A stretch of DNA of 64,000 nt from Candidatus Krumholzibacteriota bacterium (GTDB lineage: Bacteria; Krumholzibacteriota; Krumholzibacteriia; JAJRXK01): assembly GCA_029262065.1 (NCBI GenBank), contig JAJDAC010000027.1:186001-250000 (forward strand). Reading direction: 5' to 3'. Every line of letters starts with the position of its first letter. The stretch's first letter is position 1. The notes under the pieces are model-generated. The model was not told where the DNA came from. It searched no databases and saw only the letters and a program-made list of their open reading frames with translations. This document shows positions 1-64,000 of this stretch, one piece after another. Position numbers and translations under genes: made by a program.

Positions 1-380
1 CATTCGTACTGGCCTCGTAGCTGAACCAAGTCGCCGCGCCCGAGCGGGACGCGCTGCGCCAGGTCTATGTTGTGCGACACCAGGACGGTGTGACCCGCCG
101 GTAGTTTCAGGATGAACCGCTGATGACGGCTGCCTTCGTTGTCATCGCTCAACGTACGATCGACCGTGCCGGCGACTTCGACCACCACTTCCGAACGGCG
201 ATCAGCAAACGCATCGAGAACGGCTCGTTCGCCGCCGGCGATCGCAGTGCTCGTGTTCCCGTTCGTCGTCGTGGAGGCCGGCGTTTGCGCCTGGTCCTCG
301 CCCAGGAAGAACTGGTATCCGAACCACCCCACGATGATCAACACGATGACCCAACCGGGTAGCTTGCGACGGCGCCTCAT
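1..380 (-). CDS. DUF3465 family membrane-anchored protein (C-terminus cut by window edge)
   Basis: I translated this frame by hand from the ATG at 380. It is open to the window edge, giving 126 residues without the C-terminus. An arginine-rich start is followed by one hydrophobic segment (about residues 8-25), a low-complexity Thr/Asn linker and a compact domain. That domain contains HQRFILKLPAG and VSHNIDLAQRVPLG followed by a QLRGQYEW stretch, which I recognise as the DUF3465 signature. The conserved end of the domain, rich in His and Trp in this family, lies outside the window. The start follows the stop of the upstream ATPase gene by one base (TGA-C-ATG), so the two are very likely co-translated. 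The biochemical function of the family is unknown to me. Confidence 0.75.
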   Translation of the reverse strand, partial: MRRRRKLPGWVIVLIIVGWFGYQFFLGEDQAQTPASTTTNGNTSTAIAGGERAVLDAFADRRSEVVVEVAGTVDRTLSDDNEGSRHQRFILKLPAGHTVLVSHNIDLAQRVPLGRGDLVQLRGQYE

Positions 381-381
381 G

Positions 382-2859
382 TCAGTAGGCCTTCTCGGCA
401 ATGCCGCTGCCGTCCACTCGCCAGGGCGCCCAGGCCAGAGCCAACGTGTCGATGGTCAGATCCGACTTGCGCAGGTTTACGGCAATCTCCTGCGCCTCGA
501 AGTTCTCGGGCACGAGTTCGTCCTGTAGTTCGGCAAGCTTGCCCTTGAACTCTTCCTCGAGCCCGGCCAGTTTCGTGGTCAGCGTTTCGAGTTTCTCGCG
601 GGCGCGCGCGATGTCTTCTTTTTCCTTACCCACACGCCCGGCCGACCGCATGCTCGTGGACGCGCGCCGCACGTTACCCACGCTGCCCAGCTTGCGACCG
701 AACAGCGCACCCAGCACGGTGGTGCCAATATCCATCGCGGTCTTCAGTTTCTGCTGGCTGGCCTGCGTTGATTCTCGCTCCACGCGGTGCTCGGCGGTTT
801 GAATCTGCTCTTTGATGCGAGCAACCTTGGGTGCGTACTTGGCTCGTAGTTTCTCCATTTGCAGGTCGCGATGCTCGTGCAGCGCGTTCGTCAGCCGCGC
901 CTGGAAGTCACGCTGTGACTCGTCCGCCTCGGAGGTGAGCTTCAACGCCTTGCACTGGTACACGACGAGGGGACGGTTCTGGTACAGGTGCGTTTTCAGT
1001 TTCTTGTCCCAGGTCTTGTAGCGCTTGGGGTCGGTCGCAGCCGATGGGACGGGGGCGAATTCGAACCCATCTTCGGCTTCGTCGACCAAGGCCATGCTTT
1101 CGCCCAGCACTTCGCTGGCTTCCCACGGATCGGTAGGAACCTTCTTGTCACCCAGCGGAACGAACAGAGCCACGTCTTCCCAGGTGTCGACCTTGGCGGT
1201 CGACTTGGCGTAGTGGATGGTGCATTGGGCGAAGAGACCCGGCCGATAGAGAAGGCGATGCTCTCGCGATGCGCCGCCCTGCACCGGGAAGAAACGTTCG
1301 ATGACGTCCGGTGGTACGATGGGGCGCGGCTTGGAAGGGGCAGTGACTTTCTCCACGGCAGCGGGAGATGCGGCCATGGGGGTCGAGGCAGTTGCCCCCG
1401 CACTCTGCCCGGGCTTGCTTCCAGATTGCGCGAGGAATTCTGCCTTCCTCGGGTCCATGAGCCGCTCAATGTGCTGGCGCGTCATGGGCCCGCCCAGGTA
1501 CGACAGCACCCAACGCGTATGAAAGATTTCCGGGCCGTCTTCGTGCACATTGTTCATCAGGAACACACGCTTGCCCAAGCCCGCCAGTGTCTGCTCCATC
1601 TTGGCCTTGTCGAATCCCTCGCCGCCGGAACTGGCCGCCGCGCCTTCCAGACCTTCCAGGACCCGCGCCTTGTCACGCTCGGTCTGAAGACGTCCCAGAA
1701 ACCAGGTGCCGATGTTCGAAAGACCCTTGTAGTCCAGGTCCACGGGGTTCTGCGTGGACAACACCACGCCCACGCCGTAGGCACGCGCCTGCTTCAACAG
1801 CGTAAGCATGGGCCTTTTCGAAGGGGGATTGGCGGTGGGCGGGAAGTAACCGAACACTTCGTCCATGTATAGAATAGCCCGCAAAGAACTGGAACCCGCC
1901 TGCGACCGCGTCCAACTGAGAAACTCGTTGAGCAACAGCGTCACGAAGAACATGCGCTCTTCTTCGGACAGGTGCGCAATGGAAACCACCGCCACCCGCG
2001 GTTTGCCCTCGGGTGTGTAGAGCATGCTCTGGATGTCCATGGGCACACCCTCGGTCCATGCCGCGAAACCCGGTGAGGCCAGCAGGTTGTTCAGCATCAT
2101 GGCCAATTCGAGCCGGTCGTCCGACGGAAAGAAACTTTCGAGGTCGAACACGCCCACGCTGGTGAACGGCGGACTCTGCACATCGCGGATGAGCGACGGA
2201 ATGTCGAGGTCCCGGCCCTCTTTCCACGCGGCGCCCATGATGTTGGAAAGCAGAATGTGCTCGCGACTACGCACCGGATCGGCGTTCACACCAATGAGTC
2301 CCAACAGCCCCGATACGGCCGACATGATCCGGTCGCGCAGCGCATCACCGTCGTTCAACACCGCGGCGGCAGGAGCCGCGAACGATTTCAGCACGGCCAC
2401 CGGAATTCCGGCGCTGCTACCGGGCGTGTAGATGACCCGGTCGGCCGACTCCGCGTACTTCTTGATACGCGCGGGCGCTTGACCCCAATCACCCAACCCC
2501 TTTTTCCACAGGTTGGCCAGGAAATCGGCGTGCTCCTGCGGCGTGCGTCCTTTACGTGTGGCCTCAGACGGGTCGATCCACGGCAGGAAATCCGAGCCCC
2601 GCAACTTGGGAAACGTAAGCAGGGCGTTGCCCATATCACCCTTGGGGTCGATGGCCAGCACCGGCAGTCCATCGATGGCCGCCTCTTCGATGATCCCAAC
2701 GCCCAACCCTGTCTTGCCACTGCCGGTCATGCCCACGATGAGCGCGTGCGTGGTCAGATCCTTTGCGTCGTACAGCGTGGCCTCGTTGGTCACGGACGAC
2801 GTGTCCATGTCGTATCGACGGCCAAGATAGAAGGCGCCGAGTTTCTCGTAATCGCTCAA
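382..2859 (-). CDS. HerA/DUF87-type ATPase with C-terminal coiled coil
   Basis: This is an 825-aa P-loop ATPase of the HerA/VirB4/FtsK superfamily (COG0433-like). Walker A GMTGSGKT is at residues 43-50, followed by DPKGD at 71-75. The Walker B strand RAILYMDEV is at 327-335 and the sensor-like STQNPVDLD at 368-376. After about residue 480 comes a Pro/Ala linker. A second region (about 520-630) is followed by a long charged coiled coil (about 640-790) with an embedded small-residue patch. Family members are hexameric pumps acting on DNA or protein, but the substrate cannot be told here. No NurA nuclease, SIR2 or DUF4297 partner is adjacent, so neither a repair nor a defence role is supported. 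The start lies 11 nt after the dioxygenase/RidA fusion, suggesting read-through transcription from that operon. Confidence 0.8.
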   Translation of the reverse strand: MSDYEKLGAFYLGRRYDMDTSSVTNEATLYDAKDLTTHALIVGMTGSGKTGLGVGIIEEAAIDGLPVLAIDPKGDMGNALLTFPKLRGSDFLPWIDPSEATRKGRTPQEHADFLANLWKKGLGDWGQAPARIKKYAESADRVIYTPGSSAGIPVAVLKSFAAPAAAVLNDGDALRDRIMSAVSGLLGLIGVNADPVRSREHILLSNIMGAAWKEGRDLDIPSLIRDVQSPPFTSVGVFDLESFFPSDDRLELAMMLNNLLASPGFAAWTEGVPMDIQSMLYTPEGKPRVAVVSIAHLSEEERMFFVTLLLNEFLSWTRSQAGSSSLRAILYMDEVFGYFPPTANPPSKRPMLTLLKQARAYGVGVVLSTQNPVDLDYKGLSNIGTWFLGRLQTERDKARVLEGLEGAAASSGGEGFDKAKMEQTLAGLGKRVFLMNNVHEDGPEIFHTRWVLSYLGGPMTRQHIERLMDPRKAEFLAQSGSKPGQSAGATASTPMAASPAAVEKVTAPSKPRPIVPPDVIERFFPVQGGASREHRLLYRPGLFAQCTIHYAKSTAKVDTWEDVALFVPLGDKKVPTDPWEASEVLGESMALVDEAEDGFEFAPVPSAATDPKRYKTWDKKLKTHLYQNRPLVVYQCKALKLTSEADESQRDFQARLTNALHEHRDLQMEKLRAKYAPKVARIKEQIQTAEHRVERESTQASQQKLKTAMDIGTTVLGALFGRKLGSVGNVRRASTSMRSAGRVGKEKEDIARAREKLETLTTKLAGLEEEFKGKLAELQDELVPENFEAQEIAVNLRKSDLTIDTLALAWAPWRVDGSGIAEKAY

Positions 2860-2870
2860 TGGTATTCCTT

Positions 2871-4256
2871 CTAGGAGACGTTCTGACGCGCCGCGGCGAT
2901 GACCTTGAATTCCACGGCAATGGGCGTAGGCAGGGATTCTACCTCAATCGTGGTGCGGGTGGCACCAATGGGCCCGAAGGTCTCGGCGTATACTGCGTTG
3001 AACTTCGGAAAGTCGCGCTTCATATCGATCAGGAAGCAGGTGATGTCCAACACGTCGTTCAGGGACGAACCGGCCGACTCCAACACCGTGCGCAGGTTGG
3101 CAATGACGGCGCGCGTCTGAGCCTCGACATCGTAGTCCAGAGGCTTGCCGTTCTCATCACGTACAGGCCCACCGGGTATTTCATCGGTCCCAGGAGTACG
3201 AGGTCCCATTCCCGAAAGAAACAGAAGATCGCCCACCCGCCGTGCGTGAGGAAACGCACCGACGGGACGGGGGGCTTTTTCGGCGTGGATGGCGCCATCG
3301 ATTGACGGCTCGGTGGACGAGGTTTCCACTTCAGATCCCTCGTCCGCCACCGTCCCGGCGCCAGACAGCACGTTGCGGTCGCCCGTATACACTTCGACGT
3401 CTTCTTCGTCAAACTCCAGATCGCCCGACGCGCGCTCGGCCGGAGTGAGCCCCACGATCGCCGCGCCGGTTCCCCAAATGGGTTGGTAGTCGAACACGCG
3501 ACCCTCGTAGCGATTGTTCTGACCCATGAGAGCCGCCAGCCACCAGATGGCCTTCATGCGTTGATCGCCGTTGGCCTGAGCCGCGAAATCGCGCGCATGC
3601 TGCGATACGTCTTCCAGGCGCCCGTGCTCCAGGATTTCCAGGATCTTCCGGTTCCACTCGTCGTCCTTCTCGGACGAGATGTGATCTTCCTTGGGGTCGA
3701 TCTCCTGCGTGAACATACGATTCGAAAGCGCGGTGACCGCCACCGCGATCACGCGCTTGTTGGAGTCGCGCACGGCGTCGGCCGCCGCTTTGCCCAGCAC
3801 CAATGTTTCGCCGCGGTCGGCGTACATGTTGCACGACACAATGCCCGATGGAATGCGGTTGTCGGGATTCAAGAGCTTCAGCGCAACCACCGACCCCGTA
3901 TCGATCGGAAAGCCATGGTAGGCCACGGTACGCGCGTGCAGCCCGCGGGCCTGCGCGGCTTTGCAATAGGCTTGGGCAAACGGAGCGTCGATGTTGAACT
4001 CGTAGGGCATTTCGCCCAATTCGTGCCACTCGGAATCCACGAGGGTCCACACGGGTTTGGGATCGGCCTGCATCTGGTGACCGATGATGCTGATCCACTG
4101 CGTGCTGTAGATGAGCATGAGGTCGGCGTCGAGCTGCGCGATCTCCCGGCCCACCTCATCGTAGGCGTTGCGCAACGATTGCCAGGCCGGCGACTTCTCG
4201 GGGGCGAGCAGCGGGTGCGGCCGCCCCGGAACAATGTAGCCACGCACGATGCTCAT
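2871..4256 (-). CDS. Fusion: 2-aminophenol 1,6-dioxygenase alpha-like subunit + RidA/2-aminomuconate deaminase-like domain
   Basis: This is a 461-aa protein. I placed the start at the ATG at 4256 because it overlaps the stop of the upstream dioxygenase gene (ATGA); the longer frame is only read-through. Residues 1 to about 275 form a LigB-fold extradiol dioxygenase subunit resembling AmnA. The metal-ligand motif of the catalytic partner, HSPHW, is replaced here by YSTQW (residues 50-54), so this half should not bind iron itself. An acidic linker (about 280-323) leads to a complete RidA/YjgF domain (324-461) with LFLSGMGPR, GATRTTIEVESLP (Arg434) and AVEFKVIA (Glu449). In the known amn pathway the alpha subunit and 2-aminomuconate deaminase (AmnD, a RidA relative) are separate proteins. 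Fusing them would join ring cleavage to a later deamination, an inference not tested here. Confidence 0.8.
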   Translation of the reverse strand: MSIVRGYIVPGRPHPLLAPEKSPAWQSLRNAYDEVGREIAQLDADLMLIYSTQWISIIGHQMQADPKPVWTLVDSEWHELGEMPYEFNIDAPFAQAYCKAAQARGLHARTVAYHGFPIDTGSVVALKLLNPDNRIPSGIVSCNMYADRGETLVLGKAAADAVRDSNKRVIAVAVTALSNRMFTQEIDPKEDHISSEKDDEWNRKILEILEHGRLEDVSQHARDFAAQANGDQRMKAIWWLAALMGQNNRYEGRVFDYQPIWGTGAAIVGLTPAERASGDLEFDEEDVEVYTGDRNVLSGAGTVADEGSEVETSSTEPSIDGAIHAEKAPRPVGAFPHARRVGDLLFLSGMGPRTPGTDEIPGGPVRDENGKPLDYDVEAQTRAVIANLRTVLESAGSSLNDVLDITCFLIDMKRDFPKFNAVYAETFGPIGATRTTIEVESLPTPIAVEFKVIAAARQNVS

Positions 4257-5152
4257 GCCGTGGCCTTCGCATTCTCGGGGTCCCACTCGACCACCGCATT
4301 GCCGGTGCCAATGACACTTCCATAGCCGTGCACCTCGGCCGGATAGTCGGGTACACCCAGCGCGCTCATGAGCCAGGTAAGACAACCCTCTTTGGTTTCT
4401 GAATTGGCCTGTTCGACAAAGTCGGGCATCTCGGCCATGAGCTGCGCGCACTTGCCTTCGCGCATGAGCCCCAGTACGCGCATGTCCCACAGGTATTGGC
4501 CGTGGTGGTAGATGTGCTCCTGGGACATGTCTTCGGGAATCGCCGACTCCACGGTGAAATGCCGGTGGCTCAGACTGCAGCTGGCCAGCAGGCAGGCTCG
4601 GCGCCCACTCTTCTCCACGGCGTTTCGCGTGGCTTCACCCAGGGCGATCATTTCCTCGTCGCCCACCTCGTTCGAGAAGTAGTAGTGCGACGCGTTCGAA
4701 GAAATGCCGACGATGGGAATGTTCCACTCGGGGTTGATCAGATGGCACGAGGCGATGGTGCCGTAGTCCACCCGGAAACCCGGGTTGCGCATCATCTTGG
4801 TGAGAATGCCCGCGGCCTTCAGGCCGTCGTACAGGCACTCGGCCAGCTCCAGATCCACATCAAACCCGTACTTGTAGCGAAACAGGTTGGGGAAGATGGG
4901 ATCGACGGACAGCCCATCGCAGCGCGGAATACCCAGCACATGGTGGCCCACCACCGTCTTCCAGTGCGGCGAGTGCACGATGAACACGTCGGGTTTCTTG
5001 GCCAAAACGTTCTTGCGGCATCGCTCGTAGCCCCAGCGCAGGGTTTCCCACCCGCACTCGGCCTTGGGCTCGTTCTGGGGGGCGTTTTCCGCGTACACCA
5101 GATGGGGCGGATGGGGGGCGAGGACGCCTGAAATGATGGTGCCGGTGCTCAT
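4253..5152 (-). CDS. Class III extradiol dioxygenase, 2-aminophenol 1,6-dioxygenase beta-like (catalytic)
   Basis: This is a 299-aa LigB-fold (PF02900) dioxygenase. Candidate Fe(II) ligands are His14 in LAPHPPH, a histidine of HSPHW (60-64) and Glu273 near the C-terminus in AEVHGYG. NPEWNIPIVGIS and SNASHYY are typical of the catalytic subunit of ring-cleaving enzymes acting on aminophenols or catechols, such as AmnB. Its stop overlaps the start of the alpha-RidA fusion by 4 nt, fitting an alpha2beta2 enzyme made in equal amounts. No clear Shine-Dalgarno precedes the ATG at 5152. The substrate is inferred: 2-aminophenol fits the RidA partner, but a catechol or 3-hydroxyanthranilate-like compound is possible. 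Confidence 0.8.
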   Translation of the reverse strand: MSTGTIISGVLAPHPPHLVYAENAPQNEPKAECGWETLRWGYERCRKNVLAKKPDVFIVHSPHWKTVVGHHVLGIPRCDGLSVDPIFPNLFRYKYGFDVDLELAECLYDGLKAAGILTKMMRNPGFRVDYGTIASCHLINPEWNIPIVGISSNASHYYFSNEVGDEEMIALGEATRNAVEKSGRRACLLASCSLSHRHFTVESAIPEDMSQEHIYHHGQYLWDMRVLGLMREGKCAQLMAEMPDFVEQANSETKEGCLTWLMSALGVPDYPAEVHGYGSVIGTGNAVVEWDPENAKATA

Positions 5153-5270
5153 ACGGGGAGATTAGCATGGGGCACCGGCACTGTCATGAGGCGAGCAGAG
5201 CCTCCGATCAATTCGAGTCGGGATCCCGCCGGGCCGGGCCTTGGACTGACCAAGCAATTGGCCCGAAGAC

Positions 5271-6398
5271 CTAGATCTGGTGTGGTCCGTACGACGCCAG
5301 AAAGGCTTCCGCCATCGTGGCGTGCCCCACCGCACTGAAGTGCACATCTCCGGGGAGAAAGTACCGGCGCAATGCATCTTCAGATGTCTCCCCGGCTAGC
5401 GGGAAGAACGGAGGGAATAGATCCATGAAACGGACGTCGTTCCGCGCGCACCACATTCGCCAGTATTCCACGTGTTTGGAATCGGCGCGGTCGTAGAGGA
5501 CCTGATCGGGCCAGGGATAAACGACCACGGTCATGTCGATGCCGTGGCCGTCCAGCACGCCCTTCAACTGCCGCATGCGCTCGGCCGCCCGCTTCAGGCC
5601 ACGCTCACCGTAGTCTTGCATCACACTGGCATCGTAGGTCCACGTGGCGCGCGGGCGATCGACGAGAGGCAATCGCAACTCGCCGTCGGCATCGGTTTCG
5701 AAACGAGATCGCTGTCGGCGCACGCGAAGATCGGAGGCCAGATGGGCCACCACCGAGTTGTTGCGCACGGTTGAGCGAAGCGTTCGGTTTGGCCCCGGGT
5801 CGGCTGCGTTGAACCGGAACAACGCCTGGGCCCAATCAGGCGCTCCCTCCATGTGGAAGATGACCGATTCGTCGTGGTCGAGGTCATAGAACAACGCTTC
5901 ATCGGCGATGTCGGAGATATCCAGGAATACCACGACCTCATCCAGGTGCAGTCGTTTCTCTTCCACCAAATACTTCACCTTGCGGTAGTAGATGGTGGGT
6001 GAGTACGACACCACGGCTGCGTTGAGGACCTCGGTGTTCTCGGAGTTCAGTGCGCTGGCAATGCGTCCAGCAAACGTGGACTCGTAGGGAAAGCCTACGC
6101 CCTCGGTAAAGGAATCGCCGATCAGTAGAACGCGCCGGTGGCTAGTCAAGGCTGTAACCTTGCGCGCCGTGGCGTCCTTGAAGCCCAGACTGTTCGTATG
6201 GAGAATGTGTCTGCGTGGACCCCAGGCGGCCGCAGCATCGATCAGCGGAGCCAGATCGTGGTGATAAATCGAAGACTGGATCCGATAGGAGGCCGGGGGC
6301 AGTGGCGTCCAGCCGCCGACGAACTGCTTGCCCACCTGGGCCAGCAGTAGATCGGCCACCAATAGAGCGAAGAGGCTCAGCAGCAGATTTCGAACCAT
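5271..6398 (-). CDS. SGNH/GDSL-family hydrolase, membrane-anchored
   Basis: This 375-aa protein has an N-terminal hydrophobic segment (residues 3-22), probably an uncleaved anchor or a signal peptide. The SGNH block I motif VLLIGDSFTEG follows, with the nucleophile Ser96. Downstream, NAAVVSYSP matches the block II region. Near the end, PGDVHFSAVGH supplies the Asp351/His353 pair of the catalytic triad. Such periplasmic SGNH proteins usually deacetylate or acetylate polysaccharides, or hydrolyse esters; the substrate is unknown. It is flanked by unrelated genes with about 120 nt on the 5271 side, so it may be monocistronic. Confidence 0.75.
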   Translation of the reverse strand: MVRNLLLSLFALLVADLLLAQVGKQFVGGWTPLPPASYRIQSSIYHHDLAPLIDAAAAWGPRRHILHTNSLGFKDATARKVTALTSHRRVLLIGDSFTEGVGFPYESTFAGRIASALNSENTEVLNAAVVSYSPTIYYRKVKYLVEEKRLHLDEVVVFLDISDIADEALFYDLDHDESVIFHMEGAPDWAQALFRFNAADPGPNRTLRSTVRNNSVVAHLASDLRVRRQRSRFETDADGELRLPLVDRPRATWTYDASVMQDYGERGLKRAAERMRQLKGVLDGHGIDMTVVVYPWPDQVLYDRADSKHVEYWRMWCARNDVRFMDLFPPFFPLAGETSEDALRRYFLPGDVHFSAVGHATMAEAFLASYGPHQI

Positions 6399-6436
6399 CT
6401 CTCACCTGCGAGCGGCTGGCGATGAGACGAGGGCCT

Positions 6437-7534
6437 TCAGCTTAGCACCGAATGTCCATGGGTTCGAGCGGGTTCGCGAGTCTCGGCCAGCTGGCCGATG
6501 GGAATCTGCAACCGAAACTCCGTACGTCCTGGCCTACTTTCGACTTCCAACCGGCCACCGTGCAATCTGGCCACTTCCCTGGCCAAAGCCAGACTCAAGC
6601 CCTGGCCCTGCGAGTGATGATTCACATCGGGCTCATTGAACGCTTCGAACACGTACGGGAGGTGGGCCGACTCAATGCCAGATCCGTGGTCGACCACCGA
6701 TACCTTGACGCAGGCGCCGACGACCTTCAATTCAACCCACACGGGGGCCACGCCGTATCGAATGGCGTTGTCGAGCAACGCTTCCACTACGTCCGTCAGC
6801 GCCGCGGCGTCACCTGCTACCGAAACCGGCTCAACCTCAACCACGAGTTCGGCGTCGGCGAGGTCATGGGCGCATTTCATCATGGAACACACCTCCCGGA
6901 CGCTTTCCGCAAGATCCACGGACACCGTCTCGTCGAGCTCCTGCGATAGCTTGAGCGAACTCAATCGTAGGACCCTTTCCAACAACTCGCGAAGGCGTTG
7001 CGCGTTGCTGGTCGCGGTTTGAAGCATGTCCGCGTCGTCGGGAGAAAGCCCCTGGTTGAATCCCATGATCTCCAGTGGCGCCAGAATCCCCGTGAGCGGG
7101 GTGCGCGTCTCGTGAGCCAGCATGGACAACACCGAACGCTGGAACGCCTCCAGTTCTTCCACGTTCTTGAGCCGCAGGAACACCCGTACCTTGGCCAGTA
7201 GTTCATCGTGGTCGAAGGGCTTGGCGATGTAGTCGTCGGCACCGGCCGCGTAGCCTTGCAGGCGGTCCAACACCTGACCCTTGGCTGAAACCATGACGAT
7301 CTTGGTGTGACTCAGATCGGGTTCGGCGCGGATCCGGCGGCACGTCTCCAGCCCGTCGAGACCAGGCATCATTACGTCCAGCAGGATCAGGTCGGGCAGG
7401 AAATCGTGCGCTTCAGCCAGGGCATCCAAGCCACTCTGAGCCTCGCGTAGCTCGTAACCTTCGTCGCCCAACACCTTGGACAGGATGGTCAGGTTGTTGG
7501 CGTTGTCGTCAACCAACAGCACTCTCGACTTCAT
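6437..7534 (-). CDS. Response-regulator/histidine-kinase hybrid (REC-HisKA-HATPase)
   Basis: This is a 365-aa soluble protein. I chose the ATG at 7534 because it overlaps the preceding kinase stop (ATGA) and begins exactly at the receiver domain. The REC domain (residues 1-120) shows VDD at 8-10, phospho-acceptor Asp53 in LILLDVMMP and Lys105 in AKPF. A HisKA domain follows with SMLAHETRTPL (His141). The HATPase domain carries the N box DNAIRYG, G1 DHGSGI and G2 GQGLSLALA. There is no membrane segment and no DNA-binding output, so it probably receives phosphate from the upstream kinase and passes it on. Target genes are not evident from the neighbourhood. Confidence 0.88.
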   Translation of the reverse strand: MKSRVLLVDDNANNLTILSKVLGDEGYELREAQSGLDALAEAHDFLPDLILLDVMMPGLDGLETCRRIRAEPDLSHTKIVMVSAKGQVLDRLQGYAAGADDYIAKPFDHDELLAKVRVFLRLKNVEELEAFQRSVLSMLAHETRTPLTGILAPLEIMGFNQGLSPDDADMLQTATSNAQRLRELLERVLRLSSLKLSQELDETVSVDLAESVREVCSMMKCAHDLADAELVVEVEPVSVAGDAAALTDVVEALLDNAIRYGVAPVWVELKVVGACVKVSVVDHGSGIESAHLPYVFEAFNEPDVNHHSQGQGLSLALAREVARLHGGRLEVESRPGRTEFRLQIPIGQLAETREPARTHGHSVLS

Positions 7535-8517
7535 CGACTTCCTCTGGGATTGAGGTGGGGCAGGGTGATACGAATGCAAGCGCCGCCAGACTCTGGATTT
7601 TCGGCGCCAATAGTGCCGCCGTGCCCAGACACGATCTCGCGACACAACGCGAGGCCCAGGCCAGCGGTGCCGTGCGTCGATGGCGAATGGCGCGACTGGG
7701 TAAACTTCTCGAAGACGCTGTCGACTTCGTCGGGATGGAAACCCGGTCCCTGATCTTCGATACGTAGCTCTATTTCGTCGCCCCGTGCCTCCAGGCGCAC
7801 GACAATGGCTCCACCGGCCGGCGACACTCTCAATGCGTTCGACAGGATGTTTCTCAACACCTGGCACATCCGCTGGTCATCTAGTCGTACGACCATCTCC
7901 ATGGGCATGAAGCACTTCAGCTCTACTTGGGCTTGCTGGAACAAGGATTCCATTTCCGAGCCGACCACCTTCACCTGGAACGCAAGGTCGGTGTCGTCGA
8001 GTCGAAATTCCATGTTCCCCGACTCGAGCCGGGATAGGTCCAGAAGGTCCGTGATGAGCTCCAACAGGTTCTGGCCGTTCGTGGATATCTGTTCAAAGTA
8101 GTGCGCCAGGCTCTCCCGATCGGCGTGCTGATGTTCCTTCACACCGAACGTGGAAAAACTGAGAATGGAATGGAGCGGCGTTCGCAGTTCGTGCGACACG
8201 TTGGCCAGGAACTCGCTCTTGGCCGCGTTTGCTCGATGGGCCTCGATGCTCTTGTCTTCCAGTTCTTCGTTGTAGCCCGCCACCACACCCAGCACGCTTT
8301 CCAATTGCGATTCGGTCGCGCGACGCGTGGTGATTTCTTCGCGCAGCCGATCATTGATCGTCGCGAGTTCGGTCGTGCGCTCTTCGACCCTTCGTTCGAG
8401 CCGTTCGTTGGCTCGGAGCAGCTCCCGACTCTTCTTCTCCAGAAGTTCTTTCGCGAGCTCGCGCGCGCGGCGCTCTCGACCTGCCCGCCGTTGCCACCGA
8501 TCGATCATCGTAGTCAT
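7531..8517 (-). CDS. Soluble sensor histidine kinase
   Basis: This kinase is 328 aa from the ATG at 8517. The frame is open to a TTG at 8640, but the extra residues look non-kinase and no good ribosome site is seen, so the start is uncertain. Residues 5-95 are a long charged coiled coil with an RRVEERTTEL stretch typical of linkers before HisKA. The H box FLANVSHELRTPLHS holds His109. The catalytic domain has an N box (RNILSNALRVS), G1 (EDQGPGF), F box (VFEKFTQ) and G2 (GTAGLGLAL). No transmembrane or PAS segment is visible, so the signal may arrive through the coiled coil. It is translationally coupled to the REC-kinase hybrid downstream. Confidence 0.85.
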   Translation of the reverse strand: MTTMIDRWQRRAGRERRARELAKELLEKKSRELLRANERLERRVEERTTELATINDRLREEITTRRATESQLESVLGVVAGYNEELEDKSIEAHRANAAKSEFLANVSHELRTPLHSILSFSTFGVKEHQHADRESLAHYFEQISTNGQNLLELITDLLDLSRLESGNMEFRLDDTDLAFQVKVVGSEMESLFQQAQVELKCFMPMEMVVRLDDQRMCQVLRNILSNALRVSPAGGAIVVRLEARGDEIELRIEDQGPGFHPDEVDSVFEKFTQSRHSPSTHGTAGLGLALCREIVSGHGGTIGAENPESGGACIRITLPHLNPRGSR

Positions 8518-8656
8518 GATGGGGTAGGCACACTCATACTGGGACGGCTTTCCGGAGGTGAGCACCACGACACCAGGCGCGGGGGAGCGCGGCATATTCC
8601 AGAAAGGATATCGGTAACAAATCGGCGCCCTTGAGACCAATTTTGTGATGACAGTG

Positions 8657-8669
8657 GGGGACGGTCCCC
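8657..8669. repeat. Short GC palindrome in a REP-like context
   Basis: GGGGAC-G-GTCCCC is a 6-bp perfect palindrome around one base. It is followed by TCTGACCCC, so a looser outer TGGGG/CCCCA pairing is also possible. It lies in the spacer between the divergent kinase and barrel genes. The wording resembles repetitive elements mobilised by REP-associated Y1 transposases, but I see only one copy and no transposase in this window, so the class is uncertain. Confidence 0.35.
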
Positions 8670-8738
8670 TCTGACCCCATAGTGTCTACAGGTGTCAGCC
8701 CGGCTGCCTTCTGACCCGCACAGAAAACCGGCCCATTT

Positions 8739-9362
8739 ATGAAGTGTGTTCAACTGATAGCATTGATAGGTAGCCTCTACGCGGTTTTCTCTGCCACGGA
8801 CGCGACGGCACGAGGTCGCATACACATCAACGCCAGTGCCGGATTCTCGGATCCAGATATCGAATCCCATTTCCAACTCAGTGGATCGCTGGGAGGACGC
8901 CCCGAAGACAAGCGGCCAGCCTTTCAGGTCGGAGCACAGTATTCGGATGTCCGGGCGTCAGGAGTTTCGTTGGGGCTTTCGGTGGAATATGCCAATCGGG
9001 GTCCAACCGTGCTCGAATCCAGCCGGCAGGCGTTCGTCGAACCTGAGTCGCGGCACTATGTGGTGTTTGGCTTGCCGTTGGAATACGAGCACACCCTGTC
9101 GCAGGCCGGACTGGGGGTGGGATTGAGTATCCGACCTCAGTTGTCCCTCTGGAGCGGAACGAACGACTTTCCCATCGACCAGAAACACTTTCCCAGGGTC
9201 GAAGGCAGCGTCCAGGCCTCGGTATTCGTCCGGCGAAATCGTATTCGCGGTCACTTCTTGGTCTTGTTTGATTCATGGAGCCAGACGGGATCTCTGACCA
9301 GAGTCCGCGATCGGACCGTTCTTCTGGGCGTTTCCTACGAGATCTTTGCGAAGAACTATTGA
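8739..9362 (+). CDS. Secreted beta-barrel-like outer membrane protein
   Basis: This 207-aa protein has an N-terminal signal peptide (about residues 1-24, cleavage likely after ATA). Alternating hydrophobic/polar strands with many Gly and aromatic residues follow (for example GVSLGLSVEYANRG, VVFGLPLEYEH, LGVGLSIRPQLSLW). The final strand VLLGVSYEIFAKNY ends on an aromatic residue, as expected for an outer-membrane barrel of about eight to ten strands. No family is recognised. The 3' end overlaps the convergent gene 9356-10039 by 7 nt. Confidence 0.6.
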   Translation: MKCVQLIALIGSLYAVFSATDATARGRIHINASAGFSDPDIESHFQLSGSLGGRPEDKRPAFQVGAQYSDVRASGVSLGLSVEYANRGPTVLESSRQAFVEPESRHYVVFGLPLEYEHTLSQAGLGVGLSIRPQLSLWSGTNDFPIDQKHFPRVEGSVQASVFVRRNRIRGHFLVLFDSWSQTGSLTRVRDRTVLLGVSYEIFAKNY

Positions 9363-10039
9363 AACCGCGCCTTCAATGACGACCACGAAGATTGCGTTGT
9401 CGGCGTGCCCGAAATCACCGTGATGTCCGGTGCGATCCCCAGGTGCCGCAGGTTGAGATTCGAGGACGGATCGGCCGGACCGGTGAACGAACCCTCTGCG
9501 TACGCGTAGACCCGGATTTTTACGGGTTCGGTGGTCGGGAACCCACTGGTATCCAGTTCCAGGCTCCGCACATCTCCGCCCACAGTTACCCGACAGTTGC
9601 CATCACATGGGTACGCGCTGATCTGGAATCGGTCGGGATCTGAGTCACTTGTCCATTCAACGAGCAAGGACGAACCCTGGTCGATGGAAGCCCCGTCGAG
9701 CGGAGCCATGATGACCGGTTTGGCGGGAACCACGTCTGTACATGTGATGGTATCAGGACCGATCTGGACGACCAGCTCAAAGGGGTCACCGGCCTGAAGC
9801 TCCTCGGGCAGGTCCTGGGAATACCGGGCTCCCGAAACAAACGGCAGGGTGACGCCGTTGATCGTGACCGTGGCGTCGGTGATGGGATCGTTGTCGCTGG
9901 TCCAGACACTCACGTGCTGGTGGAATACGCCCGTGTCGCCTCCGGAGACAATGTATGAACTTCCGGCATGAGCGGGGCCAACGGCGAGTGCCATGACCAT
10001 GGTTGCAGCTAAGACAAATAGTTGTCGATCGGGGCACAT
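9356..10039 (-). CDS. Secreted Ig-like protein with C-terminal SSW..KA.F motif
   Basis: This is a 227-aa protein from the ATG at 10039. That start has a strong upstream AGAAGGAG site and begins a clean signal peptide ending in GPAHA. The mature part has two small beta-sandwich-like regions: HVSVWTSDNDPITDATVTING resembles a polymorphic Ig-like strand set, and PVIMAPLDGASIDQGSSLLVEWT resembles a fibronectin/Ig-like module. Two cysteines (PCDGNC) may form a disulfide. The extreme C-terminus TQSSWSSLKARF closely matches the tail of another secreted protein at 33280-33873. Function is unknown. Confidence 0.65.
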   Translation of the reverse strand: MCPDRQLFVLAATMVMALAVGPAHAGSSYIVSGGDTGVFHQHVSVWTSDNDPITDATVTINGVTLPFVSGARYSQDLPEELQAGDPFELVVQIGPDTITCTDVVPAKPVIMAPLDGASIDQGSSLLVEWTSDSDPDRFQISAYPCDGNCRVTVGGDVRSLELDTSGFPTTEPVKIRVYAYAEGSFTGPADPSSNLNLRHLGIAPDITVISGTPTTQSSWSSLKARFQ

Positions 10040-10189
10040 GGTGAGATCTCCTTCTGGACTCGTAACACCCTGCAATACTGAACTTGGGGCCGGTTCTCGG
10101 CGCCGCGTGCCACACGCACGGGCGCAACCGCCTTTCTGAAGTTCTGGTCGTGCCAACGTCGAGGGTGTGACCGTGAACTGCCCTTGAAT

Positions 10190-11647
10190 TCAGGGGGTCT
10201 TCTTCACGCAAACGTTGGTCGCCTCGCTGAAGAACTCCAATGAGTACCGCCCACCCTCGCGCCCCACGCCGCTTTCCTTCACGCCACCGAACGGCACGCG
10301 CAGGTCGCGATGCAACCAGGTGTTCACCCAGACCATGCCGGTCTGCAATGCCGCGCTCACGCGATGCGCTCGGCCCAGGTCACGCGTCCACACCGAGGCA
10401 CTGAGTCCGTACCGCACACCGTTGGCCATGGCTATCGCCTGGGCCTCGGTATCGAAGGGGTGCACAGTAACCACCGGACCGAAGATTTCCTCGGTTGCGG
10501 TTCGACAGTCCGAAGGAAGTCCACCGACCACGGTGGGCTGAAGAAACGCTCCCCGATCGAGCGGCGCGGGTAACGACGGCCGCTCTCCGCCGCACAGAAT
10601 GGTGCCGCCTTCTTCGCGCGCCAGGCGAACGTAGCCCTCGACCTTGTCGCGATGGTCCTGCGAAATGAGCGAACCCAGCTGCGTGTCCTCGGCGTCGGGA
10701 TCGCCAAGGCGCATCGACTTGGCCTTTTCCACCAACGCCGCAGTGAATTCGTTCTCAATAGACCGTTCTACCAAAAGCCGGGATCCGCAAAGACACACCT
10801 GGCCCTGGTTCAGAAAGGCGGCGCGCGCGGCTCCCTCCACGGCGGCTTCGAAATCGCAATCGGCAAACACCAGGGTAGGGTTCTTACCGCCCAGTTCCAG
10901 ACTCAACTTCTTGAAGTGAGGCGCCGCCGTTGCAGCCACCATGCGACCGGTCGTGGTTCCGCCGGTAAACGAGATGGCGTTCACATCGGCGTGTTCTACC
11001 AATGCCTGACCGGCCTCACCGCCCAATCCATGCACCAGGTTGAACGCGCCCGCTGGCGCTCCCGCCTCGTGAATGATTTCGGCCAGAGCCGTCGCGGTCA
11101 TGGGCGTAAGCTCACTAGGCTTGGCCACCACGGCGTTGCCCATGACCAACGCGGGTGCGGTTTTCCAGCTCAACAGATACAAGGGCAGGTTCCACGGAGT
11201 GATCAGCGCTACCACACCCACCGGCTTGCGCAGCGTGTAGTTGATGGCGTCGGGCATTTCAAAGAAATCGCCCGATTGGTGCCGGGCCGCGCCCGCGAAG
11301 AACCGGAAGTTCGCCACCGCCCGCGGTATGTCCACATTGCGCGCCATCGTGATCGTCTTGCCGGTGTCCTGTGACTCCAGGCGCGCCAGCTCTTCGGCGC
11401 GCGCTTCTATTCCGTTGGCGATCGCGTCGCAAAGGTCGGCGCGTTGGGCCAGAGTCCAGCCGGCCCAGGGACCCTGCAAAGCCGCCTTGGCCGCCTCGAC
11501 CGCTCGGTTCACGTCCTGGAAAGTGCCGCGCGCAATGCGCCCCAGAACCGCGCCCGTGGCCGGCTGAATGTCGTCGAGCCAGGCGCCGTCGACCGGACCG
11601 GCGAATTCACCGCCGATGTAGTGGGGAAGTTGACCGGGTGCGCTCAA
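10190..11647 (-). CDS. Aldehyde dehydrogenase, 2-amino/2-hydroxymuconic semialdehyde dehydrogenase-like
   Basis: This 485-aa NAD-dependent aldehyde dehydrogenase has Asn153 in TPWNLP, the general base Glu251 in LELGGKNP and the nucleophile Cys285 in NQGQVCLCGSR. The CLC-SR form of the active-site loop is typical of the ALDH8/AmnC/DmpC group, which oxidises 2-aminomuconic or 2-hydroxymuconic semialdehyde from ring cleavage. The start is a TTG at 11647 overlapping the previous stop (TTGA), so it is coupled to the asparaginase-like gene. The pathway fit with the extradiol dioxygenase/RidA genes at 2.9-5.2 kb is good, although they lie 5 kb away. Confidence 0.85.
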   Translation of the reverse strand: MSAPGQLPHYIGGEFAGPVDGAWLDDIQPATGAVLGRIARGTFQDVNRAVEAAKAALQGPWAGWTLAQRADLCDAIANGIEARAEELARLESQDTGKTITMARNVDIPRAVANFRFFAGAARHQSGDFFEMPDAINYTLRKPVGVVALITPWNLPLYLLSWKTAPALVMGNAVVAKPSELTPMTATALAEIIHEAGAPAGAFNLVHGLGGEAGQALVEHADVNAISFTGGTTTGRMVAATAAPHFKKLSLELGGKNPTLVFADCDFEAAVEGAARAAFLNQGQVCLCGSRLLVERSIENEFTAALVEKAKSMRLGDPDAEDTQLGSLISQDHRDKVEGYVRLAREEGGTILCGGERPSLPAPLDRGAFLQPTVVGGLPSDCRTATEEIFGPVVTVHPFDTEAQAIAMANGVRYGLSASVWTRDLGRAHRVSAALQTGMVWVNTWLHRDLRVPFGGVKESGVGREGGRYSLEFFSEATNVCVKKTP

Positions 11648-12804
11648 CTCTGACCTCCGGGGGCAAACGGGTCACGACCGCGTTCGTCGCCGACGTTTTC
11701 TTCTGCGTAGCGGTCCCAGCGGTAGTACCACCGATCCCGGTCGGGATCCCAATCGTCCCAGGTAGCCACGCGTTCGAGCGTATCCAGACGATCGGGCGGG
11801 ACGACGCCCTCCACGAGAAACGCCTTCTGCTTGTACAGCGGATACGGATTGCGCAACGTGATGCCCAATGTGCCCAGTATGGCCCGCGCCACGTACCACG
11901 TGGCCTGCGGGTTCCAACCGTGCGCGATCTTTACGACCACGCCCAAACCGTTTGGATAGTCGGGGTGCTCGATCGCCATCCCCAACAGCCCGTCGGCACC
12001 TTCCTTGGCAATGACCTTGCCCGCGCCCGCCTTCAGAATCGTGCTGTCCAGACGATTGAATCCGCCGACCAGGTCGGGGTGACGGACCATGGCCTCCCAG
12101 ATCCAATCGTCGTGTCGGTCGGCGGCAAGTGACGCGTAGACCTTCGCCAATTCCGACACAGTCATACTGATAGTGGGGAACCCGTCGCCATCGCGCGCGA
12201 CTCGTTTGGGCTGCCACGAATCACCCAGCACCACGCGCACGCGATCCAGATACGCTTGGAAGAACACGTGGTGGGGTAGCGTGTACCCCGCGCGATTCCA
12301 CCCCTTGAGCCGGCAGCCCAGCAGGATGGCCGCGTGCTGACCAGACGAATTGTTGTACCAGCGTCGTGGCCGACGCACCTGGCGCCCAAACTGCACCAAC
12401 GGCACATCGAGAGGGGTTTGCATCAGTCCCCATTCTTCTTCGGGCAACAGCGACTGCGCCGCCGCCACGTGCTCGGCGCCACCGTTGTGACTGGCCACCG
12501 AAATGGCGCGTTGCTCCCAGCTGGTCACCTTCTCCAGCTCGTCGGTGAATACCTTCAGCATGATGGGCTTCATCATGCTGCGGCCGTAACACAGCACATT
12601 GCCACCGAAGCTGTGCGCGATATCACCGCCCGAGGCCCAGGCCACCGCACCGTGAATGGTGGTTTCGCTAACGCCGTTGCGGCGATAGTCCACCAGCGGT
12701 TGCCACTCGACGTCGCGACCGGTGGGAATTCCCTCGACCGTTTCACCCAGAGCGCTACGTGGGTAGGACTTGCTCGTGGCGAGAATGCGTTCGTTGCCGC
12801 TCAT
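11644..12804 (-). CDS. Asparaginase II (PF06089) family amidohydrolase
   Basis: This 386-aa protein belongs to the class with a serine/lysine SxxK active site (Rhizobium ReAV-type). Ser76-Met-Met-Lys79 is seen in CYGRSMMKPIM. The conserved region around SVASHNGG and NNSSGQHAAIL follows, with DGFPTISM and KEGADGLLGMAI further on. The last contains a lysine (KVIAKEGADG) matching the conserved C-terminal catalytic Lys region. Family members hydrolyse L-asparagine. It overlaps its neighbours by 4 nt on both sides, between a flavin monooxygenase and a semialdehyde dehydrogenase, so a different amide substrate in an aromatic pathway is possible. That role is an inference. Confidence 0.75.
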   Translation of the reverse strand: MSGNERILATSKSYPRSALGETVEGIPTGRDVEWQPLVDYRRNGVSETTIHGAVAWASGGDIAHSFGGNVLCYGRSMMKPIMLKVFTDELEKVTSWEQRAISVASHNGGAEHVAAAQSLLPEEEWGLMQTPLDVPLVQFGRQVRRPRRWYNNSSGQHAAILLGCRLKGWNRAGYTLPHHVFFQAYLDRVRVVLGDSWQPKRVARDGDGFPTISMTVSELAKVYASLAADRHDDWIWEAMVRHPDLVGGFNRLDSTILKAGAGKVIAKEGADGLLGMAIEHPDYPNGLGVVVKIAHGWNPQATWYVARAILGTLGITLRNPYPLYKQKAFLVEGVVPPDRLDTLERVATWDDWDPDRDRWYYRWDRYAEENVGDERGRDPFAPGGQS

Positions 12805-14027
12805 GATCCAATGAGTTCCTTCACCCGGGGCGCCACGACTCGCATGAAGGCCTCCTGGTTGCGAATGACCCGACCGGAGTCGTGATTGAAGAAGTCGAAC
12901 CAGAGCATGAGTCGATCTTCGGCATGAAAGCGCTCGGCCACCTGCTGCGCCACGTCCTCGGCGTTGCCGATCAGCGCGTTGTGCGCGGCCTTCTCTACCT
13001 TCGAGGGATCGAGTGTGCCTTCCAAAGCAGTCCAGTACGCACCCAAGGCTTCTTTCGCCTCGCCCTCGGCCTGCTCACGCTGGGCGCCGGCCGTCAGGTC
13101 GGGTTCGTCGTTGAGAAAAACAAAAACCGTGCGTGGCATGTAACTGCGCTGCCAGGGCCCACCATCTTCGTGATAGGCCTTGGCCATGCGGGCATGCGTT
13201 TCCTCGATGATCTCGGGTCGCGTGATGGACAGGTTGAAGACCTGCACCGGCATGTACTCGTTGGCCAGCTGCTGCAACGTGGGATCGTGCGAGCCGATCA
13301 CCAGCTGCATCAGTTCGCGCCGGAAGTCCTGGGGGACGATCTTCAGCTTCTCGAACGTCCATCGCCGCGGAAGCTCGATGACGTCTCCCGAAACCTTGGC
13401 CAGTTCACGCGCGCGCTCCCAGTCTTCGTCGCTGCGGAAATGGGCCCGGCGCAACACCGGTCCGGGCACGTCATCGCTACTCAGCGCATCCCCACGCAGT
13501 AGCCTACATAGGATATGCGTGGCCTCTTCCAGGATGCGACTCTTGCACACCGGCCAGAACGCTTCCTCCAAAGGAGTTCGGGGAACGATCTGACCGGCCG
13601 CATTGTTGAAATCGAACCGGCCGGCCGCGAACCCCACGTGGATCCGCCGCTTCTCGGCCGGCGACAGTCCATGCAAACCCAGAAACGTTGCGATACGTTC
13701 GGCGTGGGCAATCGGACCACCGTTGCAAAGCATGTTCATGACGGCCGACCCAACTTCGATGCGTTCGGTCTGCTGGTAGACGCGCGCCGCCAGCTGCAGA
13801 ATGTCGGTATTCAGCCCCACCTCGCCGTGCCAGTGCGGAATGACGGGGCGCCTGTTTTCTTTCTGCACTTCGCTCGACAGGTGGGCTTCGGCCACCCAGG
13901 CCACCCCGTAGCCCTGCCGATCAGCCGCGCGCACCTGATCGAAGAAGTTGCGGAACATGACCGCTTCGCTCGGCAGGGTCCCGCCCGCGGGCGTTTGGCT
14001 GATGGAAAAGAAGATGTCGAATAACAT
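12801..14027 (-). CDS. LLM-class flavin-dependent oxidoreductase (luciferase-like monooxygenase)
   Basis: This 408-aa TIM-barrel protein matches bacterial luciferase-like monooxygenases. The pattern runs FFDQVRAADRQGYGVAWVAEAHL near residues 28-50, LQLAARVYQQTERIEVGSAV as the second strand/helix, AHAERIATFLGLHGLSPAEKRRIHVGFAAG as the flavin-site region, and a late LIGNAEDVAQQVAERF segment typical of the family. These enzymes use reduced FMN and oxygen to hydroxylate or cleave substrates, so they need a separate flavin reductase. It starts 8 nt after the SDR gene and overlaps the asparaginase-like gene by 4 nt. The substrate is unknown; an aromatic-pathway intermediate is plausible from context. 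Confidence 0.8.
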   Translation of the reverse strand: MLFDIFFSISQTPAGGTLPSEAVMFRNFFDQVRAADRQGYGVAWVAEAHLSSEVQKENRRPVIPHWHGEVGLNTDILQLAARVYQQTERIEVGSAVMNMLCNGGPIAHAERIATFLGLHGLSPAEKRRIHVGFAAGRFDFNNAAGQIVPRTPLEEAFWPVCKSRILEEATHILCRLLRGDALSSDDVPGPVLRRAHFRSDEDWERARELAKVSGDVIELPRRWTFEKLKIVPQDFRRELMQLVIGSHDPTLQQLANEYMPVQVFNLSITRPEIIEETHARMAKAYHEDGGPWQRSYMPRTVFVFLNDEPDLTAGAQREQAEGEAKEALGAYWTALEGTLDPSKVEKAAHNALIGNAEDVAQQVAERFHAEDRLMLWFDFFNHDSGRVIRNQEAFMRVVAPRVKELIGS

Positions 14028-14035
14028 GGTGCCGC

Positions 14036-14839
14036 CTACAGCGAGTGAAGCCGACCACCTTCGACGGCCAGGCTGCTACCCCGGATGTAGGACGCCAAGG
14101 GGGAGGCAAGGAATAGAACCGCCGCGCCGATCTCGTCGGGGCGCGCCAAGCGACCTTCGGGAATTCCCGCTACCCAACCGTCTTCAACCTGCTGCGGCGT
14201 TTGGCCGGTGCGGCCCGCCACCGCCTCCTTGAGGCTTTCGAGCCGCTCGGTGGCGGTGTATCCGGGCAGGACATTGTTGATGGTCACGTCGGGCGGAAGC
14301 TCGTTCGCAATGGTCTTGGCCCATCCCACCATGCCGGCGCGAATGGCATTGCTCAGCCCCAGCCCGGGAATGGGCTCGCGCGCCGACGTGGACAGGATGT
14401 TCACGAACCGCCCGTAACCGGCCTCGCGCATCCCGGGCAGAAGCTGCAGGACCAGACTGTGGGCCGTGAGCTGGTGGCGCTCGAACGTGGCCAGCAGATC
14501 CTCTTCGGTCTTCTCGAGCAATGGGCCGGACTTGGGGCCACCCGTGTTGTGCACGAGAATGTGAATCGGGCCGTGGGCCTTCAGGTGCGCTTCGACCTGG
14601 GCGCGCAAGCGGCCACGGTCATCCATGTCGACCGCAATGGCGTATGCGTTGGGTGCGCCCAGCCCCTTCAATTCATCACACAGAGCAACGAGCTTGTCTT
14701 GTGAACGAGCCAGCACGGTGACCGTTGCACCGGCGCCCGCCAGGGCCAACGCACAGGCGCGGCCGATGCCCGAGCTGGCGCCCAGCACCAGTGCGTGCCG
14801 CCCCTGTAGATCTATTTGTGTACCTGCGTTTTTAGCCAT
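14036..14839 (-). CDS. SDR-family protein lacking the usual YxxxK active site
   Basis: This 267-aa Rossmann protein has the cofactor motif GASSGIG (residues 20-26) and an NTGG in place of NNAG. A serine region NILSTSA is present. The expected catalytic Tyr-x-x-x-Lys is absent: the matching stretch reads GLGLSNAIRAGMVGW. I know a beta-ketoacyl-reductase-like SDR subgroup (cd05344-like) with the same departure from the tetrad. Such proteins occur in some aromatic-degradation gene sets. It may bind NAD(P) and catalyse something other than classical carbonyl reduction. It lies 31 nt after the glycosyltransferase and 8 nt before the LLM monooxygenase. Confidence 0.8.
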   Translation of the reverse strand: MAKNAGTQIDLQGRHALVLGASSGIGRACALALAGAGATVTVLARSQDKLVALCDELKGLGAPNAYAIAVDMDDRGRLRAQVEAHLKAHGPIHILVHNTGGPKSGPLLEKTEEDLLATFERHQLTAHSLVLQLLPGMREAGYGRFVNILSTSAREPIPGLGLSNAIRAGMVGWAKTIANELPPDVTINNVLPGYTATERLESLKEAVAGRTGQTPQQVEDGWVAGIPEGRLARPDEIGAAVLFLASPLASYIRGSSLAVEGGRLHSL

Positions 14840-14870
14840 GCCACGAAACTACCACGCCCGCTGGCCAACG

Positions 14871-15572
14871 TCATCCCGCGCGTTGACGCCCCTCGTAGTG
14901 CCGCGCCAAGCGTTCCGGCGATACCCCCAGCCAGTACAATAGCACCAGCCACACATTGCGGAATTGTTGCCGAACCACACCGTGGTCCAGAAACCTCCGC
15001 GCAGAGGTCGTGGCCGGCCGGTCCACCAGCGTGGTTTGCCCCGCCGCGCTCAATCGCCGAAAGAACGCCACGTCTTCCATGAGCGGCACCTCGGGGAAGC
15101 CTCCCAAATCGAAAAAGACCGGGCGGCGCACGAAGAAGCCCTGGTCTCCGTACCGCAAGCAGGTCAGCGGCAGGCGCGTGAGACTCGCGCAGGCGCAAAG
15201 CAGCGGATGCGTGCAGTCGAAACGAAGCGTAAACGATCCCCCCACCACGCCTGGTTCGCACAGCGCCTCCACCATGCTGGCCATGCTGCCCGGCGAGAGA
15301 CGCGTATCGGCGTGTACGAACAGAAGTATGGGAGCCGACGTGGATCGCGCCCCTGCATTCATCTGCACGCTTCGTCCACGGACGGTCTGCACCACACTGG
15401 CCCCCATCGACCGGGCCAGATCAACGGTAGCGTCCTGACTGCCACCGTCGGCTACGACTACTTCGTAGGATACTCCCGCCGCGGCTTCGTATATGGCGCG
15501 CAGACACGCCGGCAATCGCGACTCTTCGTCGAGGGTGGGGATGACGACCGCGACCTGCAGGGGGCGCTTCAC
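14871..15572 (-). CDS. Family 2 glycosyltransferase, TIGR04283-like
   Basis: This 233-aa protein starts at a GTG (15572) that overlaps the upstream oxidoreductase stop (GTGA); an upstream ATG at 15614 is a poorer choice. A GT-A fold is clear: VAVVIPTLDEE near the start, VVVADGGSQDATVDLA for nucleotide-sugar binding, and FVHADTRLS carrying the DxD-like metal motif. GGSFTLRFD, YGDQGFFVRR and PLMEDVAFFRRL follow. The last (ED) is the expected base region. The pattern matches TIGR04283 transferases, often found near radical SAM or phosphatase genes, none of which occur here. The acceptor is unknown, and its presence in a catabolic run may be incidental. Confidence 0.8.
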   Translation of the reverse strand: MKRPLQVAVVIPTLDEESRLPACLRAIYEAAAGVSYEVVVADGGSQDATVDLARSMGASVVQTVRGRSVQMNAGARSTSAPILLFVHADTRLSPGSMASMVEALCEPGVVGGSFTLRFDCTHPLLCACASLTRLPLTCLRYGDQGFFVRRPVFFDLGGFPEVPLMEDVAFFRRLSAAGQTTLVDRPATTSARRFLDHGVVRQQFRNVWLVLLYWLGVSPERLARHYEGRQRAG

Positions 15573-16999
15573 CCCAACCACCGATACGCCCGGGCTACCC
15601 AACTGCGCACCCAACCGCGCTCACTCCACTCTCGAAAGTAACCGTCGGCCGCACGCTGGTTGAGCAGCGAGAAAGTGGGATAGACATGTACGGCGCCAGA
15701 AATCTGTGACGCTTTCAACTTGTGCTCCACCGCCAGGATCCACTCCTGGATCAATTCGCCCGCGTGCGCCGACAGTATCTGTGCGCCCACGACGCGTCCG
15801 GTCCAGCCCGCAATGACTACCTTCACGAGTCCCGATTCGTGGCCATCGGCCAGCGCCCGATCCACGCGGTCCACGCCGAAGCGCAGCACACGAACGCGCC
15901 GATGCTTCTTGCGCGCTTGTTCTTCGGTCAGGCCCACCGAAGCCAGTTCGGGCTCGGTAAACGTAGCCCACGCCACCGTGTCCTTGCGAAACCCCGAGGG
16001 CAGGCCGAAGGCGATGTTGCGCGACGCCGCCCGGCCTTCCGCTTCTGCCATGTGCGAGAACGGATACCGCCCGTTCACGTCGCCCAGGCCCCAGATATTT
16101 CGCGCGGTGGTGCGAAAGTTCCCATCCACGTAGACGCCGCTTCGCTCCACGCGAACTCCAGCGGCGTCCAGATTCAGGCTCTCGACGTTGGCCCGACGGC
16201 CGGCCGCTACGAGGAATTCGTCGGCGTGTACGGTGTGCTCTTCCTCGTCATGACGCAGAACGATCTCCCACTCCTGGCCTCGGGCGGCCCGCACGACCTG
16301 GCTGTTCAGCCGAAACTGGACACCTTCGGCTTCCAGTTGGGAGCGCAGTAGCACAGTAAGCTCGGGATCATCCTGGGGAAGGATCCGATCGAGCATCTCG
16401 ATCACGGTCACACGGCTTCCCAGTCGCGCGAAGGCCTGCGCCATTTCCAGACCAATGGGCCCTCCACCCAGCACCGCCAAACGCTCGGGAAGTCTGGACA
16501 GGGAGAAGATGGTCTCGTTGGTCAGAACGTCATTGGCGTTCATTCCCTCGATAGGGGGGACGAACGGGCGGCTGCCGGTACACAAGACAAACTTCTTGGC
16601 GCGGACGTTTTCGTCGCCCACGCGCACGGTGTAGGCATCGATGAAACTGGCTTCGCCAAACTTCACGTCTTCGACGTGCTCGGCCTTCACCATGTCGACG
16701 GTTTCGTGTTCCTGGATGCCCGCCACCACGCGTTGCACCCGACCCATGATAGCCTGTAAGTCGACCGTGCCACGGTCGAGAGCCGGTAGGCCGTAGTGCG
16801 CGGTACGACCGGCCTCGTGCCATTGTCGCGCCACGGCCAGTAGGGCCTTGCTGGGCACGCAGCCGGTGTGTAGACACTCGCCACCCAGCTCACCGGTTTT
16901 TTCCACCAGACACACGCGCGCGCCAAGGTGCGCCAGCACGCCCGAACTCACGAGGCCGGCGGCTCCGCCGCCTATGACCACAATGTCGTATTCAGTCAC
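15569..16999 (-). CDS. FAD-dependent pyridine nucleotide-disulfide oxidoreductase (mercuric reductase/lipoamide dehydrogenase-like)
   Basis: This 476-aa class I flavoprotein disulfide reductase has the FAD motif VVIGGGAAGL at residues 7-16 and the redox pair Cys42-x4-Cys47 in GGECLHTGCVPSK. The NAD(P) motif is LAVLGGGPIGLEMA, and a dimerisation domain begins near TFTEPELASVGLTEEQA. The active-site base region near the C-terminus reads HVYPTFSLLNQRA, where typical members have a His-Pro-Thr. Here YPT keeps the pattern without the exact HPT, so true lipoamide dehydrogenase activity is doubtful. I chose the GTG at 16999, with a GGGAG site 6-7 nt upstream. It lies 88 nt after the tryptophan dioxygenase gene and is coupled to the glycosyltransferase. 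Confidence 0.82.
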   Translation of the reverse strand: MTEYDIVVIGGGAAGLVSSGVLAHLGARVCLVEKTGELGGECLHTGCVPSKALLAVARQWHEAGRTAHYGLPALDRGTVDLQAIMGRVQRVVAGIQEHETVDMVKAEHVEDVKFGEASFIDAYTVRVGDENVRAKKFVLCTGSRPFVPPIEGMNANDVLTNETIFSLSRLPERLAVLGGGPIGLEMAQAFARLGSRVTVIEMLDRILPQDDPELTVLLRSQLEAEGVQFRLNSQVVRAARGQEWEIVLRHDEEEHTVHADEFLVAAGRRANVESLNLDAAGVRVERSGVYVDGNFRTTARNIWGLGDVNGRYPFSHMAEAEGRAASRNIAFGLPSGFRKDTVAWATFTEPELASVGLTEEQARKKHRRVRVLRFGVDRVDRALADGHESGLVKVVIAGWTGRVVGAQILSAHAGELIQEWILAVEHKLKASQISGAVHVYPTFSLLNQRAADGYFREWSERGWVRSWVARAYRWLG

Positions 17000-17087
17000 G
17001 CCGCACTCCCGACCAGGGGGGTGGGACCAGGGCTCATGCAATAAAGTACGGGACTTCGTCCACGTGGGACTCACAAAGTCGCTCGGG

Positions 17088-18182
17088 CTAGGCAAATCCG
17101 TAGAACTCGGCGTTGCGCAGAGGAGGCAGCGAGTCGGCGGCAAGAAGTATGGAGCGCACCGCCCACAACTCCGGGAAAATGCGCCCCTGCGCCGCGCGAT
17201 CCAGATAGTCCACCCCCGACGAACCACCGGTGCCCACGCGTCGGCCAATGGTGCGCTCGGTCATACGCGCGTGGCGATTGCGCCAAAGAACGAACTGTTC
17301 CTCGACCTCGACCACGGTATCCACCAGCACGCGCGGCCACGATAGCAGGGGCAGCTGACGGTACGACTCAATGAACAACAACCCGGCGCGGATGCGCGTG
17401 AGTCGGGCACGACCGTCTTCAGGTTCGTCCTGCGCCAACAGAAAGCCACGGGTTTCCTGGGCACTGACTTCGAATCGTTTGCGTAACGCATCGGCGTCGT
17501 GCACGCGTAGTTCGAGCAGACGTTTTTCCTGCTTACCTTGCGATGTGCGGTAGGCCGCTTCGTACTGGTTCACGAATTCCAGAACAGCCTCTTCGTCGCC
17601 CGCGTCGTCGGGGGAAGACCCCTGGATGGGCGTCCGGAACAACCAACCATGAAGTGCATCGCGTAGGCTCATCTCGGCGCGAACCGCATCCAGATGACGT
17701 TGAGCCATATCACCGGCCGCGCTGCCGGGAGCGCGTTCTTCGATGTGCCGCACCGGCTCGACGTTGCCGTAGCGGGGACGATTCTCGGGCTTGAGCCCCA
17801 TGAGAATCTCCAACTCCCGCATCTGGAAACTCTGGAAACCACTGGCCGGGGCAAGCTTGTCGCGAAACGCCAGGAAGTCCTGTGGCGTGAGCGTTTCCAT
17901 GACCGCCCACTGTTGCACGGCGAGCTTGAGAATTTCGGCCACGCGCCTCAGGTGGTGAACGACGTGGGGGACGTGCTCTTCGGCGATTTCGGGTTCGGCT
18001 AGATGGTCGCGGGCCTCGCGTAGCTCACGCAACATGAGCTTGAACCAAAGCTCGTAGACCTGATGGACGATGATGAAATGAAGCTCGTCGGACATGAGCT
18101 GACGCTCATCGCCCTCGATTCCGCCCTGGATTGACAGCAGCTGATCGAGCTTCAGGTAGTCCCAGTAATTCGGCCCGCTCAA
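17088..18182 (-). CDS. kynA: Tryptophan 2,3-dioxygenase
   Basis: This 364-aa heme enzyme makes N-formylkynurenine from L-tryptophan, the first step of the kynurenine route. Family marks are FIIVHQVYELWFK (with His40 in the substrate pocket), SGFQSFQMRELE, the heme-axial His304 in LWRNRHARM, and VGTGGSSGVDYL near residues 317-326. It is longer than the roughly 300-residue bacterial enzymes, with extra sequence around residues 150-220. The start is TTG at 18182, with GGGAG 6 nt upstream. A perfect 10-bp inverted repeat lies just beyond that site, suggesting control of initiation or transcription. Kynurenine formamidase, monooxygenase and kynureninase genes are not recognisable in the window. 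Confidence 0.93.
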   Translation of the reverse strand: MSGPNYWDYLKLDQLLSIQGGIEGDERQLMSDELHFIIVHQVYELWFKLMLRELREARDHLAEPEIAEEHVPHVVHHLRRVAEILKLAVQQWAVMETLTPQDFLAFRDKLAPASGFQSFQMRELEILMGLKPENRPRYGNVEPVRHIEERAPGSAAGDMAQRHLDAVRAEMSLRDALHGWLFRTPIQGSSPDDAGDEEAVLEFVNQYEAAYRTSQGKQEKRLLELRVHDADALRKRFEVSAQETRGFLLAQDEPEDGRARLTRIRAGLLFIESYRQLPLLSWPRVLVDTVVEVEEQFVLWRNRHARMTERTIGRRVGTGGSSGVDYLDRAAQGRIFPELWAVRSILLAADSLPPLRNAEFYGFA

Positions 18183-18196
18183 TTGGATCTCCCGAG

Positions 18197-18234
18197 TGGT
18201 GTTGGCGCGCGATTTCGTTCAGCGGCCAACACCA
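18197..18234 (-). promoter_or_regulatory. Perfect 10-bp inverted repeat in the kynA leader
   Basis: TGGTGTTGGC (18197-18206) and GCCAACACCA (18225-18234) are exact inverse complements separated by 18 bp. The repeat ends 3-4 nt before the kynA ribosome site (18189-18193) and 15 nt before the TTG start. It could be an operator for a dimeric regulator or an RNA hairpin that affects initiation. No T-run follows, so a terminator is unlikely. Confidence 0.6.
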
Positions 18235-18275
18235 TACTCGATAGACGGAAGATCGTCCCAGGCCGGGGCCGTGTT

Positions 18276-18434
18276 TCAGTTTGGGCGCCGTACCAGCTGG
18301 GGGACTTCGTACGGCCGACGAGGGTCCGGCCCCGGCGTGGGTTTGTCGCCAGTCTGCTTCGTCATTTTTTGCGATTCAGATGCCTGTTTCACGGACTTCG
18401 AAAACAGTAACCCATTGCTATTGAACAGTTTCAT
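18276..18434 (-). CDS. Possible 52-aa small protein ending in PYEVPQLVRRPN
   Basis: This short frame starts at an ATG (18434) with AGGGG seven bases upstream, a better site than many long genes here have. The product is basic and Ser/Lys-rich in its first half (FSKSVKQASESQKMTKQ). A Pro-rich part follows, and the protein ends with YEVPQL, which fits the YxxPxL pattern found in lasso-type RiPP leaders. It stops soon after that motif, and no RiPP maturation genes are nearby, so a RiPP role is only a thought. Base use is less GC-rich than neighbouring genes. It lies about 93 nt upstream of kynA on the same strand and could be a leader ORF. Confidence 0.4.
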   Translation of the reverse strand: MKLFNSNGLLFSKSVKQASESQKMTKQTGDKPTPGPDPRRPYEVPQLVRRPN

Positions 18435-18556
18435 TATATTTCCCCTGGGAGCTGAAAGGCCGGAAGTGTGTCGGAATATAGCGTAACGCACGATCGGGGC
18501 CAGCAGCAGAGCCGCTGTCCTTTCATCAACGTCCGACAACCACGTTCCGAACCCGG

Positions 18557-19672
18557 TTACCCAGAAGGACGTAAGCTTACTGGGTTATTCCCCCAAGCGG
18601 GGGAATTTTTTTGAGGCAAGGGGACCTCGCACTGCGGAGGCAGGGCTACCACGCCCTGCTGGGCCGCCGCCACGTAGATGCTGACACCATCGGTGGCCAC
18701 CGCCACCATTTCGGCGGTGGCGGGAAATGCACCCACCTCGAGAATCGACCCGGGTTGCACCACATCGAGCACGATGAGGCCACCGGTACTGGCGGCTACA
18801 TAGGCGTAGAGGTTCGTCACCGTGACATCGAACGCGCGGGCGCCCAGGTCGCGGCTGCCCAGAAACAGGGGTGCTTCGGGGTCGCTCACATCGTAGATGC
18901 GAAGGCCACCGCCATCGTCCGCCAGATACAGCACCACGCCGTCAAGAAAGAGTCCCCTGGCCAAACCGGGTGTGTCGCGACTGGTCACCGGTACGGGCAA
19001 CGTGGGATCACCCGCGTCCATGACCACCAAGCCAGCCTCACCGTGCGCCACGAACAGGTACCGGCCGCTCGAGACCACATCCAGCGCGAAGCTGGTCCCG
19101 TCGAAACTTCCAAACGCACCGATGATGACAGGGTCGTCCAACGTGAAATTGACCATCACGATGCCGCGGTCACCAGCCGCCACCGTGCCTATCAGATCGG
19201 GAGCGATGTCCACCGCCAACGCCGACCCGTTCATGAACAGCGTGCTCACCACGTCCGGGCGCCGCGGATTGTCGATGCGCACCACGTGCACGCCGCCGGG
19301 ACCGTCGGCAACGTAGGCAAACACGTCATCCAGAGTCACCGACCATGCTACGCCCGGCGTGTCGAGACCGGCGATCGGGCGTATGAACCGAGGGTTCAGC
19401 ACATCGAAAACCAACAGGCCGGCCTCACCGTCGGCCACGAACACGTAGTCATTGATGACGGCCACGCCCTCGGCCCGGTCGAGGGTCTCGATGGAGTCGA
19501 ACTCCACCGGGTCGACATCGTACTCGGTGCAGAAAAACGGCACGCCGCCACCGGGGCCCACCGCATCTTCCTCGCAGGCCACGACCTGCAACAAAACCAG
19601 GAGGATGGCCGCGAACCCCATGGAAGGCTGAAACCCTCTATGAAAACAGCAGTTGCGGAACATTTCGTGCAT
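18557..19672 (-). CDS. LVIVD-repeat beta-propeller lipoprotein
   Basis: This 371-aa protein starts from the ATG at 19672; ATGs at 19663 and 19621 are alternatives. The signal peptide ends in a lipobox LLQVVAC (Cys33 in this numbering), so it is probably a lipoprotein. The mature part consists of repeats of about 42 residues with the LVIVD pattern: a hydrophobic VFVADGEAGLLVFDVLNPRFI-type strand pair, then Ala/Gly turns (for example YVADGPGGVHVVRID, FVAHGEAGLVVMD, YLADDGGGLRIYDVSDPEAP). This fits a six- or seven-bladed propeller. Function is unknown. The last codons (from about 18612 down) run through a strong hairpin and look unlike the rest. Confidence 0.75.
   Translation of the reverse strand: MHEMFRNCCFHRGFQPSMGFAAILLVLLQVVACEEDAVGPGGGVPFFCTEYDVDPVEFDSIETLDRAEGVAVINDYVFVADGEAGLLVFDVLNPRFIRPIAGLDTPGVAWSVTLDDVFAYVADGPGGVHVVRIDNPRRPDVVSTLFMNGSALAVDIAPDLIGTVAAGDRGIVMVNFTLDDPVIIGAFGSFDGTSFALDVVSSGRYLFVAHGEAGLVVMDAGDPTLPVPVTSRDTPGLARGLFLDGVVLYLADDGGGLRIYDVSDPEAPLFLGSRDLGARAFDVTVTNLYAYVAASTGGLIVLDVVQPGSILEVGAFPATAEMVAVATDGVSIYVAAAQQGVVALPPQCEVPLPQKNSPAWGNNPVSLRPSG
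18587..18612 (+). terminator. Rho-independent terminator-like hairpin, plus-strand orientation
   Basis: ATTCCCCC (18587-18594), loop AAGC, GGGGGAAT (18599-18606), followed by a run of seven T up to 18612. It reads as a classic intrinsic terminator for plus-strand transcription, yet no plus-strand gene ends here. On the minus strand it lies inside the last codons of the LVIVD lipoprotein, with no T-run on that side. Confidence 0.65.
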
Positions 19673-19784
19673 GCCCCCACTATAGGACCAAGCCCCCCCA
19701 GCGCCAAATCGCCGATTGACGTCGGCCCGGCCTGAGGCCAGGCTTGTGTCGTCGCCCCGCTTCCTCATGTCTCGGGAGACCATC

Positions 19785-20477
19785 ATGGCGACCCCAATCG
19801 GCCGCGCGCCCTGGCTTACCCTGGCCATGGCGCTGGCTACCACACTGGTTCTGGCCATTGCCGCACCAACCAGTGCTCAATTACCAGTCACTCCGCAGCT
19901 CTCGGTCTTCGGCGGCCTCACCGGCTCCAAAGTCGTGCAGCTGATCGAGGGCGACGAGTCGGGTAGTGAAAAGAGCACGGGTGCGACCGTGGGCGCCGAC
20001 CTTTCGTTGCGCGTCATGGGCGTCGTGGCCGGTGTGCGATACCAGCGCATCTTCAATTCGGCGACCATTGCCGTGAACTCCACCAACCTGGAGTGGGGGC
20101 TCGACGCCAACGAGTTCGGTGGGTTCCTCGAACTACATCGCTCACTGGCTCCCACGTCTCCTCTGCAGCCCTCGCTGGGAGTAGGCGCTTCGCTTTCGAA
20201 GATATCGCTCGACGACTCGTTGGGGTTCGGCTCGAGCCTGCCCGCCGTGGGCCTGGGCGGTGACGCCAGATCGCTACGTATCTATGGACTGTTCTCCGTG
20301 TCACTGCTGGGCAAACTGGGTATCATCGTGCGCGGGGGAAACGCCTGGGCCACAGTGGACGCCAGCGACCTGGAACTCGATCAGGTGTTCAGCAGTCCGG
20401 GCGGCGACCTCATTACGTTCGATCAGAGCTACGACGGTTTCTTCCTGAACGTCGGGCTCAGTCTGGGCCTTCTATAG
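19785..20477 (+). CDS. Outer-membrane beta-barrel protein
   Basis: This is a 230-aa protein. The ATG at 19785 is chosen because GGGAG lies about 6 nt upstream and the frame opens directly into a signal peptide ending IAAPTSAQ. The mature part shows alternating strands: LSVFGGLTGSKVVQL, GADLSLRVMGVVAGVRYQRIF, FGGFLELHRSLAP, LGVGASLSKISL, GIIVRGGNAWATV and a final GFFLNVGLSLGLL. This fits a small porin-like barrel of the OmpA/OmpX type. No enzyme motif is seen. It is divergent from the LVIVD lipoprotein gene and 24 nt upstream of ftcD. Confidence 0.65.
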   Translation: MATPIGRAPWLTLAMALATTLVLAIAAPTSAQLPVTPQLSVFGGLTGSKVVQLIEGDESGSEKSTGATVGADLSLRVMGVVAGVRYQRIFNSATIAVNSTNLEWGLDANEFGGFLELHRSLAPTSPLQPSLGVGASLSKISLDDSLGFGSSLPAVGLGGDARSLRIYGLFSVSLLGKLGIIVRGGNAWATVDASDLELDQVFSSPGGDLITFDQSYDGFFLNVGLSLGLL

Positions 20478-20501
20478 ATTTCAGAAAGCGGGTCTCGTTC
20501 C

Positions 20502-22181
20502 ATGCGAGTCGTCGAGTGTGTACCCAACATCAGTGAAGGGCGCGATCGCGCCGTTATCGATGCCGTGGCCGGAGTGATTCATCAGGTCGAGGGCTGCGAG
20601 CTGCTCGATGTCGATCCCGGCGCCGCCACCAACCGCACCGTGATTACCTTTGTGGGAAGCCCCGAAACGGTGGTCGAGGGTGCGTTCCAGATCATCGCCA
20701 AGGCGCGCGAGCTGATCGACATGACCGGTCACAGCGGCGAGCACCCGCGATTCGGCGCCACCGACGTGTGTCCGTTCGTGCCGGTATCGGGCGTAACCAT
20801 GGACGACTGCGTGGAGCTGGCCCGCACGTTGGCGAAGCGTGTCGGCGAAGAACTCGACTATCCGGTGTACCTGTACGAGTACGCGGCCACCAGTCCGGAG
20901 CGGCGCAACCTGGCCCACGTACGTTCGGGAGAATACGAAGGCCTGGCGCGGAAGCTGAAGGATCCGCAGTGGAAGCCCGACTTCGGCCCCGCCGAGTTTC
21001 GACCGCGCACCGGCGCGTTGGCCGTGAGTGCCCGTGAGTTCCTGCTGGCCTACAACGTGAACATCAACAGCCGCGACAAGAAACTCGCGCACGAGATTGC
21101 GTTGCGCGTACGCGAACAGGGACGCGCCAAGCGGGACGCGAACTGGGAAATCTTACGGCACGCCGATGGCAAGCCCGTGCAAGAGCCCGGCAAGCTGAAG
21201 CACGTCAAGGGCATTGGCTGGTTCATCGAAGAATACGGCGTGGCCCAGATTTCGATGAATCTGACCAACCACCACGAAACGCCCATTCATACGGTGTTCG
21301 ACACCATCTGCGACGAAGCTCTTTCACTGGGTCTGCGGGTGACCGGCAGCGAGCTGGTGGGACTGGTGCCGCTCGACGCCATGCTCATGGCGGGCAAACA
21401 CTACCTGCGCAAACAGAACAAGAGCGCGGGGGTACCAGAATCCGAGTTGGTGGAAACGGCCATCCGCACCATGGGACTCAGCGACGTGGCGCCGTTCGAT
21501 CCCCAGGAAAAGATCATCGAGTATCGCCTGCGTAAGGACAAAGGCCTGCGGCACCTGCCCATCGTGGACTTCGTCGACGAAACGTCGAGTGAGTCGCCCG
21601 CTCCGGGCGGCGGCAGTGTAGCCGCGCTGTGCGCATCCTTGGGCGCCAGCCTTACCGCCATGGTCGCCAACCTGACTGTGGGCAAGCGCTCTTTCGAAGA
21701 GGTGTGGGACGAACTGAACGCGACGGCCGAGAAGTCGCAGGAGCTGAAAGACTGGTTTGCCCACGCCATCGACGCCGATACCGACGCCTTTACCGAAGTG
21801 ATCAACGCCAACCGCATGTCGGCCAAGTCCGACGAAGAGAAGGCCGCCAAGAAGGCCGCTCTGCGCGACGCCAATCGCGGCGCCACCATGGTTCCTCTGG
21901 AAGTACTCGAGCGCAGCCTGGAGATCTTCGACCTGGCCGAACACGTAGCCACGAAAGGTCTCGAGGCCTCAGCCAGCGACGCCGGCGTGGCCTCGCTCTG
22001 CGCCATGGCCGCGGCCGAGGGCGCGTACTACAACGTGTTGATCAACCTGAACGGCATCGAGGGCGACGTGGAGTGGGCGTCGAAAACCCGGTCGCGGGCG
22101 CAGAAGGCGCTGAAGAGGGCCCAGGATAGGGCGACCGTCATTGGCCAGGCCATGCGCGACCGCCTCGATCGCGGAGAGTAG
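20502..22181 (+). CDS. ftcD: Glutamate formimidoyltransferase / formimidoyl-THF cyclodeaminase (bifunctional)
   Basis: This 559-aa fusion has the same domain order as the animal enzyme. The N-terminal formiminotransferase shows VPNISEGRD (8-15), NRTVITFVG and the catalytic-type His81 in GEHPRFGATD. MDDCVELARTLAKRVGEEL and VKGIGWFIEEYGVAQISMNLTN regions follow. The C-terminal cyclodeaminase begins near residue 350 with SSESPAPGGGSVAALCASLGASL, then a helical bundle. It transfers the formimino group from formiminoglutamate (histidine breakdown) to tetrahydrofolate and releases ammonia to give methenyl-THF. Other hut genes are not in the window. Confidence 0.93.
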   Translation: MRVVECVPNISEGRDRAVIDAVAGVIHQVEGCELLDVDPGAATNRTVITFVGSPETVVEGAFQIIAKARELIDMTGHSGEHPRFGATDVCPFVPVSGVTMDDCVELARTLAKRVGEELDYPVYLYEYAATSPERRNLAHVRSGEYEGLARKLKDPQWKPDFGPAEFRPRTGALAVSAREFLLAYNVNINSRDKKLAHEIALRVREQGRAKRDANWEILRHADGKPVQEPGKLKHVKGIGWFIEEYGVAQISMNLTNHHETPIHTVFDTICDEALSLGLRVTGSELVGLVPLDAMLMAGKHYLRKQNKSAGVPESELVETAIRTMGLSDVAPFDPQEKIIEYRLRKDKGLRHLPIVDFVDETSSESPAPGGGSVAALCASLGASLTAMVANLTVGKRSFEEVWDELNATAEKSQELKDWFAHAIDADTDAFTEVINANRMSAKSDEEKAAKKAALRDANRGATMVPLEVLERSLEIFDLAEHVATKGLEASASDAGVASLCAMAAAEGAYYNVLINLNGIEGDVEWASKTRSRAQKALKRAQDRATVIGQAMRDRLDRGE

Positions 22182-22251
22182 ACCACCTGGCAGTCCAGAA
22201 AGGCGGATTTCGAACTGATGGGTGACCCACGCCCTTCGGAAGGAATCCGCC

Positions 22252-25200
22252 ATGACTCGCCTGACCCTCAGCTCGCTCCTCGCTCTGCTTCTGGCGCCCA
22301 CCCTGGCCAGCGCCATCACGCTGACGGAGGTGCCCACGTCGATCCTCGGCCGCTCCGGCGGGGACGTGGAATGGGGCGACTTCGACAACGACGGCGACCT
22401 CGACCTGATCGTTCTGGGCAATCTTCAGTTTGGCGGGGGCGCCGCCGACATCTTTCGTAACGACGCCGGAACCTTCGTCAACATCAACGCGGGATTGCCG
22501 CCGCTCGAATCGGGATCGGCCGACTGGGGAGACTACGACGGCGACGGGGATCTCGACCTCGCCATCATGGGGGTGACGGATCAGGACGAAATCCACACGC
22601 GGCTCTACCGAAACGATCAGGGTACATTCGTGCAGGCGGCGGCATTCAGCCCGCAATACCTGGGGACCATAGCCTTCTACGATCGCGATTCAGATGGGGA
22701 TCTCGACGTGGGCATGGTCGGGACCGAATACACGGCCACCTTTCTGAACCAGGGCAACGTGTTCTCCGGTATCGAATTCGACCTCGAGCACGGCACGTTC
22801 AGCGCGAGCGCCACGTTTCTGGACATCGACGGTGATGGTCACCGCGATGCCAGCTACATGGGGAAGATCAGCAGTCCCGTTCCGGGGGGACAAGTGGCGA
22901 TTGCTCTCGTGCAGTATAGGTCTTTCGGAGAGCCCCTCGGCGCAACCGTTACGCTGACCGGGGTGAACGACGGCGAAATGGCCTGGGCCGATTACGACGA
23001 AGACGGCGACCTCGATGTGTTCGTCACCGGACGTACCACCGACAATTCGAATCTGTCCATCCTATACACGAACGACCTGACAACATTCAGCCCGTCGCTC
23101 ATGTCCAGCGTCAGCCGCGGCGGAGCCGAGTGGGGAGACGCCGACGCTGACGGCGATCTCGACCTCGTGTACGGCGGTCGAGATAGTCTGAACAACCTCA
23201 AGACAATCTTGAAACGCAACGACGCGGGCTCTCTCGTCACCGAAAGCCCGCTGGAACCCATGGACGATTCCCGGTTTGCCTGGGGCGATTACGACGGCGA
23301 TGGTGATCAAGACCTGGCGGCCATGGGCGCGAACGGCGCCGACCGACACTTCATTCTCTATCGCAACGATGCGTTTCTATCGAACACGCCGCCGACCGTA
23401 CCGACGAACCTGGCGGTGCTGAACAACGCGGATCTGATTCTACTGTCGTGGTTGCCCAGCACCGACTTCGAAACCGCACAGAACTCACTGTCCTACAACG
23501 TGCGCGTGGGGTCGGCGCCCGGTGCCAACGATATCGTACCCAGTCACTCACTGGCCGACGGAACGCGACTGAAGCCCGGTATGGGCAACACGGCGCAGGC
23601 CAACACACTGATTCTGGACTCACGCGCGCTGTCGAACGGGCGGGCCTATTGGAGCGTCCAGGCTGTCGATGCGTCCGGGGGCACCTCGCCGTTCGCAACC
23701 GAACAGGAACTGTTTCTACCCATGTCACGCGAGTTGAGTGAAGACCGCTTGCTTGGTTGGCTTTCCGGTGACGCCGCCCTCGCCGATATCACCAACGACG
23801 GATTCCCCGAGCTGGTTCTTTCAGGTGCCCACGAAAACGATGAGGGCACGATCTTCTTCGATCTGCACGATCCCTCGGGAAAAAGCCAGCGTAAGAACTT
23901 CGTGGCCGAACACGGCGACATGGCCTGGGCCGACCTTGATCGCGACGGAGACGTGGATCTGGTGCTCGCCAACGACAACGCCTGTTTGTCCTACCTCAAC
24001 CAGAGCGGCCAGATGGTCTTGACCGACCTGGGGTTGCCTGCTGCGGGAGGCGGCACGGTGGAGGCCGGCGACTACGACAACGACGGCGACCTGGATCTGT
24101 TGTTCTCGGCGTTGGGTCTGTACCGCAACGACGGCAACACGTTTACCGCCGACGCCGCTTTCACGGGCTGCACCTTCGGTGGCTTCGCTACCTTCGGCGA
24201 CTACGACCGCGACGGGGATCTGGACGTGCTGCAGGGCGGATCGTTCGGCATGACCCTGCGCAACAGGATCCAGCGCAACGAAGGGGGGAGCTGGACCGAG
24301 ATTCTCTTGTCACCGCCGGGAAACCTATCGGCGGCGGGATGCTTCGTGGACTACGACCGCGACGGCGACCTGGACGTGATACTGGCCTCGAGGAACCTCT
24401 TTCCATCCGAGGTACTTCGCAACGACAGCGGTGTGTTCGTGCTGGACCCCATCGCATCGGCCGGCGTGCCCGAATTGTCGACCGGCACCATTCGACCGGC
24501 CGACTTCGACCACGATGGCGATCAAGACCTTCTGCTCGCCGGACTATGGGAAATCCAGAATGAGACCCTCATCCTGGAGAACATCGGTGGCGCGTTCGCG
24601 GCGGCGGGTACGAAGTTGCCGCAAATGGAGGGCACCGCGGCGTGGGGTGACTTCGATCGCGACCACGACCTGGATGTTCTGATGCTGGGCCATCGAAGTG
24701 ACGCTAGTCCCGGCGCTGGGTTGTACCGAAACAACACCGAGGTTGCGAACCAGCGGCCAAACGCGCCCACGAACCTGGATGAGAGCATCCTGGGTAACAC
24801 GTTGTTCTTGTTCTGGACCCAGGGAACCGACGCGGAAACCGGGACGTTCGAGCTTACCCACAACGTGCGCGTGGGAACCTCTCCCGGCGCCGGCGATGTG
24901 GTTCCACCCATGACTCTGACCGACGGAACGCGCCTGGTCTTCGCACCCGGCAACGTGGGCGCATCTTCGTTCTTCAAGCTCGACCTCACCAACATCGCGG
25001 CCAGTGCTCTGTATTGGACGGTTCAGACCATCGATGGCAGCTACGCCAGCTCAAACTTCGCGCCCGAGCAGTCGGTTGCGCTGGTGCCCACGGCTACCAA
25101 CCCGGCCGGAACCGTAGTGGCCGAACTGCGCGGGGCGGCGCCCAACCCGGCCGCGAACCGAACCGTGGTAGCACTCACGATGCCGCGGTCGGGCCACGCG

Positions 25201-25392
25201 GCCATCAACGTGTACGACCTGCGCGGACGTATCGTGCAAACGCTTCACGATGGCCCGCTGACCACCGGGTCACACCAGATGGAATGGGACACTCGCGACC
25301 ATCAGGGGCAGCTCGTAGCCTCGGGCTCGTACTTCCTTCGAATGAGCACCGCCTACGGCACTCAGTCGAGAAAAGTGGCCGTGGCCCGTTAG
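22252..25392 (+). CDS. Giant secreted FG-GAP/VCBS repeat protein with C-terminal sorting-like domain (copy 1)
   Basis: This is a 1046-aa protein. The ATG at 22252 follows GGAAGGAAT and opens a signal peptide (ending LASA). More than ten FG-GAP-type repeats follow with Asp-rich calcium loops, such as WGDFDNDGDLDLIV and WGDYDGDGDLDLAIMG. They form a first propeller (about 20-375), a fibronectin-like module (about 385-480), a second propeller (about 495-830) and another fibronectin-like module. The C-terminal 90 residues (GAAPNPAANRTVV...INVYDLRGRIVQTL...ASGSYFLRM) match the FlgD-Ig/type-A-sorting-like end domain. It is likely a surface or secreted adhesin or binding protein. The next gene is a full-length paralogue. 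Confidence 0.85.
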   Translation: MTRLTLSSLLALLLAPTLASAITLTEVPTSILGRSGGDVEWGDFDNDGDLDLIVLGNLQFGGGAADIFRNDAGTFVNINAGLPPLESGSADWGDYDGDGDLDLAIMGVTDQDEIHTRLYRNDQGTFVQAAAFSPQYLGTIAFYDRDSDGDLDVGMVGTEYTATFLNQGNVFSGIEFDLEHGTFSASATFLDIDGDGHRDASYMGKISSPVPGGQVAIALVQYRSFGEPLGATVTLTGVNDGEMAWADYDEDGDLDVFVTGRTTDNSNLSILYTNDLTTFSPSLMSSVSRGGAEWGDADADGDLDLVYGGRDSLNNLKTILKRNDAGSLVTESPLEPMDDSRFAWGDYDGDGDQDLAAMGANGADRHFILYRNDAFLSNTPPTVPTNLAVLNNADLILLSWLPSTDFETAQNSLSYNVRVGSAPGANDIVPSHSLADGTRLKPGMGNTAQANTLILDSRALSNGRAYWSVQAVDASGGTSPFATEQELFLPMSRELSEDRLLGWLSGDAALADITNDGFPELVLSGAHENDEGTIFFDLHDPSGKSQRKNFVAEHGDMAWADLDRDGDVDLVLANDNACLSYLNQSGQMVLTDLGLPAAGGGTVEAGDYDNDGDLDLLFSALGLYRNDGNTFTADAAFTGCTFGGFATFGDYDRDGDLDVLQGGSFGMTLRNRIQRNEGGSWTEILLSPPGNLSAAGCFVDYDRDGDLDVILASRNLFPSEVLRNDSGVFVLDPIASAGVPELSTGTIRPADFDHDGDQDLLLAGLWEIQNETLILENIGGAFAAAGTKLPQMEGTAAWGDFDRDHDLDVLMLGHRSDASPGAGLYRNNTEVANQRPNAPTNLDESILGNTLFLFWTQGTDAETGTFELTHNVRVGTSPGAGDVVPPMTLTDGTRLVFAPGNVGASSFFKLDLTNIAASALYWTVQTIDGSYASSNFAPEQSVALVPTATNPAGTVVAELRGAAPNPAANRTVVALTMPRSGHAAINVYDLRGRIVQTLHDGPLTTGSHQMEWDTRDHQGQLVASGSYFLRMSTAYGTQSRKVAVAR

Positions 25393-25489
25393 AGCCGTTT
25401 TCCCGCACAACTTTCTGGGACCAGCGATGGCAGGTTCGGGGACCGGATTCCGAACCAAGGAGTAACCACGCTTCCTGGGAGGATTCGCC

Positions 25490-28400
25490 ATGACTCGCCC
25501 CACGCCGCTCGCACAACTCGCCCGGCTCGTTCTAATCGCCCTGGCGGCGCTGCCCACCCCGGCACGTGCGATCATTCTGACCGAGGTGCCCACTTCCATC
25601 ACCGGCGTCTTCGTAGGCGATGTCGAGTGGGGTGATTTCGACGGGGACGGTGATCTCGACGTAATCACCATGGGCAGGGAAACGTTTTCGTTCGCGAACA
25701 CCACGATCTACCGCAACGACGGCGGGTCGTTCGTCGACATCAACGCGAACATTCCCAACATGTACTGGGGCGACTCCGACTGGGGTGACTTCGACGGGGA
25801 TGGCGACCTGGACCTGGCGTTGACCGGCATTGCTTTCGACGAATCGGACAAGTACGCCAACCTCTACCGCAACGACCAGGGAGTATTCACATTGCACGTG
25901 GCGTTCGAGGGCCAGTTCACGGGCAAGGTCAGGTTCCACGATACAGATGCCGACGGCGACCTCGATCTTTTTGTAACGGGTACCAAGTACAGCCGCACCT
26001 ACATCAACGACGGAGGGAACTACTTTGACTGGGTCGATGTCCGTAACCACGGGCTGACCGACGGTGACGTCTCGTTCATCGACGTCGACGGTGACGGGCA
26101 CCCGGATGCTACTTTCATGGGAAGAATCGCAAACAGCCCCACGAACAACGGCGACTTCATAACCGACATCGAGTATCGAACGCTGGGCCAGGCCAGCTCC
26201 ATCACGAGCCTTCCCGGCCTTGATCGTTCGGCTTTGGTCTGGGGCGACGTGAACGGTGACGGAGACCTCGACCTGGTCACATCGGGACAGATTGTCGGTG
26301 GGATCAACCAGTCCAACCTGTACCGACAAGACGCCGGCGTTTTCACGCCTCAACTCATGTCAAGCATAAGCCGTGGCGATGCCGCTTGGGGCGACGCAGA
26401 CAACGACGGCGACCTCGACCTCGTGTACAGCGGCTGGGACAGCCTGTCCGACAGGAAGATAATTCTCAAACGCAACGACAACGGAGTCCTGGCCCACGAG
26501 GGAGAACTGATCGGATTACTCAGTAGTAGCCTGGCGTGGGGCGACTACGACGGAGACGGCGACCTGGATCTGGCCGCGGTTGGACAAGATGACACTTCGT
26601 TTGCTCGGTTCCTGTTGTACCGCAATGATGCGTTTCTCTTGAACACCGCGCCCACTGTGCCGACGGGACTCACCGTACAGGCCGACGCCGAATGGATCGA
26701 GTTGTCGTGGAACCCCGGTACCGACCTGGAAACAGCCGATGTCTCCCTGTCGTACAACGTGCGGGTGGGATCGTCTCCGGGCGCCAACGACATCGTTCCC
26801 AGCCATTCGCTGGCCGACGGTACGCGCCTACTGACAGGAGTGGGCAACACGACCCTGGCCACGAAAATGTTCCTGGATACCCGGGCGGTTCCCGGAGGAA
26901 CGTTCTACTGGAGCGTGCAGGCGATCGATGCTGGCGGCGGCGCCTCGCCGTTTGCAGCCGAGCAGCAGTTCTTCCTGCCCATGGCACGGTTTGCCGATGA
27001 AACGGCCGTGGGGAGCTGGCTCTTTGGTGACGCGGCAATGGTCGACATGTCGGGCGATGGCGTACCGGAAATCATGATGTCGGGCGCCGACTCAACCAGC
27101 TCGGGCACCCGCATCTTCAGTCCTGGCTTTCTGGGAAGCCTCACGCTCAACGAGTCGGGTGGCATGGCCTGGGGTGACTACGATCGCGATGGCTTTTTGG
27201 ACCTCATATTGTCCAATGGCGACGACACGATTCTCTTTCGCAACGACCGGGGCGAACCCAGCGGTACGAACAATCTGGGCTTGCCCATGACAGGCGGTGG
27301 AGGCGCCGAATGGGGTGACTACGACAACGACGGAGACCTGGATCTGATGTTCGTGATCCACGGACTCTACCGAAATGACGGCAGTGCGTTCGTGCACGAT
27401 CCGGCGATTCAACCCGGGTCGTCAACGGGTTACGCTCGGTTCGGCGACTACGACCGCGACGGCGATCTCGATCTGCTCCAAGGCGGCCGGTTTGGTGCCA
27501 ACGACTTCGAACACCGAGTGCAACGCAACGACAATGGTAGCTGGACCGAGATCTTCATCGCCACGGCGGCAGACTACAAAGCCGCCGGCTGTTTCGTAGA
27601 CTACGACGGCGATGCCGACCTGGACATCGTGGTGACATCCGAGGCGATGCCGGCCCAGATCCACCGCAACGACGGAGGAACCTTCACGCTGGATTCCACG
27701 GCGTCGGCGGGCCTGCCCTGGGTAAGTCGCGGAGCGATCCTCCCGGCCGATTTCGACCACGACGGTGACCAGGACCTTCTGCTTACGGGCTTCATGCAAT
27801 CGAACGCGGAAACACCCATTCTCGAAAACCTCGGAGGAACGTTTGTCTTCGCCGCCACAAACCTTCCTCATATGGAAGGCACCGGAAGCTGGGGCGACTA
27901 CGACGGCGACAACGACCTGGACATCCTGCTCCTGGGAAAACGTGAATCGGGTGTATACGGCGGGGGACTCTACCGGAACAACGCCACCACGACGAACCAA
28001 CCGCCGCAGGCTCCCACCAACCTGGGGACCGGCGTGCAGGACGGCTATCTGTACCTGTACTGGGCCGCGGGATCGGACGCCGAGACCAGTCCGTTCGAAG
28101 TGACCCACAACGTGCGCGTGGGAACCGCCCCTGGCCTGGGCGACGTGGTACCGCCCATGGCGCTGGCCGACGGTACTCGCCAGGTGTTTCGACCCGGTAA
28201 CGCGCAGTGGTCCCCCGTTTTCAAACTGGACCTGACCAACATCGTCGCGAGCCCACTGTACTGGACCGTGCAAACCGTCGATGGAAGCTACATTGGTTCG
28301 GCGTTTGCGCCCGAGCAGTCGGTTGCGCTCGCGCCCACGGGGCTGGAAACGGAGGCGCCGTCGGTGGCTTCGCTGCGCGCGGTTGCGCCCAATCCAACGT

Positions 28401-28639
28401 CGGGCCGGACGGTTGCATCGCTGACGATGCCACGCAGTGGGCACGCCGCGGTCAAGGTGTACGACGTTCGCGGACGTGCGGTGCGTACATTGCACGATGG
28501 CCGCTTGCCGGTGGGAACCCACGAACTGACCTGGGACACACGCGACGGCCAGGGCCGACCAGTAGCGTCGGGCGCCTATTTCCTCCGAATGGTAACCCAG
28601 GGAACCATCCAGACCCGGAGAGTGACCGTGACCCGTTGA
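25490..28639 (+). CDS. Giant secreted FG-GAP/VCBS repeat protein with C-terminal sorting-like domain (copy 2)
   Basis: This 1049-aa tandem paralogue of the preceding gene is collinear with it throughout. It has the signal peptide (ending TPARA), the opening IILTEVPTSITGVFVGDVEWGD, Asp-rich FG-GAP loops and two fibronectin-like modules (NPGTDLETADVSLSYNVRVG and GSDAETSPFEVTHNVRVG). The FlgD-Ig-like end domain reads VKVYDVRGRAVRTL and ASGAYFLRM. The ATG at 25490 has GGGAGG 7 nt upstream. Near-identity is confined to structural loops while the rest has diverged, so the duplication is not very recent. The 97-nt spacer suggests co-transcription with copy 1. Its tail faces a convergent gene 7 nt away. 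Confidence 0.85.
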   Translation: MTRPTPLAQLARLVLIALAALPTPARAIILTEVPTSITGVFVGDVEWGDFDGDGDLDVITMGRETFSFANTTIYRNDGGSFVDINANIPNMYWGDSDWGDFDGDGDLDLALTGIAFDESDKYANLYRNDQGVFTLHVAFEGQFTGKVRFHDTDADGDLDLFVTGTKYSRTYINDGGNYFDWVDVRNHGLTDGDVSFIDVDGDGHPDATFMGRIANSPTNNGDFITDIEYRTLGQASSITSLPGLDRSALVWGDVNGDGDLDLVTSGQIVGGINQSNLYRQDAGVFTPQLMSSISRGDAAWGDADNDGDLDLVYSGWDSLSDRKIILKRNDNGVLAHEGELIGLLSSSLAWGDYDGDGDLDLAAVGQDDTSFARFLLYRNDAFLLNTAPTVPTGLTVQADAEWIELSWNPGTDLETADVSLSYNVRVGSSPGANDIVPSHSLADGTRLLTGVGNTTLATKMFLDTRAVPGGTFYWSVQAIDAGGGASPFAAEQQFFLPMARFADETAVGSWLFGDAAMVDMSGDGVPEIMMSGADSTSSGTRIFSPGFLGSLTLNESGGMAWGDYDRDGFLDLILSNGDDTILFRNDRGEPSGTNNLGLPMTGGGGAEWGDYDNDGDLDLMFVIHGLYRNDGSAFVHDPAIQPGSSTGYARFGDYDRDGDLDLLQGGRFGANDFEHRVQRNDNGSWTEIFIATAADYKAAGCFVDYDGDADLDIVVTSEAMPAQIHRNDGGTFTLDSTASAGLPWVSRGAILPADFDHDGDQDLLLTGFMQSNAETPILENLGGTFVFAATNLPHMEGTGSWGDYDGDNDLDILLLGKRESGVYGGGLYRNNATTTNQPPQAPTNLGTGVQDGYLYLYWAAGSDAETSPFEVTHNVRVGTAPGLGDVVPPMALADGTRQVFRPGNAQWSPVFKLDLTNIVASPLYWTVQTVDGSYIGSAFAPEQSVALAPTGLETEAPSVASLRAVAPNPTSGRTVASLTMPRSGHAAVKVYDVRGRAVRTLHDGRLPVGTHELTWDTRDGQGRPVASGAYFLRMVTQGTIQTRRVTVTR

Positions 28640-28646
28640 GGCGGAA

Positions 28647-29495
28647 TCAATTCCGATCGGCGGAAGGTTCCTTCCGCGCGACCATGGGACCGATGTACTC
28701 GGTGGCCACGACCACCTGGTCGAACCGCATGACCTGGTGCTGAGGCCAGGCCTTGCCACCCCCGTGGTACAGATTCATCCAGAACGTTTCGATGTAGGTG
28801 TCGGCGCCAGCCAGTTGGACGGTGCGCCGGTAGGCGCGCTCGCCGTCGATCCAGCCCTCGAGCAGAGCGCCGCCGCCCCGCTCGACACGCACATGGGTTT
28901 CGATGCAGATCCACTGCGCGGTCGGCAGCAGATGCTTCGAGCCCTCGTGGTCCCAGTGATCGTGTTCACCCCAGGGAGAAGTCATTTCCTGCGAGTAGAG
29001 GTACGTGCCCATGGGAATCTTGCCGTCGAGCGTGGTACGACCCAGATCTCCGCGAGCCGACCAGCATCGATCGCCCTGGGCCGGCGGCCGACCACCCCAG
29101 CCACACTCGCCGAAGGTTCCCGCGAACCCAGGAAACTTGCCCACGTCGACGGTCTCGAAGTCGAGCTCGAACCAGACATAGTAGCGTGCGTAGAGATCGA
29201 CCGGTTGACCCGGCAGTCGCTTGCGAAAGTCCATGGCGCCGTTGGTGCCACCCACACACGGTGCTTGCAATGCCAGTCCGGCCAGACCGCCCTCAACCTG
29301 AACCAGGTCGTACTTTTCGGTGCCATCGGACCAGTGCGCACGCCACTGCTCGGATTCGAAGTCTTCGAACAACAGAACCCTTGGATCCTGGGCCAGGCCT
29401 TGATCGCCGGGATGCTCCTGGGCAATCCCGGCGACCGAAACGGACGAGCTCAGCAACGCGAGCGTCAGCGCGCAGGCGACGATCCGGCGGCTCAA
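28647..29495 (-). CDS. Secreted polysaccharide-lyase-14-like (concanavalin-fold) protein
   Basis: This 282-aa protein starts from a TTG at 29495. An AAGGA site formed by the last codons of dodecin lies just upstream, supporting that start. The signal peptide ends near VAGIAQ. The mature domain resembles the PL14/alginate-lyase-like jelly roll: LYARYYVWFELDFETVDVGKFPGF is the hallmark strand, followed by GECGWGGR, GTYLYSQEM, WICIETHVRV, GWIDGERAYRRT and MNLYHGGG. Members degrade or bind acidic polysaccharides, though many relatives are untested. Catalysis is therefore unproven. It lies 2 nt after dodecin. Confidence 0.65.
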   Translation of the reverse strand: MSRRIVACALTLALLSSSVSVAGIAQEHPGDQGLAQDPRVLLFEDFESEQWRAHWSDGTEKYDLVQVEGGLAGLALQAPCVGGTNGAMDFRKRLPGQPVDLYARYYVWFELDFETVDVGKFPGFAGTFGECGWGGRPPAQGDRCWSARGDLGRTTLDGKIPMGTYLYSQEMTSPWGEHDHWDHEGSKHLLPTAQWICIETHVRVERGGGALLEGWIDGERAYRRTVQLAGADTYIETFWMNLYHGGGKAWPQHQVMRFDQVVVATEYIGPMVARKEPSADRN

Positions 29496-29497
29496 TG

Positions 29498-29701
29498 TCA
29501 GTCCTTCAATATGAACGTGATTTTCATAAGAACGCGGTACTCGACGATATCGCCGTTCTTGACCACGCAGCTCTGGTCCTTGATCCAGGCCGACTCGATG
29601 TTCTGCACCGTCTTGGACGCGCGCTTCACACCTTTGGCAATGGCATCATCGAAGCTCTTCTTCGACGATGAAGTGATTTCGGTAATCTTGGCGACAGCCA
29701 T
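29498..29701 (-). CDS. Dodecin (flavin-storage protein)
   Basis: This 67-aa protein starts from the ATG at 29701, with AAAGGAGGG upstream; a longer frame is read-through. The family pattern is complete: AKITEITSSSKKSFDDAI, GVKRASKTVQNIESAWIKDQSCVV and a final beta strand EYRVLMKITFILKD. Dodecins (PF07311) form hollow dodecamers that bind flavins between the conserved Trp (here SAWIKDQ) residues and buffer free flavin. A flavin store is relevant in a genome region with several flavoenzymes, but no direct link is shown. Confidence 0.9.
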   Translation of the reverse strand: MAVAKITEITSSSKKSFDDAIAKGVKRASKTVQNIESAWIKDQSCVVKNGDIVEYRVLMKITFILKD

Positions 29702-29808
29702 GGGCCATGCCCTCCTTTGGGTTGTTGTTACCAGGGAGACAAGGACGAGCTTCCGCCCGGGGGTTGAACCGCCTACAATAGCCGGCAATCCCCGTCCAGG
29801 AGCTGTCG

Positions 29809-31191
29809 ATGTCCAGTCCCATCAAGGTACCACACACGCTCGTCCTGCTGTTCGGCATGGTCATACTGGCGCAGATCATGACCTACGTTCTGCCCTCGGG
29901 CGAGTTCGAACGTCAGACCGCGGCCGACGGCCATCACGAGTCGGTGGTAGCGGGAAGTTTCCACGAAGTGGACGCGCCCGCCCTGCCGTGGCACGCGGCC
30001 TTTACGTCACTGCCCCGGGGATTCGAGGCAGCCCAGGGAATCATCTTCTTCGTGTTCATCGTCGGCGGCACGTTCGCGGTGCTCCGAGCCACGGGCGCGA
30101 TCGACGCCATGATCGGGGTGCTGCTGGACAAACTGAGTGGCGTGCCCTGGCTGCTCATTGCCGGGGGAATCGTGTTCTTCACCGCCGGATCAGCCAGTAT
30201 CGGTATGGCCGAAGAGTATCTGCCGTTCATTCCGGTGCTTATCATTCTTTGCGTGGGCCTGGGATTCGACCGCATTACAGCCGTAGGAATATTGCTGGTG
30301 GCGTACGCCGTGGGATACGGCTGCGCCCCGTTCAACCCGTTCACCGTGATCATCGCGCAGGACATCGCCGGTCTCGAAACGTACTCAGGAACTGCGTACC
30401 GGGTGATACTCGTATTGCTGTTCATGGTTCCGGGATTTTTCCACGTTTACCGGTACTCACGTAAGGTCGCGGCCGATCCCGGCGCCAGCTTGCTGGCAGG
30501 ATTACCCGATGACGGCGACGATCGACTTCCCGACAATCACCCAACGTTTGTCCCCGCCCACGGTGTCGTCTTGGCACTGGTGGTCGCGCTCATTGGATTG
30601 CTGGTTTGGGGAATCAAGGTCCACGGCTGGTACCTGTCGGAAATGATGGCGCTGTTCGTTGGATTGGCCGTGGTACTGGGCTTTGTGGCGCGACTCTCTC
30701 CCGATACGGTGGCCCGCGAATTCTGCGTGGGTGCCGCCGAGCTGGCCACGACGGCGTTGCTCATTGGGTTTGCACGCACGATTCAGGTGGTACTGGACGA
30801 AGGCCGCGTCGTGGACACGATCATCAACGCCGTGGCCGCTCCTCTGGAAGGACTGGGCCCATCGCTCGCCGCGGTGGGAATGTTCATGTTCCAAAGCGTT
30901 TGCAACCTGTTCATTCCGTCGGGCAGCGGCCAGGCGTATGTCACGGTGCCGCTCATGGCACCGCTTGGCGACCTGGTGGGCGTAAACCGGCAAATAGCGG
31001 TATTGGCCTACCAGTTCGGCGATGGCTTCACCAATATACTGGTACCCACCAACGCGGTGCTGGTGGGAATCCTGGCCATCGCCCGAGTGCCACTGGACCG
31101 GTGGTGGCGATTCATCATGCCCTTCATGGTGCAACTGTGGGTGTTGGGCAGCCTGGCCTTGGTGATCGCCGTTTGGATGGACTACAAGTAG
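29809..31191 (+). CDS. YfcC/DcuC-type membrane transporter
   Basis: This 460-aa protein has about eleven hydrophobic segments. The opening KVPHTLVLLFGMVILAQIMTYVLPSGEFER is typical of the YfcC family (PF03606-like), which includes proposed C4-dicarboxylate, amino-acid or arginine/ornithine carriers. Re-entrant-like GSASIGMAEEYLPFIP and GYGCAPFNPFTV segments, and a second half with SVCNLFIPSGSGQAYVTVPLMAPLGDL, match the two inverted halves of such carriers. The substrate is unknown. CAGGAG lies 7 nt before the ATG and a TACAAT hexamer at 29774 may be a -10 box. It diverges from dodecin. Confidence 0.82.
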   Translation: MSSPIKVPHTLVLLFGMVILAQIMTYVLPSGEFERQTAADGHHESVVAGSFHEVDAPALPWHAAFTSLPRGFEAAQGIIFFVFIVGGTFAVLRATGAIDAMIGVLLDKLSGVPWLLIAGGIVFFTAGSASIGMAEEYLPFIPVLIILCVGLGFDRITAVGILLVAYAVGYGCAPFNPFTVIIAQDIAGLETYSGTAYRVILVLLFMVPGFFHVYRYSRKVAADPGASLLAGLPDDGDDRLPDNHPTFVPAHGVVLALVVALIGLLVWGIKVHGWYLSEMMALFVGLAVVLGFVARLSPDTVAREFCVGAAELATTALLIGFARTIQVVLDEGRVVDTIINAVAAPLEGLGPSLAAVGMFMFQSVCNLFIPSGSGQAYVTVPLMAPLGDLVGVNRQIAVLAYQFGDGFTNILVPTNAVLVGILAIARVPLDRWWRFIMPFMVQLWVLGSLALVIAVWMDYK

Positions 31192-31252
31192 CCTGAATCC
31201 AAAGGCAACGAGCCGCGCGAAACTGTTTCCGTACCTCGGGTCAGGAGAATCG

Positions 31253-32158
31253 ATGAAAGTCGTCATGACGGGCGCCACGGGCTTCGTAGGCCAAGCCCTC
31301 GCCAAGCATCTACACCAACAGGGCCATTCCCTGGTGGTGCTGTCACGCAATGCACGCTCGGCGCAGCACAAGCTGCCGTTCGCGGACGCATTGGACTGGT
31401 CACCGGTGGCTGAGCAGGCACCCGCGGCGGCTTTCGAAGGCGCCGATGCGGTGATCCATCTGGCCGGGGAATCGGTGCAGGGACGATGGAGCGCCAGTCA
31501 ACGCGCCGCTATTGCCGACAGCCGAATCGTGGGCACGCGAAACCTGGTCGACGCCATGATCGCCGCCAAAGAGGGCCCCAAAATCCTGGTGTCCACGAGT
31601 GCGATCGGGTTCTACGGCGACCGCGGCGACGACGAGCTGAACGAGTCGTCCACGGCCGGCGACACCAACGACTTCTTGACCGGCGTTTGCATCAAATGGG
31701 AGGCCGAGGCGGCGCGCGCCCGCGAGCACGGCATCCGCGTGGCGATAGTGCGCGTAGGCGTGGTACTGGCGCAGGGTGGAGGCGCGCTCGACGCAATGCT
31801 GCTCCCCACCAAGATGGGCGCCGGCGGACCGCTGGGTTCGGGAAACCAATGGTGGGCCTGGATCCACCGCGAGGATCTGGTGGGCATCTACACGCACGCC
31901 CTGACCAGTCCGGTCGATGGTGTGCTGAACGGTACGGCGCCTCAACCTGTGCGACAGAAGGATTTCGCCAAGGCCCTGGGCGCCGTCCTCAAGCGACCCG
32001 CTTTCATGCCCGCGCCTGCGTTTGCCCTGAAACTGGTGCTGGGCGGCTTTTCGCAAGAGCTGCTATCGAGCAAGAAGGTGCTGCCCAAAGAGACCGAGGC
32101 ATCGGGCTACCGATTCCAGCACCCGGAACTGGGCGCCGCTCTCCGCTCGATCCTGTAG
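31253..32158 (+). CDS. TIGR01777-family epimerase-like protein (SDR39U1/YfcH type)
   Basis: This 301-aa extended-SDR protein has the NADP motif TGATGFVG at residues 7-14. ADAVIHLAGESVQGRWSASQRAAIADSRIVGTRNLV is the family signature. VSTSAIGFYGDRGD follows with the Ser/Tyr pair, then WWAWIHREDLVGIY, LNGTAPQPVRQKDFAKALG and the C-terminal helical DUF1731 domain ending GYRFQHPELGAALRSIL. The true reaction of this widespread family is not settled. CAGGAG precedes the ATG by 7 nt. Confidence 0.9.
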   Translation: MKVVMTGATGFVGQALAKHLHQQGHSLVVLSRNARSAQHKLPFADALDWSPVAEQAPAAAFEGADAVIHLAGESVQGRWSASQRAAIADSRIVGTRNLVDAMIAAKEGPKILVSTSAIGFYGDRGDDELNESSTAGDTNDFLTGVCIKWEAEAARAREHGIRVAIVRVGVVLAQGGGALDAMLLPTKMGAGGPLGSGNQWWAWIHREDLVGIYTHALTSPVDGVLNGTAPQPVRQKDFAKALGAVLKRPAFMPAPAFALKLVLGGFSQELLSSKKVLPKETEASGYRFQHPELGAALRSIL

Positions 32159-32187
32159 CATTGGATGACCGCAACGGTTGACACCCG

Positions 32188-32216
32188 TTGAAGCCGTCGA
32201 GCCAACTCTCTATCAT
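32188..32216 (+). promoter_or_regulatory. Sigma-70-like promoter for proline dehydrogenase, possibly leaderless
   Basis: TTGAAG (32188-32193), a 17-bp spacer, then TATCAT (32211-32216). The start codon ATG at 32223 begins seven bases after the -10 box, where transcription would normally begin. No Shine-Dalgarno sequence stands before that ATG, consistent with a leaderless mRNA. Confidence 0.45.
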
Positions 32217-32222
32217 GGTCGC

Positions 32223-33239
32223 ATGTCACCCAGCGCCATCAATTCCAACGAAACCCAGGCCTCCGGCGAAAAGCCGGGGGTAGTCTGGGGCGAGCAGAAG
32301 CCCGCACCACGACGCAGCGGTTTGTCCGAGGCACTCCACCGCGCCCTGGTTGGCGTGATGAAAGCCATGCCCCGCAGCGTGGTCCGTCTGGCCGCCAGCC
32401 CCTACATCGCCGGCGAAGACAGTGCACAGGCATGGCGGTTGGCCGACGACCTGTGGCGCACCAAGCAATTGCATTCGACACTCGATGTGCTGGGCGAGCA
32501 CGTCCAGTCCCAGGCCGACATCGACGACTATTTTTCGCAGTTCAAACAACTGGTGACCGAGCTCGAGGGTCGGAAACACGCCAACATCTCCATCAAGCTA
32601 TCGGCACTGGGCCAAGCTCAGGACGAAGACGCTTGCTTCCAACGCACCCGCGAGCTGGTGGCGCAAGCACGCGATGTGGGTACGTTCGTTCGCTTCGACA
32701 TGGAAGACGCGACCACGGTTTCCAGCACACTGGGCATCTATCGGCGCGTGAGGAAGGAATTTGACAACTGTGGCGTCGTGCTGCAATCACGGCTCTATCG
32801 TACGCGCGAGGATATCGAAAGTCTGCGCGAACTGCGCCCCAACGTGCGTCTTTGCATTGGGATTTACCCCGAGAACCCGTCCATCGCTCTCCAGAGCAAG
32901 ACCGAGATGAAGCGCCATCTACTGGAGCTGCTGAACGTGTTGTGGGACAATGGTCAGCACGTGGCCATTGCCACCCATGAAGAATGGGTCATTCGGAAGG
33001 CACTCGAACTCGCCGACAAGAAGAACAAGCCCAGCCATGAAATCGAAGTGCAGATGTTGCTGGGTGTGCCACGCAACGCTCTGCAGAAGGAGCTGGTTCA
33101 GCGGGGAGTACGGGTCCGGCTGTACGTTCCCTACGGCCGGCGCTGGTATGCGTACTCCATGCGTCGGCTCGAGAACAACCCGGATATGTTGCGTATGGTC
33201 GCCGGCAACGTGCTGGGCGGTCTATTCAGGGCACGCTAG
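32223..33239 (+). CDS. Proline dehydrogenase
   Basis: This 338-aa FAD enzyme starts from the ATG at 32223; an in-frame TTG at 32178 is less likely. The (beta/alpha)8 PRODH signature is present: ISIKLSALG, FVRFDMEDA, VVLQSRLYRTREDIESL, the conserved RLCIGIYPENP (usually RLVKGAY, so the substrate loop is somewhat divergent), VAIATHEEWVI, EVQMLLGVPR, and the C-terminal RVRLYVPYGRRWYAYSMRRLENNP. The last provides the two arginines that bind the proline carboxylate. It oxidises proline to pyrroline-5-carboxylate as a stand-alone (non-PutA) enzyme. The partner P5C dehydrogenase is not in the window. Confidence 0.9.
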   Translation: MSPSAINSNETQASGEKPGVVWGEQKPAPRRSGLSEALHRALVGVMKAMPRSVVRLAASPYIAGEDSAQAWRLADDLWRTKQLHSTLDVLGEHVQSQADIDDYFSQFKQLVTELEGRKHANISIKLSALGQAQDEDACFQRTRELVAQARDVGTFVRFDMEDATTVSSTLGIYRRVRKEFDNCGVVLQSRLYRTREDIESLRELRPNVRLCIGIYPENPSIALQSKTEMKRHLLELLNVLWDNGQHVAIATHEEWVIRKALELADKKNKPSHEIEVQMLLGVPRNALQKELVQRGVRVRLYVPYGRRWYAYSMRRLENNPDMLRMVAGNVLGGLFRAR

Positions 33240-33279
33240 TTTTGAAACACCGAAGCCTCCCGTCAGGAGCATCATCACA

Positions 33280-33873
33280 ATGTTGAACACACGTTTCCTC
33301 ATTCTGGCCATCGTCCTTTGCATGTGCGCAACCACAAGCGCGGCCGAGATTCTCATCGACTTCGATGACGTGGTTGCGGGCACCGTGATCAACTCGCACT
33401 ACGCGCCCCAGGGCCTTACGTTGATCGGAGTGGGAAACGGTGGCCCCTTCGACGTGATCACCCAGGCCCCCTGCATTCCCGGCTCTTCAGCCCCCAACAG
33501 CATCAGCATCTTCCCCGACGGATTCTGCCCGGAGACGTTTGACAACCTGGGTTGGTTTCGCGTGGAGTTTGCCGAGCCTCAGCCGCGAGTTTCGATCGTA
33601 GCCACGCAGAGCGGCGATGGGGCCAGCTACCTGAAGGCTTTCACCGACGGCGAGTCGTTTCCCTTCGATCAGAAATTCGGTCAATCAGGACCCGCGTGGG
33701 TCAACGTGCCGCAAGCCATAGAAGTACTGGCTTCGAACTCGCGCATGATCACGGCCGTGGAATTCGGTGCCATCCAAGGCACCCTTCCCGTGGGATTCGA
33801 CGACCTGAGCTTCGAGATTACTCCCGTGGCCACCGAACGCTCCAGCTGGGGTACCGTGAAGGCAACGTTCTAG
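33280..33873 (+). CDS. Secreted protein with C-terminal SSWG..KA.F motif
   Basis: This 197-aa protein starts from the ATG at 33280 with CAGGAG upstream. The signal peptide ends near TTSAAE. The mature part (EILIDFDDVVAGTVINSHYAPQGLTLIGV...) resembles the jelly-roll exosortase/PEP-CTERM-type domains that begin with a D-F-D strand, but there is no PEP-CTERM anchor. VGFDDLSFEI is the typical late strand of that fold. The extreme C-terminus TERSSWGTVKATF shares its pattern with the tail of the protein at 9356-10039. It ends 3 nt before a convergent gene. Confidence 0.6.
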   Translation: MLNTRFLILAIVLCMCATTSAAEILIDFDDVVAGTVINSHYAPQGLTLIGVGNGGPFDVITQAPCIPGSSAPNSISIFPDGFCPETFDNLGWFRVEFAEPQPRVSIVATQSGDGASYLKAFTDGESFPFDQKFGQSGPAWVNVPQAIEVLASNSRMITAVEFGAIQGTLPVGFDDLSFEITPVATERSSWGTVKATF

Positions 33874-33876
33874 GGC

Positions 33877-35394
33877 TCAGCGTTTACGCACGACCATGCT
33901 CGCCAACGCGACCATCACCAACAACGCGGCCACTACAAACCACGAGTAGTGCGTGGACCAGCGCACCGTCGCCCGCCACCAGCCCGATACCACGAACACC
34001 AACGTGGCCACGGCAAACGCTGCCGTCAGCGGCCGGCTGCGACGCGCCATCGCGTGCGCCAACAGCACACTCGTTGGAAGAATGGTATTGGCGTAGTGCA
34101 CCACCCACGACCCCGGTGAAATGAGCAACGTGGCCACCGGGTAGATTGCACCGGCGACAATTCTTCGCGATTGATCGCCAACCGCGTTTTGCCCGGTCGA
34201 TTCGCGTGCCGTGCGCCACGAGGCCAGACCCGCCACCGAGAGCATCAACACACCCATCGCGAGCCAGGTGATTCGATGGGTTGCACCACCGAGGCCCAGC
34301 CGAGACAGTGCTCCCCAAAGCGATTGATTGTCAGGTTGCCCCAGGTCTTGACTGAGCTTGTCCCGCGCACCCAATTCCAGATACGAACTCCAGGCCTGGG
34401 TTTGGCCCGATGCGTCGAGCACCAGCGGCAATCCCACGATCAACACCAACGCCAGCCCCAACCACATCAGGGAACGCCACTGGCGCGACGCCAACAGGTG
34501 CAGGCCCAAGATGAACGGTACGACTTTGATCGTGCCGGCCACCGCCAGGGTAAACCCCGCCAACGGGGCTTGCCGCCGCGCGTCCGCCAGCACGCACCAG
34601 GCCATTGCGCAGGCTACCACCACGTTGGTGTTCCCGTACTGAAGGTCGGCCAACCAGAACCTCGCGGTGGCAAACAGCGCCAAGAGCGTGAACGCCGGCA
34701 AACGTACCGCGGTAAGCGTGCTCGTACGCAGGTGCACCCCGGCCACGTGCAATACGATTGCGCGGAAGGTCACCAGCAGCAGCGCGATCTTGGTTACGAA
34801 CCAGATCATGCTGGCCGGCGCCGGATCGACCCAGGTAAACGGAAGGATCCAGCTGGCGAACGGTGGCGGATAGAAATATCCCACGTTGGTGGCCGCGTAC
34901 GGGTCCTGTCCGTCACGCAGGGCCTCAGCCGCCAGCAGAAACTGTTTGAAGTCGGTGGGGCGTGTGGCCAGCCGGCCAATCTCGGCGCATTCAACGAAGA
35001 ACAGGTAGCTGAGCGCGGCGATGCTGGCCGCGGCTATCGCCGTGGTTCGTCGTGTTGGTAGACGGAAATGCTCACGCAACCGCCACAGCCCAATTGCAAG
35101 CAGGGCGAGCGCAACCACGAGCAGGGCCGGTTCCGGCAATCCCGTGGGGAGCCAGGGAGAAAACGCCAACGCCGCGGCGACAAGCAACGCCAGCGAAAGC
35201 CCGCCCGCCTGTAGACCCACGACCATGAGCCCCAGCCCCAGGCCCGCGACCGCTACCGTCACGGGCGCGGTAGCTCGCAAACCCAGTGATGTAGTCGTTT
35301 CGGCGGGAATTGCGTGGAAGGTCGCGGCCAAGCGAAGGGCGATAGCCATGAACAAGCTGGTGAGAAACCAGGTTCGTACGGCGAGCGCGAACAC
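33877..35394 (-). CDS. GT87/DUF2029-type polyprenyl-phosphate-mannose glycosyltransferase-like membrane protein
   Basis: This protein is about 505 aa from the GTG at 35394; an ATG at 35349 is an alternative. The frame extends further upstream but overlaps the neighbouring gene. It is a polytopic protein with about twelve hydrophobic segments. The diagnostic loop after the early membrane segments reads TDFKQFLLAAEALRDGQDPYAATNVGYFYPPPFASWILPFTW. It contains the acidic residue and the YPPP motif of the GT-C family 87 enzymes. LADLQYGNTNVV and AGTIKVVPFILGLHLL also fit. It probably transfers mannose or another sugar from a lipid carrier on the outer face of the inner membrane. It starts 7 nt after the homocysteine methyltransferase/MTHFR gene. 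Confidence 0.8.
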   Translation of the reverse strand: MFALAVRTWFLTSLFMAIALRLAATFHAIPAETTTSLGLRATAPVTVAVAGLGLGLMVVGLQAGGLSLALLVAAALAFSPWLPTGLPEPALLVVALALLAIGLWRLREHFRLPTRRTTAIAAASIAALSYLFFVECAEIGRLATRPTDFKQFLLAAEALRDGQDPYAATNVGYFYPPPFASWILPFTWVDPAPASMIWFVTKIALLLVTFRAIVLHVAGVHLRTSTLTAVRLPAFTLLALFATARFWLADLQYGNTNVVVACAMAWCVLADARRQAPLAGFTLAVAGTIKVVPFILGLHLLASRQWRSLMWLGLALVLIVGLPLVLDASGQTQAWSSYLELGARDKLSQDLGQPDNQSLWGALSRLGLGGATHRITWLAMGVLMLSVAGLASWRTARESTGQNAVGDQSRRIVAGAIYPVATLLISPGSWVVHYANTILPTSVLLAHAMARRSRPLTAAFAVATLVFVVSGWWRATVRWSTHYSWFVVAALLVMVALASMVVRKR

Positions 35395-35401
35395 CTCGAG
35401 G

Positions 35402-37288
35402 CTAGCTTTGCCGTGCTGCGTCAGATACCGGCCACCGTTTCCAGTCGTCGCCCAGCACGTCAAGAATGCGCGGCACCATTTCGTAGTGTCCCAGCGGCGG
35501 CATGATATAGGCACCCTGAATGCGCGATCGCACGGCTGAAAGCGCTTCCTGCGCAATGGTCACACCCTCGGCCCTCGCCTTTTCGCCGTTGCCCGCGCCC
35601 TTCATCCGGGAACGGATTTCCTCGGGGATCTGCATCCCCGGAACGTTCTCGTGCAGGAAATTCGCGTTGCGATAATTGGCCAGGGGAAGAAGTCCCATGA
35701 GCACCGGAAGCTGGATGTGTTTGATATCGTCCAGGAACTTCTCGAACATGCGTGGGTCGTACACCGGTTGCGTCATGACGAAGTCCGCGCCCGCTTGTGC
35801 TTTCTGCTCGAGTCGCCGAATCTCGCGATCGTAGTCCAGCGCCGCGGGTTCGGCTCCGGTAGCCACCCAGAAATGCGTGGGCTCGGGCATTTCCTTGCCC
35901 ACGGGATCCACGGCGTGGTTGTAACCGTCGACCATGCGCAGCAGGCCTACCGAATCCACGTCGTACACGGCGGTAGCATCGGGATAGTCGCCCAACTTGG
36001 GCGGATCGCCGGTAATGATCACCAGGTTGCGAATGCCCAGGGCATGGGCACCCAATACATCGGCCTGCAACCCCAGGAGATTTCGATCACGGCAACACAC
36101 ATGAAGAATTACCTCCATATCCAGATCGCGTTGCACCAATACGGCCTCGGCCAGGTTGCTCATCCGCACCGATGCCCGCGGGCCATCGGCAATGTTGATC
36201 ACGTCGACTCCGGCATCGCGCAACATGCGCGCAGCATCAATAGCCGGCTTGGGGTCCAAACCGAACGGCGGGTTTACCTCGACGCTCACCACGAACTTGC
36301 CCGCCTCCATCTTGCGAGCCAACTCACTGCGATCGGCCACTGCGGGCCTCTTTTGTCGCGATGAAGCCTTCGCCTCTCGCGGAGTTTCCATTTCCGCCCG
36401 CTTCACGTGGAGCGCACCACCCATCATGCGCGTAGCCCCGCGCATCCGATGGATGTGGGCCGGGGCCGTGCCGCAACAACCGCCCACCAATGAAATGCCG
36501 GCCTTCAACATGCGACGACCGAATACGCCAAAATATTCGGGGTTGCCCACGTAGATGGTTCGGCCTTCGAGCATTTCGGGCGTACCCGCGTTGGGCTGGG
36601 CCATGACCGGAAGGCCGTTTCCCAGCATGCGTTGAGCTACGCGAAATACCAGGTCGGGCCCATCACCGCAGTTGCAACCGATGACATCGGCGCTCCAACG
36701 CTTCAGGGCATCGGCGACGTCTTCGGGTTCGCTACCATCGCGTAGGGTCTCATCGCTGGTGAATCGCATGGTTGCCAACCGTGGTACGTCGGGGGCCACT
36801 TCCTTGGCCACCTGCAACGCGGTTCGCATTTCGACCAGGTGCTCGAAGGTTTCCATGAGAAGGAGGTCCACGCCTCCCTCGATCAGCGCCTCGATCTGTT
36901 CGCGATACGCGCTTTCCAACCGATCCGCACTGGCACCCATAAGTGCGCCGGGCTCCAACCCCGTGGGCCCCACCGACCCCGCCACCCAGGCGGCCGAACC
37001 GGCAGCCTCCAGTGCCAATCGAGCCGACGCCTCGCTTATGGTCGAGGCCTTGTCGCCCAGACCGAAGCGATCCAGGCGAATACGGTTGGCGCCGTAGCTA
37101 TTGGTGGTCAGGACCTCAGCGCCCGCCTTTCGGTAGGCACGATGCACATCGAGCACCAACGAGGGACGCGAGAGATTGAGCTCTTCGAACGAATTGGTCA
37201 GGAACACGCCGCGCTTGTACAGCTCGGTTCCGATTGCGCCGTCGAACAGGATCGGGCGGGTCTGTAGCGCCTGAAGGAATGGATGCAT
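35402..37288 (-). CDS. Bifunctional homocysteine S-methyltransferase / 5,10-methylenetetrahydrofolate reductase
   Basis: This 628-aa fusion is like Bacillus YitJ. Residues 1 to about 290 form the homocysteine S-methyltransferase barrel: ILFDGAIGTELYKRG, LTTNSYGANR, and the zinc cysteines in IGCNCGDGP (Cys205 or 207) and GGCCGT (271-272). A linker to about 330 leads to the MTHFR barrel: VSVEVNPPFGLDPKPAIDAARML, ADGPRASVRMSN, HVCCRDRN, VIITGDPPKLGDYPDATAVYDVDSVGLLRM, and DFVMTQPVYDP. It links folate one-carbon units to methionine. The ATG at 37288 shares one base with the upstream TPR-gene stop (TGATG) and has AGGAG 8 nt upstream. Confidence 0.93.
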   Translation of the reverse strand: MHPFLQALQTRPILFDGAIGTELYKRGVFLTNSFEELNLSRPSLVLDVHRAYRKAGAEVLTTNSYGANRIRLDRFGLGDKASTISEASARLALEAAGSAAWVAGSVGPTGLEPGALMGASADRLESAYREQIEALIEGGVDLLLMETFEHLVEMRTALQVAKEVAPDVPRLATMRFTSDETLRDGSEPEDVADALKRWSADVIGCNCGDGPDLVFRVAQRMLGNGLPVMAQPNAGTPEMLEGRTIYVGNPEYFGVFGRRMLKAGISLVGGCCGTAPAHIHRMRGATRMMGGALHVKRAEMETPREAKASSRQKRPAVADRSELARKMEAGKFVVSVEVNPPFGLDPKPAIDAARMLRDAGVDVINIADGPRASVRMSNLAEAVLVQRDLDMEVILHVCCRDRNLLGLQADVLGAHALGIRNLVIITGDPPKLGDYPDATAVYDVDSVGLLRMVDGYNHAVDPVGKEMPEPTHFWVATGAEPAALDYDREIRRLEQKAQAGADFVMTQPVYDPRMFEKFLDDIKHIQLPVLMGLLPLANYRNANFLHENVPGMQIPEEIRSRMKGAGNGEKARAEGVTIAQEALSAVRSRIQGAYIMPPLGHYEMVPRILDVLGDDWKRWPVSDAARQS

Positions 37289-38610
37289 CAGCGATTCTCC
37301 TGGCGCGCCAACATGTCGCGCAGACGCTCGAGAGCGGCGTCGCGCGCCTGGGCGTTTCCGGACAGCTCGTACAACTGGGCCAGATTGCGTTGGACGGCGG
37401 GGTCGTCTGGGCGCAAAACGGCCGCGCGCAGGAATTCGCGCTCAGCTTCATCATAGCGTTTCAGACGGGCAAACACAGCGCCCAGATCGTTGGGCAGGTT
37501 CCCATCGTTGGGGTCGACCGTTTGCGCCTGCCGCAGCGGCGTGATCGCGCCCTCGAGATCGCCGGCGTGCAACATCTTCAAGCCGGCGGTGCGGAGGGCA
37601 TTGGCATCGCGCCGGACCCGATGCAACTCGAAGGCTCCGGCCAGGCTATCCGCCATCGCGGTCCTTCCCATCGAACGATAGGCCTCGGCCAGGAACGCCT
37701 GGGAATCCTGGTACGGTGGTTCTGCGTTCGCGAGCGGGGCCAACAACTGTGCGGCCTGCGTCGCCACGCCTTCCTTTATATAGACCTGACCCAGAAGGTA
37801 CTGCACACGAGTCGACTTGGGATGAACCCGTCGAGCCTCCTCGAGCGCGGCGCGCGCACTGGCCACGTCCCCCAGAGCCAGGTGGGCCGCGCCTTCGAAC
37901 GTCCGACGCTCGGCCGACACCGGCAACTTCGTGGCGGCCGCCAGGGCTTCGGCCGGTTGTTGCAGATCGAGCAGGCTACTGACTACGAGGTTACCGAGGC
38001 GTTCATTTCCGGGGCTCACGGTCAACCCCCTGCGAGCGCTCTGGAGGGCCGCGTCGTGCCGCCCGTTGCTGCGGTGCAGAATGGCCGCGGCCTCAGTGGC
38101 CTTGGCCATGAGTTCGTTGCCGCCCCGAACGCCTTCGTAGAGGCGCAGGGCCTCGGACTCGTCGCCACGCAGCGCGGCCAGACGTGCCGTGAGATATCGA
38201 TGATACGGAGGGCGTCCATCGGCGGGGCCCAACAACGCCAGCATGGAGTCGGCCGCGCCCAGGGCCCGCCACTGGAGCAAGTGCTCTACCGCCTCGGGCA
38301 ACCACGAGGGCGCCGTCCCCGGGCGGGGGCCTCCGCCGGTTTCCGCGGTCATGGCTCTCAGCTGGTCGAGTCCCGCCTCGACGTCGCCGTCCTGGAGGAA
38401 CGAAAGTCCCATTTGCAGCCGCGAGTCTATGAGTGCTCCGCCGGCTTCTTCGCCTTTCCCGCCGCAGCCGAGCAGGCTCGCCAAGCCCAACGACAGGCCG
38501 AACGTCAGGCCAACCCTGAGGCCGAACCCACGGGTGCGGGATGGATGTGTCTGACTGCCCAACAGCGGGCTCCCTTCGGTGTGAGCCAATAAGCCCACAA
38601 CGTGCCCCAT
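37288..38610 (-). CDS. TPR-repeat lipoprotein
   Basis: This 440-aa protein starts from the ATG at 38610; the frame is open to a TTG at 38616. A long basic N-region and a hydrophobic stretch lead to LASLLGC (lipobox, Cys49), so it is likely a lipoprotein. The remainder is alpha-helical with about eight tetratricopeptide repeats. Examples are MGLSFLQDGDVEAGLDQL, AAAILHRSNGRHDAAL, HPKSTRVQYLLGQVYIKEGVA, DPNDGNLPNDLGAVFARLKRYDEAE and RPDDPAVQRNLAQLYELSGN. It probably serves as an assembly scaffold. It is co-translated with the methyltransferase/MTHFR gene. Its start faces the thiC riboswitch region divergently. Confidence 0.8.
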   Translation of the reverse strand: MGHVVGLLAHTEGSPLLGSQTHPSRTRGFGLRVGLTFGLSLGLASLLGCGGKGEEAGGALIDSRLQMGLSFLQDGDVEAGLDQLRAMTAETGGGPRPGTAPSWLPEAVEHLLQWRALGAADSMLALLGPADGRPPYHRYLTARLAALRGDESEALRLYEGVRGGNELMAKATEAAAILHRSNGRHDAALQSARRGLTVSPGNERLGNLVVSSLLDLQQPAEALAAATKLPVSAERRTFEGAAHLALGDVASARAALEEARRVHPKSTRVQYLLGQVYIKEGVATQAAQLLAPLANAEPPYQDSQAFLAEAYRSMGRTAMADSLAGAFELHRVRRDANALRTAGLKMLHAGDLEGAITPLRQAQTVDPNDGNLPNDLGAVFARLKRYDEAEREFLRAAVLRPDDPAVQRNLAQLYELSGNAQARDAALERLRDMLARQENR

Positions 38611-38707
38611 CGTCAAGGGCGGGTTGGTGCTTGTGGTGGCGGCTCGATGGCGCTATCCCTTGATGGTCGATCCGCGGCGAATCGCGCCGCGGATTCCAAC
38701 GCCTTTG

Positions 38708-38806
38708 TCGGCGGGGGGAGCTCCGGCTGAGAGGCGACGATGGTCCATTCGACCATCGCCGCGACCCCTGGAACCTGAAGCGGGTAATGCCGCCGCAGGG
38801 AACGCC
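38708..38806 (+). ncRNA. TPP (THI-box) riboswitch aptamer upstream of thiC
   Basis: The sequence shows the aptamer elements in order. These are GGCGGGGGGAGCTCCGG, then CTGAGA at 38727-38732, and an extended P3 hairpin GATGGTC-cattc-GACCATC near 38738-38757. ACCCCTGGAACCTGA and GCGGGTAATGCCG follow, with CAGGGAACGCC closing at about 38806. P1 can form by GGCG (38710-38713) pairing with CGCC (38803-38806). It lies 85 nt before thiC, the most common TPP-riboswitch target, and should lower ThiC when thiamine pyrophosphate is plentiful. Confidence 0.93.
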
Positions 38807-38818
38807 TCGCAGCCCGGA

Positions 38819-40525
<1,707 letters not shown>

Positions 40526-40891
40526 TTCCCTGGGTGTCCGGCGCGCCCCACGCGGCGGGCCGGACGCCAAAATGGTGCTCAAGTACCTCTGTGAAACCCC
40601 TACGCCCGTAGGGGAATGCTGAGATGCCACGGGGAATCATGCGCCCTCATCGGGTGCCAACCGCCATCGTCGCAAAACGCCCACTTACCGAAAACGACTG
40701 ACCTCACCTCGCGAACGCGACTCCCGCCGAGGGTTCGCGACGCTCCTCCATGTGCCTGCAGAATTTGCCGTTAGAACCGGTTCGCCATTTGCAACGGCGT
40801 CGGGTTCGGCCCTGGCATGACCTCTGCTCTCACTTCCGCACAGCATTCTCTGGGCGGGACATCGAGATGCGACACACGGAGCTCGGCACCC
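40526..40891. other. 366-bp intergenic region with three inverted repeats (thiC to pilin operon)
   Basis: No gene is supported here. A stem GGTGTCCGGC/GCCGGACGCC (40533-40542 with 40559-40568, one G-U pair) follows the thiC stop and is the best candidate for a 3' end structure, but has no T-run. CCCCTAC/GTAGGGG (40597-40603 with 40608-40614) is a second hairpin. TCGCGAAC/GTTCGCGA (40709-40716 with 40733-40740) is a perfect 8-bp repeat with a 16-nt spacer in the likely promoter region of the pilin operon. Confidence 0.5.
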
Positions 40892-41314
40892 ATGTTTTCA
40901 ACTACCAGAAACACGCGCGGGTTCTCGATGGTCGAGCTCGCCGTGACGCTGACCATCTTGGGCATTGCAGTAGCCCTCTCCATCCCGCCATTCCAGCGTT
41001 CCTTGGTTCGTTCACGCGTGGATCGTGTTCCGGCTGAGTTGCAGTCTGATCTGCGAATGGCAATTTCGAACGCAAAGGCCACGGGTCGCACCATCCGTGT
41101 CGTTTTCGACACCGGCGGCTACGTGGTCATGGACGCGTCCGATTCCACTTCAATTCAACAGCGTGACTTTGATGGCGCTGCCGCGATCGCGGCCACGGCG
41201 AATCCCCTGATCTTTCCCTGGGGTCTCGTGCAACCGACCGACGTCAGCATCACCAGCACCAGCTACTCGAAGAACCTACAAATCCTTCCGACGGGGAGGG
41301 TCGAGGAACAATGA
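40892..41314 (+). CDS. FimT/GspH-type pseudopilin (minor pilin)
   Basis: This 140-aa protein starts from the ATG at 40892; an upstream ATG at 40817 would give an unusually long leader. The class III prepilin site TRGFSMVELAVTLTILGIAVAL is near residue 10: cleavage after Gly, Phe as the new N-terminus and the conserved Glu5. The rest is a small beta domain. It begins a five-gene set in the typical fimT-pilV-pilW-pilX-pilY1 order for type IV pilus minor pilins. Its stop overlaps the next start (ATGA). Confidence 0.85.
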   Translation: MFSTTRNTRGFSMVELAVTLTILGIAVALSIPPFQRSLVRSRVDRVPAELQSDLRMAISNAKATGRTIRVVFDTGGYVVMDASDSTSIQQRDFDGAAAIAATANPLIFPWGLVQPTDVSITSTSYSKNLQILPTGRVEEQ

Positions 41315-41724
41315 GACGATTCATGCGCAAACACTTCGGCAACTTTTTCGGCAAGAGCCCAGAGAGCCACGCCCGAAACAACCAGGGTTTCAGCGTCATC
41401 GAGATGCTGCTTGTGTTTACCGTGGTGGCCCTGGCCATGATGCCCTTGGCCTCGATCCAGTTCAGCTCGAGGCAACAGATCACCGAGGCCGATCGTCAGA
41501 CCGCGGCCCTGCAAGTGGCGCAAGAACGCATCGAGCGCGCCCGCATGGCCGGGTTTGCCAACGCAGCCCCCGACTCGGGTCAGGTGGGCGTCTTCACCTT
41601 TGTGACCACCATCACGCCGGACCCCGCCAACCCGTTTCTGCAGGAGATCGAGACCACGGTCTCCTGGGAGTACGGCGCGGAGCAACGCAACGTCACGTTG
41701 GCCAGCAAACAGGCGGCGAGGTAA
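41311..41724 (+). CDS. PilV-like prepilin-type protein
   Basis: This 137-aa protein has a longer basic leader (about 25 residues) followed by the prepilin cleavage motif NNQGFSVIEMLLVFTVVALAMM with the conserved Glu5. A long helix and a short C-terminal domain follow. VSWEYGAEQRNVTLAS resembles the end of PilV/GspI proteins. It overlaps the FimT-like gene by 4 nt and is 3 nt upstream of the PilW-like gene. Confidence 0.82.
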   Translation: MRRFMRKHFGNFFGKSPESHARNNQGFSVIEMLLVFTVVALAMMPLASIQFSSRQQITEADRQTAALQVAQERIERARMAGFANAAPDSGQVGVFTFVTTITPDPANPFLQEIETTVSWEYGAEQRNVTLASKQAAR

Positions 41725-41727
41725 GCC

Positions 41728-42330
41728 ATGAAGCAACGCAACTCCCTTCTGAACGACCGCACAGGTTTCACCATCATCGAGGTGATGGTGGGCGTCGGCC
41801 TGGCCGCCGTAGCGGCCGCCGTGATCTTCAGCATCTTCATTTCCACGCAGGAGTCGTACTACGACAACCGTCGACTCGTGGAGACCCAATCGGAACCGCG
41901 TCTGGTCATGAGCCTGATGACGCAGGAACTCCGTTCGGCCGGCAGCGACGTAAATGACATCGGTGTGCAGCGCCTCATGGCCGCCGGCGCCGACACGGTT
42001 CGGGTGCAGAGCGACCTGAACAGCGACGGGTTCATCTCGAGCGATGAGCCGGCCGAGGACGTGGCGTACTACTACAACCCCAGCAACAAGTCGTTGGTGC
42101 GCGACACCGGCAATGGCTCGCCCGTGGAGATCATGAGCGAACTGGACACGTTCCAGCTCGAGTATCTCGACGGGGACGGAAATACCCTTTCGCCACTACC
42201 CCTTGATGGAGCCGGGCGCAACAGCGTAAGAGCGATACGCCTGACCATGGGTGTCGACATCGATGGTGAGGGCTCCATTCGTTACAAGTCCACGGTCGTG
42301 GCCCTGCGCAACGACCCTGCGGTGAACTAG
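41728..42330 (+). CDS. PilW-like prepilin-type protein
   Basis: This 200-aa protein has the leader MKQRNSLLNDR and the prepilin motif TGFTIIEVMVGVGLAAVAAAV (Glu5 conserved). The long helix then gives way to LVMSLMTQELRSAGSDV, the PilW/GspJ-like region. An Asp-rich loop SDLNSDGFISSDE may bind calcium, as minor pilins of this group do. A later LEYLDGDGNTL segment fits PilW proteins that read out a DGxG turn. It is closely spaced with its neighbours. Confidence 0.82.
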   Translation: MKQRNSLLNDRTGFTIIEVMVGVGLAAVAAAVIFSIFISTQESYYDNRRLVETQSEPRLVMSLMTQELRSAGSDVNDIGVQRLMAAGADTVRVQSDLNSDGFISSDEPAEDVAYYYNPSNKSLVRDTGNGSPVEIMSELDTFQLEYLDGDGNTLSPLPLDGAGRNSVRAIRLTMGVDIDGEGSIRYKSTVVALRNDPAVN

Positions 42331-42356
42331 AAACTCCCGACCGAGGAACCGGATCA

Positions 42357-42830
42357 ATGAAAGCGTACGCAGTAGCGAGATTGAACAACCAGGACGGGGT
42401 GGGTCTGGTAAGTGCCATGCTGGCGTTGAGCCTGCTGGCGGTGTTCGCAGTGGTTGCGGCCAGTATGGCCGTGAACGAACGACGCACGTCATTCAACGAC
42501 GTGACCTACACCAGCGCGTTCCTGTCGGCCGACTCGGGCGGCGAGCAAGCTATCAGCTTTCTCATGGTCCAGGACCGGCCCCCGGTGATCACCGACATGT
42601 CCACGTGGCGCGTCGATACCGAGTCCAACTTGTCCATGGCTAGCCAAACGTCGCAGGAGTTCGGATACGACATGCGCATGCGTGGCAATCCTCGCCCGCG
42701 CAAGGGATACGACGTGCAGAAATTTCGGGACTTTTTCTACAACGTCGACGCCGAGGGGGAAGCCGGCGTAGAAGCCGAGAGCAACGTGTCTCTCATCGTC
42801 AGTAAACTCACCAACCTCAACTACAACTAG
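42357..42830 (+). CDS. PilX-like pilus assembly protein
   Basis: This 157-aa protein has a hydrophobic N-terminal helix GVGLVSAMLALSLLAVFAVVAASMAVNERRTSF, like PilX N-terminal proteins. The cleavage position DG-VGL lacks the classic Phe and the conserved Glu5 is not evident (Gly-Val-Gly-Leu-Val), as in several PilX proteins. A soluble domain without recognisable motif follows. It is placed between the PilW-like gene and PilY1 in the usual order. Confidence 0.72.
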   Translation: MKAYAVARLNNQDGVGLVSAMLALSLLAVFAVVAASMAVNERRTSFNDVTYTSAFLSADSGGEQAISFLMVQDRPPVITDMSTWRVDTESNLSMASQTSQEFGYDMRMRGNPRPRKGYDVQKFRDFFYNVDAEGEAGVEAESNVSLIVSKLTNLNYN

Positions 42831-42841
42831 CGGAGAGCGTC

Positions 42842-45583
42842 ATGTTGTCGATCAACTACAAAGCGTTGCTCGTGCTGGCCTTCATCGGCGGACTGGTTTC
42901 GCTGACCGTGGCCAGCCCAAGTAGCGCGCAGACCTGCGACTACCCCCTGATCGTTCAGTCGGGCAACGTCGCACCGAATATCCTATGGATCCTGGATAAC
43001 TCCGGTTCCATGAACGAGGTCATTCTCCACGAGGAGTACGACTGGGAAACCGACTATTCCGGTAGCTTCGAATCGACCTGGATCTACTGGGTGGGGGCCG
43101 AAGGCGACTACGACGCCCAGGACTTCAACAACGGTCACAACAGTTCGGACGAGGCGCACCTGGTGCCTGGCGTCAACGGTCAGTGGGGGCGTTACTTGGG
43201 TAACTACCTGAACTGGGTCTACTATCACGCCACCGACGATCAGCGAAACAACATTCCCACGCAAACGCGCATGGAAGTGGGGCAGTTGGCCGTCAATGCC
43301 ATCATGAACCAGGTAAGCGGACTGCGCTACGGGCTCATGACCTTCGACTTCGATACCGGCGGCGTACTGAACGCCGATCTGGGCACCGACGTGTCCACCC
43401 TTACGGGCATCGTGGACGGTACCGCGGGTACTACCTGGACCCCGTCGGCGGAAACCATGATGACGGCTCTGAATCACTTCAAGGATCCCAACGGACCAAT
43501 TCAGTACGAATGTCAGCAGAACTTCATCATCTTCGTTACGGACGGGTTCCCCACGCAGGACCTCAACATACCTGGCTGGATCGGCGACCAGGACGGCGAC
43601 GGTCGCGACCCTGGCGATTGCGGCACCATCGGTGCCGGTATCGCCAACACCAACGACTGCTCGGACTACCTGGACGACGTGGCCTACTACATGGCCAACA
43701 ACGACCTACGCGCCGACATGGACGGTGACCAGAACGTGTTCACCTACACCATTGGCTTTGGTATCGACGCGCCGCTGCTGCGCGACACCGCCGACAATGG
43801 CCAGGGACTTTACCGCATCGCCTGGGATCTCGACTCGCTGGTATGGAGCCTGAGCACCATCGTGGGTGACATCGTGCAGCGCATCTCGTCGGGTGCGGCC
43901 GTGGCCGTCGTTTCGACCGAGGCCGGCGCGAACAATCAGCTGTACCGTGGCAAGTTCATGCCCGGCCAGTGGCGTGGTTTTCTCGAGGCCTACCAGATGC
44001 CGGTTTCTGACGCGAGTCAACCCGTATGGGAGGCCGGTAGCATCCTGGCCCAGCGCACCCCCGACAGCCGTGCCATCTTTACCGTGACCGATAGTTACGG
44101 GACCATGGTGGAGTTCGAAAGTGACCACGCGGCTGACCTGAAGTACACGCTCGGTCTGCCCGATATCACCTCGACCGAGGACGTCATCGATTGGGTCCGC
44201 GGCAAGGACATTGCGGGCATGCGCGACCGCAACGGCTGGAAACTGGGCGACCTCGTCTATTCCACGCCCGTGATCGTGGGTCCGCCCAGCCAGTTCATTC
44301 TGGACGCGGGCTACCAGGCCTTCATCCAGGAGCATCGCAACCGGGACTTCGTGCTGTACGTGGGAGCCAACGACGGCATGCTACACGCCATCCGCGCCGC
44401 TACGGGTGACGAAGTCTGGGGCTACATCCCGCTGGGCGTGCATGCGAAACTGCCGGACCTGACCGACCCCAACTACTGTCACCAGACGTTCGTCGATCTA
44501 AGCCCCACGGCCTTTGACGTGGAAATCAACGGCTCGTGGAAGACCGTCTTGTTCGGAGGCGAGCGTACGGGCGGCGACACCTACTTCGCCATCGACGTAA
44601 CGGACCCCTATGCACCGGTGCCCCTGTGGGAGACTTCACTTCCGACCAGTTCGTTCACCGAGCCCGTCATTGCCCGCACCGAAGCCTACGGTACCCTGCT
44701 GTGGGCGGGAAGCGGCCCGGACATAACCGGAAACGCCTGGATCACGGGCATCATGGTGGACAACGGCGCCACGCTGTTCAACGTTCCGCTGCTGGGAAGC
44801 ACGGGCATCAACATGATGAGCGCCGGGGCCACGTTCGATAAGAACTACGACGGCTACGTGGACGCCATCTACCAGGGTGACCTGGATGGCAACCTCTGGA
44901 AGATCGATACCGCCGACGCCGGTGGCCTCTGGTACATCACCAAACTGTTCAAGGCCAGCGAGCCTATCCAGGCACGTCCGGCGGTGACGGTGGACGACGA
45001 CGGAAACGCCGTGATCATGTTTGGTACCGGCAAGTACATCGAATCAGCCGACGTGAACGACATGTCCAGCAACCGTTTCTACGTAATCACCGACAAGGAC
45101 GACGGCGTCCAGGTGACCATGAGCGATCTGGTCGACCAGACCTCGAGCATCAACGACACCGACGGCTACCTGGGCTGGCACATGACACTCATTCAGCAAT
45201 CAGGTGAGCGGGTCGTGGAACCGGCCACCATCGTCGAAGGCGTGCTGTACTTCACGTCGTTCGCACCCAGCATCGCGGCCTGTTCGGCCGGTGGAACCTC
45301 GTACCTGTACGCGGTGAACTTCGAGACCAGCGCGGGCATCGTGGACGAAGAAGTCAGCGACGACATTGGCGATCGCGTTCGCGACCTGGGTGACGGTGTG
45401 GCTTCACGCCCGGTCATCAATCTGGGTTCCGAGGACCTCATCGTCCAGACCAGTGACGCTCGGCTCAATATTGAGCAGCTTTCGCTACCGCCGCAGATCG
45501 TCAACGTGCGCTCCTGGCGCGAAATGTTCGACAGCGAGTTCAACCCCGACGGAACCATGACCCAGGAAACCCCGGATCCGTGA
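42842..45583 (+). CDS. PilY1-like type IV pilus tip adhesin/assembly protein
   Basis: This 913-aa protein has a signal peptide (ending SSAQ) and an N-terminal von Willebrand A domain. The MIDAS motif ILWILDNSGSMNE gives Asp52, Ser54 and Ser56, and IIFVTDGFPTQD is the later strand. A PilY1-type beta-propeller occupies about residues 370-880. It includes LVYSTPVIVGPPS, FVLYVGANDGMLHAIRAATGDEVWGYIP and the calcium loop FDKNYDGYVDAIYQGDLDGN near residues 665-685. The last is the known EF-hand-like site that controls pilus extension and retraction in PilY1 proteins. It ends the minor-pilin operon core. Confidence 0.92.
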   Translation: MLSINYKALLVLAFIGGLVSLTVASPSSAQTCDYPLIVQSGNVAPNILWILDNSGSMNEVILHEEYDWETDYSGSFESTWIYWVGAEGDYDAQDFNNGHNSSDEAHLVPGVNGQWGRYLGNYLNWVYYHATDDQRNNIPTQTRMEVGQLAVNAIMNQVSGLRYGLMTFDFDTGGVLNADLGTDVSTLTGIVDGTAGTTWTPSAETMMTALNHFKDPNGPIQYECQQNFIIFVTDGFPTQDLNIPGWIGDQDGDGRDPGDCGTIGAGIANTNDCSDYLDDVAYYMANNDLRADMDGDQNVFTYTIGFGIDAPLLRDTADNGQGLYRIAWDLDSLVWSLSTIVGDIVQRISSGAAVAVVSTEAGANNQLYRGKFMPGQWRGFLEAYQMPVSDASQPVWEAGSILAQRTPDSRAIFTVTDSYGTMVEFESDHAADLKYTLGLPDITSTEDVIDWVRGKDIAGMRDRNGWKLGDLVYSTPVIVGPPSQFILDAGYQAFIQEHRNRDFVLYVGANDGMLHAIRAATGDEVWGYIPLGVHAKLPDLTDPNYCHQTFVDLSPTAFDVEINGSWKTVLFGGERTGGDTYFAIDVTDPYAPVPLWETSLPTSSFTEPVIARTEAYGTLLWAGSGPDITGNAWITGIMVDNGATLFNVPLLGSTGINMMSAGATFDKNYDGYVDAIYQGDLDGNLWKIDTADAGGLWYITKLFKASEPIQARPAVTVDDDGNAVIMFGTGKYIESADVNDMSSNRFYVITDKDDGVQVTMSDLVDQTSSINDTDGYLGWHMTLIQQSGERVVEPATIVEGVLYFTSFAPSIAACSAGGTSYLYAVNFETSAGIVDEEVSDDIGDRVRDLGDGVASRPVINLGSEDLIVQTSDARLNIEQLSLPPQIVNVRSWREMFDSEFNPDGTMTQETPDP

Positions 45584-45609
45584 TCCAGATTCAAGCAGGA
45601 GACGAAACG

Positions 45610-46119
45610 ATGATTCGCAAAGAAACTCACTGGCGCCGCGCTCTGAAGCCCTTGGCCGCATCGCTCATGGCCTGCGCGCTGTTGGCTCCTTCGATGGCGG
45701 CCGCCGAAAAGAGGCCGATTCCCATTCTGAACAATGGCCGGGGTATCGCGCCAAAGGTAACCGCTCCGACGGTTCGGGATGGAAACACGAATCCCAAGGG
45801 CAACAGCGTTCGCCTGGAAGGAAAGATGACCTTCTCGGGGAAGCAGGGTCTGACGATCGACGGCATGCCCGTTCGGATTTCGCCTCAGACCAGCTTCTTC
45901 CCACAGCCGGCTGGCGATCGCATGCCTGACCCGTCGCGGTTTCGAGGCAAGCATGTCACCGTGTTCGGTACCAAACGCGGCGGAGTGGTCGAAGCCACTC
46001 TTCTGCTGATCGACTCGGGCGCGTTCAGCATGAATCCCATGGATAGCCTGAAGGAATGGATGGTTCCGAGCGAATCCAACGAGAACCTCGGACACTTCCG
46101 CAAGAACGCACCCGAATAG
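45610..46119 (+). CDS. Secreted OB-fold-like protein downstream of pilY1
   Basis: This 169-aa protein starts at the ATG at 45610, with AGGAG 8 nt upstream; 45580 is a weaker start. The signal peptide ends in MAAAEK. The mature core reads VRLEGKMTFSGKQGLTIDGMPVRISPQTSF and FRGKHVTVFGTKRGGVVEATLLLI. This strand pattern resembles DUF5666/OB-fold proteins that occur in periplasmic settings. No catalytic residues are seen. It lies 27 nt after pilY1, so a pilus-related role is possible from context alone. Confidence 0.65.
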   Translation: MIRKETHWRRALKPLAASLMACALLAPSMAAAEKRPIPILNNGRGIAPKVTAPTVRDGNTNPKGNSVRLEGKMTFSGKQGLTIDGMPVRISPQTSFFPQPAGDRMPDPSRFRGKHVTVFGTKRGGVVEATLLLIDSGAFSMNPMDSLKEWMVPSESNENLGHFRKNAPE

Positions 46120-46181
46120 GGATCGCGGGCCCGGCCGATCGTCGTGATCGACCGGGCCACCCACCACTGGGGGACGACAAC

Positions 46182-47165
46182 TTGACGAACCGACAATTCA
46201 TTGCCATCGGAGCCGGTCTGGCGCTCGTAGGAGCCGCCGCCGTTTTTCGCGCGGTAGAACCAATGCCACTCACCACGAGCGAGATGCTCGACGCGCCGTC
46301 CGCGCAGCCAGGCTCGACCGTGCACATCGCGCCACCCATGGCCTACACCTTCACCAAGCTCAAGGCCTCGAGCAACTCCTCGCTGGCCAGCATGGGCTCG
46401 TTGATCCAAGGCCGTGCCCCCGTCAACGACCCTGGCCTGCGACTCGCCTGGTACGTCAATGACACGCTGGCCGGCCTGGGCGGTCAGCTGCCGGCAACCA
46501 AATACAAGGCGGGCGACAAGATCGAGCTCCGCCTGGAACGACAGACCGCAACCGACATCGACGTGTTGGATGTGGCTCGTCAGACCATCCTCAACTCGCC
46601 CCCCGTTCTGCGTCGTGTGTTGCTGCGTCAGCCCCAGAACGAACCCAACTTCATCGAGGCCATCGTCGACGGCAGCGACGCCGACGAAGATGAGTTGACC
46701 GTGGAGTACCGATGGACCCGCAACGGAACCCGCGACGGGTCGGTCCAGGGTGACCGCTACCCATTGGGCGAACTGGAATCAGGCGATCGCATCGAAGTGA
46801 CCGCGACCTTGCTGGACCGAAAATCGAGGTCGGAGTCGCTGACCAGCGACCCCTTCGCGCTTCTCAACCACAGCCCGACCATGGAGGTCGGCACCACCGT
46901 GAGCCTGGACCGCAGCGGGGAACAGACCATGGCGTCGCTGAAGATCCAAGTGAACGATCCCGACGGCGACAGCGTGCAGGTGGAGTTGCAGGGCGCCCCC
47001 GCGGGCGTTCGCTGGGACAACGCGAGTCAGAGCGTGCAGTGGCCAGTGGGGAAGACGTTGGCGTCGTTTACCGCCAAGCTCGTGGCCGTGGACTCCCGCG
47101 GCAGCCGCATCGAACGCGACATCCAGCTGGGCACGAACCCGCCGGCCAAAGACGGTGAGCGCTAG
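46182..47165 (+). CDS. Membrane-anchored protein with cadherin/Ig-like repeats
   Basis: This 327-aa protein starts from a TTG at 46182 with GGGGG about 8 nt upstream. An ATG at 46056 lies in the preceding gene and gives non-coding-like sequence. A hydrophobic segment IAIGAGLALVGAAAVF anchors the N-terminus. Two or three beta-sandwich units follow with DADEDELTVEYRW and NDPDGDSVQVELQ, the calcium-type turns of cadherin-like or Ig-like extracellular modules. It closes the pilus-related run and overlaps the convergent gene at 47162 by 4 nt. Function is unknown. Confidence 0.65.
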   Translation: MTNRQFIAIGAGLALVGAAAVFRAVEPMPLTTSEMLDAPSAQPGSTVHIAPPMAYTFTKLKASSNSSLASMGSLIQGRAPVNDPGLRLAWYVNDTLAGLGGQLPATKYKAGDKIELRLERQTATDIDVLDVARQTILNSPPVLRRVLLRQPQNEPNFIEAIVDGSDADEDELTVEYRWTRNGTRDGSVQGDRYPLGELESGDRIEVTATLLDRKSRSESLTSDPFALLNHSPTMEVGTTVSLDRSGEQTMASLKIQVNDPDGDSVQVELQGAPAGVRWDNASQSVQWPVGKTLASFTAKLVAVDSRGSRIERDIQLGTNPPAKDGER

Positions 47166-47986
47166 CGGGGCGTGAACCTGGAACGAAATCGCCCCATGGA
47201 CATTGGGGTCGTGACCACCGGCTGCATCGCCAGATCGGTGGCCGAAAGCAGTACAAACTCATTGATCCGATAGGGCAGGCACACCGACTCGTTCGCTCGC
47301 CCGAACCAGCGTTCGTCAACGATGACCGCCGGCCCCCGGAAGGTGTTGCCCATGCTTCCCGAACGGCCCGAGGTGTTCGAAGCGTGCCTGAGGTCCCGAC
47401 CCCAAACGTCGAACTGGGCCGCGCCTTGATTGCCGGAAATCACCGTCTGCTCGCTGCGAATTCGCCACGTGGAAACCCCGCCGGGCCAAACCGGTACCAC
47501 GATGGACTCCTGCAGCTCCACCAGGAAATCGACGCTGGCGTTGGTGCCGTTGTTGTCGGGAATGATGCCCGTCCAGTTCCAGTTGTTGTCAGCGACCAGG
47601 CCGCTGGCGTCGGGAACCCAAAGCTGAGGCAACAACTCTCGCTGCTCGTCGAGCAAGGCCCCCTCCAAACCAGCCCGGCGAAAGCCCACGAATGAAATCT
47701 GGTTCGTGCTGGCTTGCGTTGAATCGGATTCCTGGAAGAACCACTCCAACCCCGCGACCACCGGGTCGACACTCCAGGTGGCTCGCAACACGGTCACGGC
47801 GAACGAACTGTCAGGACCGGCCAACGTGGTTTGGATAAGCAATTCATCGAACGTAAGCACGCGCACGCGGGTGGTGTCTGATGCGTCGCGGTAGGTGAGC
47901 TGCCAACCCCGTGGCAACACGCCGTCGGCCAGGGCCGACACAGGAAAGAAAATCAGAAGAAGTACCAGGAAAGCACCCGGACGCAT
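47162..47986 (-). CDS. Secreted protein of unknown function
   Basis: This 274-aa protein starts from the ATG at 47986 (47 kDa-barrel gene stop 4 nt upstream, GGTGG near); a longer start at 48004 overlaps that gene. The signal peptide ends in VSALADG. The mature sequence is rich in beta strands and aromatic residues (WQLTYRDASDTTRVRVLTFDELLIQTTLAG, VDFLVELQESIVVPVWPGGVSTWRIRSEQTVIS). It ends with the basic tail MGRFRSRFTPR. No family is recognised. It may be translated with the upstream barrel protein. It is the last gene of the minus-strand adenosine-deaminase run. Confidence 0.55.
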   Translation of the reverse strand: MRPGAFLVLLLIFFPVSALADGVLPRGWQLTYRDASDTTRVRVLTFDELLIQTTLAGPDSSFAVTVLRATWSVDPVVAGLEWFFQESDSTQASTNQISFVGFRRAGLEGALLDEQRELLPQLWVPDASGLVADNNWNWTGIIPDNNGTNASVDFLVELQESIVVPVWPGGVSTWRIRSEQTVISGNQGAAQFDVWGRDLRHASNTSGRSGSMGNTFRGPAVIVDERWFGRANESVCLPYRINEFVLLSATDLAMQPVVTTPMSMGRFRSRFTPR

Positions 47987-47990
47987 GCGG

Positions 47991-48764
47991 TCAGCCACCG
48001 CCACGACGAATCATGCGCCGGTAGATTGCACAACCCGCGTCGTCGACTACCGCATTGGCGGGAGTGTCGGGACACTCGTCCAACCCCCGGGGTACGCCAT
48101 CGGCGTCGTCGTCGTAAGGACAACCGCGCCAATCGACCTCGGCGCCAATCGGCGTCTCGGGACAGGAATCACGTCCATCGGTGACTCCGTCGCCGTCACG
48201 GTCGGTGTCACGACCCAACGAAAAGGAAACGCCGGCCGTGGCCGTCCAGCTGACGGTGTTGCCATCGTCGAAACCCGCGAAGATACTGCGCACGTCGAAA
48301 CGCAGCGCCGCGTGCGGCGCCACGTGCACGCGCACACCCGCGCCCACCGGCGCGGTCATGCTGTAGGACGCGTCACCGTCGAAACTCACACGTGAAATTC
48401 CCAGCCCCGCGGCCAGGTATGGCTCCACCCGACTCAGAGGCACCAGGCTGAGTATGCCCTGACCGCCCAGATAGCCGTACGTCAAGTCGCCCTCGCCAGT
48501 GGACTCGCGGACGCTGCTCATCAAGAGCGCGTTCAGTTCGCCGCCCCAGATTCCTCCGGGGAAGAATCCACCCTGCACGAACAAGCCCATGCTGGGGTCC
48601 ACATCCAGTCCGTCGTCCAGATGGAGCGGTCCACCGCTTACGGATAGATCTGTATGAGCTCCGTCGACCTGAGCCAAACACACCGGTGCGCAAACCGGCA
48701 GTGCCAGCAGCGCCGCGCCAACACTCGTTCCAAGAGTCCATCGATTCAATTGGGAGCGTACCAT
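47991..48764 (-). CDS. Outer-membrane barrel protein with thrombospondin type-3 calcium repeats
   Basis: This 257-aa protein starts from the ATG at 48764; the longer frame overlaps the adenosine deaminase gene. The signal peptide ends near CLAQVDG. A beta-barrel domain follows (GGPLHLDDGLDVDPSMGLFVQGGFF, GELNALLMSS, GYLGGQGILSLVPLSRVEPYLAAGLG, TAPVGAGVRVHVAPHAALRFDVRS). The C-terminal 60 residues carry thrombospondin-3 repeats DTDRDGDGVTDGRDSCPETP and DDDADGVPRGLDECPDTPANA, which bind calcium and end in conserved cysteines. Such proteins are typical OmpA-like outer-membrane precursors, but no OmpA peptidoglycan domain is present. It lies 7 nt after adenosine deaminase. Confidence 0.75.
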   Translation of the reverse strand: MVRSQLNRWTLGTSVGAALLALPVCAPVCLAQVDGAHTDLSVSGGPLHLDDGLDVDPSMGLFVQGGFFPGGIWGGELNALLMSSVRESTGEGDLTYGYLGGQGILSLVPLSRVEPYLAAGLGISRVSFDGDASYSMTAPVGAGVRVHVAPHAALRFDVRSIFAGFDDGNTVSWTATAGVSFSLGRDTDRDGDGVTDGRDSCPETPIGAEVDWRGCPYDDDADGVPRGLDECPDTPANAVVDDAGCAIYRRMIRRGGG

Positions 48765-48771
48765 CGACTCT

Positions 48772-49776
48772 CTAATCTGAATTGACGGCCAGGCCGCCAC
48801 CTTTGATGAAAGTGTGTTCGCGCGCGGAACGGTGAATCTCGGCGATGGTATCCAGACCCAACTCGGATAGGAACATCTCGCTCTCCCGCGACTGCGAAGT
48901 GTTGCTGACCGTCGTGTTGTCGGTACACAAAGCCACCGGTACTCCATGCTCGAGGAACGTGAACAACGGGTGCTTTTCGCCCCGGGCCACGGCCCCCGTC
49001 TGGTAGTTCGAGGTGGGCGCGCACTCCACCAGGATCTTGTCACGCGCGAGGCGCTTCAATAGTTCCGGATCGTTCACCGCGCTGCAACCGTGACCAACGC
49101 GGGTGCAACCGAGTTCGTCAATGGCCTGCCAGATACAGCGACTATCTTCATCTTCGCCGGCATGGGCCGTCAGGCCCAATCCGCCCCTCGCGGCGATCTC
49201 GTAGGCCTTGCGAAACAGGCGCGGCGGATTGCCACGCTCGGCTCCGGCTATGTCAAAGCCTACCACACCCGCGCGGTCATGCAGGCGCTCGGAGTCACCC
49301 GCCGCGGCACGTGACAAGATTTTGGCCACATGGGGGCCGTGCTGGCGCATGGCAATGACGATCAGCCCGGTGCTCATATTGTGTCGTTTGGCCGCTTTAT
49401 TGAGCCCGGAAAGCACGGCCCGGATCGCCTGCCGCACCGTAAGTCCTGCATACATATGGATTACGGGCGAGTAGCGCAGCTCAAACAGCTCCACGCCCTG
49501 GGCCGCCGCCTGATCGGCCACCGCCTCGGTAACCTCGGCGATGTTCTCGTAGAACTGGGTGATCCACATGGGATAGTGGAATTTGTCCAGATAGCTGAGC
49601 AGGGATCCCTCTTCCTGCGGCTGGAGCTGCAGTAGGACCTTCATCTCCTCGAAGGTCTCCACGGGGTTCAAACCGTGGTTCTTCATGATGCGCCAGGTCA
49701 CTTCGGGCGGAATCGACCCGTCCAGGTGCTGATGCAGCTCGACCTTCGGCATTTCTCGTATCGCGTCTGAAATCAT
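48772..49776 (-). CDS. add: Adenosine deaminase
   Basis: This 334-aa enzyme starts from the ATG at 49776, with GAGGGAA upstream. The zinc site motif VELHQHLDGS gives His15 and His17. Later motifs are LTAHAGE, VGHGCSAVND, the catalytic ALCTDNTTVSNTS region and ELFELRYSPVIHMYAGL. The AMP/adenosine-deaminase family hydrolyses adenosine to inosine and ammonia. The strand VAPTSNYQTGAV (here ECAPTSNYQTGAV) is a typical insertion loop. It leads a minus-strand cluster with two envelope proteins whose link to purine salvage is not obvious. Confidence 0.9.
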   Translation of the reverse strand: MISDAIREMPKVELHQHLDGSIPPEVTWRIMKNHGLNPVETFEEMKVLLQLQPQEEGSLLSYLDKFHYPMWITQFYENIAEVTEAVADQAAAQGVELFELRYSPVIHMYAGLTVRQAIRAVLSGLNKAAKRHNMSTGLIVIAMRQHGPHVAKILSRAAAGDSERLHDRAGVVGFDIAGAERGNPPRLFRKAYEIAARGGLGLTAHAGEDEDSRCIWQAIDELGCTRVGHGCSAVNDPELLKRLARDKILVECAPTSNYQTGAVARGEKHPLFTFLEHGVPVALCTDNTTVSNTSQSRESEMFLSELGLDTIAEIHRSAREHTFIKGGGLAVNSD

Positions 49777-49950
49777 GCTCGTTCCCTCGGAAATTACAGG
49801 TCGGTAACCATACGCCATCATGAGCCACTGAGCACCACCAACCGCCCCAATATTGTCAATAGGTTGATCGTGTGGCATCGCAGACGGTGGTCTGGTACAG
49901 TGATTCCCTTCGTCAAACACTGACACCTTATGGAAAAGGATACCCAACCG

Positions 49951-52900
49951 ATGCGCGACCGCGTGCGACTGTGGCCCCTACTTCTACCCCTGCTAGGGGT
50001 GTTTTTCTTCCAACAACGAGCCGAAGTGCCCAACCTGTTGGAAGTTCCCGCCGACGGTCAGTGGACCGCGGCCGATCGCCCCATGTGGAAGAAATTCCAA
50101 CAAGCCAAGCAGGGCATCGCACCCACGGCGCAACCCGTGCCCAAGGGTCACCCCGAACTGTTTGCCAAGATTCTTCATGAAATGAAGATCCCGGCCGACC
50201 GCACGACTCCCGAGTATGCGCCCGGCTACCGACGGGCCGAAGCGGCCAAGGCCATGCGCAACGCCAAGCGCGGTCCGGCGCTTCCGTGGATGGCGCGAGG
50301 ACCTGGAAACGTGGCCGGTCGCGCGCGTGCGATCGTGGTCGATCCCGACGACGCCACCAACAGCACCTGGTACATCGGTACCGCCGGCGGTGGTATCTGG
50401 AAGACCACCGATTCCGGCGCGACCTGGACCGATTCATCAAGCGGTCTGGGGTCCTACTCCGTGGGCGCTCTCGCCATGGCCGAATCAAACCATGACGTGA
50501 TGTACGCGGGCACGGGTGAAGGCTTCAACAACACCGACGCCACCAACGGTCAGGGCTTGTTCAAGTCGACCGACCGGGGCGCAACGTGGACGCTTCTGCC
50601 GGGCACCGACGTCGTGACCTGGGAAAACGTTACCCGCGTCGTAGTGGATCCGACCGACGAGGACATCGTGTTGGCGAGCACCACGACCGGGTTCTGGAAA
50701 TCCAGCCTGAACAACGTGTCCAACATCTGGCGTTCGACCGACGGCGGTAGCACCTTCTCTTCCGTGTACTCGAACTCGGCCGCCTCGGTGGAACAGATCG
50801 TGGCCACGCCGGGCGATTTCAACGTGCTCTACGCGACCGTGAATTCGCAGGGCATCGTCAAGTCGACCAATGCCGGACTTTCGTGGAGCACCGCTCTCTC
50901 CACACCGGGGTTGCAGCGAATCGAGATAGCCATCTCTCCCGTCGATACCGACCGCGTATACGCATCGGTGTGGGCAAGCCCAACTCCGCGCTTCTTCTAC
51001 ACCACCAACGCCGCCGCTTCGTGGACCGAAACCACCGGGCAGGGCAACTTCCTGGGTGGTCAGGGCTGGTACGACAACACCATCGTGTGCCACCCCACCA
51101 ACGTGAACATCGTGTACGTCGGCGGTCAGCCGCTGAACAAGATCACGATCACGGGCAGCACGGCGGTCACTACGTCGGTCGCCACCGGCCCCGTGCATGT
51201 CGACTACCACGGGCTTACCGTCCTGGACGATGGAGGGGGCAACTGGCGCATCCTGGCCGCCAACGATGGCGGCGTGGGCCTATCGGGAAGCCAGGACACC
51301 AATTGGGACGACCCCAAGGACGGCATGCTCACCACACAATTCTACGGCGCGGACAAGCGTCCGGGGCGTAGCCAGTACGTTGGTGGTATGCAGGACAACA
51401 GCAGCTGGATCTCGAACGAAGACTCGGGCGCGACAAACGGCTGGTCGCAGGCTGGTTTCGGCGACGGATTCGAAGCCACCTGGCACTTCTTCGACGGATT
51501 GCAGATTCTCACGTCGTCGCAGTTCAACAGCATGCGGCGTACGCTCGACGGTGGTGCCACCTGGGAAGAGAACATTGGACCCAGTGGTCAGGGCTCCGCA
51601 CCGTTCATCACGCGCGTGGGTAAGTCGTACCAGTTCCCGCGTGCACTTCTGGCCGTGACCAGTACCGGCGTCTATCGCACCAGCAACTTCGGTGCGTCGT
51701 GGTCGTTCACGAGTATTCCGGTGGCCTGGGGAAGCGGTGGCTTCCGTGACGTGCGCATGTCTCGGGCCGACGGCGACATCTGTTGGGCGGGCGCGCGCAT
51801 GGACGGCACGGGTCGCATCTTCCTATCGACCAACCGTGGCGTGAGCTGGACCCAGACCAACAACTACGGTCTGGCTACACTCGGCTCGATTTCGGGCCTG
51901 GCGACGCACCCCACTGACCCCAACACCGCGTACGCCTGCTTCTCGTTCGGTCAGCGTCCGAAGATCCTGCGCACGACCGACCAGGGCAGCACCTGGACCG
52001 ACATCTCGGGCTTCGGCGCGGGAACGGTGAGCACCAACGGATTCCCGGACGTGGCTACCTACGACGTCATGGTGTTCCCGAACGACACCAACAAGATCTG
52101 GGCGGGTACCGAAATCGGTCTGGTGGAGTCGCTGGATGGCGGAGCCACGTGGGCCATGGCCACCAATGGTTTCCCGCAGCCGACTCCCATCTGGCAGTTC
52201 CGTCAGGTGGAAGACGAGATCGTCGTGGCCACGCACGGCCGTGGCGTGTGGAGCGTGAACATTCCTGGTCTGTCATCGGTCTACCAGTACCGGCCTTTGC
52301 TGGATGGAGCCGAGCAAGGTCCCGACGGGGTCGTGGTCGATTTCAATCTGCGATCGGCGTACGACTCCACCGAGATCCGCGTGAACGGTTCCACCGTGCA
52401 AACGCTGGGCGCGAACGCGGCCTTCGACAAGCCGCTGGTGGTTCTACCAGTAGTTGCCGACGAGAACTGGGATGTACGTATCCACTCGTTTATCGGAGCC
52501 ACCGAGTTCGTATCGGTCATCCGCAACGTCGACGTGTTCGCGCTACAAGCGGCTCAACCGCAGTACTCGAACAACTTCGATCCCAACAACGGGGACCTTA
52601 CCGAAAGCGACGGGTTCAACGTCGGCACGAACGTCAACTTCACCGATAACAGCCTGGACACCTTTCATTCCTACGCCGACGCCCGCGAGTCGGTTTCGTT
52701 CCTGAAGGTGCCCATTACGGTGGCCAGTGCCAATGCCACGGTCGAGTTCGACGAAGTCGTGCTCATTGAGCCCGGCGAGCCCGGCAGCGTGTTCGGCGAC
52801 GACGATTTCTGGGACTACGTCATTGTCGAAGGCTCCACCGGGGGTGGCGTATGGCTGCCGCTGTTGGATGGCTACGATTCGCGCACCGACACCGATTGGC

Positions 52901-53400
52901 TGAACGAGTGGAACTCGAGTTTCAACGGCCAGGATTCCACCGGTGAGGGCGACGAAACCCTGTATCGGCATCGAGTGATCAATCTGCTCGATACGTTCAA
53001 CCCGGGCGACACCGTTCTCATCCGCTTCCGGTTGTTCGCCGATGCGTTCGTCCACGGGTGGGGTTGGGCCATCGACAATCTGGAAATCCAGACGGGCGCC
53101 ACGGCGGCTGATTCGCCCAACGGCCGGTTTGCGTTGCAGCAGAATCTGCCCAACCCGTTCAACCCCAACACCACGATCCAGTACTCGCTGGCGGCCTCTG
53201 GCCCCGTGTCGCTGAAGGTCTATGACCTGCGCGGACGCGAGGTACGAACGCTGGTGAGCGGTGTGCAGGACGCGGGTCCGCAGTCGATTCAGTGGAACGG
53301 AGTGGACAACGGTGGACGCGGCGTTTCCAGCGGTACGTACCTTTACCGCTTGGTAGCGGGCGAGCAGGTTCTTCAGAAGAAGATGACCCTGCTGAAATAA
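49951..53400 (+). CDS. Giant secreted sortilin-like/BNR beta-propeller protein with C-terminal sorting-like domain
   Basis: This 1149-aa protein starts from the ATG at 49951, with AAAGGA about 10 nt upstream; an ATG at 49930 is an alternative. An N-terminal hydrophobic segment is followed by many Asp-box (BNR-like) motifs: STDGGSTF, TTDSGATW, STDRGATW, STNAGLSW, TTDQGSTWTDIS and SLDGGATW. They mark one or two VPS10/sortilin or sialidase-type propellers up to about residue 780. A beta-sandwich region follows (about 850-1040). The C-terminal 80 residues are a FlgD-Ig/type-A-sorting-like domain (NLPNPFNPNTTIQYSL, VYDLRGREVRTL, VSSGTYLYRLVAGE). It is probably surface-displayed. No sialidase catalytic residues can be assigned. 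Confidence 0.82.
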   Translation: MRDRVRLWPLLLPLLGVFFFQQRAEVPNLLEVPADGQWTAADRPMWKKFQQAKQGIAPTAQPVPKGHPELFAKILHEMKIPADRTTPEYAPGYRRAEAAKAMRNAKRGPALPWMARGPGNVAGRARAIVVDPDDATNSTWYIGTAGGGIWKTTDSGATWTDSSSGLGSYSVGALAMAESNHDVMYAGTGEGFNNTDATNGQGLFKSTDRGATWTLLPGTDVVTWENVTRVVVDPTDEDIVLASTTTGFWKSSLNNVSNIWRSTDGGSTFSSVYSNSAASVEQIVATPGDFNVLYATVNSQGIVKSTNAGLSWSTALSTPGLQRIEIAISPVDTDRVYASVWASPTPRFFYTTNAAASWTETTGQGNFLGGQGWYDNTIVCHPTNVNIVYVGGQPLNKITITGSTAVTTSVATGPVHVDYHGLTVLDDGGGNWRILAANDGGVGLSGSQDTNWDDPKDGMLTTQFYGADKRPGRSQYVGGMQDNSSWISNEDSGATNGWSQAGFGDGFEATWHFFDGLQILTSSQFNSMRRTLDGGATWEENIGPSGQGSAPFITRVGKSYQFPRALLAVTSTGVYRTSNFGASWSFTSIPVAWGSGGFRDVRMSRADGDICWAGARMDGTGRIFLSTNRGVSWTQTNNYGLATLGSISGLATHPTDPNTAYACFSFGQRPKILRTTDQGSTWTDISGFGAGTVSTNGFPDVATYDVMVFPNDTNKIWAGTEIGLVESLDGGATWAMATNGFPQPTPIWQFRQVEDEIVVATHGRGVWSVNIPGLSSVYQYRPLLDGAEQGPDGVVVDFNLRSAYDSTEIRVNGSTVQTLGANAAFDKPLVVLPVVADENWDVRIHSFIGATEFVSVIRNVDVFALQAAQPQYSNNFDPNNGDLTESDGFNVGTNVNFTDNSLDTFHSYADARESVSFLKVPITVASANATVEFDEVVLIEPGEPGSVFGDDDFWDYVIVEGSTGGGVWLPLLDGYDSRTDTDWLNEWNSSFNGQDSTGEGDETLYRHRVINLLDTFNPGDTVLIRFRLFADAFVHGWGWAIDNLEIQTGATAADSPNGRFALQQNLPNPFNPNTTIQYSLAASGPVSLKVYDLRGREVRTLVSGVQDAGPQSIQWNGVDNGGRGVSSGTYLYRLVAGEQVLQKKMTLLK

Positions 53401-53410
53401 GCCCCCGAGA

Positions 53411-53505
53411 CTCGAGTGAAGAGGGCCCCCACAGTTCGAGCGGGGGCTATCTTCCCTCGAGTGAAGAGAACCCGGCGGTTCGAGCGGGGGCTTTCTTCAC
53501 TCGAG
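53411..53505 (+). repeat. Two tandem ~45-nt hairpin units sharing arms
   Basis: CTCGAGTGAAGA occurs at 53411-53422 and 53456-53467, and GTTCGAGCGGGGGCT at 53434-53448 and 53478-53492, a 44-45-nt period. The second unit closes with TCTTCACTCGAG (53494-53505), the exact inverse complement of its first arm. The first closes with TCTTCCCTCGAG (53450-53461), one mismatch, overlapping the next unit. Inner GGCCCCC/GGGGGCT pairing extends the first hairpin. Confidence 0.7.
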
Positions 53506-53530
53506 GAACGCGTGGAGCTTTACTAAAGAG

Positions 53531-53562
53531 GCCCCTCGATCAAATATCGAGGGGCTTCTTTC
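53531..53562 (+). terminator. Rho-independent terminator after the sortilin-like gene
   Basis: GCCCCTCGAT (53531-53540), loop CAAAT, ATCGAGGGGC (53546-53555) form a perfect 10-bp stem followed by TTCTTTC. It lies about 130 nt after the stop of the 1149-aa gene and before the carotenoid operon, and should separate the two transcripts. Confidence 0.7.
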
Positions 53563-53652
53563 GTCCCAGTTTCGAGGGGCCAATATCGGGGGGCCTTTTT
53601 CGTCCCAGTTTCGGGGGGCCAGTCTCGAGGGGCCAAGATCGGGGGGCCTTTT
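53559..53652 (+). repeat. Second short repeat family after the terminator
   Basis: TTTCGTCCCAGTTTCG is found twice (53559-53574 and 53598-53613, 39-nt period). ATCGGGGGGCCTTTT is found twice (53585-53599 and 53638-53652). TCGAGGGGCC-like words repeat between them. The GC blocks plus short T-runs look like decayed terminator copies placed directly upstream of crtY. Confidence 0.6.
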
Positions 53653-53674
53653 ACGTTCGCGCATCGAGGGGCTC

Positions 53675-54823
53675 ATGGACACCACCCACGACATCATCCT
53701 GGTCGGCGGCGGGCTACAATCCGGCCTGATCGCGGCGGCGTGCCATGAACTCCGGCCCTCGGCTTCCATCACCATCATCGAGCGCGACGAACAGCTGGGA
53801 GGCAACCATATCTGGTGCTTCCACGAATCCGATTTGCCGGCCGGAGCGAAGACATTCGTGGATCCTCTGGTCGCCGTGCGCTGGAGTCGAACTTCGGTGC
53901 ACTTTCCAGGCTTCAAACGCACGCTCACCGGCGCCTACGCGGCCGTGACCAACCACAGTCTCCACCAGGCGGTCACCTCCATGTTACGTCGTCCGGGGTG
54001 CTCGGTAGAGCTGGGAGTCAACGCTACCGTGGTCACCGCCGAGCACGTGCAACTCGACGACGGTCGGCGGCTGACGGCCGACTGCATCATCGATGCACGA
54101 GGAGCCCGGGGTCCGGTGGCGGAAACCGGATACCAATCATTCGTGGGCCTCGAGGTCGAGCTGGCCGACAACCACGACCTTGACCATCCCGTGCTCATGG
54201 ACGCCACGGTGGACCAGACCAACGGCTTCCATTTCGTGTACGTATTGCCACTGGGACCACGCCGCCTCCTGCTCGAGGATACCTGTTTCAACGAAGACGC
54301 CGAGTTGGATCGCCCCGGCCGTACCGCGTTCCTGCACCAGTACGCGCAGGCCCATGACTACACGATCGAATCGGTCGTGCGCACCGAAGAAGGCGTACTG
54401 CCCATGCCGTGGGGAGCGGCCGAGGGGATTCCCGCCACGGCCGAGCCGCTGCCCGCGGGGTACCGCGGTGGATGGTTCCATCCCGGAACCGGGTACTCGA
54501 TTCCCGTTGCCGCCCGCCTGGCCGAAACAATTGCACGCCACGCCCATCGAACCGACCGTCGTCTTGCGATCGACAAGCTCGCGTCCAACGTCCGCGCGCA
54601 ATCGCGATACGCCCGGTTTCTCAACCGCTTGATGTTTCGGTGGTATCCACCCCACCAACGCGTGAACATCCTCCGACGTTTCTATGGCCTGCCCGAGCCC
54701 ATCATCCAGCGTTTCTACGCCCTGACTCCCACGCCACTCGACAAGGCGCGTATTCTGGTGGGCCGCCCGCCCGCGGGCCTGTCCTGGCGCCATCGCCGCG
54801 CACAAGGAAGGCCTTCGCCGTGA
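53675..54823 (+). CDS. crtY: Lycopene beta-cyclase CrtY
   Basis: This 382-aa FAD enzyme cyclises lycopene ends to beta rings. ILVGGGLQSGLIAA (8-21) is the cofactor motif. WCFHESDL, GAYAAVTNHSLHQAV, CIIDARGARG, QSFVGLEVEL and HPVLMDATVDQ follow. FHFVYVLPLGPRRLLLEDTCF and EGVLPMPWG, typical of CrtY cyclases, come next, and a final helix LNRLMFRWYPPHQRVNILRRFYGLPEPIIQRFYA completes the family fold. It is the first gene of the carotenoid operon and shares 4 nt with crtI. The ATG at 53675 has GAGGGG very close upstream. Confidence 0.93.
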   Translation: MDTTHDIILVGGGLQSGLIAAACHELRPSASITIIERDEQLGGNHIWCFHESDLPAGAKTFVDPLVAVRWSRTSVHFPGFKRTLTGAYAAVTNHSLHQAVTSMLRRPGCSVELGVNATVVTAEHVQLDDGRRLTADCIIDARGARGPVAETGYQSFVGLEVELADNHDLDHPVLMDATVDQTNGFHFVYVLPLGPRRLLLEDTCFNEDAELDRPGRTAFLHQYAQAHDYTIESVVRTEEGVLPMPWGAAEGIPATAEPLPAGYRGGWFHPGTGYSIPVAARLAETIARHAHRTDRRLAIDKLASNVRAQSRYARFLNRLMFRWYPPHQRVNILRRFYGLPEPIIQRFYALTPTPLDKARILVGRPPAGLSWRHRRAQGRPSP

Positions 54824-56325
54824 CCCGCAAACGCGCCGCAGTGATCGGCAGCGGATTCGGCGGTCTGGCCGCCGCCATTCGCCTCCAGGCCGCGGGGGTG
54901 GATACAACCATCTATGAGGCCCGCGATAAACCCGGTGGCCGGGCCTACGTGTACGAAGATGATGGCTTCACCTTCGACGGTGGCCCCACGGTTATCACGG
55001 CCCCGCATATCTTCGAAGAGCTCTGGGCCGCCGCCGGGCGCGACGTACACGACGATGTCGAGTTCCTACCGGTGGATCCGTTCTATCGCCTCATGTGGGA
55101 AGACGGCGATGTCTTCGACTACAACGGTCGATCCGAGTCGATGGCCTCGCAGATCCGTCAACGCAATCCAGCCGACGAAGAAGGCTATCGTCGTTTCGTG
55201 GAGTACAGCCAGAAGGTCTTCGATGCTGGCTACACCGACCTGGCCGCCACGCCGTTCCTGAAATTCTCGGACATGGTCCGCGTATCACCGACACTCATGC
55301 GGTTGCGGGCAGATCGGTCCGTGTACTCCACCGTCAGCAAATTCGTGAAGAACGAGCACGTGCGGGAGGCTCTGAGTTTTCACTCGCTACTGGTGGGTGG
55401 AAATCCGTTCGAAACCAGTTCCATCTACACGCTCATCCACTACCTCGAACGCAAGTGGGGCGTGTGGTTCCCGCGCGGGGGCACGGGCGAACTGGTGCGG
55501 GCTCACGTTCGCCTGTTCCAGCAACTGGGTGGAAAATTGCGCCTGTCGTGTCCGGTCGAGAACATCGTCGTGGAGGAGGCCGCCGAAAGCGGCGGGCAAT
55601 CACGCGTCCAACACCGATTGCACAGCGCAAACGCCGCCGTCGAAAGCTTCGACGTAGTGGTCAGCAACGCCGACCTGCACCACACCTACGCCAAGTTGTA
55701 CGGAGGAGAACCTCGGGCCGCGGCTACTCGAAAGAAGCTCGAGCGCATGGACTGGTCCATGTCGCTGTTCGTGTTGTATTTCGGCACGAATCGACGCTAC
55801 TCGGACCTCGCCCATCACACCATCTTGTTCGGCCAACGCTACCGCGAACTCCTGAACGAGATATTCAATGGCTCCAAACTGCCCGACGACTTCAGCCTGT
55901 ATCTACACGCTCCCACGGTAACCGACCCGACCCTGGCACCAGAGGGCTGTGAATCTTTCTATGTCCTCTCACCGGTTCCACACCTGGGAAACGCGCCAAT
56001 AGACTGGGAAGAGGCCTCGCCTCACTACGCCGACAAGATCCTGGCGTACCTGGAACGGGGACTTCCCGATCTGCGCAAGCACGTGGTCACGCGCCGCTGG
56101 ATAAACCCCGAGCACTTTCGTGACACGTTGCGTTCGTACCAGGGCTCGGCCTTCTCTTGCGCACCCAAACTCACGCAGAGCGCGTGGTTTCGTCCGCACA
56201 ATCGTGACTCCCGCATTCCTGGCCTGTACATCGTGGGCGCCGGCACGCACCCCGGAGCCGGCGTTCCCGGTGTAGTGAATTCGGCCAAGGCCACGGCCAA
56301 ACTCGTACTGGAGGATTTGCGTTGA
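54820..56325 (+). CDS. crtI: Phytoene desaturase CrtI
   Basis: This 501-aa enzyme starts from a GTG at 54820 that overlaps the crtY stop (GTGA), with AAGGAAGG upstream. The FAD motif AAVIGSGFGGLAAAIRL is at the start, followed by EARDKPGGRAYVYEDDGFTFDGGPTV. FLPVDPFYRLMW, EEGYRRFVEYSQKVF, ALSFHSLLVGGNPF and WFPRGGTGELV follow. The C-terminal FAD-binding signature GLYIVGAGTHPGAGVPGVV is complete. It introduces four double bonds into phytoene to give lycopene, the substrate of CrtY. It is coupled by 4 nt to crtB. Confidence 0.95.
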   Translation: MTRKRAAVIGSGFGGLAAAIRLQAAGVDTTIYEARDKPGGRAYVYEDDGFTFDGGPTVITAPHIFEELWAAAGRDVHDDVEFLPVDPFYRLMWEDGDVFDYNGRSESMASQIRQRNPADEEGYRRFVEYSQKVFDAGYTDLAATPFLKFSDMVRVSPTLMRLRADRSVYSTVSKFVKNEHVREALSFHSLLVGGNPFETSSIYTLIHYLERKWGVWFPRGGTGELVRAHVRLFQQLGGKLRLSCPVENIVVEEAAESGGQSRVQHRLHSANAAVESFDVVVSNADLHHTYAKLYGGEPRAAATRKKLERMDWSMSLFVLYFGTNRRYSDLAHHTILFGQRYRELLNEIFNGSKLPDDFSLYLHAPTVTDPTLAPEGCESFYVLSPVPHLGNAPIDWEEASPHYADKILAYLERGLPDLRKHVVTRRWINPEHFRDTLRSYQGSAFSCAPKLTQSAWFRPHNRDSRIPGLYIVGAGTHPGAGVPGVVNSAKATAKLVLEDLR

Positions 56326-57287
56326 GTCCCGTCGACCTGGCACTGCACGAGGCGTATCGTTCCATTGCCGTGCACTCGCGCAGCTTTACGCTGGCATCGC
56401 GTTTTCTGCCGAAACAGGTGCGGCATCGGGCGGTCGTGCTCTATGCGTGGTGCCGTCGGGCCGACGACGCCGTCGACCTGGCTTCCGACCAGGCACCGTT
56501 GCGTGCGCTGCGCATTCTTCAAGACGAGGTGGACGCCATCTACCGCGGGCAAGCCATGAGCGATCCCTTGCTCGACGCGTTCGCCCAGGTGATTCATAGC
56601 TGTCACATTCCCCGGGAGTACCCGGACGAATTGCTACTGGGTCTCGAGATGGATGCCTTGGATCAGCGATACGAGACCATGGAACCGCTGCTGCAGTACT
56701 GTTACCGGGTAGCTGGCACCGTGGGCCTCATGATGTGTCACGTCATGGGGTTGCGCGAAGAATGGGGCGTACGCAACGCGTCGCACCTGGGCATGGCCAT
56801 GCAGCTCACGAATATCTGTCGCGACGTGCGCGAAGACTGGAACGCCGGACGCCTGTACATTCCCGATTCGGTCCTGGCCGCGCACGGTGCGGTGGGACTC
56901 TCAGAGCGATTGGGACAGGACTTCCCGATCGATCAGCGCGATGCCATGCGGCTTTCCATTGAGCACCTTCTCATGGAAGCCGACCGGTATTACCAATCGG
57001 GAGACGCGGGTCTGTGCACGCTATCGTGGCAGTGCGCGTTGGCCATCCGAACGGCCCGGCGGGTATACTCTTCCATTGGATCAAGGTTGGCCCAGCTCGG
57101 CCACGATCCGCTGGCGCCGCGCGCGGTGGTGTCGCGCGGAACCAAAGTCCGGCTTACGTCGAGCTCGGTGCTGGTTTCGGTCCTGGAGTTACCGGCGCGG
57201 ATGCGCCAGGGTGCGGTAGCCGGCCCTGAACGTCCCGTGGTGCCGACGCGACCCATCGTTTTTCCCGAAGATGTCTTGCCGGTTTGA
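56322..57287 (+). CDS. crtB: Phytoene synthase CrtB
   Basis: This 321-aa prenyl-condensing enzyme starts at a TTG (56322) overlapping the crtI stop (TTGA). The first Asp motif DDAVD is at residues 48-52 in AWCRRADDAVD. The substrate region GLEMDALDQRYET and the second Asp motif NICRDVREDWNAGRLYIP complete the active site. It joins two geranylgeranyl diphosphates into phytoene. CRRADD and the phytoene-synthase wording favour CrtB over a squalene synthase. No GGPP synthase gene is in the window, so precursor must come from elsewhere. Confidence 0.93.
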   Translation: MSPVDLALHEAYRSIAVHSRSFTLASRFLPKQVRHRAVVLYAWCRRADDAVDLASDQAPLRALRILQDEVDAIYRGQAMSDPLLDAFAQVIHSCHIPREYPDELLLGLEMDALDQRYETMEPLLQYCYRVAGTVGLMMCHVMGLREEWGVRNASHLGMAMQLTNICRDVREDWNAGRLYIPDSVLAAHGAVGLSERLGQDFPIDQRDAMRLSIEHLLMEADRYYQSGDAGLCTLSWQCALAIRTARRVYSSIGSRLAQLGHDPLAPRAVVSRGTKVRLTSSSVLVSVLELPARMRQGAVAGPERPVVPTRPIVFPEDVLPV

Positions 57288-57303
57288 AGTTCGAGGAGCC
57301 CGC

Positions 57304-57762
57304 ATGCGAGCATGGAAAGTGGTCTTGATTCTCGCGCTGGGCGCCTGCGCGACCCAGGTTGCGGTGCGGCCGTTGATGGATCGGGGGAATCAGCTCTCAA
57401 CGCTGCATGTCGAGGTAAGCGGTTTCAAGCATACCGACGGCCAACTCATGATGTCGTTGTTTACATCAGAAGAGGGATTTCCCGGCGATGCCGACCAGGC
57501 GTTTCGCACCCTTGTGGAACCCGTCGACGCCACAACCATGAACGTGGCTTTCGAACAACTGCCGTCGGGCTATTACGCGCTGGCGGTACTCCACGACGAA
57601 AACGGCAACAGTGCCATGGAGAGAAACGTGTTTGGTGCTCCGTCCGAGGGCTATGGATTCTCGAACGATGCCAACAAGCGTTTCGGTCCGCCTTCGTTCG
57701 AAGCGGCGAGCGTCGCCGTCGACACCGACGACGTGAGCATCGTCGTAAACCTACGCTACTGA
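57304..57762 (+). CDS. DUF2141-family lipoprotein
   Basis: This 152-aa protein starts from the ATG at 57304, with GAGGAG 6 nt upstream; 57271 is weaker. The signal peptide ends in ALGAC (lipobox), so it is probably a lipoprotein. The domain matches DUF2141: LHVEVSGFKHTDGQLMMSLFTSEEGFPGDADQAFRT, VAFEQLPSGYYALAVLHDENGNSAMERNVFGAPSEGYGFSNDA, and a final IVVNLRY. Genes of this family repeatedly accompany carotenoid operons, as here between crtB and crtT. Its job is unknown. Confidence 0.82.
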   Translation: MRAWKVVLILALGACATQVAVRPLMDRGNQLSTLHVEVSGFKHTDGQLMMSLFTSEEGFPGDADQAFRTLVEPVDATTMNVAFEQLPSGYYALAVLHDENGNSAMERNVFGAPSEGYGFSNDANKRFGPPSFEAASVAVDTDDVSIVVNLRY

Positions 57763-57783
57763 ACCTGAATCTTCCGAGTTGCC

Positions 57784-58515
57784 ATGACCGCTTCCGCCAA
57801 CATCGATCCCTCCGCGCGCAAACCCCACCTGGCCGAAGATTTTGATCGGGTGGCCCGCGGCTACGATCGACTCTGCACCCTCAATCCGGGCTACACACGA
57901 CACCTGAGAAAGAGTGCACAGCGCCTGGGACTTCCGCGCGATGGCCAGCATCGCATTCTCGACTTGTGCTGCGGAACCGGTTTGTCCACCGCCGCCCTAC
58001 GACGCACATACCCCAATTCGAGCCTCACGGGTTTGGACTCGTCAGACGGAATGCTGACCATTGCGCGTGAGAAGGCGGACCTGGGCAATGTGAACTGGTT
58101 GTTGGGGAATGCCATGGATCCGGCCGCCGCCGGAGCCGCCGGGCCCTACGACGCGATCCTCATGGCCTACGGTATTCGCAACGTGACCGATCCCGACGTC
58201 TGCCTGACGCAGCTGCGGCAACTCCTGGCTCCGGGCGGAGTGATTTGCCTGCACGAGTACTCGGTGGCCGACTCGCGGCTCAGTCAGCTGGTTTGGAAGG
58301 GCGTTGCCAACACCATCATCATTCCGCTGGGCAAGCTGGGAACCGGAACCACCACCATCTTCCGATATCTGCGCGAGAGCGTGCTGGAGTTCGACGGACG
58401 ACGACGGCTCGAGCAACGCCTGCAAGAAGCCGGCTACGATGGAGTCCACACCGAACCCATGGACGGCTGGCAACGAGGCATCGTGCACAGCTTCCTGGCG
58501 TCGCGCCCACGATGA
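57784..58515 (+). CDS. UbiE-like class I methyltransferase, CrtT-like by context
   Basis: This 243-aa SAM-dependent methyltransferase has the motif I ILDLCCGTGLSTAAL (residues 58-72), motif post-I LTGLDSSDGMLTIAREKA and motif III LAPGGVICLHEY. The opening HLAEDFDRVARGYDRLCTLN is UbiE/Coq5-like. In the Streptomyces isorenieratene cluster a methyltransferase-like gene (crtT) precedes crtU; the order here is the same. It shares 4 nt (ATGA) with the crtU-like gene. A quinone role cannot be excluded. Confidence 0.75.
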   Translation: MTASANIDPSARKPHLAEDFDRVARGYDRLCTLNPGYTRHLRKSAQRLGLPRDGQHRILDLCCGTGLSTAALRRTYPNSSLTGLDSSDGMLTIAREKADLGNVNWLLGNAMDPAAAGAAGPYDAILMAYGIRNVTDPDVCLTQLRQLLAPGGVICLHEYSVADSRLSQLVWKGVANTIIIPLGKLGTGTTTIFRYLRESVLEFDGRRRLEQRLQEAGYDGVHTEPMDGWQRGIVHSFLASRPR

Positions 58516-59990
58516 GCGGACCATCAAGCTCAGCCGTGGCCCAGCGAGTGACCAGCGCGGCCAACGCCGTGGTGGTGGGCGGCGGCATTGCCGGCCTGGC
58601 CGCGGCCACCGTTCTCGCCGAGCGCGGCGTGGGCGTAACCGTACTCGAGCGAGAGGCCTACCTGGGTGGCCGGGCCGGTGCGTGGTCCGACGTATTGGAC
58701 GATGGAACCAGTTTCCAGATGGAACGGGGATTTCATGCATTTTTCCGGCAGTACTACAATCTGCGCGCACTACTGAGGCGGTTCGATCCCACCCTCTCGT
58801 TTCTGCGACCGCTGGACGACTACCCCATTCTCGGCCCCAACGGCGAGGCTCAGAGTTTCGCGGGTCTACCCACGCGCGTGCCCTGGAACATCATTGAACT
58901 GACGCGTCGTTCGCCCGCGATGGGTTGGAAGGATCTCATGCGCATCGACGGTCGGCGTGCCGCCCGCATGCTTTCCTACAACAACGAAGATACCTATCGT
59001 CGCTTCGACACCGATACTGCCAGTGAGTTCCTGGATTCGTTGAACTTTCCCCCGGCCGCGCGGCGCATGCTGTTTGATGTGTTCGCGCATTCGTTCTTCA
59101 ACCCCGAAAACGACATGTCGGCGGCTGAGCTGCTCATGATGTTTCATTTCTATTTCACGGGAAATCCCGATGGACTCGTGTTCGACGTGGCTCGAACACC
59201 ATTTTCCACGGCGATTTTCGCGCCGTGGCAGCAATACCTGGAACAACTGGGCGTACGTTTCGAATGCGAAACAACGGCACAAACCGTAGCGCGCGACGAC
59301 AACGTCTGGCGTGTGGAAACCGATCGTGGCCACCACGAGGGACAGGGCCTGGTCGTGGCCACTACGGTGCCTGGGCTGCAGGCCCTGGTCGCCCAGTCGT
59401 CCCAGCTCGACGCTCCTCGCTGGCAACAGCAGATCGATTCGCTGGCCCTGACATTGCCATTCGTGGTTTGGCGACTATGGCTCGATCGGCCGACCCGTCG
59501 GGATCGAAAGCCGTTCGTGGGCATCACCGGCCGCGGCATCCTGGACAACATCTCGCTCTATCATCAGTTTGAGTCGGAGAGCCGCGATTGGGCCGACTCG
59601 CACGGCGGGTCAGTGGTGGAACTTCACGCGTACGCCGTGGAACCCGGATTCGACGAAGCCCTCATCAAGGCGCAGCTACTCGAACACCTGCACGAGTTGT
59701 ATCCCGAGACCGCCGCGGCCACGATCGTGGAAGAGCGCTGGATCGTGCGTCGCGACTGTCCTGCGTTTGCACCGGGTAGCTACTCGCGACGCCCCACCGT
59801 GGTCACGCCGTTTCCCCAGATGGCCATCGCCGGAGATTTCGTGCGGCTGCCATTTCCCAGTGCACTCATGGAGCGGGCCGCCGCCTCGGGTTTGATGGCC
59901 GCCAATCATCTGCTGAACTCTCACGGGGTAGCCCCCGAGCCAGTTCAGTCCGTGTCCAATCGCGGCCTGCTGGCGGGGCTCCCGCTATGA
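58512..59990 (+). CDS. crtU: CrtU-like carotene desaturase/methyltransferase (isorenieratene synthase type)
   Basis: This is a 492-aa FAD-dependent oxidoreductase. AVVVGGGIAGLAAATVLAERGV (about 19-40) is the FAD motif, and LEREAYLGGRAGAW the second conserved part. Then come RGFHAFFRQYYNLRALLRRFDP, FAHSFFNPENDMSAAELLMMFHFYFTGNPDGLVFDV and the late IAGDFVRLPFPSALMERAAASGLMAAN. These stretches match the CrtU enzymes that convert beta rings to aromatic end groups by desaturation with methyl shift. An alternative is another carotenoid oxidase, but the match is good. It starts on the methyltransferase stop and is followed by the Rieske gene after 13 nt. Confidence 0.8.
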   Translation: MSGPSSSAVAQRVTSAANAVVVGGGIAGLAAATVLAERGVGVTVLEREAYLGGRAGAWSDVLDDGTSFQMERGFHAFFRQYYNLRALLRRFDPTLSFLRPLDDYPILGPNGEAQSFAGLPTRVPWNIIELTRRSPAMGWKDLMRIDGRRAARMLSYNNEDTYRRFDTDTASEFLDSLNFPPAARRMLFDVFAHSFFNPENDMSAAELLMMFHFYFTGNPDGLVFDVARTPFSTAIFAPWQQYLEQLGVRFECETTAQTVARDDNVWRVETDRGHHEGQGLVVATTVPGLQALVAQSSQLDAPRWQQQIDSLALTLPFVVWRLWLDRPTRRDRKPFVGITGRGILDNISLYHQFESESRDWADSHGGSVVELHAYAVEPGFDEALIKAQLLEHLHELYPETAAATIVEERWIVRRDCPAFAPGSYSRRPTVVTPFPQMAIAGDFVRLPFPSALMERAAASGLMAANHLLNSHGVAPEPVQSVSNRGLLAGLPL

Positions 59991-60003
59991 ACTGGTCACC
60001 GAC

Positions 60004-60948
60004 ATGAGCAAGTTGCGTGTCATTGGTCGCAATCTTCCGGACCTGGGCAACGTATCCAGCGAACCCGACTGGCGTCAGGCCAAGCCAGCCTGGATAGAAA
60101 ACGCGTTGCGCCTGGCGACCGGCCGCGCCACCGGTGGATGGATGGTCGTGGACGCGGCGCCGAAGTTTCGAGACAAACCCCGCCGGTACCGACTGCAGGG
60201 CCAGGACTATGTGTTCTGGCGCAATCGCGACGTGGTGCTGGCTGGTGCCGACGCCTGCCCTCATATGGGCGCCTCACTGGCCGAAGGACGGATGCAGGAC
60301 GGATGCGTCGTATGTCCTTGGCACGGACTGCGCCTTGGCCCCGCCGGCGAAGAACGCTGGCCAACGCTTTCGGTGTACGACGACGGCGTGTTGGTGTGGG
60401 CCCGTATCGCCGACCCGGCAAACAAGGACGAAAGCCCCGGGTTGACCGAGACTCCGGTACTACCCGTGCGACCCCCGCGTCACCTGGATGCGGTCATCCG
60501 ACACGAAGTGCGCTGCGAGCCCGCCGACGTAATCGCCAACCGTCTCGACCCCTGGCACGGCGTGCACTACCACCCGCACTCGTTTGGGCGGCTGCGCGTA
60601 GTCGAACAACTCGAAGACGAGATCACCGTTCGCGTGGTGTATCGCGTGGCCGGACCTTGGGGCGTGGAAGTCGACGCCAGGTTCCACTGTCCCGATGCTC
60701 GTACGATCGTCATGACCATCGTCGACGGTGAAGGAACGGGGTCGGTGGTCGAGACGCACGCAACTCCGATTGAACCCGGTCGCTCCGCCGTGATCGAAGC
60801 CACGCTGGCTACTTCCGATCGACCCGGGTTCTGGATGGTAGCCGGCAACCTGGCCTTTGCGGCCCGGCCCTTCATGCGTCTGGCCGCTCGCCGCCTGTGG
60901 CGAGAAGATGCCGCCTACGCCGAGCGGCGATACGCGCTACGCAAGTAG
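60004..60948 (+). CDS. Rieske [2Fe-2S] protein (DUF5914-like) in the carotenoid operon
   Basis: This 314-aa protein has a Rieske fold near the N-terminus with ligands Cys85/His87 in CPHMGASLAEG and Cys104/His107 in CVVCPWHGLR, the standard C-x-H...C-x2-H arrangement. The larger C-terminal domain (NRLDPWHGVHYHPHSFGRL..., ending RRLWREDAAYAERRYALRK) matches the DUF5914 type. It contains WHGVHYHPH, which could be a mononuclear-iron or substrate site, as in Rieske oxygenases. Homologues in Streptomyces lie near crtU. It likely supplies electrons or hydroxylates the carotenoid; its exact step is unknown. Confidence 0.78.
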   Translation: MSKLRVIGRNLPDLGNVSSEPDWRQAKPAWIENALRLATGRATGGWMVVDAAPKFRDKPRRYRLQGQDYVFWRNRDVVLAGADACPHMGASLAEGRMQDGCVVCPWHGLRLGPAGEERWPTLSVYDDGVLVWARIADPANKDESPGLTETPVLPVRPPRHLDAVIRHEVRCEPADVIANRLDPWHGVHYHPHSFGRLRVVEQLEDEITVRVVYRVAGPWGVEVDARFHCPDARTIVMTIVDGEGTGSVVETHATPIEPGRSAVIEATLATSDRPGFWMVAGNLAFAARPFMRLAARRLWREDAAYAERRYALRK

Positions 60949-61141
60949 CCGCCGGACCCCGGTTCAGGGCGTCCCGAACGCGCGTTCGTTGCAACTCGCC
61001 ACTTCCGGGAAGCAACAGGAACAGCCTGGATACCTTATTATTTCCAATCCGGCGCAACGACGGTCCATCCGTACGGGGCACGTAACTTGATGTTCCTTTC
61101 GGATGCTCATTACACCTCGCCGACATTCCGAGAGGACACTT

Positions 61142-62344
61142 ATGTCTCGGATTCTGTCGAGCTGGTATCTCCGTTCCTCATCGTTCCTTGTTTTTCTTCT
61201 CTGTTTCGGGCTCGTGGCCTGCGGGCAAGACCAGTCCACCGGCCTGGTCGAACCAACTGGGATTCAGGCGGAGGGCTCGCTCCCCTCCGACAATCAGTCG
61301 GACCCAGACGCGACCTGGGTCATCCAGATTTCGCCCGGTTCAAGCGCGAACGAAATCGCCAAGCGCACAGGCGCGACCGTACTTGACGAATACCACAACC
61401 TGGCTCTTCTGAGCGGTAACGTGGACAGGGCTGCGCTGGCCAAAGACGCCGGCGTCATGCGGTTGGATCTCAACAAGACCACGCAGGTGGTGGAGAGCAA
61501 CGACGTTATCTTCACGTTCTTCGAAGGTGGCTGGGACACTGAGAATCCTTCGCAGCAAGGGCTGACCGGGCTCGACCTGGATCAGGCCCACACCGTTTCC
61601 ACGGGTGCTGGCGTGCGCGTCGCCATTCTCGACACGGGTGTGTCAGCGACTCACCCCGCTCTGGCCGATGTGGTTGAAATCAACTGGACCCCAACCGGGC
61701 ACGACGACCTGGCCAATCAGTACGACGACGACCAGGACGGCCTGATCGACGAAGCCTGGGGACACGGCACGCACATCGCTGGTCTGGTAGCGATGGTAGC
61801 TCCCGAGGTCACGATCCTACCCATGCGGGTATTGGATTCGGACGGTGTAGGCACCGTCTACGAGTTGGCATCGGGCCTCATGTGGGCGCTGTTCAATGGC
61901 GCTGACATCGTGAATCTGAGCCTGTCAATGAGTGGCGAATCAGCCCTGTTGGAATCCGTGCTGGATTTCGTAACCAGTTCCGGCCTGAAGGTTGTAGCGG
62001 CAGCGGGCAACCAAAGCGGTACGTTGGCCTACCCCGCATCGAGCCAGCACACCGTCGCGGTGGCGGCCGCCGATGATGGTGGTGTCTTGGCCTGGTTCTC
62101 GGGCTTTGGCGGCGCCGACGTGGCGGCTCCAGGCGTCGGGTTGGTCAGCGCCTTCCCCGGCAACGACTCGGCTATCGGCAGTGGTACCTCGATGGCTTGC
62201 GCCGTGGCCACCGGAACCCTGGCATTGCAGGGCGAAGATCTCGACCAAGGGTTGGACGCCTTGTACGCGACCGCTGCGTCGATTCATACCGGCGTGACGT
62301 TCGGCCTGGTCGACCCTGTGGCCGCGCTTGCGTACCAACCGTAG
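61142..62344 (+). CDS. Subtilisin-like (S8) serine protease lipoprotein
   Basis: This 400-aa protein starts from the ATG at 61142, with GAGAGGA 6 nt upstream. The signal peptide ends in LVACG (lipobox Cys27). A pro-region-like segment (about 55-130) precedes the catalytic domain. The triad is Asp164 in AILDTGVSATHP, His208 in WGHGTHIAG and Ser350 in GSGTSMACAVATG, with the oxyanion Asn290 in AAAGNQ. An acidic insert with YDDDQDGLIDE next to the His motif looks like a calcium loop. It is an envelope protease, substrate unknown. It ends 5 nt from a convergent gene. Confidence 0.93.
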   Translation: MSRILSSWYLRSSSFLVFLLCFGLVACGQDQSTGLVEPTGIQAEGSLPSDNQSDPDATWVIQISPGSSANEIAKRTGATVLDEYHNLALLSGNVDRAALAKDAGVMRLDLNKTTQVVESNDVIFTFFEGGWDTENPSQQGLTGLDLDQAHTVSTGAGVRVAILDTGVSATHPALADVVEINWTPTGHDDLANQYDDDQDGLIDEAWGHGTHIAGLVAMVAPEVTILPMRVLDSDGVGTVYELASGLMWALFNGADIVNLSLSMSGESALLESVLDFVTSSGLKVVAAAGNQSGTLAYPASSQHTVAVAAADDGGVLAWFSGFGGADVAAPGVGLVSAFPGNDSAIGSGTSMACAVATGTLALQGEDLDQGLDALYATAASIHTGVTFGLVDPVAALAYQP

Positions 62345-62349
62345 AGCGT

Positions 62350-64000
62350 TCAGGCCACTACGATAAACGGTGCCCATGCGAAGGGATGAGGAAACTTCTT
62401 CCTCGTCTCTCGCATGGCCACCGTGATCGCGCTGGCCGCGACCCGGTCGGTGGCCCACTGAGCGTAGAAACGATCGGTGAAGAACGAAGCGGGTGCGTCA
62501 TCCAATTTCCACAGGCTCAAAACCATTTCGCGCGCGCCGGCTACCATGCCGGCCGTCATCCAGCTGTCCACCTCGGCACCGGCCGCCGGCGTGGCGGCTG
62601 AATCACACGTGCCGAAAAAGATCAGTGAGCCGCGAAGATGCTTGCGCTCGAGATGTTCCAGGCCCAACCAACCGTCACGCAATCGCAGGCCCGTGAGAAA
62701 CCAATGTCGCTGATTGGACGAACCGTGCGCGGACAGATGCAACACGGCCAGCTCGTCATTCGACTCCAGAAGCAGCGCCCGTTCGTCACTGGCCTCCACC
62801 TGCAACCCCATGTCCCCCAGATGACCTTGAACGTTCTTCAACTCCCGGGCTGACGCAGCCGTAGTGCCTCCCAACAGGACAGCTGAACTCGCACGTCGGC
62901 GGCCCGTCGATGTACTCAGCGGACCACGCGACACGCAGTGTCGCGGCGTATCCTCGCCAACCAAGGGAAGCGCCTCGAAGGGAATGCGGCAGACTTCGCC
63001 CGTGGGCACAACCCGGACACGGCCACGGGGAAGCTCCAGCGGATCCCACAATGCTTCGCGCACGGTGATCAGGGCTCTCGTCGCCTTGTCGAGGGTACGC
63101 GTCATCAGCAAGGCCCGGCGTTCGCGGGGCGCCGCGGCAATGGCCTCAAACAATATTTGCAACGATGACCACGGTCCCTGCAACACATCAGACGCGCGAT
63201 CCAACGGGACCCAACGCGGGGCGCGACCCGGTTCGACCACGAACGCGCCCCAACCGTCGCTGGTCTGTTCGAAGAACACGGTGGGCATATCGCCCGTCCA
63301 GTCGGTGGTACCCACGGGAAGGCCGGCGCGGCGCGCGATCCGCGTGAGGCCCGATGTAGCTTTGCGCATGCGTTGTTCCAGGTCGGCCGCCTGTTGCCGT
63401 AGGGCATTGGTGCGGTCGCGATTTGGAACGGAGTCAGCCAGCGACAGCTCCTCGCGAATCTGACTCAGCGCGGTTTCAATTTCAGGAACACCGGTCTCGC
63501 GCCGGGCCGCGAGCAGGGAGTCGGTAAGCAGATGTGAACGAAATTTGAGAACGGCCTCGAGCGTGCGTTTTACGGCCGGCGACGATTTATCTCGTAGCTG
63601 CACGGCGAGAACACCCTGGAGCAACGACCGGTTGGCCATGGGCAAATGCTGGCCCGCCAACGATTGCCCAAACCTCTCACGCACCGCTTCGAACTCGGTC
63701 AGGGCGCGTTGGCTCCAGCGCCGGGCCCGATCTGCTTTTCCCGCCTGGGAGTTGGTACGGGCGAGCAACAGCGCGATCTGGGGCCGCTGGTTGATTGCGG
63801 GATACGCGCGGGCATCCCGCCACGCCACTTCGGCCAGACGCCGCGACCACCCCAGGCGACCCTGGTCGAACATTGCACGGGCGCGAAGCAAACGTGCCTG
63901 TGCGCCCAACCCGTGACGGTCGCTACGATCCAGTTGACGCTGCGCTCGCCGCAGAATTCTCTGGGCTTCCGCCGGCCGCGCGCGCGACAGATGAAGCTCC
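62350..64000 (-). CDS. CHAT-domain (caspase-like) protein with TPR-like helices, N-terminus cut by window edge
   Basis: The frame is open from the stop at 62350 to the window edge, at least 550 residues. The in-frame TTG at 63907-63909 is probably internal, because 30 codons of helix-like sequence continue upstream of it. The N-terminal half is alpha-helical with TPR-like repeats. The C-terminal 300 residues are a CHAT protease domain: HLSAHGSS carries the catalytic His (near 62730) and FFGTCDSA the catalytic Cys (near 62610). RVRVVPTGEVCRIPFEALPL and MVLSLWKLDDAPASFF are also typical. The target protein is unknown. Confidence 0.88.
   Translation of the reverse strand, partial: ELHLSRARPAEAQRILRRAQRQLDRSDRHGLGAQARLLRARAMFDQGRLGWSRRLAEVAWRDARAYPAINQRPQIALLLARTNSQAGKADRARRWSQRALTEFEAVRERFGQSLAGQHLPMANRSLLQGVLAVQLRDKSSPAVKRTLEAVLKFRSHLLTDSLLAARRETGVPEIETALSQIREELSLADSVPNRDRTNALRQQAADLEQRMRKATSGLTRIARRAGLPVGTTDWTGDMPTVFFEQTSDGWGAFVVEPGRAPRWVPLDRASDVLQGPWSSLQILFEAIAAAPRERRALLMTRTLDKATRALITVREALWDPLELPRGRVRVVPTGEVCRIPFEALPLVGEDTPRHCVSRGPLSTSTGRRRASSAVLLGGTTAASARELKNVQGHLGDMGLQVEASDERALLLESNDELAVLHLSAHGSSNQRHWFLTGLRLRDGWLGLEHLERKHLRGSLIFFGTCDSAATPAAGAEVDSWMTAGMVAGAREMVLSLWKLDDAPASFFTDRFYAQWATDRVAASAITVAMRETRKKFPHPFAWAPFIVVA

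Follow-up and report, generated by a model that had tools for sequence, protein, structure and literature searches.

The window analysed here, a stretch of 64,000 nucleotides, carries a gene for tryptophan dioxygenase (TDO, kynA) heading a run of genes that includes neither a kynureninase nor a formamidase, which raises the question of whether, and by which reactions, this locus degrades tryptophan via kynurenine. A preliminary description had listed a disulfide oxidoreductase, a glycosyltransferase, an SDR with an altered active site, a luciferase-like monooxygenase, an amidase and an aldehyde dehydrogenase behind TDO, and the analysis located every one of them, on the minus strand, at the position reported (Table 1). 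The close packing described for them was likewise found: AspII starts 4 bases within the LLM gene and ALDH 4 bases within the AspII gene, the PNDR and GT genes overlap by 46 bases, and SDR and LLM are spaced by 8 bases. The run at 10190-18182 is most of a conserved operon whose end reaches position 2871, beyond the coordinates originally given. The operon also includes a LigB-type ring-cleaving pair (2871-5152); its second subunit is a fusion with a RidA domain, and the ATG of that gene overlaps the AmnB stop.

Table 1. Genes of the operon, and intervening genes, in the window.
Feature	Coordinates	Strand	Supporting match
TDO (kynA)	17088..18182	-	PF03301 E=2.6e-61
PNDR, pyridine nucleotide-disulphide oxidoreductase	15569..16999	-	PF07992/PF02852
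GT, TIGR04283-family glycosyltransferase	14871..15614	-	TIGR04283 223.1 bits, cut-off 182
SDR-fold protein, altered active site	14036..14839	-	present in 71/85 loci
LLM, luciferase-like flavin monooxygenase	12801..14027	-	PF00296 E=4e-11
AspII, class-3 asparaginase-fold hydrolase	11644..12804	-	PF06089 E=1e-43
ALDH, 2-aminomuconate-6-semialdehyde dehydrogenase type (AmnC)	10190..11647	-	closest solved protein AMSDH E=3e-154
Intervening segment: GDSL-type protein, histidine kinases, response regulator, hypotheticals	5271..10156		
AmnB, 2-aminophenol 1,6-dioxygenase beta (catalytic) subunit	4253..5152	-	3vsg E=4e-116
AmnA-RidA fusion	2871..4256	-	7txy_A E=2e-60; RidA part closest to 6izh

A single scan with LLM as the query yielded 206 relatives, and the same gene order, TDO-SDR-LLM-AspII-ALDH-AmnB-AmnA/RidA-(KynB), is repeated in the 85 loci inspected, belonging to Planctomycetota, Myxococcota, Acidobacteria, marine archaea and others. 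Unrelated phyla share the core order, so the arrangement is not due to chance, and the gene set, common to many uncultured bacteria and to marine archaea, is almost certainly one pathway unit; lack of such conservation in relatives was one of 2 outcomes that the preliminary description had named in advance as counting against it, and it did not occur. SDR and LLM are the pair that most commonly travels together (71/85 loci), in several loci LLM is accompanied by SDR or ALDH but AspII is absent from the vicinity, and a few LLMs are solitary. A homologue (51%) on a Streptomyces clavuligerus plasmid was set aside, the operon genes being absent around it. The idea that the whole run is one unit holds for TDO, SDR, LLM, AspII and ALDH, but not for GT and PNDR: PNDR had no match across the 85 operon loci and GT none in any operon locus inspected, and both were ruled out as operon members. 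PNDR is an insertion in the lineage of the window, outside the conserved set. In this lineage the operon is further interrupted by approximately 5 kb of unrelated genes, whereas in relatives ALDH adjoins AmnB.

The gene at 17088..18182 is the sole TDO of the genome. At 181.7 bits against a TIGR03036 cut-off of 390.7, it diverges from the bacterial equivalog model. It is a conserved core member of the operon, and every aligned homologue retains the haem/substrate motif residues H40, R122 and H304. A formamidase had been reported as absent; the run indeed has no KynB, but the genome carries one on a different contig (G000:C23:46534-47148; 229 bits, cut-off 223). At 27 other loci KynB lies inside the operon, and 27 of 33 genomes have it, a distribution that points to kynurenine as an intermediate. 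The proposal that LLM and the amidase are non-orthologous replacements is supported, except that replacement of the formamidase by AspII was dropped as the leading idea, because most KynB-bearing operons also carry AspII and the window's genome has a KynB.

The reported absence of kynureninase extends to the whole genome, where the best match scores 36.7 bits against a cut-off of 246.4, and no 3-HAO (PF06052) exceeded the cut-off in 33 genomes, this one included. A search with the KMO of locus L136, confined to the window and the 85 loci, gave no match in either. In line with an atypical tryptophan/kynurenine route, as originally suggested, the other outcome named in advance as counting against it, a complete classical set in the genome, was not found either. 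LLM and kynureninase occur together in 3 of 55 LLM genomes, in one of them probably on a mis-binned contig, and 2 kynureninase clusters of the window's phylum (L144 and L145) contain none of the other operon genes.

The lower part of the operon points to 2-aminophenol. The closest solved protein to AmnB is the beta subunit of 2-amino-5-chlorophenol 1,6-dioxygenase, with the 2-His-1-Glu site conserved (H14 and H63 in 39/39 sequences, E252 in 37/37), the AmnA part is closest to the alpha subunit of 2-aminophenol 1,6-dioxygenase, and the RidA part is closest among solved proteins to 2-aminomuconate deaminase. By best match and conserved site, AmnBA is thus a probable 2-aminophenol 1,6-dioxygenase pair, in line with the ring-cleavage role first assigned to an aminophenol-type dioxygenase at 2.9-5.2 kb. 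In ALDH, the catalytic Cys and Glu (C285, E251) and substrate-binding Asn and Arg (N153, R109) are invariant in 58-61 sequences. The altered active site noted for the SDR is real: Tyr is replaced by Ser163/Asn164 and Lys by Arg167, invariantly in 71 homologues except for 2 with Gly at position 163, and Ser150 is conserved too. Plasmid-borne SDRs were set aside, being relatives at only approximately 40%.

SDR, ALDH and RidA also occur, in the absence of LLM, near a classical TDO-KMO-KynU-KynB cluster at L136, the SDR of which belongs to the same subfamily as that of the window (46% identity). Therefore, LLM, AspII and AmnBA appear to stand in for KMO, KynU, HAAO and ACMSD, and, the lower branch being shared, LLM and AspII are left to make 2-aminophenol from kynurenine. 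This argument draws on a single classical cluster, L136. We accordingly propose that SDR is a shared lower-pathway enzyme, possibly a reductase acting after 2-aminomuconate; a role as the flavin reductase of LLM, considered because these two genes are so often found together, was downgraded, given its occurrence with ALDH-RidA beside KMO/KynU without LLM. Continuation through the classical meta-pathway via DmpH is unsupported, with no DmpH match in 31 of 33 genomes.

The predicted structure of LLM (pLDDT 92.9) matches luciferases, RutA and the type II Baeyer-Villiger monooxygenase (BVMO) 4uwm in Foldseek. As it has no sequence match to solved structures at E<=0.001 and is approximately 15% identical to its structural neighbours, homology does not fix its reaction. 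The luciferase fold is also common to F420-dependent and hydroxylating LLMs. The operon contains no dedicated flavin reductase. A Baeyer-Villiger reaction followed by hydrolysis is favoured because these 2 steps give 2-aminophenol and because type II BVMOs are among the luciferase-fold enzymes (PMC8706424). The second step fits AspII, a relative of asparaginases, since the LLM product would be a beta-aspartyl compound and the Ser-Lys tandems (S76/K79/S105/K267) are invariant in AspII homologues. The AspII model matches ReAV/ReAIV, and the tandems of ReAV are Ser48-Lys51 and Ser80-Lys263 (PMC8602277).

In the proposed route, TDO would convert tryptophan to N-formylkynurenine and KynB, from another contig here and from within the operon elsewhere, would yield L-kynurenine. 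LLM, the proposed kynurenine Baeyer-Villiger monooxygenase, would place an oxygen atom between the ketone and the aromatic ring. The resulting 2-aminophenyl beta-L-aspartate should be prone to rearrange into N4-(2-hydroxyphenyl)asparagine through an O-to-N acyl shift. AspII, as the proposed beta-aspartyl ester/anilide hydrolase, would hydrolyse this asparagine-like compound, whether ester or anilide, and release L-aspartate along with 2-aminophenol; AmnB/AmnA would open the latter to 2-aminomuconic semialdehyde, ALDH would oxidise this to 2-aminomuconate and RidA would deaminate it, with SDR probably acting at or after the shared 2-aminomuconate stage. Gene content, order, co-occurrence, families and catalytic residues are observed; the reactions of LLM and AspII, and the step assigned to SDR, are inferred. 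We put at roughly two in three the probability that the operon serves tryptophan catabolism via kynurenine without kynureninase or 3-HAO, by this LLM and AspII chemistry.

The same genes could act by other chemistry, with LLM as a C3 kynurenine hydroxylase replacing KMO, AmnBA directly cleaving 3-hydroxykynurenine, itself a 2-aminophenol, and AspII hydrolysing the ring-opened ketone at its C-C bond, again giving aspartate and 2-aminomuconic semialdehyde. Gene co-occurrence fits equally and the overall products are identical, but AmnB very closely resembles enzymes that act on 2-aminophenol, either unsubstituted or with a 5-chloro group, and the AspII family consists of amidases with a Ser-Lys acyl-enzyme mechanism, not known C-C hydrolases, which makes this alternative unlikely. 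Another possibility is that the substrate of the operon is a different 2-aminophenyl ketone or aspartyl compound and that TDO is a side connection; this would accommodate the solitary LLMs and the presence of TDO in 34 of 85 loci, a shortfall partly due to contig ends. It is improbable, given that TDO occurs in all 19 LLM genomes of 2 phyla (14/14 among 294 sampled Planctomycetota, p=1e-5; 5/5 among 80 in the window's own phylum, p=5e-6) and that KynB or an apparent substitute is found in 39 loci. More doubtful still is production by LLM and AspII, or by unseen enzymes, of 3-hydroxyanthranilate, with AmnBA as a substitute 3-HAO and subsequent decarboxylation: this compound is also a 2-aminophenol and some other enzyme could replace kynureninase, but no recurring gene of the operon was recognised as encoding a PLP enzyme or a decarboxylase, and 52 of the 55 LLM genomes lack kynureninase genome-wide. 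A chance grouping of housekeeping and catabolic genes that share no pathway, to which the GT, PNDR and 5-kb insertions in the window might lend colour, is already contradicted by an order conserved across phyla and by the correlated divergence of the operon genes, and hardly merits consideration.

The Baeyer-Villiger reading can be extended, with slightly less assurance but still as the probable one, to an undescribed aerobic tryptophan route that would extend over several bacterial phyla as well as marine archaea and yield 2-aminophenol and aspartate through LLM and AspII; its version in marine archaea would use a formyltransferase-fold protein instead of KynB, and this protein may transfer the formyl group onto a one-carbon carrier. 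No description of the route was found in the open literature searched, bioRxiv and most subscription journals lying outside its coverage. If correct, it would provide a second way to open the kynurenine ring, by chemistry not known for kynurenine, a function for the unassigned LLM family and for a divergent asparaginase family in many genomes, and a natural metabolic origin for 2-aminophenol, which is usually regarded as a xenobiotic intermediate. It would also correct the annotation of many genomes whose kynurenine pathway is at present scored as broken.

Among known systems, LLM resembles type II BVMOs (3,6-diketocamphane monooxygenase, 4uwm) in fold and proposed reaction type, but is approximately 14% identical to 4uwm, has a longer chain and would act on an aryl ketone amino acid. 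AspII shares the fold and both Ser-Lys tandems with the class-3 L-asparaginases ReAV/ReAIV at approximately 23% identity, whereas their zinc ligands Cys135-Lys138-Cys189 correspond to S153-Q156-D207 in the window AspII and to C-E-C in most of its relatives. The 2-aminophenol/2-amino-5-chlorophenol 1,6-dioxygenase pathway of nitrobenzene and chloronitrobenzene degraders (AmnBA, 3vsg, 8ihg) has homologues of AmnB, AmnA, AMSDH and 2-aminomuconate deaminase, with the metal ligands in common; unlike in those degraders, 2-aminophenol would here derive from tryptophan, AmnA is fused to RidA and DmpH is mostly unmatched. The classical kynurenine pathway (TDO, KynB, KMO, KynU, HAAO, ACMSD, AMSDH and 2-aminomuconate deaminase), in its 2-aminomuconate branch, shares TDO, KynB, ALDH, RidA and SDR with the operon, and both would pass through 2-aminomuconic 6-semialdehyde, but the operon has LLM, AspII and AmnBA in place of KMO, KynU, HAAO and ACMSD and would release aspartate, whereas the classical pathway releases alanine.

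The preliminary description had placed a run of catabolic genes headed by tryptophan 2,3-dioxygenase (TDO) in this stretch, and all the genes that it named were found where it had put them, on the minus strand, with four-base overlaps between LLM and AspII, AspII and ALDH, and AmnB and AmnA-RidA (abbreviations as in the table). Searching 80 genomes of the same phylum with the LLM protein revealed four further carriers; in this phylum, the surroundings of LLM (loci L009 to L013) comprise SDR-LLM-AspII-ALDH-AmnB-AmnA/RidA with an adjoining TDO, ALDH-AmnB being separated by a gap from the preceding operon genes in genome G002. In the phylum relatives, ALDH directly adjoins AmnB, whereas the two lie ~5 kb apart in the window, and GT and PNDR are missing from the LLM loci. 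Thus, the GT-PNDR pair and the ~5 kb segment (5.2-10.2 kb) look like insertions in the window's lineage, and GT and PNDR, previously counted as members of the run, have to be removed from it, as neither occurs in the relatives' operons.

Operon genes and other features mentioned in the text
Feature	Position	Strand	Remark
TDO	18182-17088	minus	
PNDR, pyridine nucleotide-disulphide oxidoreductase	16999-15569	minus	
GT, TIGR04283-family glycosyltransferase	15614-14871	minus	
SDR with altered active site	14839-14036	minus	
LLM, luciferase-like flavin monooxygenase	14027-12801	minus	
AspII, class-3 asparaginase-fold hydrolase	12804-11644	minus	
ALDH, AMSDH-type aldehyde dehydrogenase	11647-10190	minus	
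AmnB, 2-aminophenol 1,6-dioxygenase beta-type subunit	5152-4253	minus	further downstream, same strand as TDO to ALDH
AmnA-RidA, alpha-type subunit fused to deaminase-like domain	4256-2871	minus	
Formiminotransferase-cyclodeaminase	20502-22178		G008: L013:3776-5458
Tandem repeat proteins	22222-25392, 25490-28639		
PF00551 protein	L072:8452-9171 (example)		L069, L072-L078, L080, L085, L091, L094
S. clavuligerus LLM	L014:15001-16245		pCLA1

An alignment of five LLM sequences, scanned against 84,980 genomes, recovered 206 relatives, with record titles including Planctomycetota, Myxococcota, Acidobacteria, deltaproteobacteria, marine Euryarchaeota and Poseidoniia, among others. Across 85 loci (the best 80 of the 206 plus 5), many of them truncated at contig ends, we found SDR in 71, AspII in 64, ALDH in 61, AmnB in 39, AmnA in 37, TDO and RidA in 34 each, and the arylformamidase KynB in 27. 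The preliminary description had made its reading depend on conserved gene order in relatives; this was looked for and found, the order TDO-SDR-LLM-AspII-ALDH-AmnB-AmnA-RidA-KynB recurring nearly unaltered, with few rearrangements (e.g., L029, L060, L040 and L068). The operon genes show correlated pairwise divergences (r mostly 0.4-0.95), as would be the case if they travel together, and both LLM and AspII are strongly conserved, with mean pairwise identities of 62% and 72%. We put the probability that the operon is a conserved catabolic unit linked to kynurenine at roughly 0.93.

In 4 loci (L036, L041, L050 and L056), LLM adjoins a conserved uncharacterised protein, with no SDR, AspII or ALDH close by; the L036 genome contains TDO. 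The Streptomyces clavuligerus megaplasmid pCLA1 carries a 51% identical LLM without other operon genes, which could supply 2-aminophenol to something else. Two metagenome bins titled Klebsiella pneumoniae (L028 and L086), very probably wrongly labelled, have LLM with SDR and ALDH. Beyond the operon, the window encodes two similar, probably secreted proteins of ~1050 residues, rich in GDxDGDxDL-type repeats and sharing a C-terminal domain.

Of the classical kynurenine genes missing from the run, kynureninase (KynU) is also missing from the rest of the window's own genome, where the best match reaches 36.7 bits and the cut-off lies at 246.4, but the formamidase is not, since KynB is encoded above cut-off on another contig. 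Kynureninase is missing from 52 of the 55 LLM-bearing genomes, the others being G008, G093 (slightly below cut-off) and G123, whose contig (L078) closely resembles archaeal contigs and may be mis-binned. No 3-hydroxyanthranilate 3,4-dioxygenase (HAAO) scored above cut-off in any of 33 genomes, and kynurenine 3-monooxygenase (KMO) had no match within the window or operon loci. Of 294 Planctomycetota genomes, 135 carry TDO, and these include all 14 that have LLM (p = 1.3e-5); in the window's phylum, LLM is found in 5 of the 80 genomes, all among the 9 with TDO (p = 5e-6), although these p-values, like those that follow, overstate independence because the species are related. Among Planctomycetota with TDO, kynureninase-type matches are present in 1/14 genomes with LLM versus 55/121 without (p = 0.004), or 1/14 versus 26/121 (p = 0.18) when only matches above the curated cut-off are counted. 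In the window's phylum, 13 of 80 genomes carry kynureninase (L144, L145 and other loci), just one of them together with TDO.

The 209-residue protein at the operon end matches the arylformamidase family TIGR03035 (E = 1e-55, below the curated cut-off). In its place, a PF00551 formyltransferase-fold protein retaining the N-x-H...RG motif is encoded in 12 loci, most of them from records with marine-archaeal titles; no locus has both. In the 33 genomes searched, KynB is missing from 5/5 with the PF00551 protein and present in 27/28 others, a complementary distribution which suggests that the PF00551 protein is a replacement for KynB. Both the window and G008, a related genome, have a formiminotransferase-cyclodeaminase gene oriented divergently from TDO, a possible one-carbon link to the formyl group.

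The best solved relatives of AmnB (E about 1e-116 to 1e-105) and AmnA are the beta and alpha subunits, respectively, of 2-amino-5-chlorophenol and 2-aminophenol 1,6-dioxygenases, those of ALDH are 2-aminomuconate-6-semialdehyde dehydrogenases, and the top solved RidA match is the 2-aminomuconate deaminase 6izh. The AmnB residues equivalent to the metal ligands of the 3vsg family (two His, one Glu) are invariant. These relatives make 2-aminophenol the most likely substrate for ring cleavage, and we are fairly confident that this compound is a pathway intermediate. In the planctomycete locus L136, which encodes TDO, KynB, KynU and a KMO-like FAD monooxygenase (PF01494), an SDR-ALDH-RidA trio lies ~5 kb off, with identities to its counterparts in the window of 46% (SDR), 57% (ALDH) and 57% (RidA), its SDR sharing the Ser/Asn/Arg motif. 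Given this proximity to classical genes, we assign the trio to the lower branch after 2-aminomuconic semialdehyde, which, going by this one classical cluster, would be common to both routes. DmpH of the classical meta pathway has no match in 31/33 genomes, so carbon beyond RidA probably does not follow that path. In mammals, 2-aminomuconate or 4-oxalocrotonate is reduced towards 2-oxoadipate; by analogy, our tentative guess is that SDR might perform such a reduction.

Since AmnBA use 2-aminophenol, LLM and AspII would have to convert kynurenine to 2-aminophenol, an assignment that again leans on L136. Baeyer-Villiger oxidation of the aryl ketone of kynurenine would yield a 2-aminophenyl ester of the aspartate beta-carboxyl. 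Esters of this kind tend to rearrange, by an O-to-N shift, into the 2-hydroxyanilide, here an N-substituted asparagine; a relative of the asparaginases would be well suited to act on either form. We consider this chemistry, with AspII as the hydrolase, somewhat favoured. Type II Baeyer-Villiger monooxygenases are among the enzymes with a luciferase fold (PMC8706424), and the LLM model (pLDDT 92.9) matches an Agrobacterium monooxygenase, luciferases, RutA and the type II enzyme 4uwm, as well as F420 enzymes; the predicted fold thus allows the reaction without proving it. AspII retains both Ser-Lys tandems needed for catalysis by the class-3 L-asparaginase ReAV (PMC8602277), and its model (pLDDT 79, with weak segments) matches ReAV and ReAIV. 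The zinc-ligand positions are Ser-Gln-Asp in the window's AspII lineage and Cys-Glu-Cys in most relatives, as opposed to Cys-Lys-Cys in ReAV, which is in line with a different substrate.

In an open-licence library, we found no paper joining kynurenine to a luciferase-like monooxygenase, describing a Baeyer-Villiger step to 2-aminophenol, or pairing 2-aminophenol dioxygenases with tryptophan. We regard the operon route as a novel form of kynurenine breakdown whose proposed chemistry is unusual. The classical route reaches 2-aminomuconic semialdehyde through KMO, KynU, HAAO and ACMSD, whereas the operon would use LLM, AspII, AmnB and AmnA in their place.
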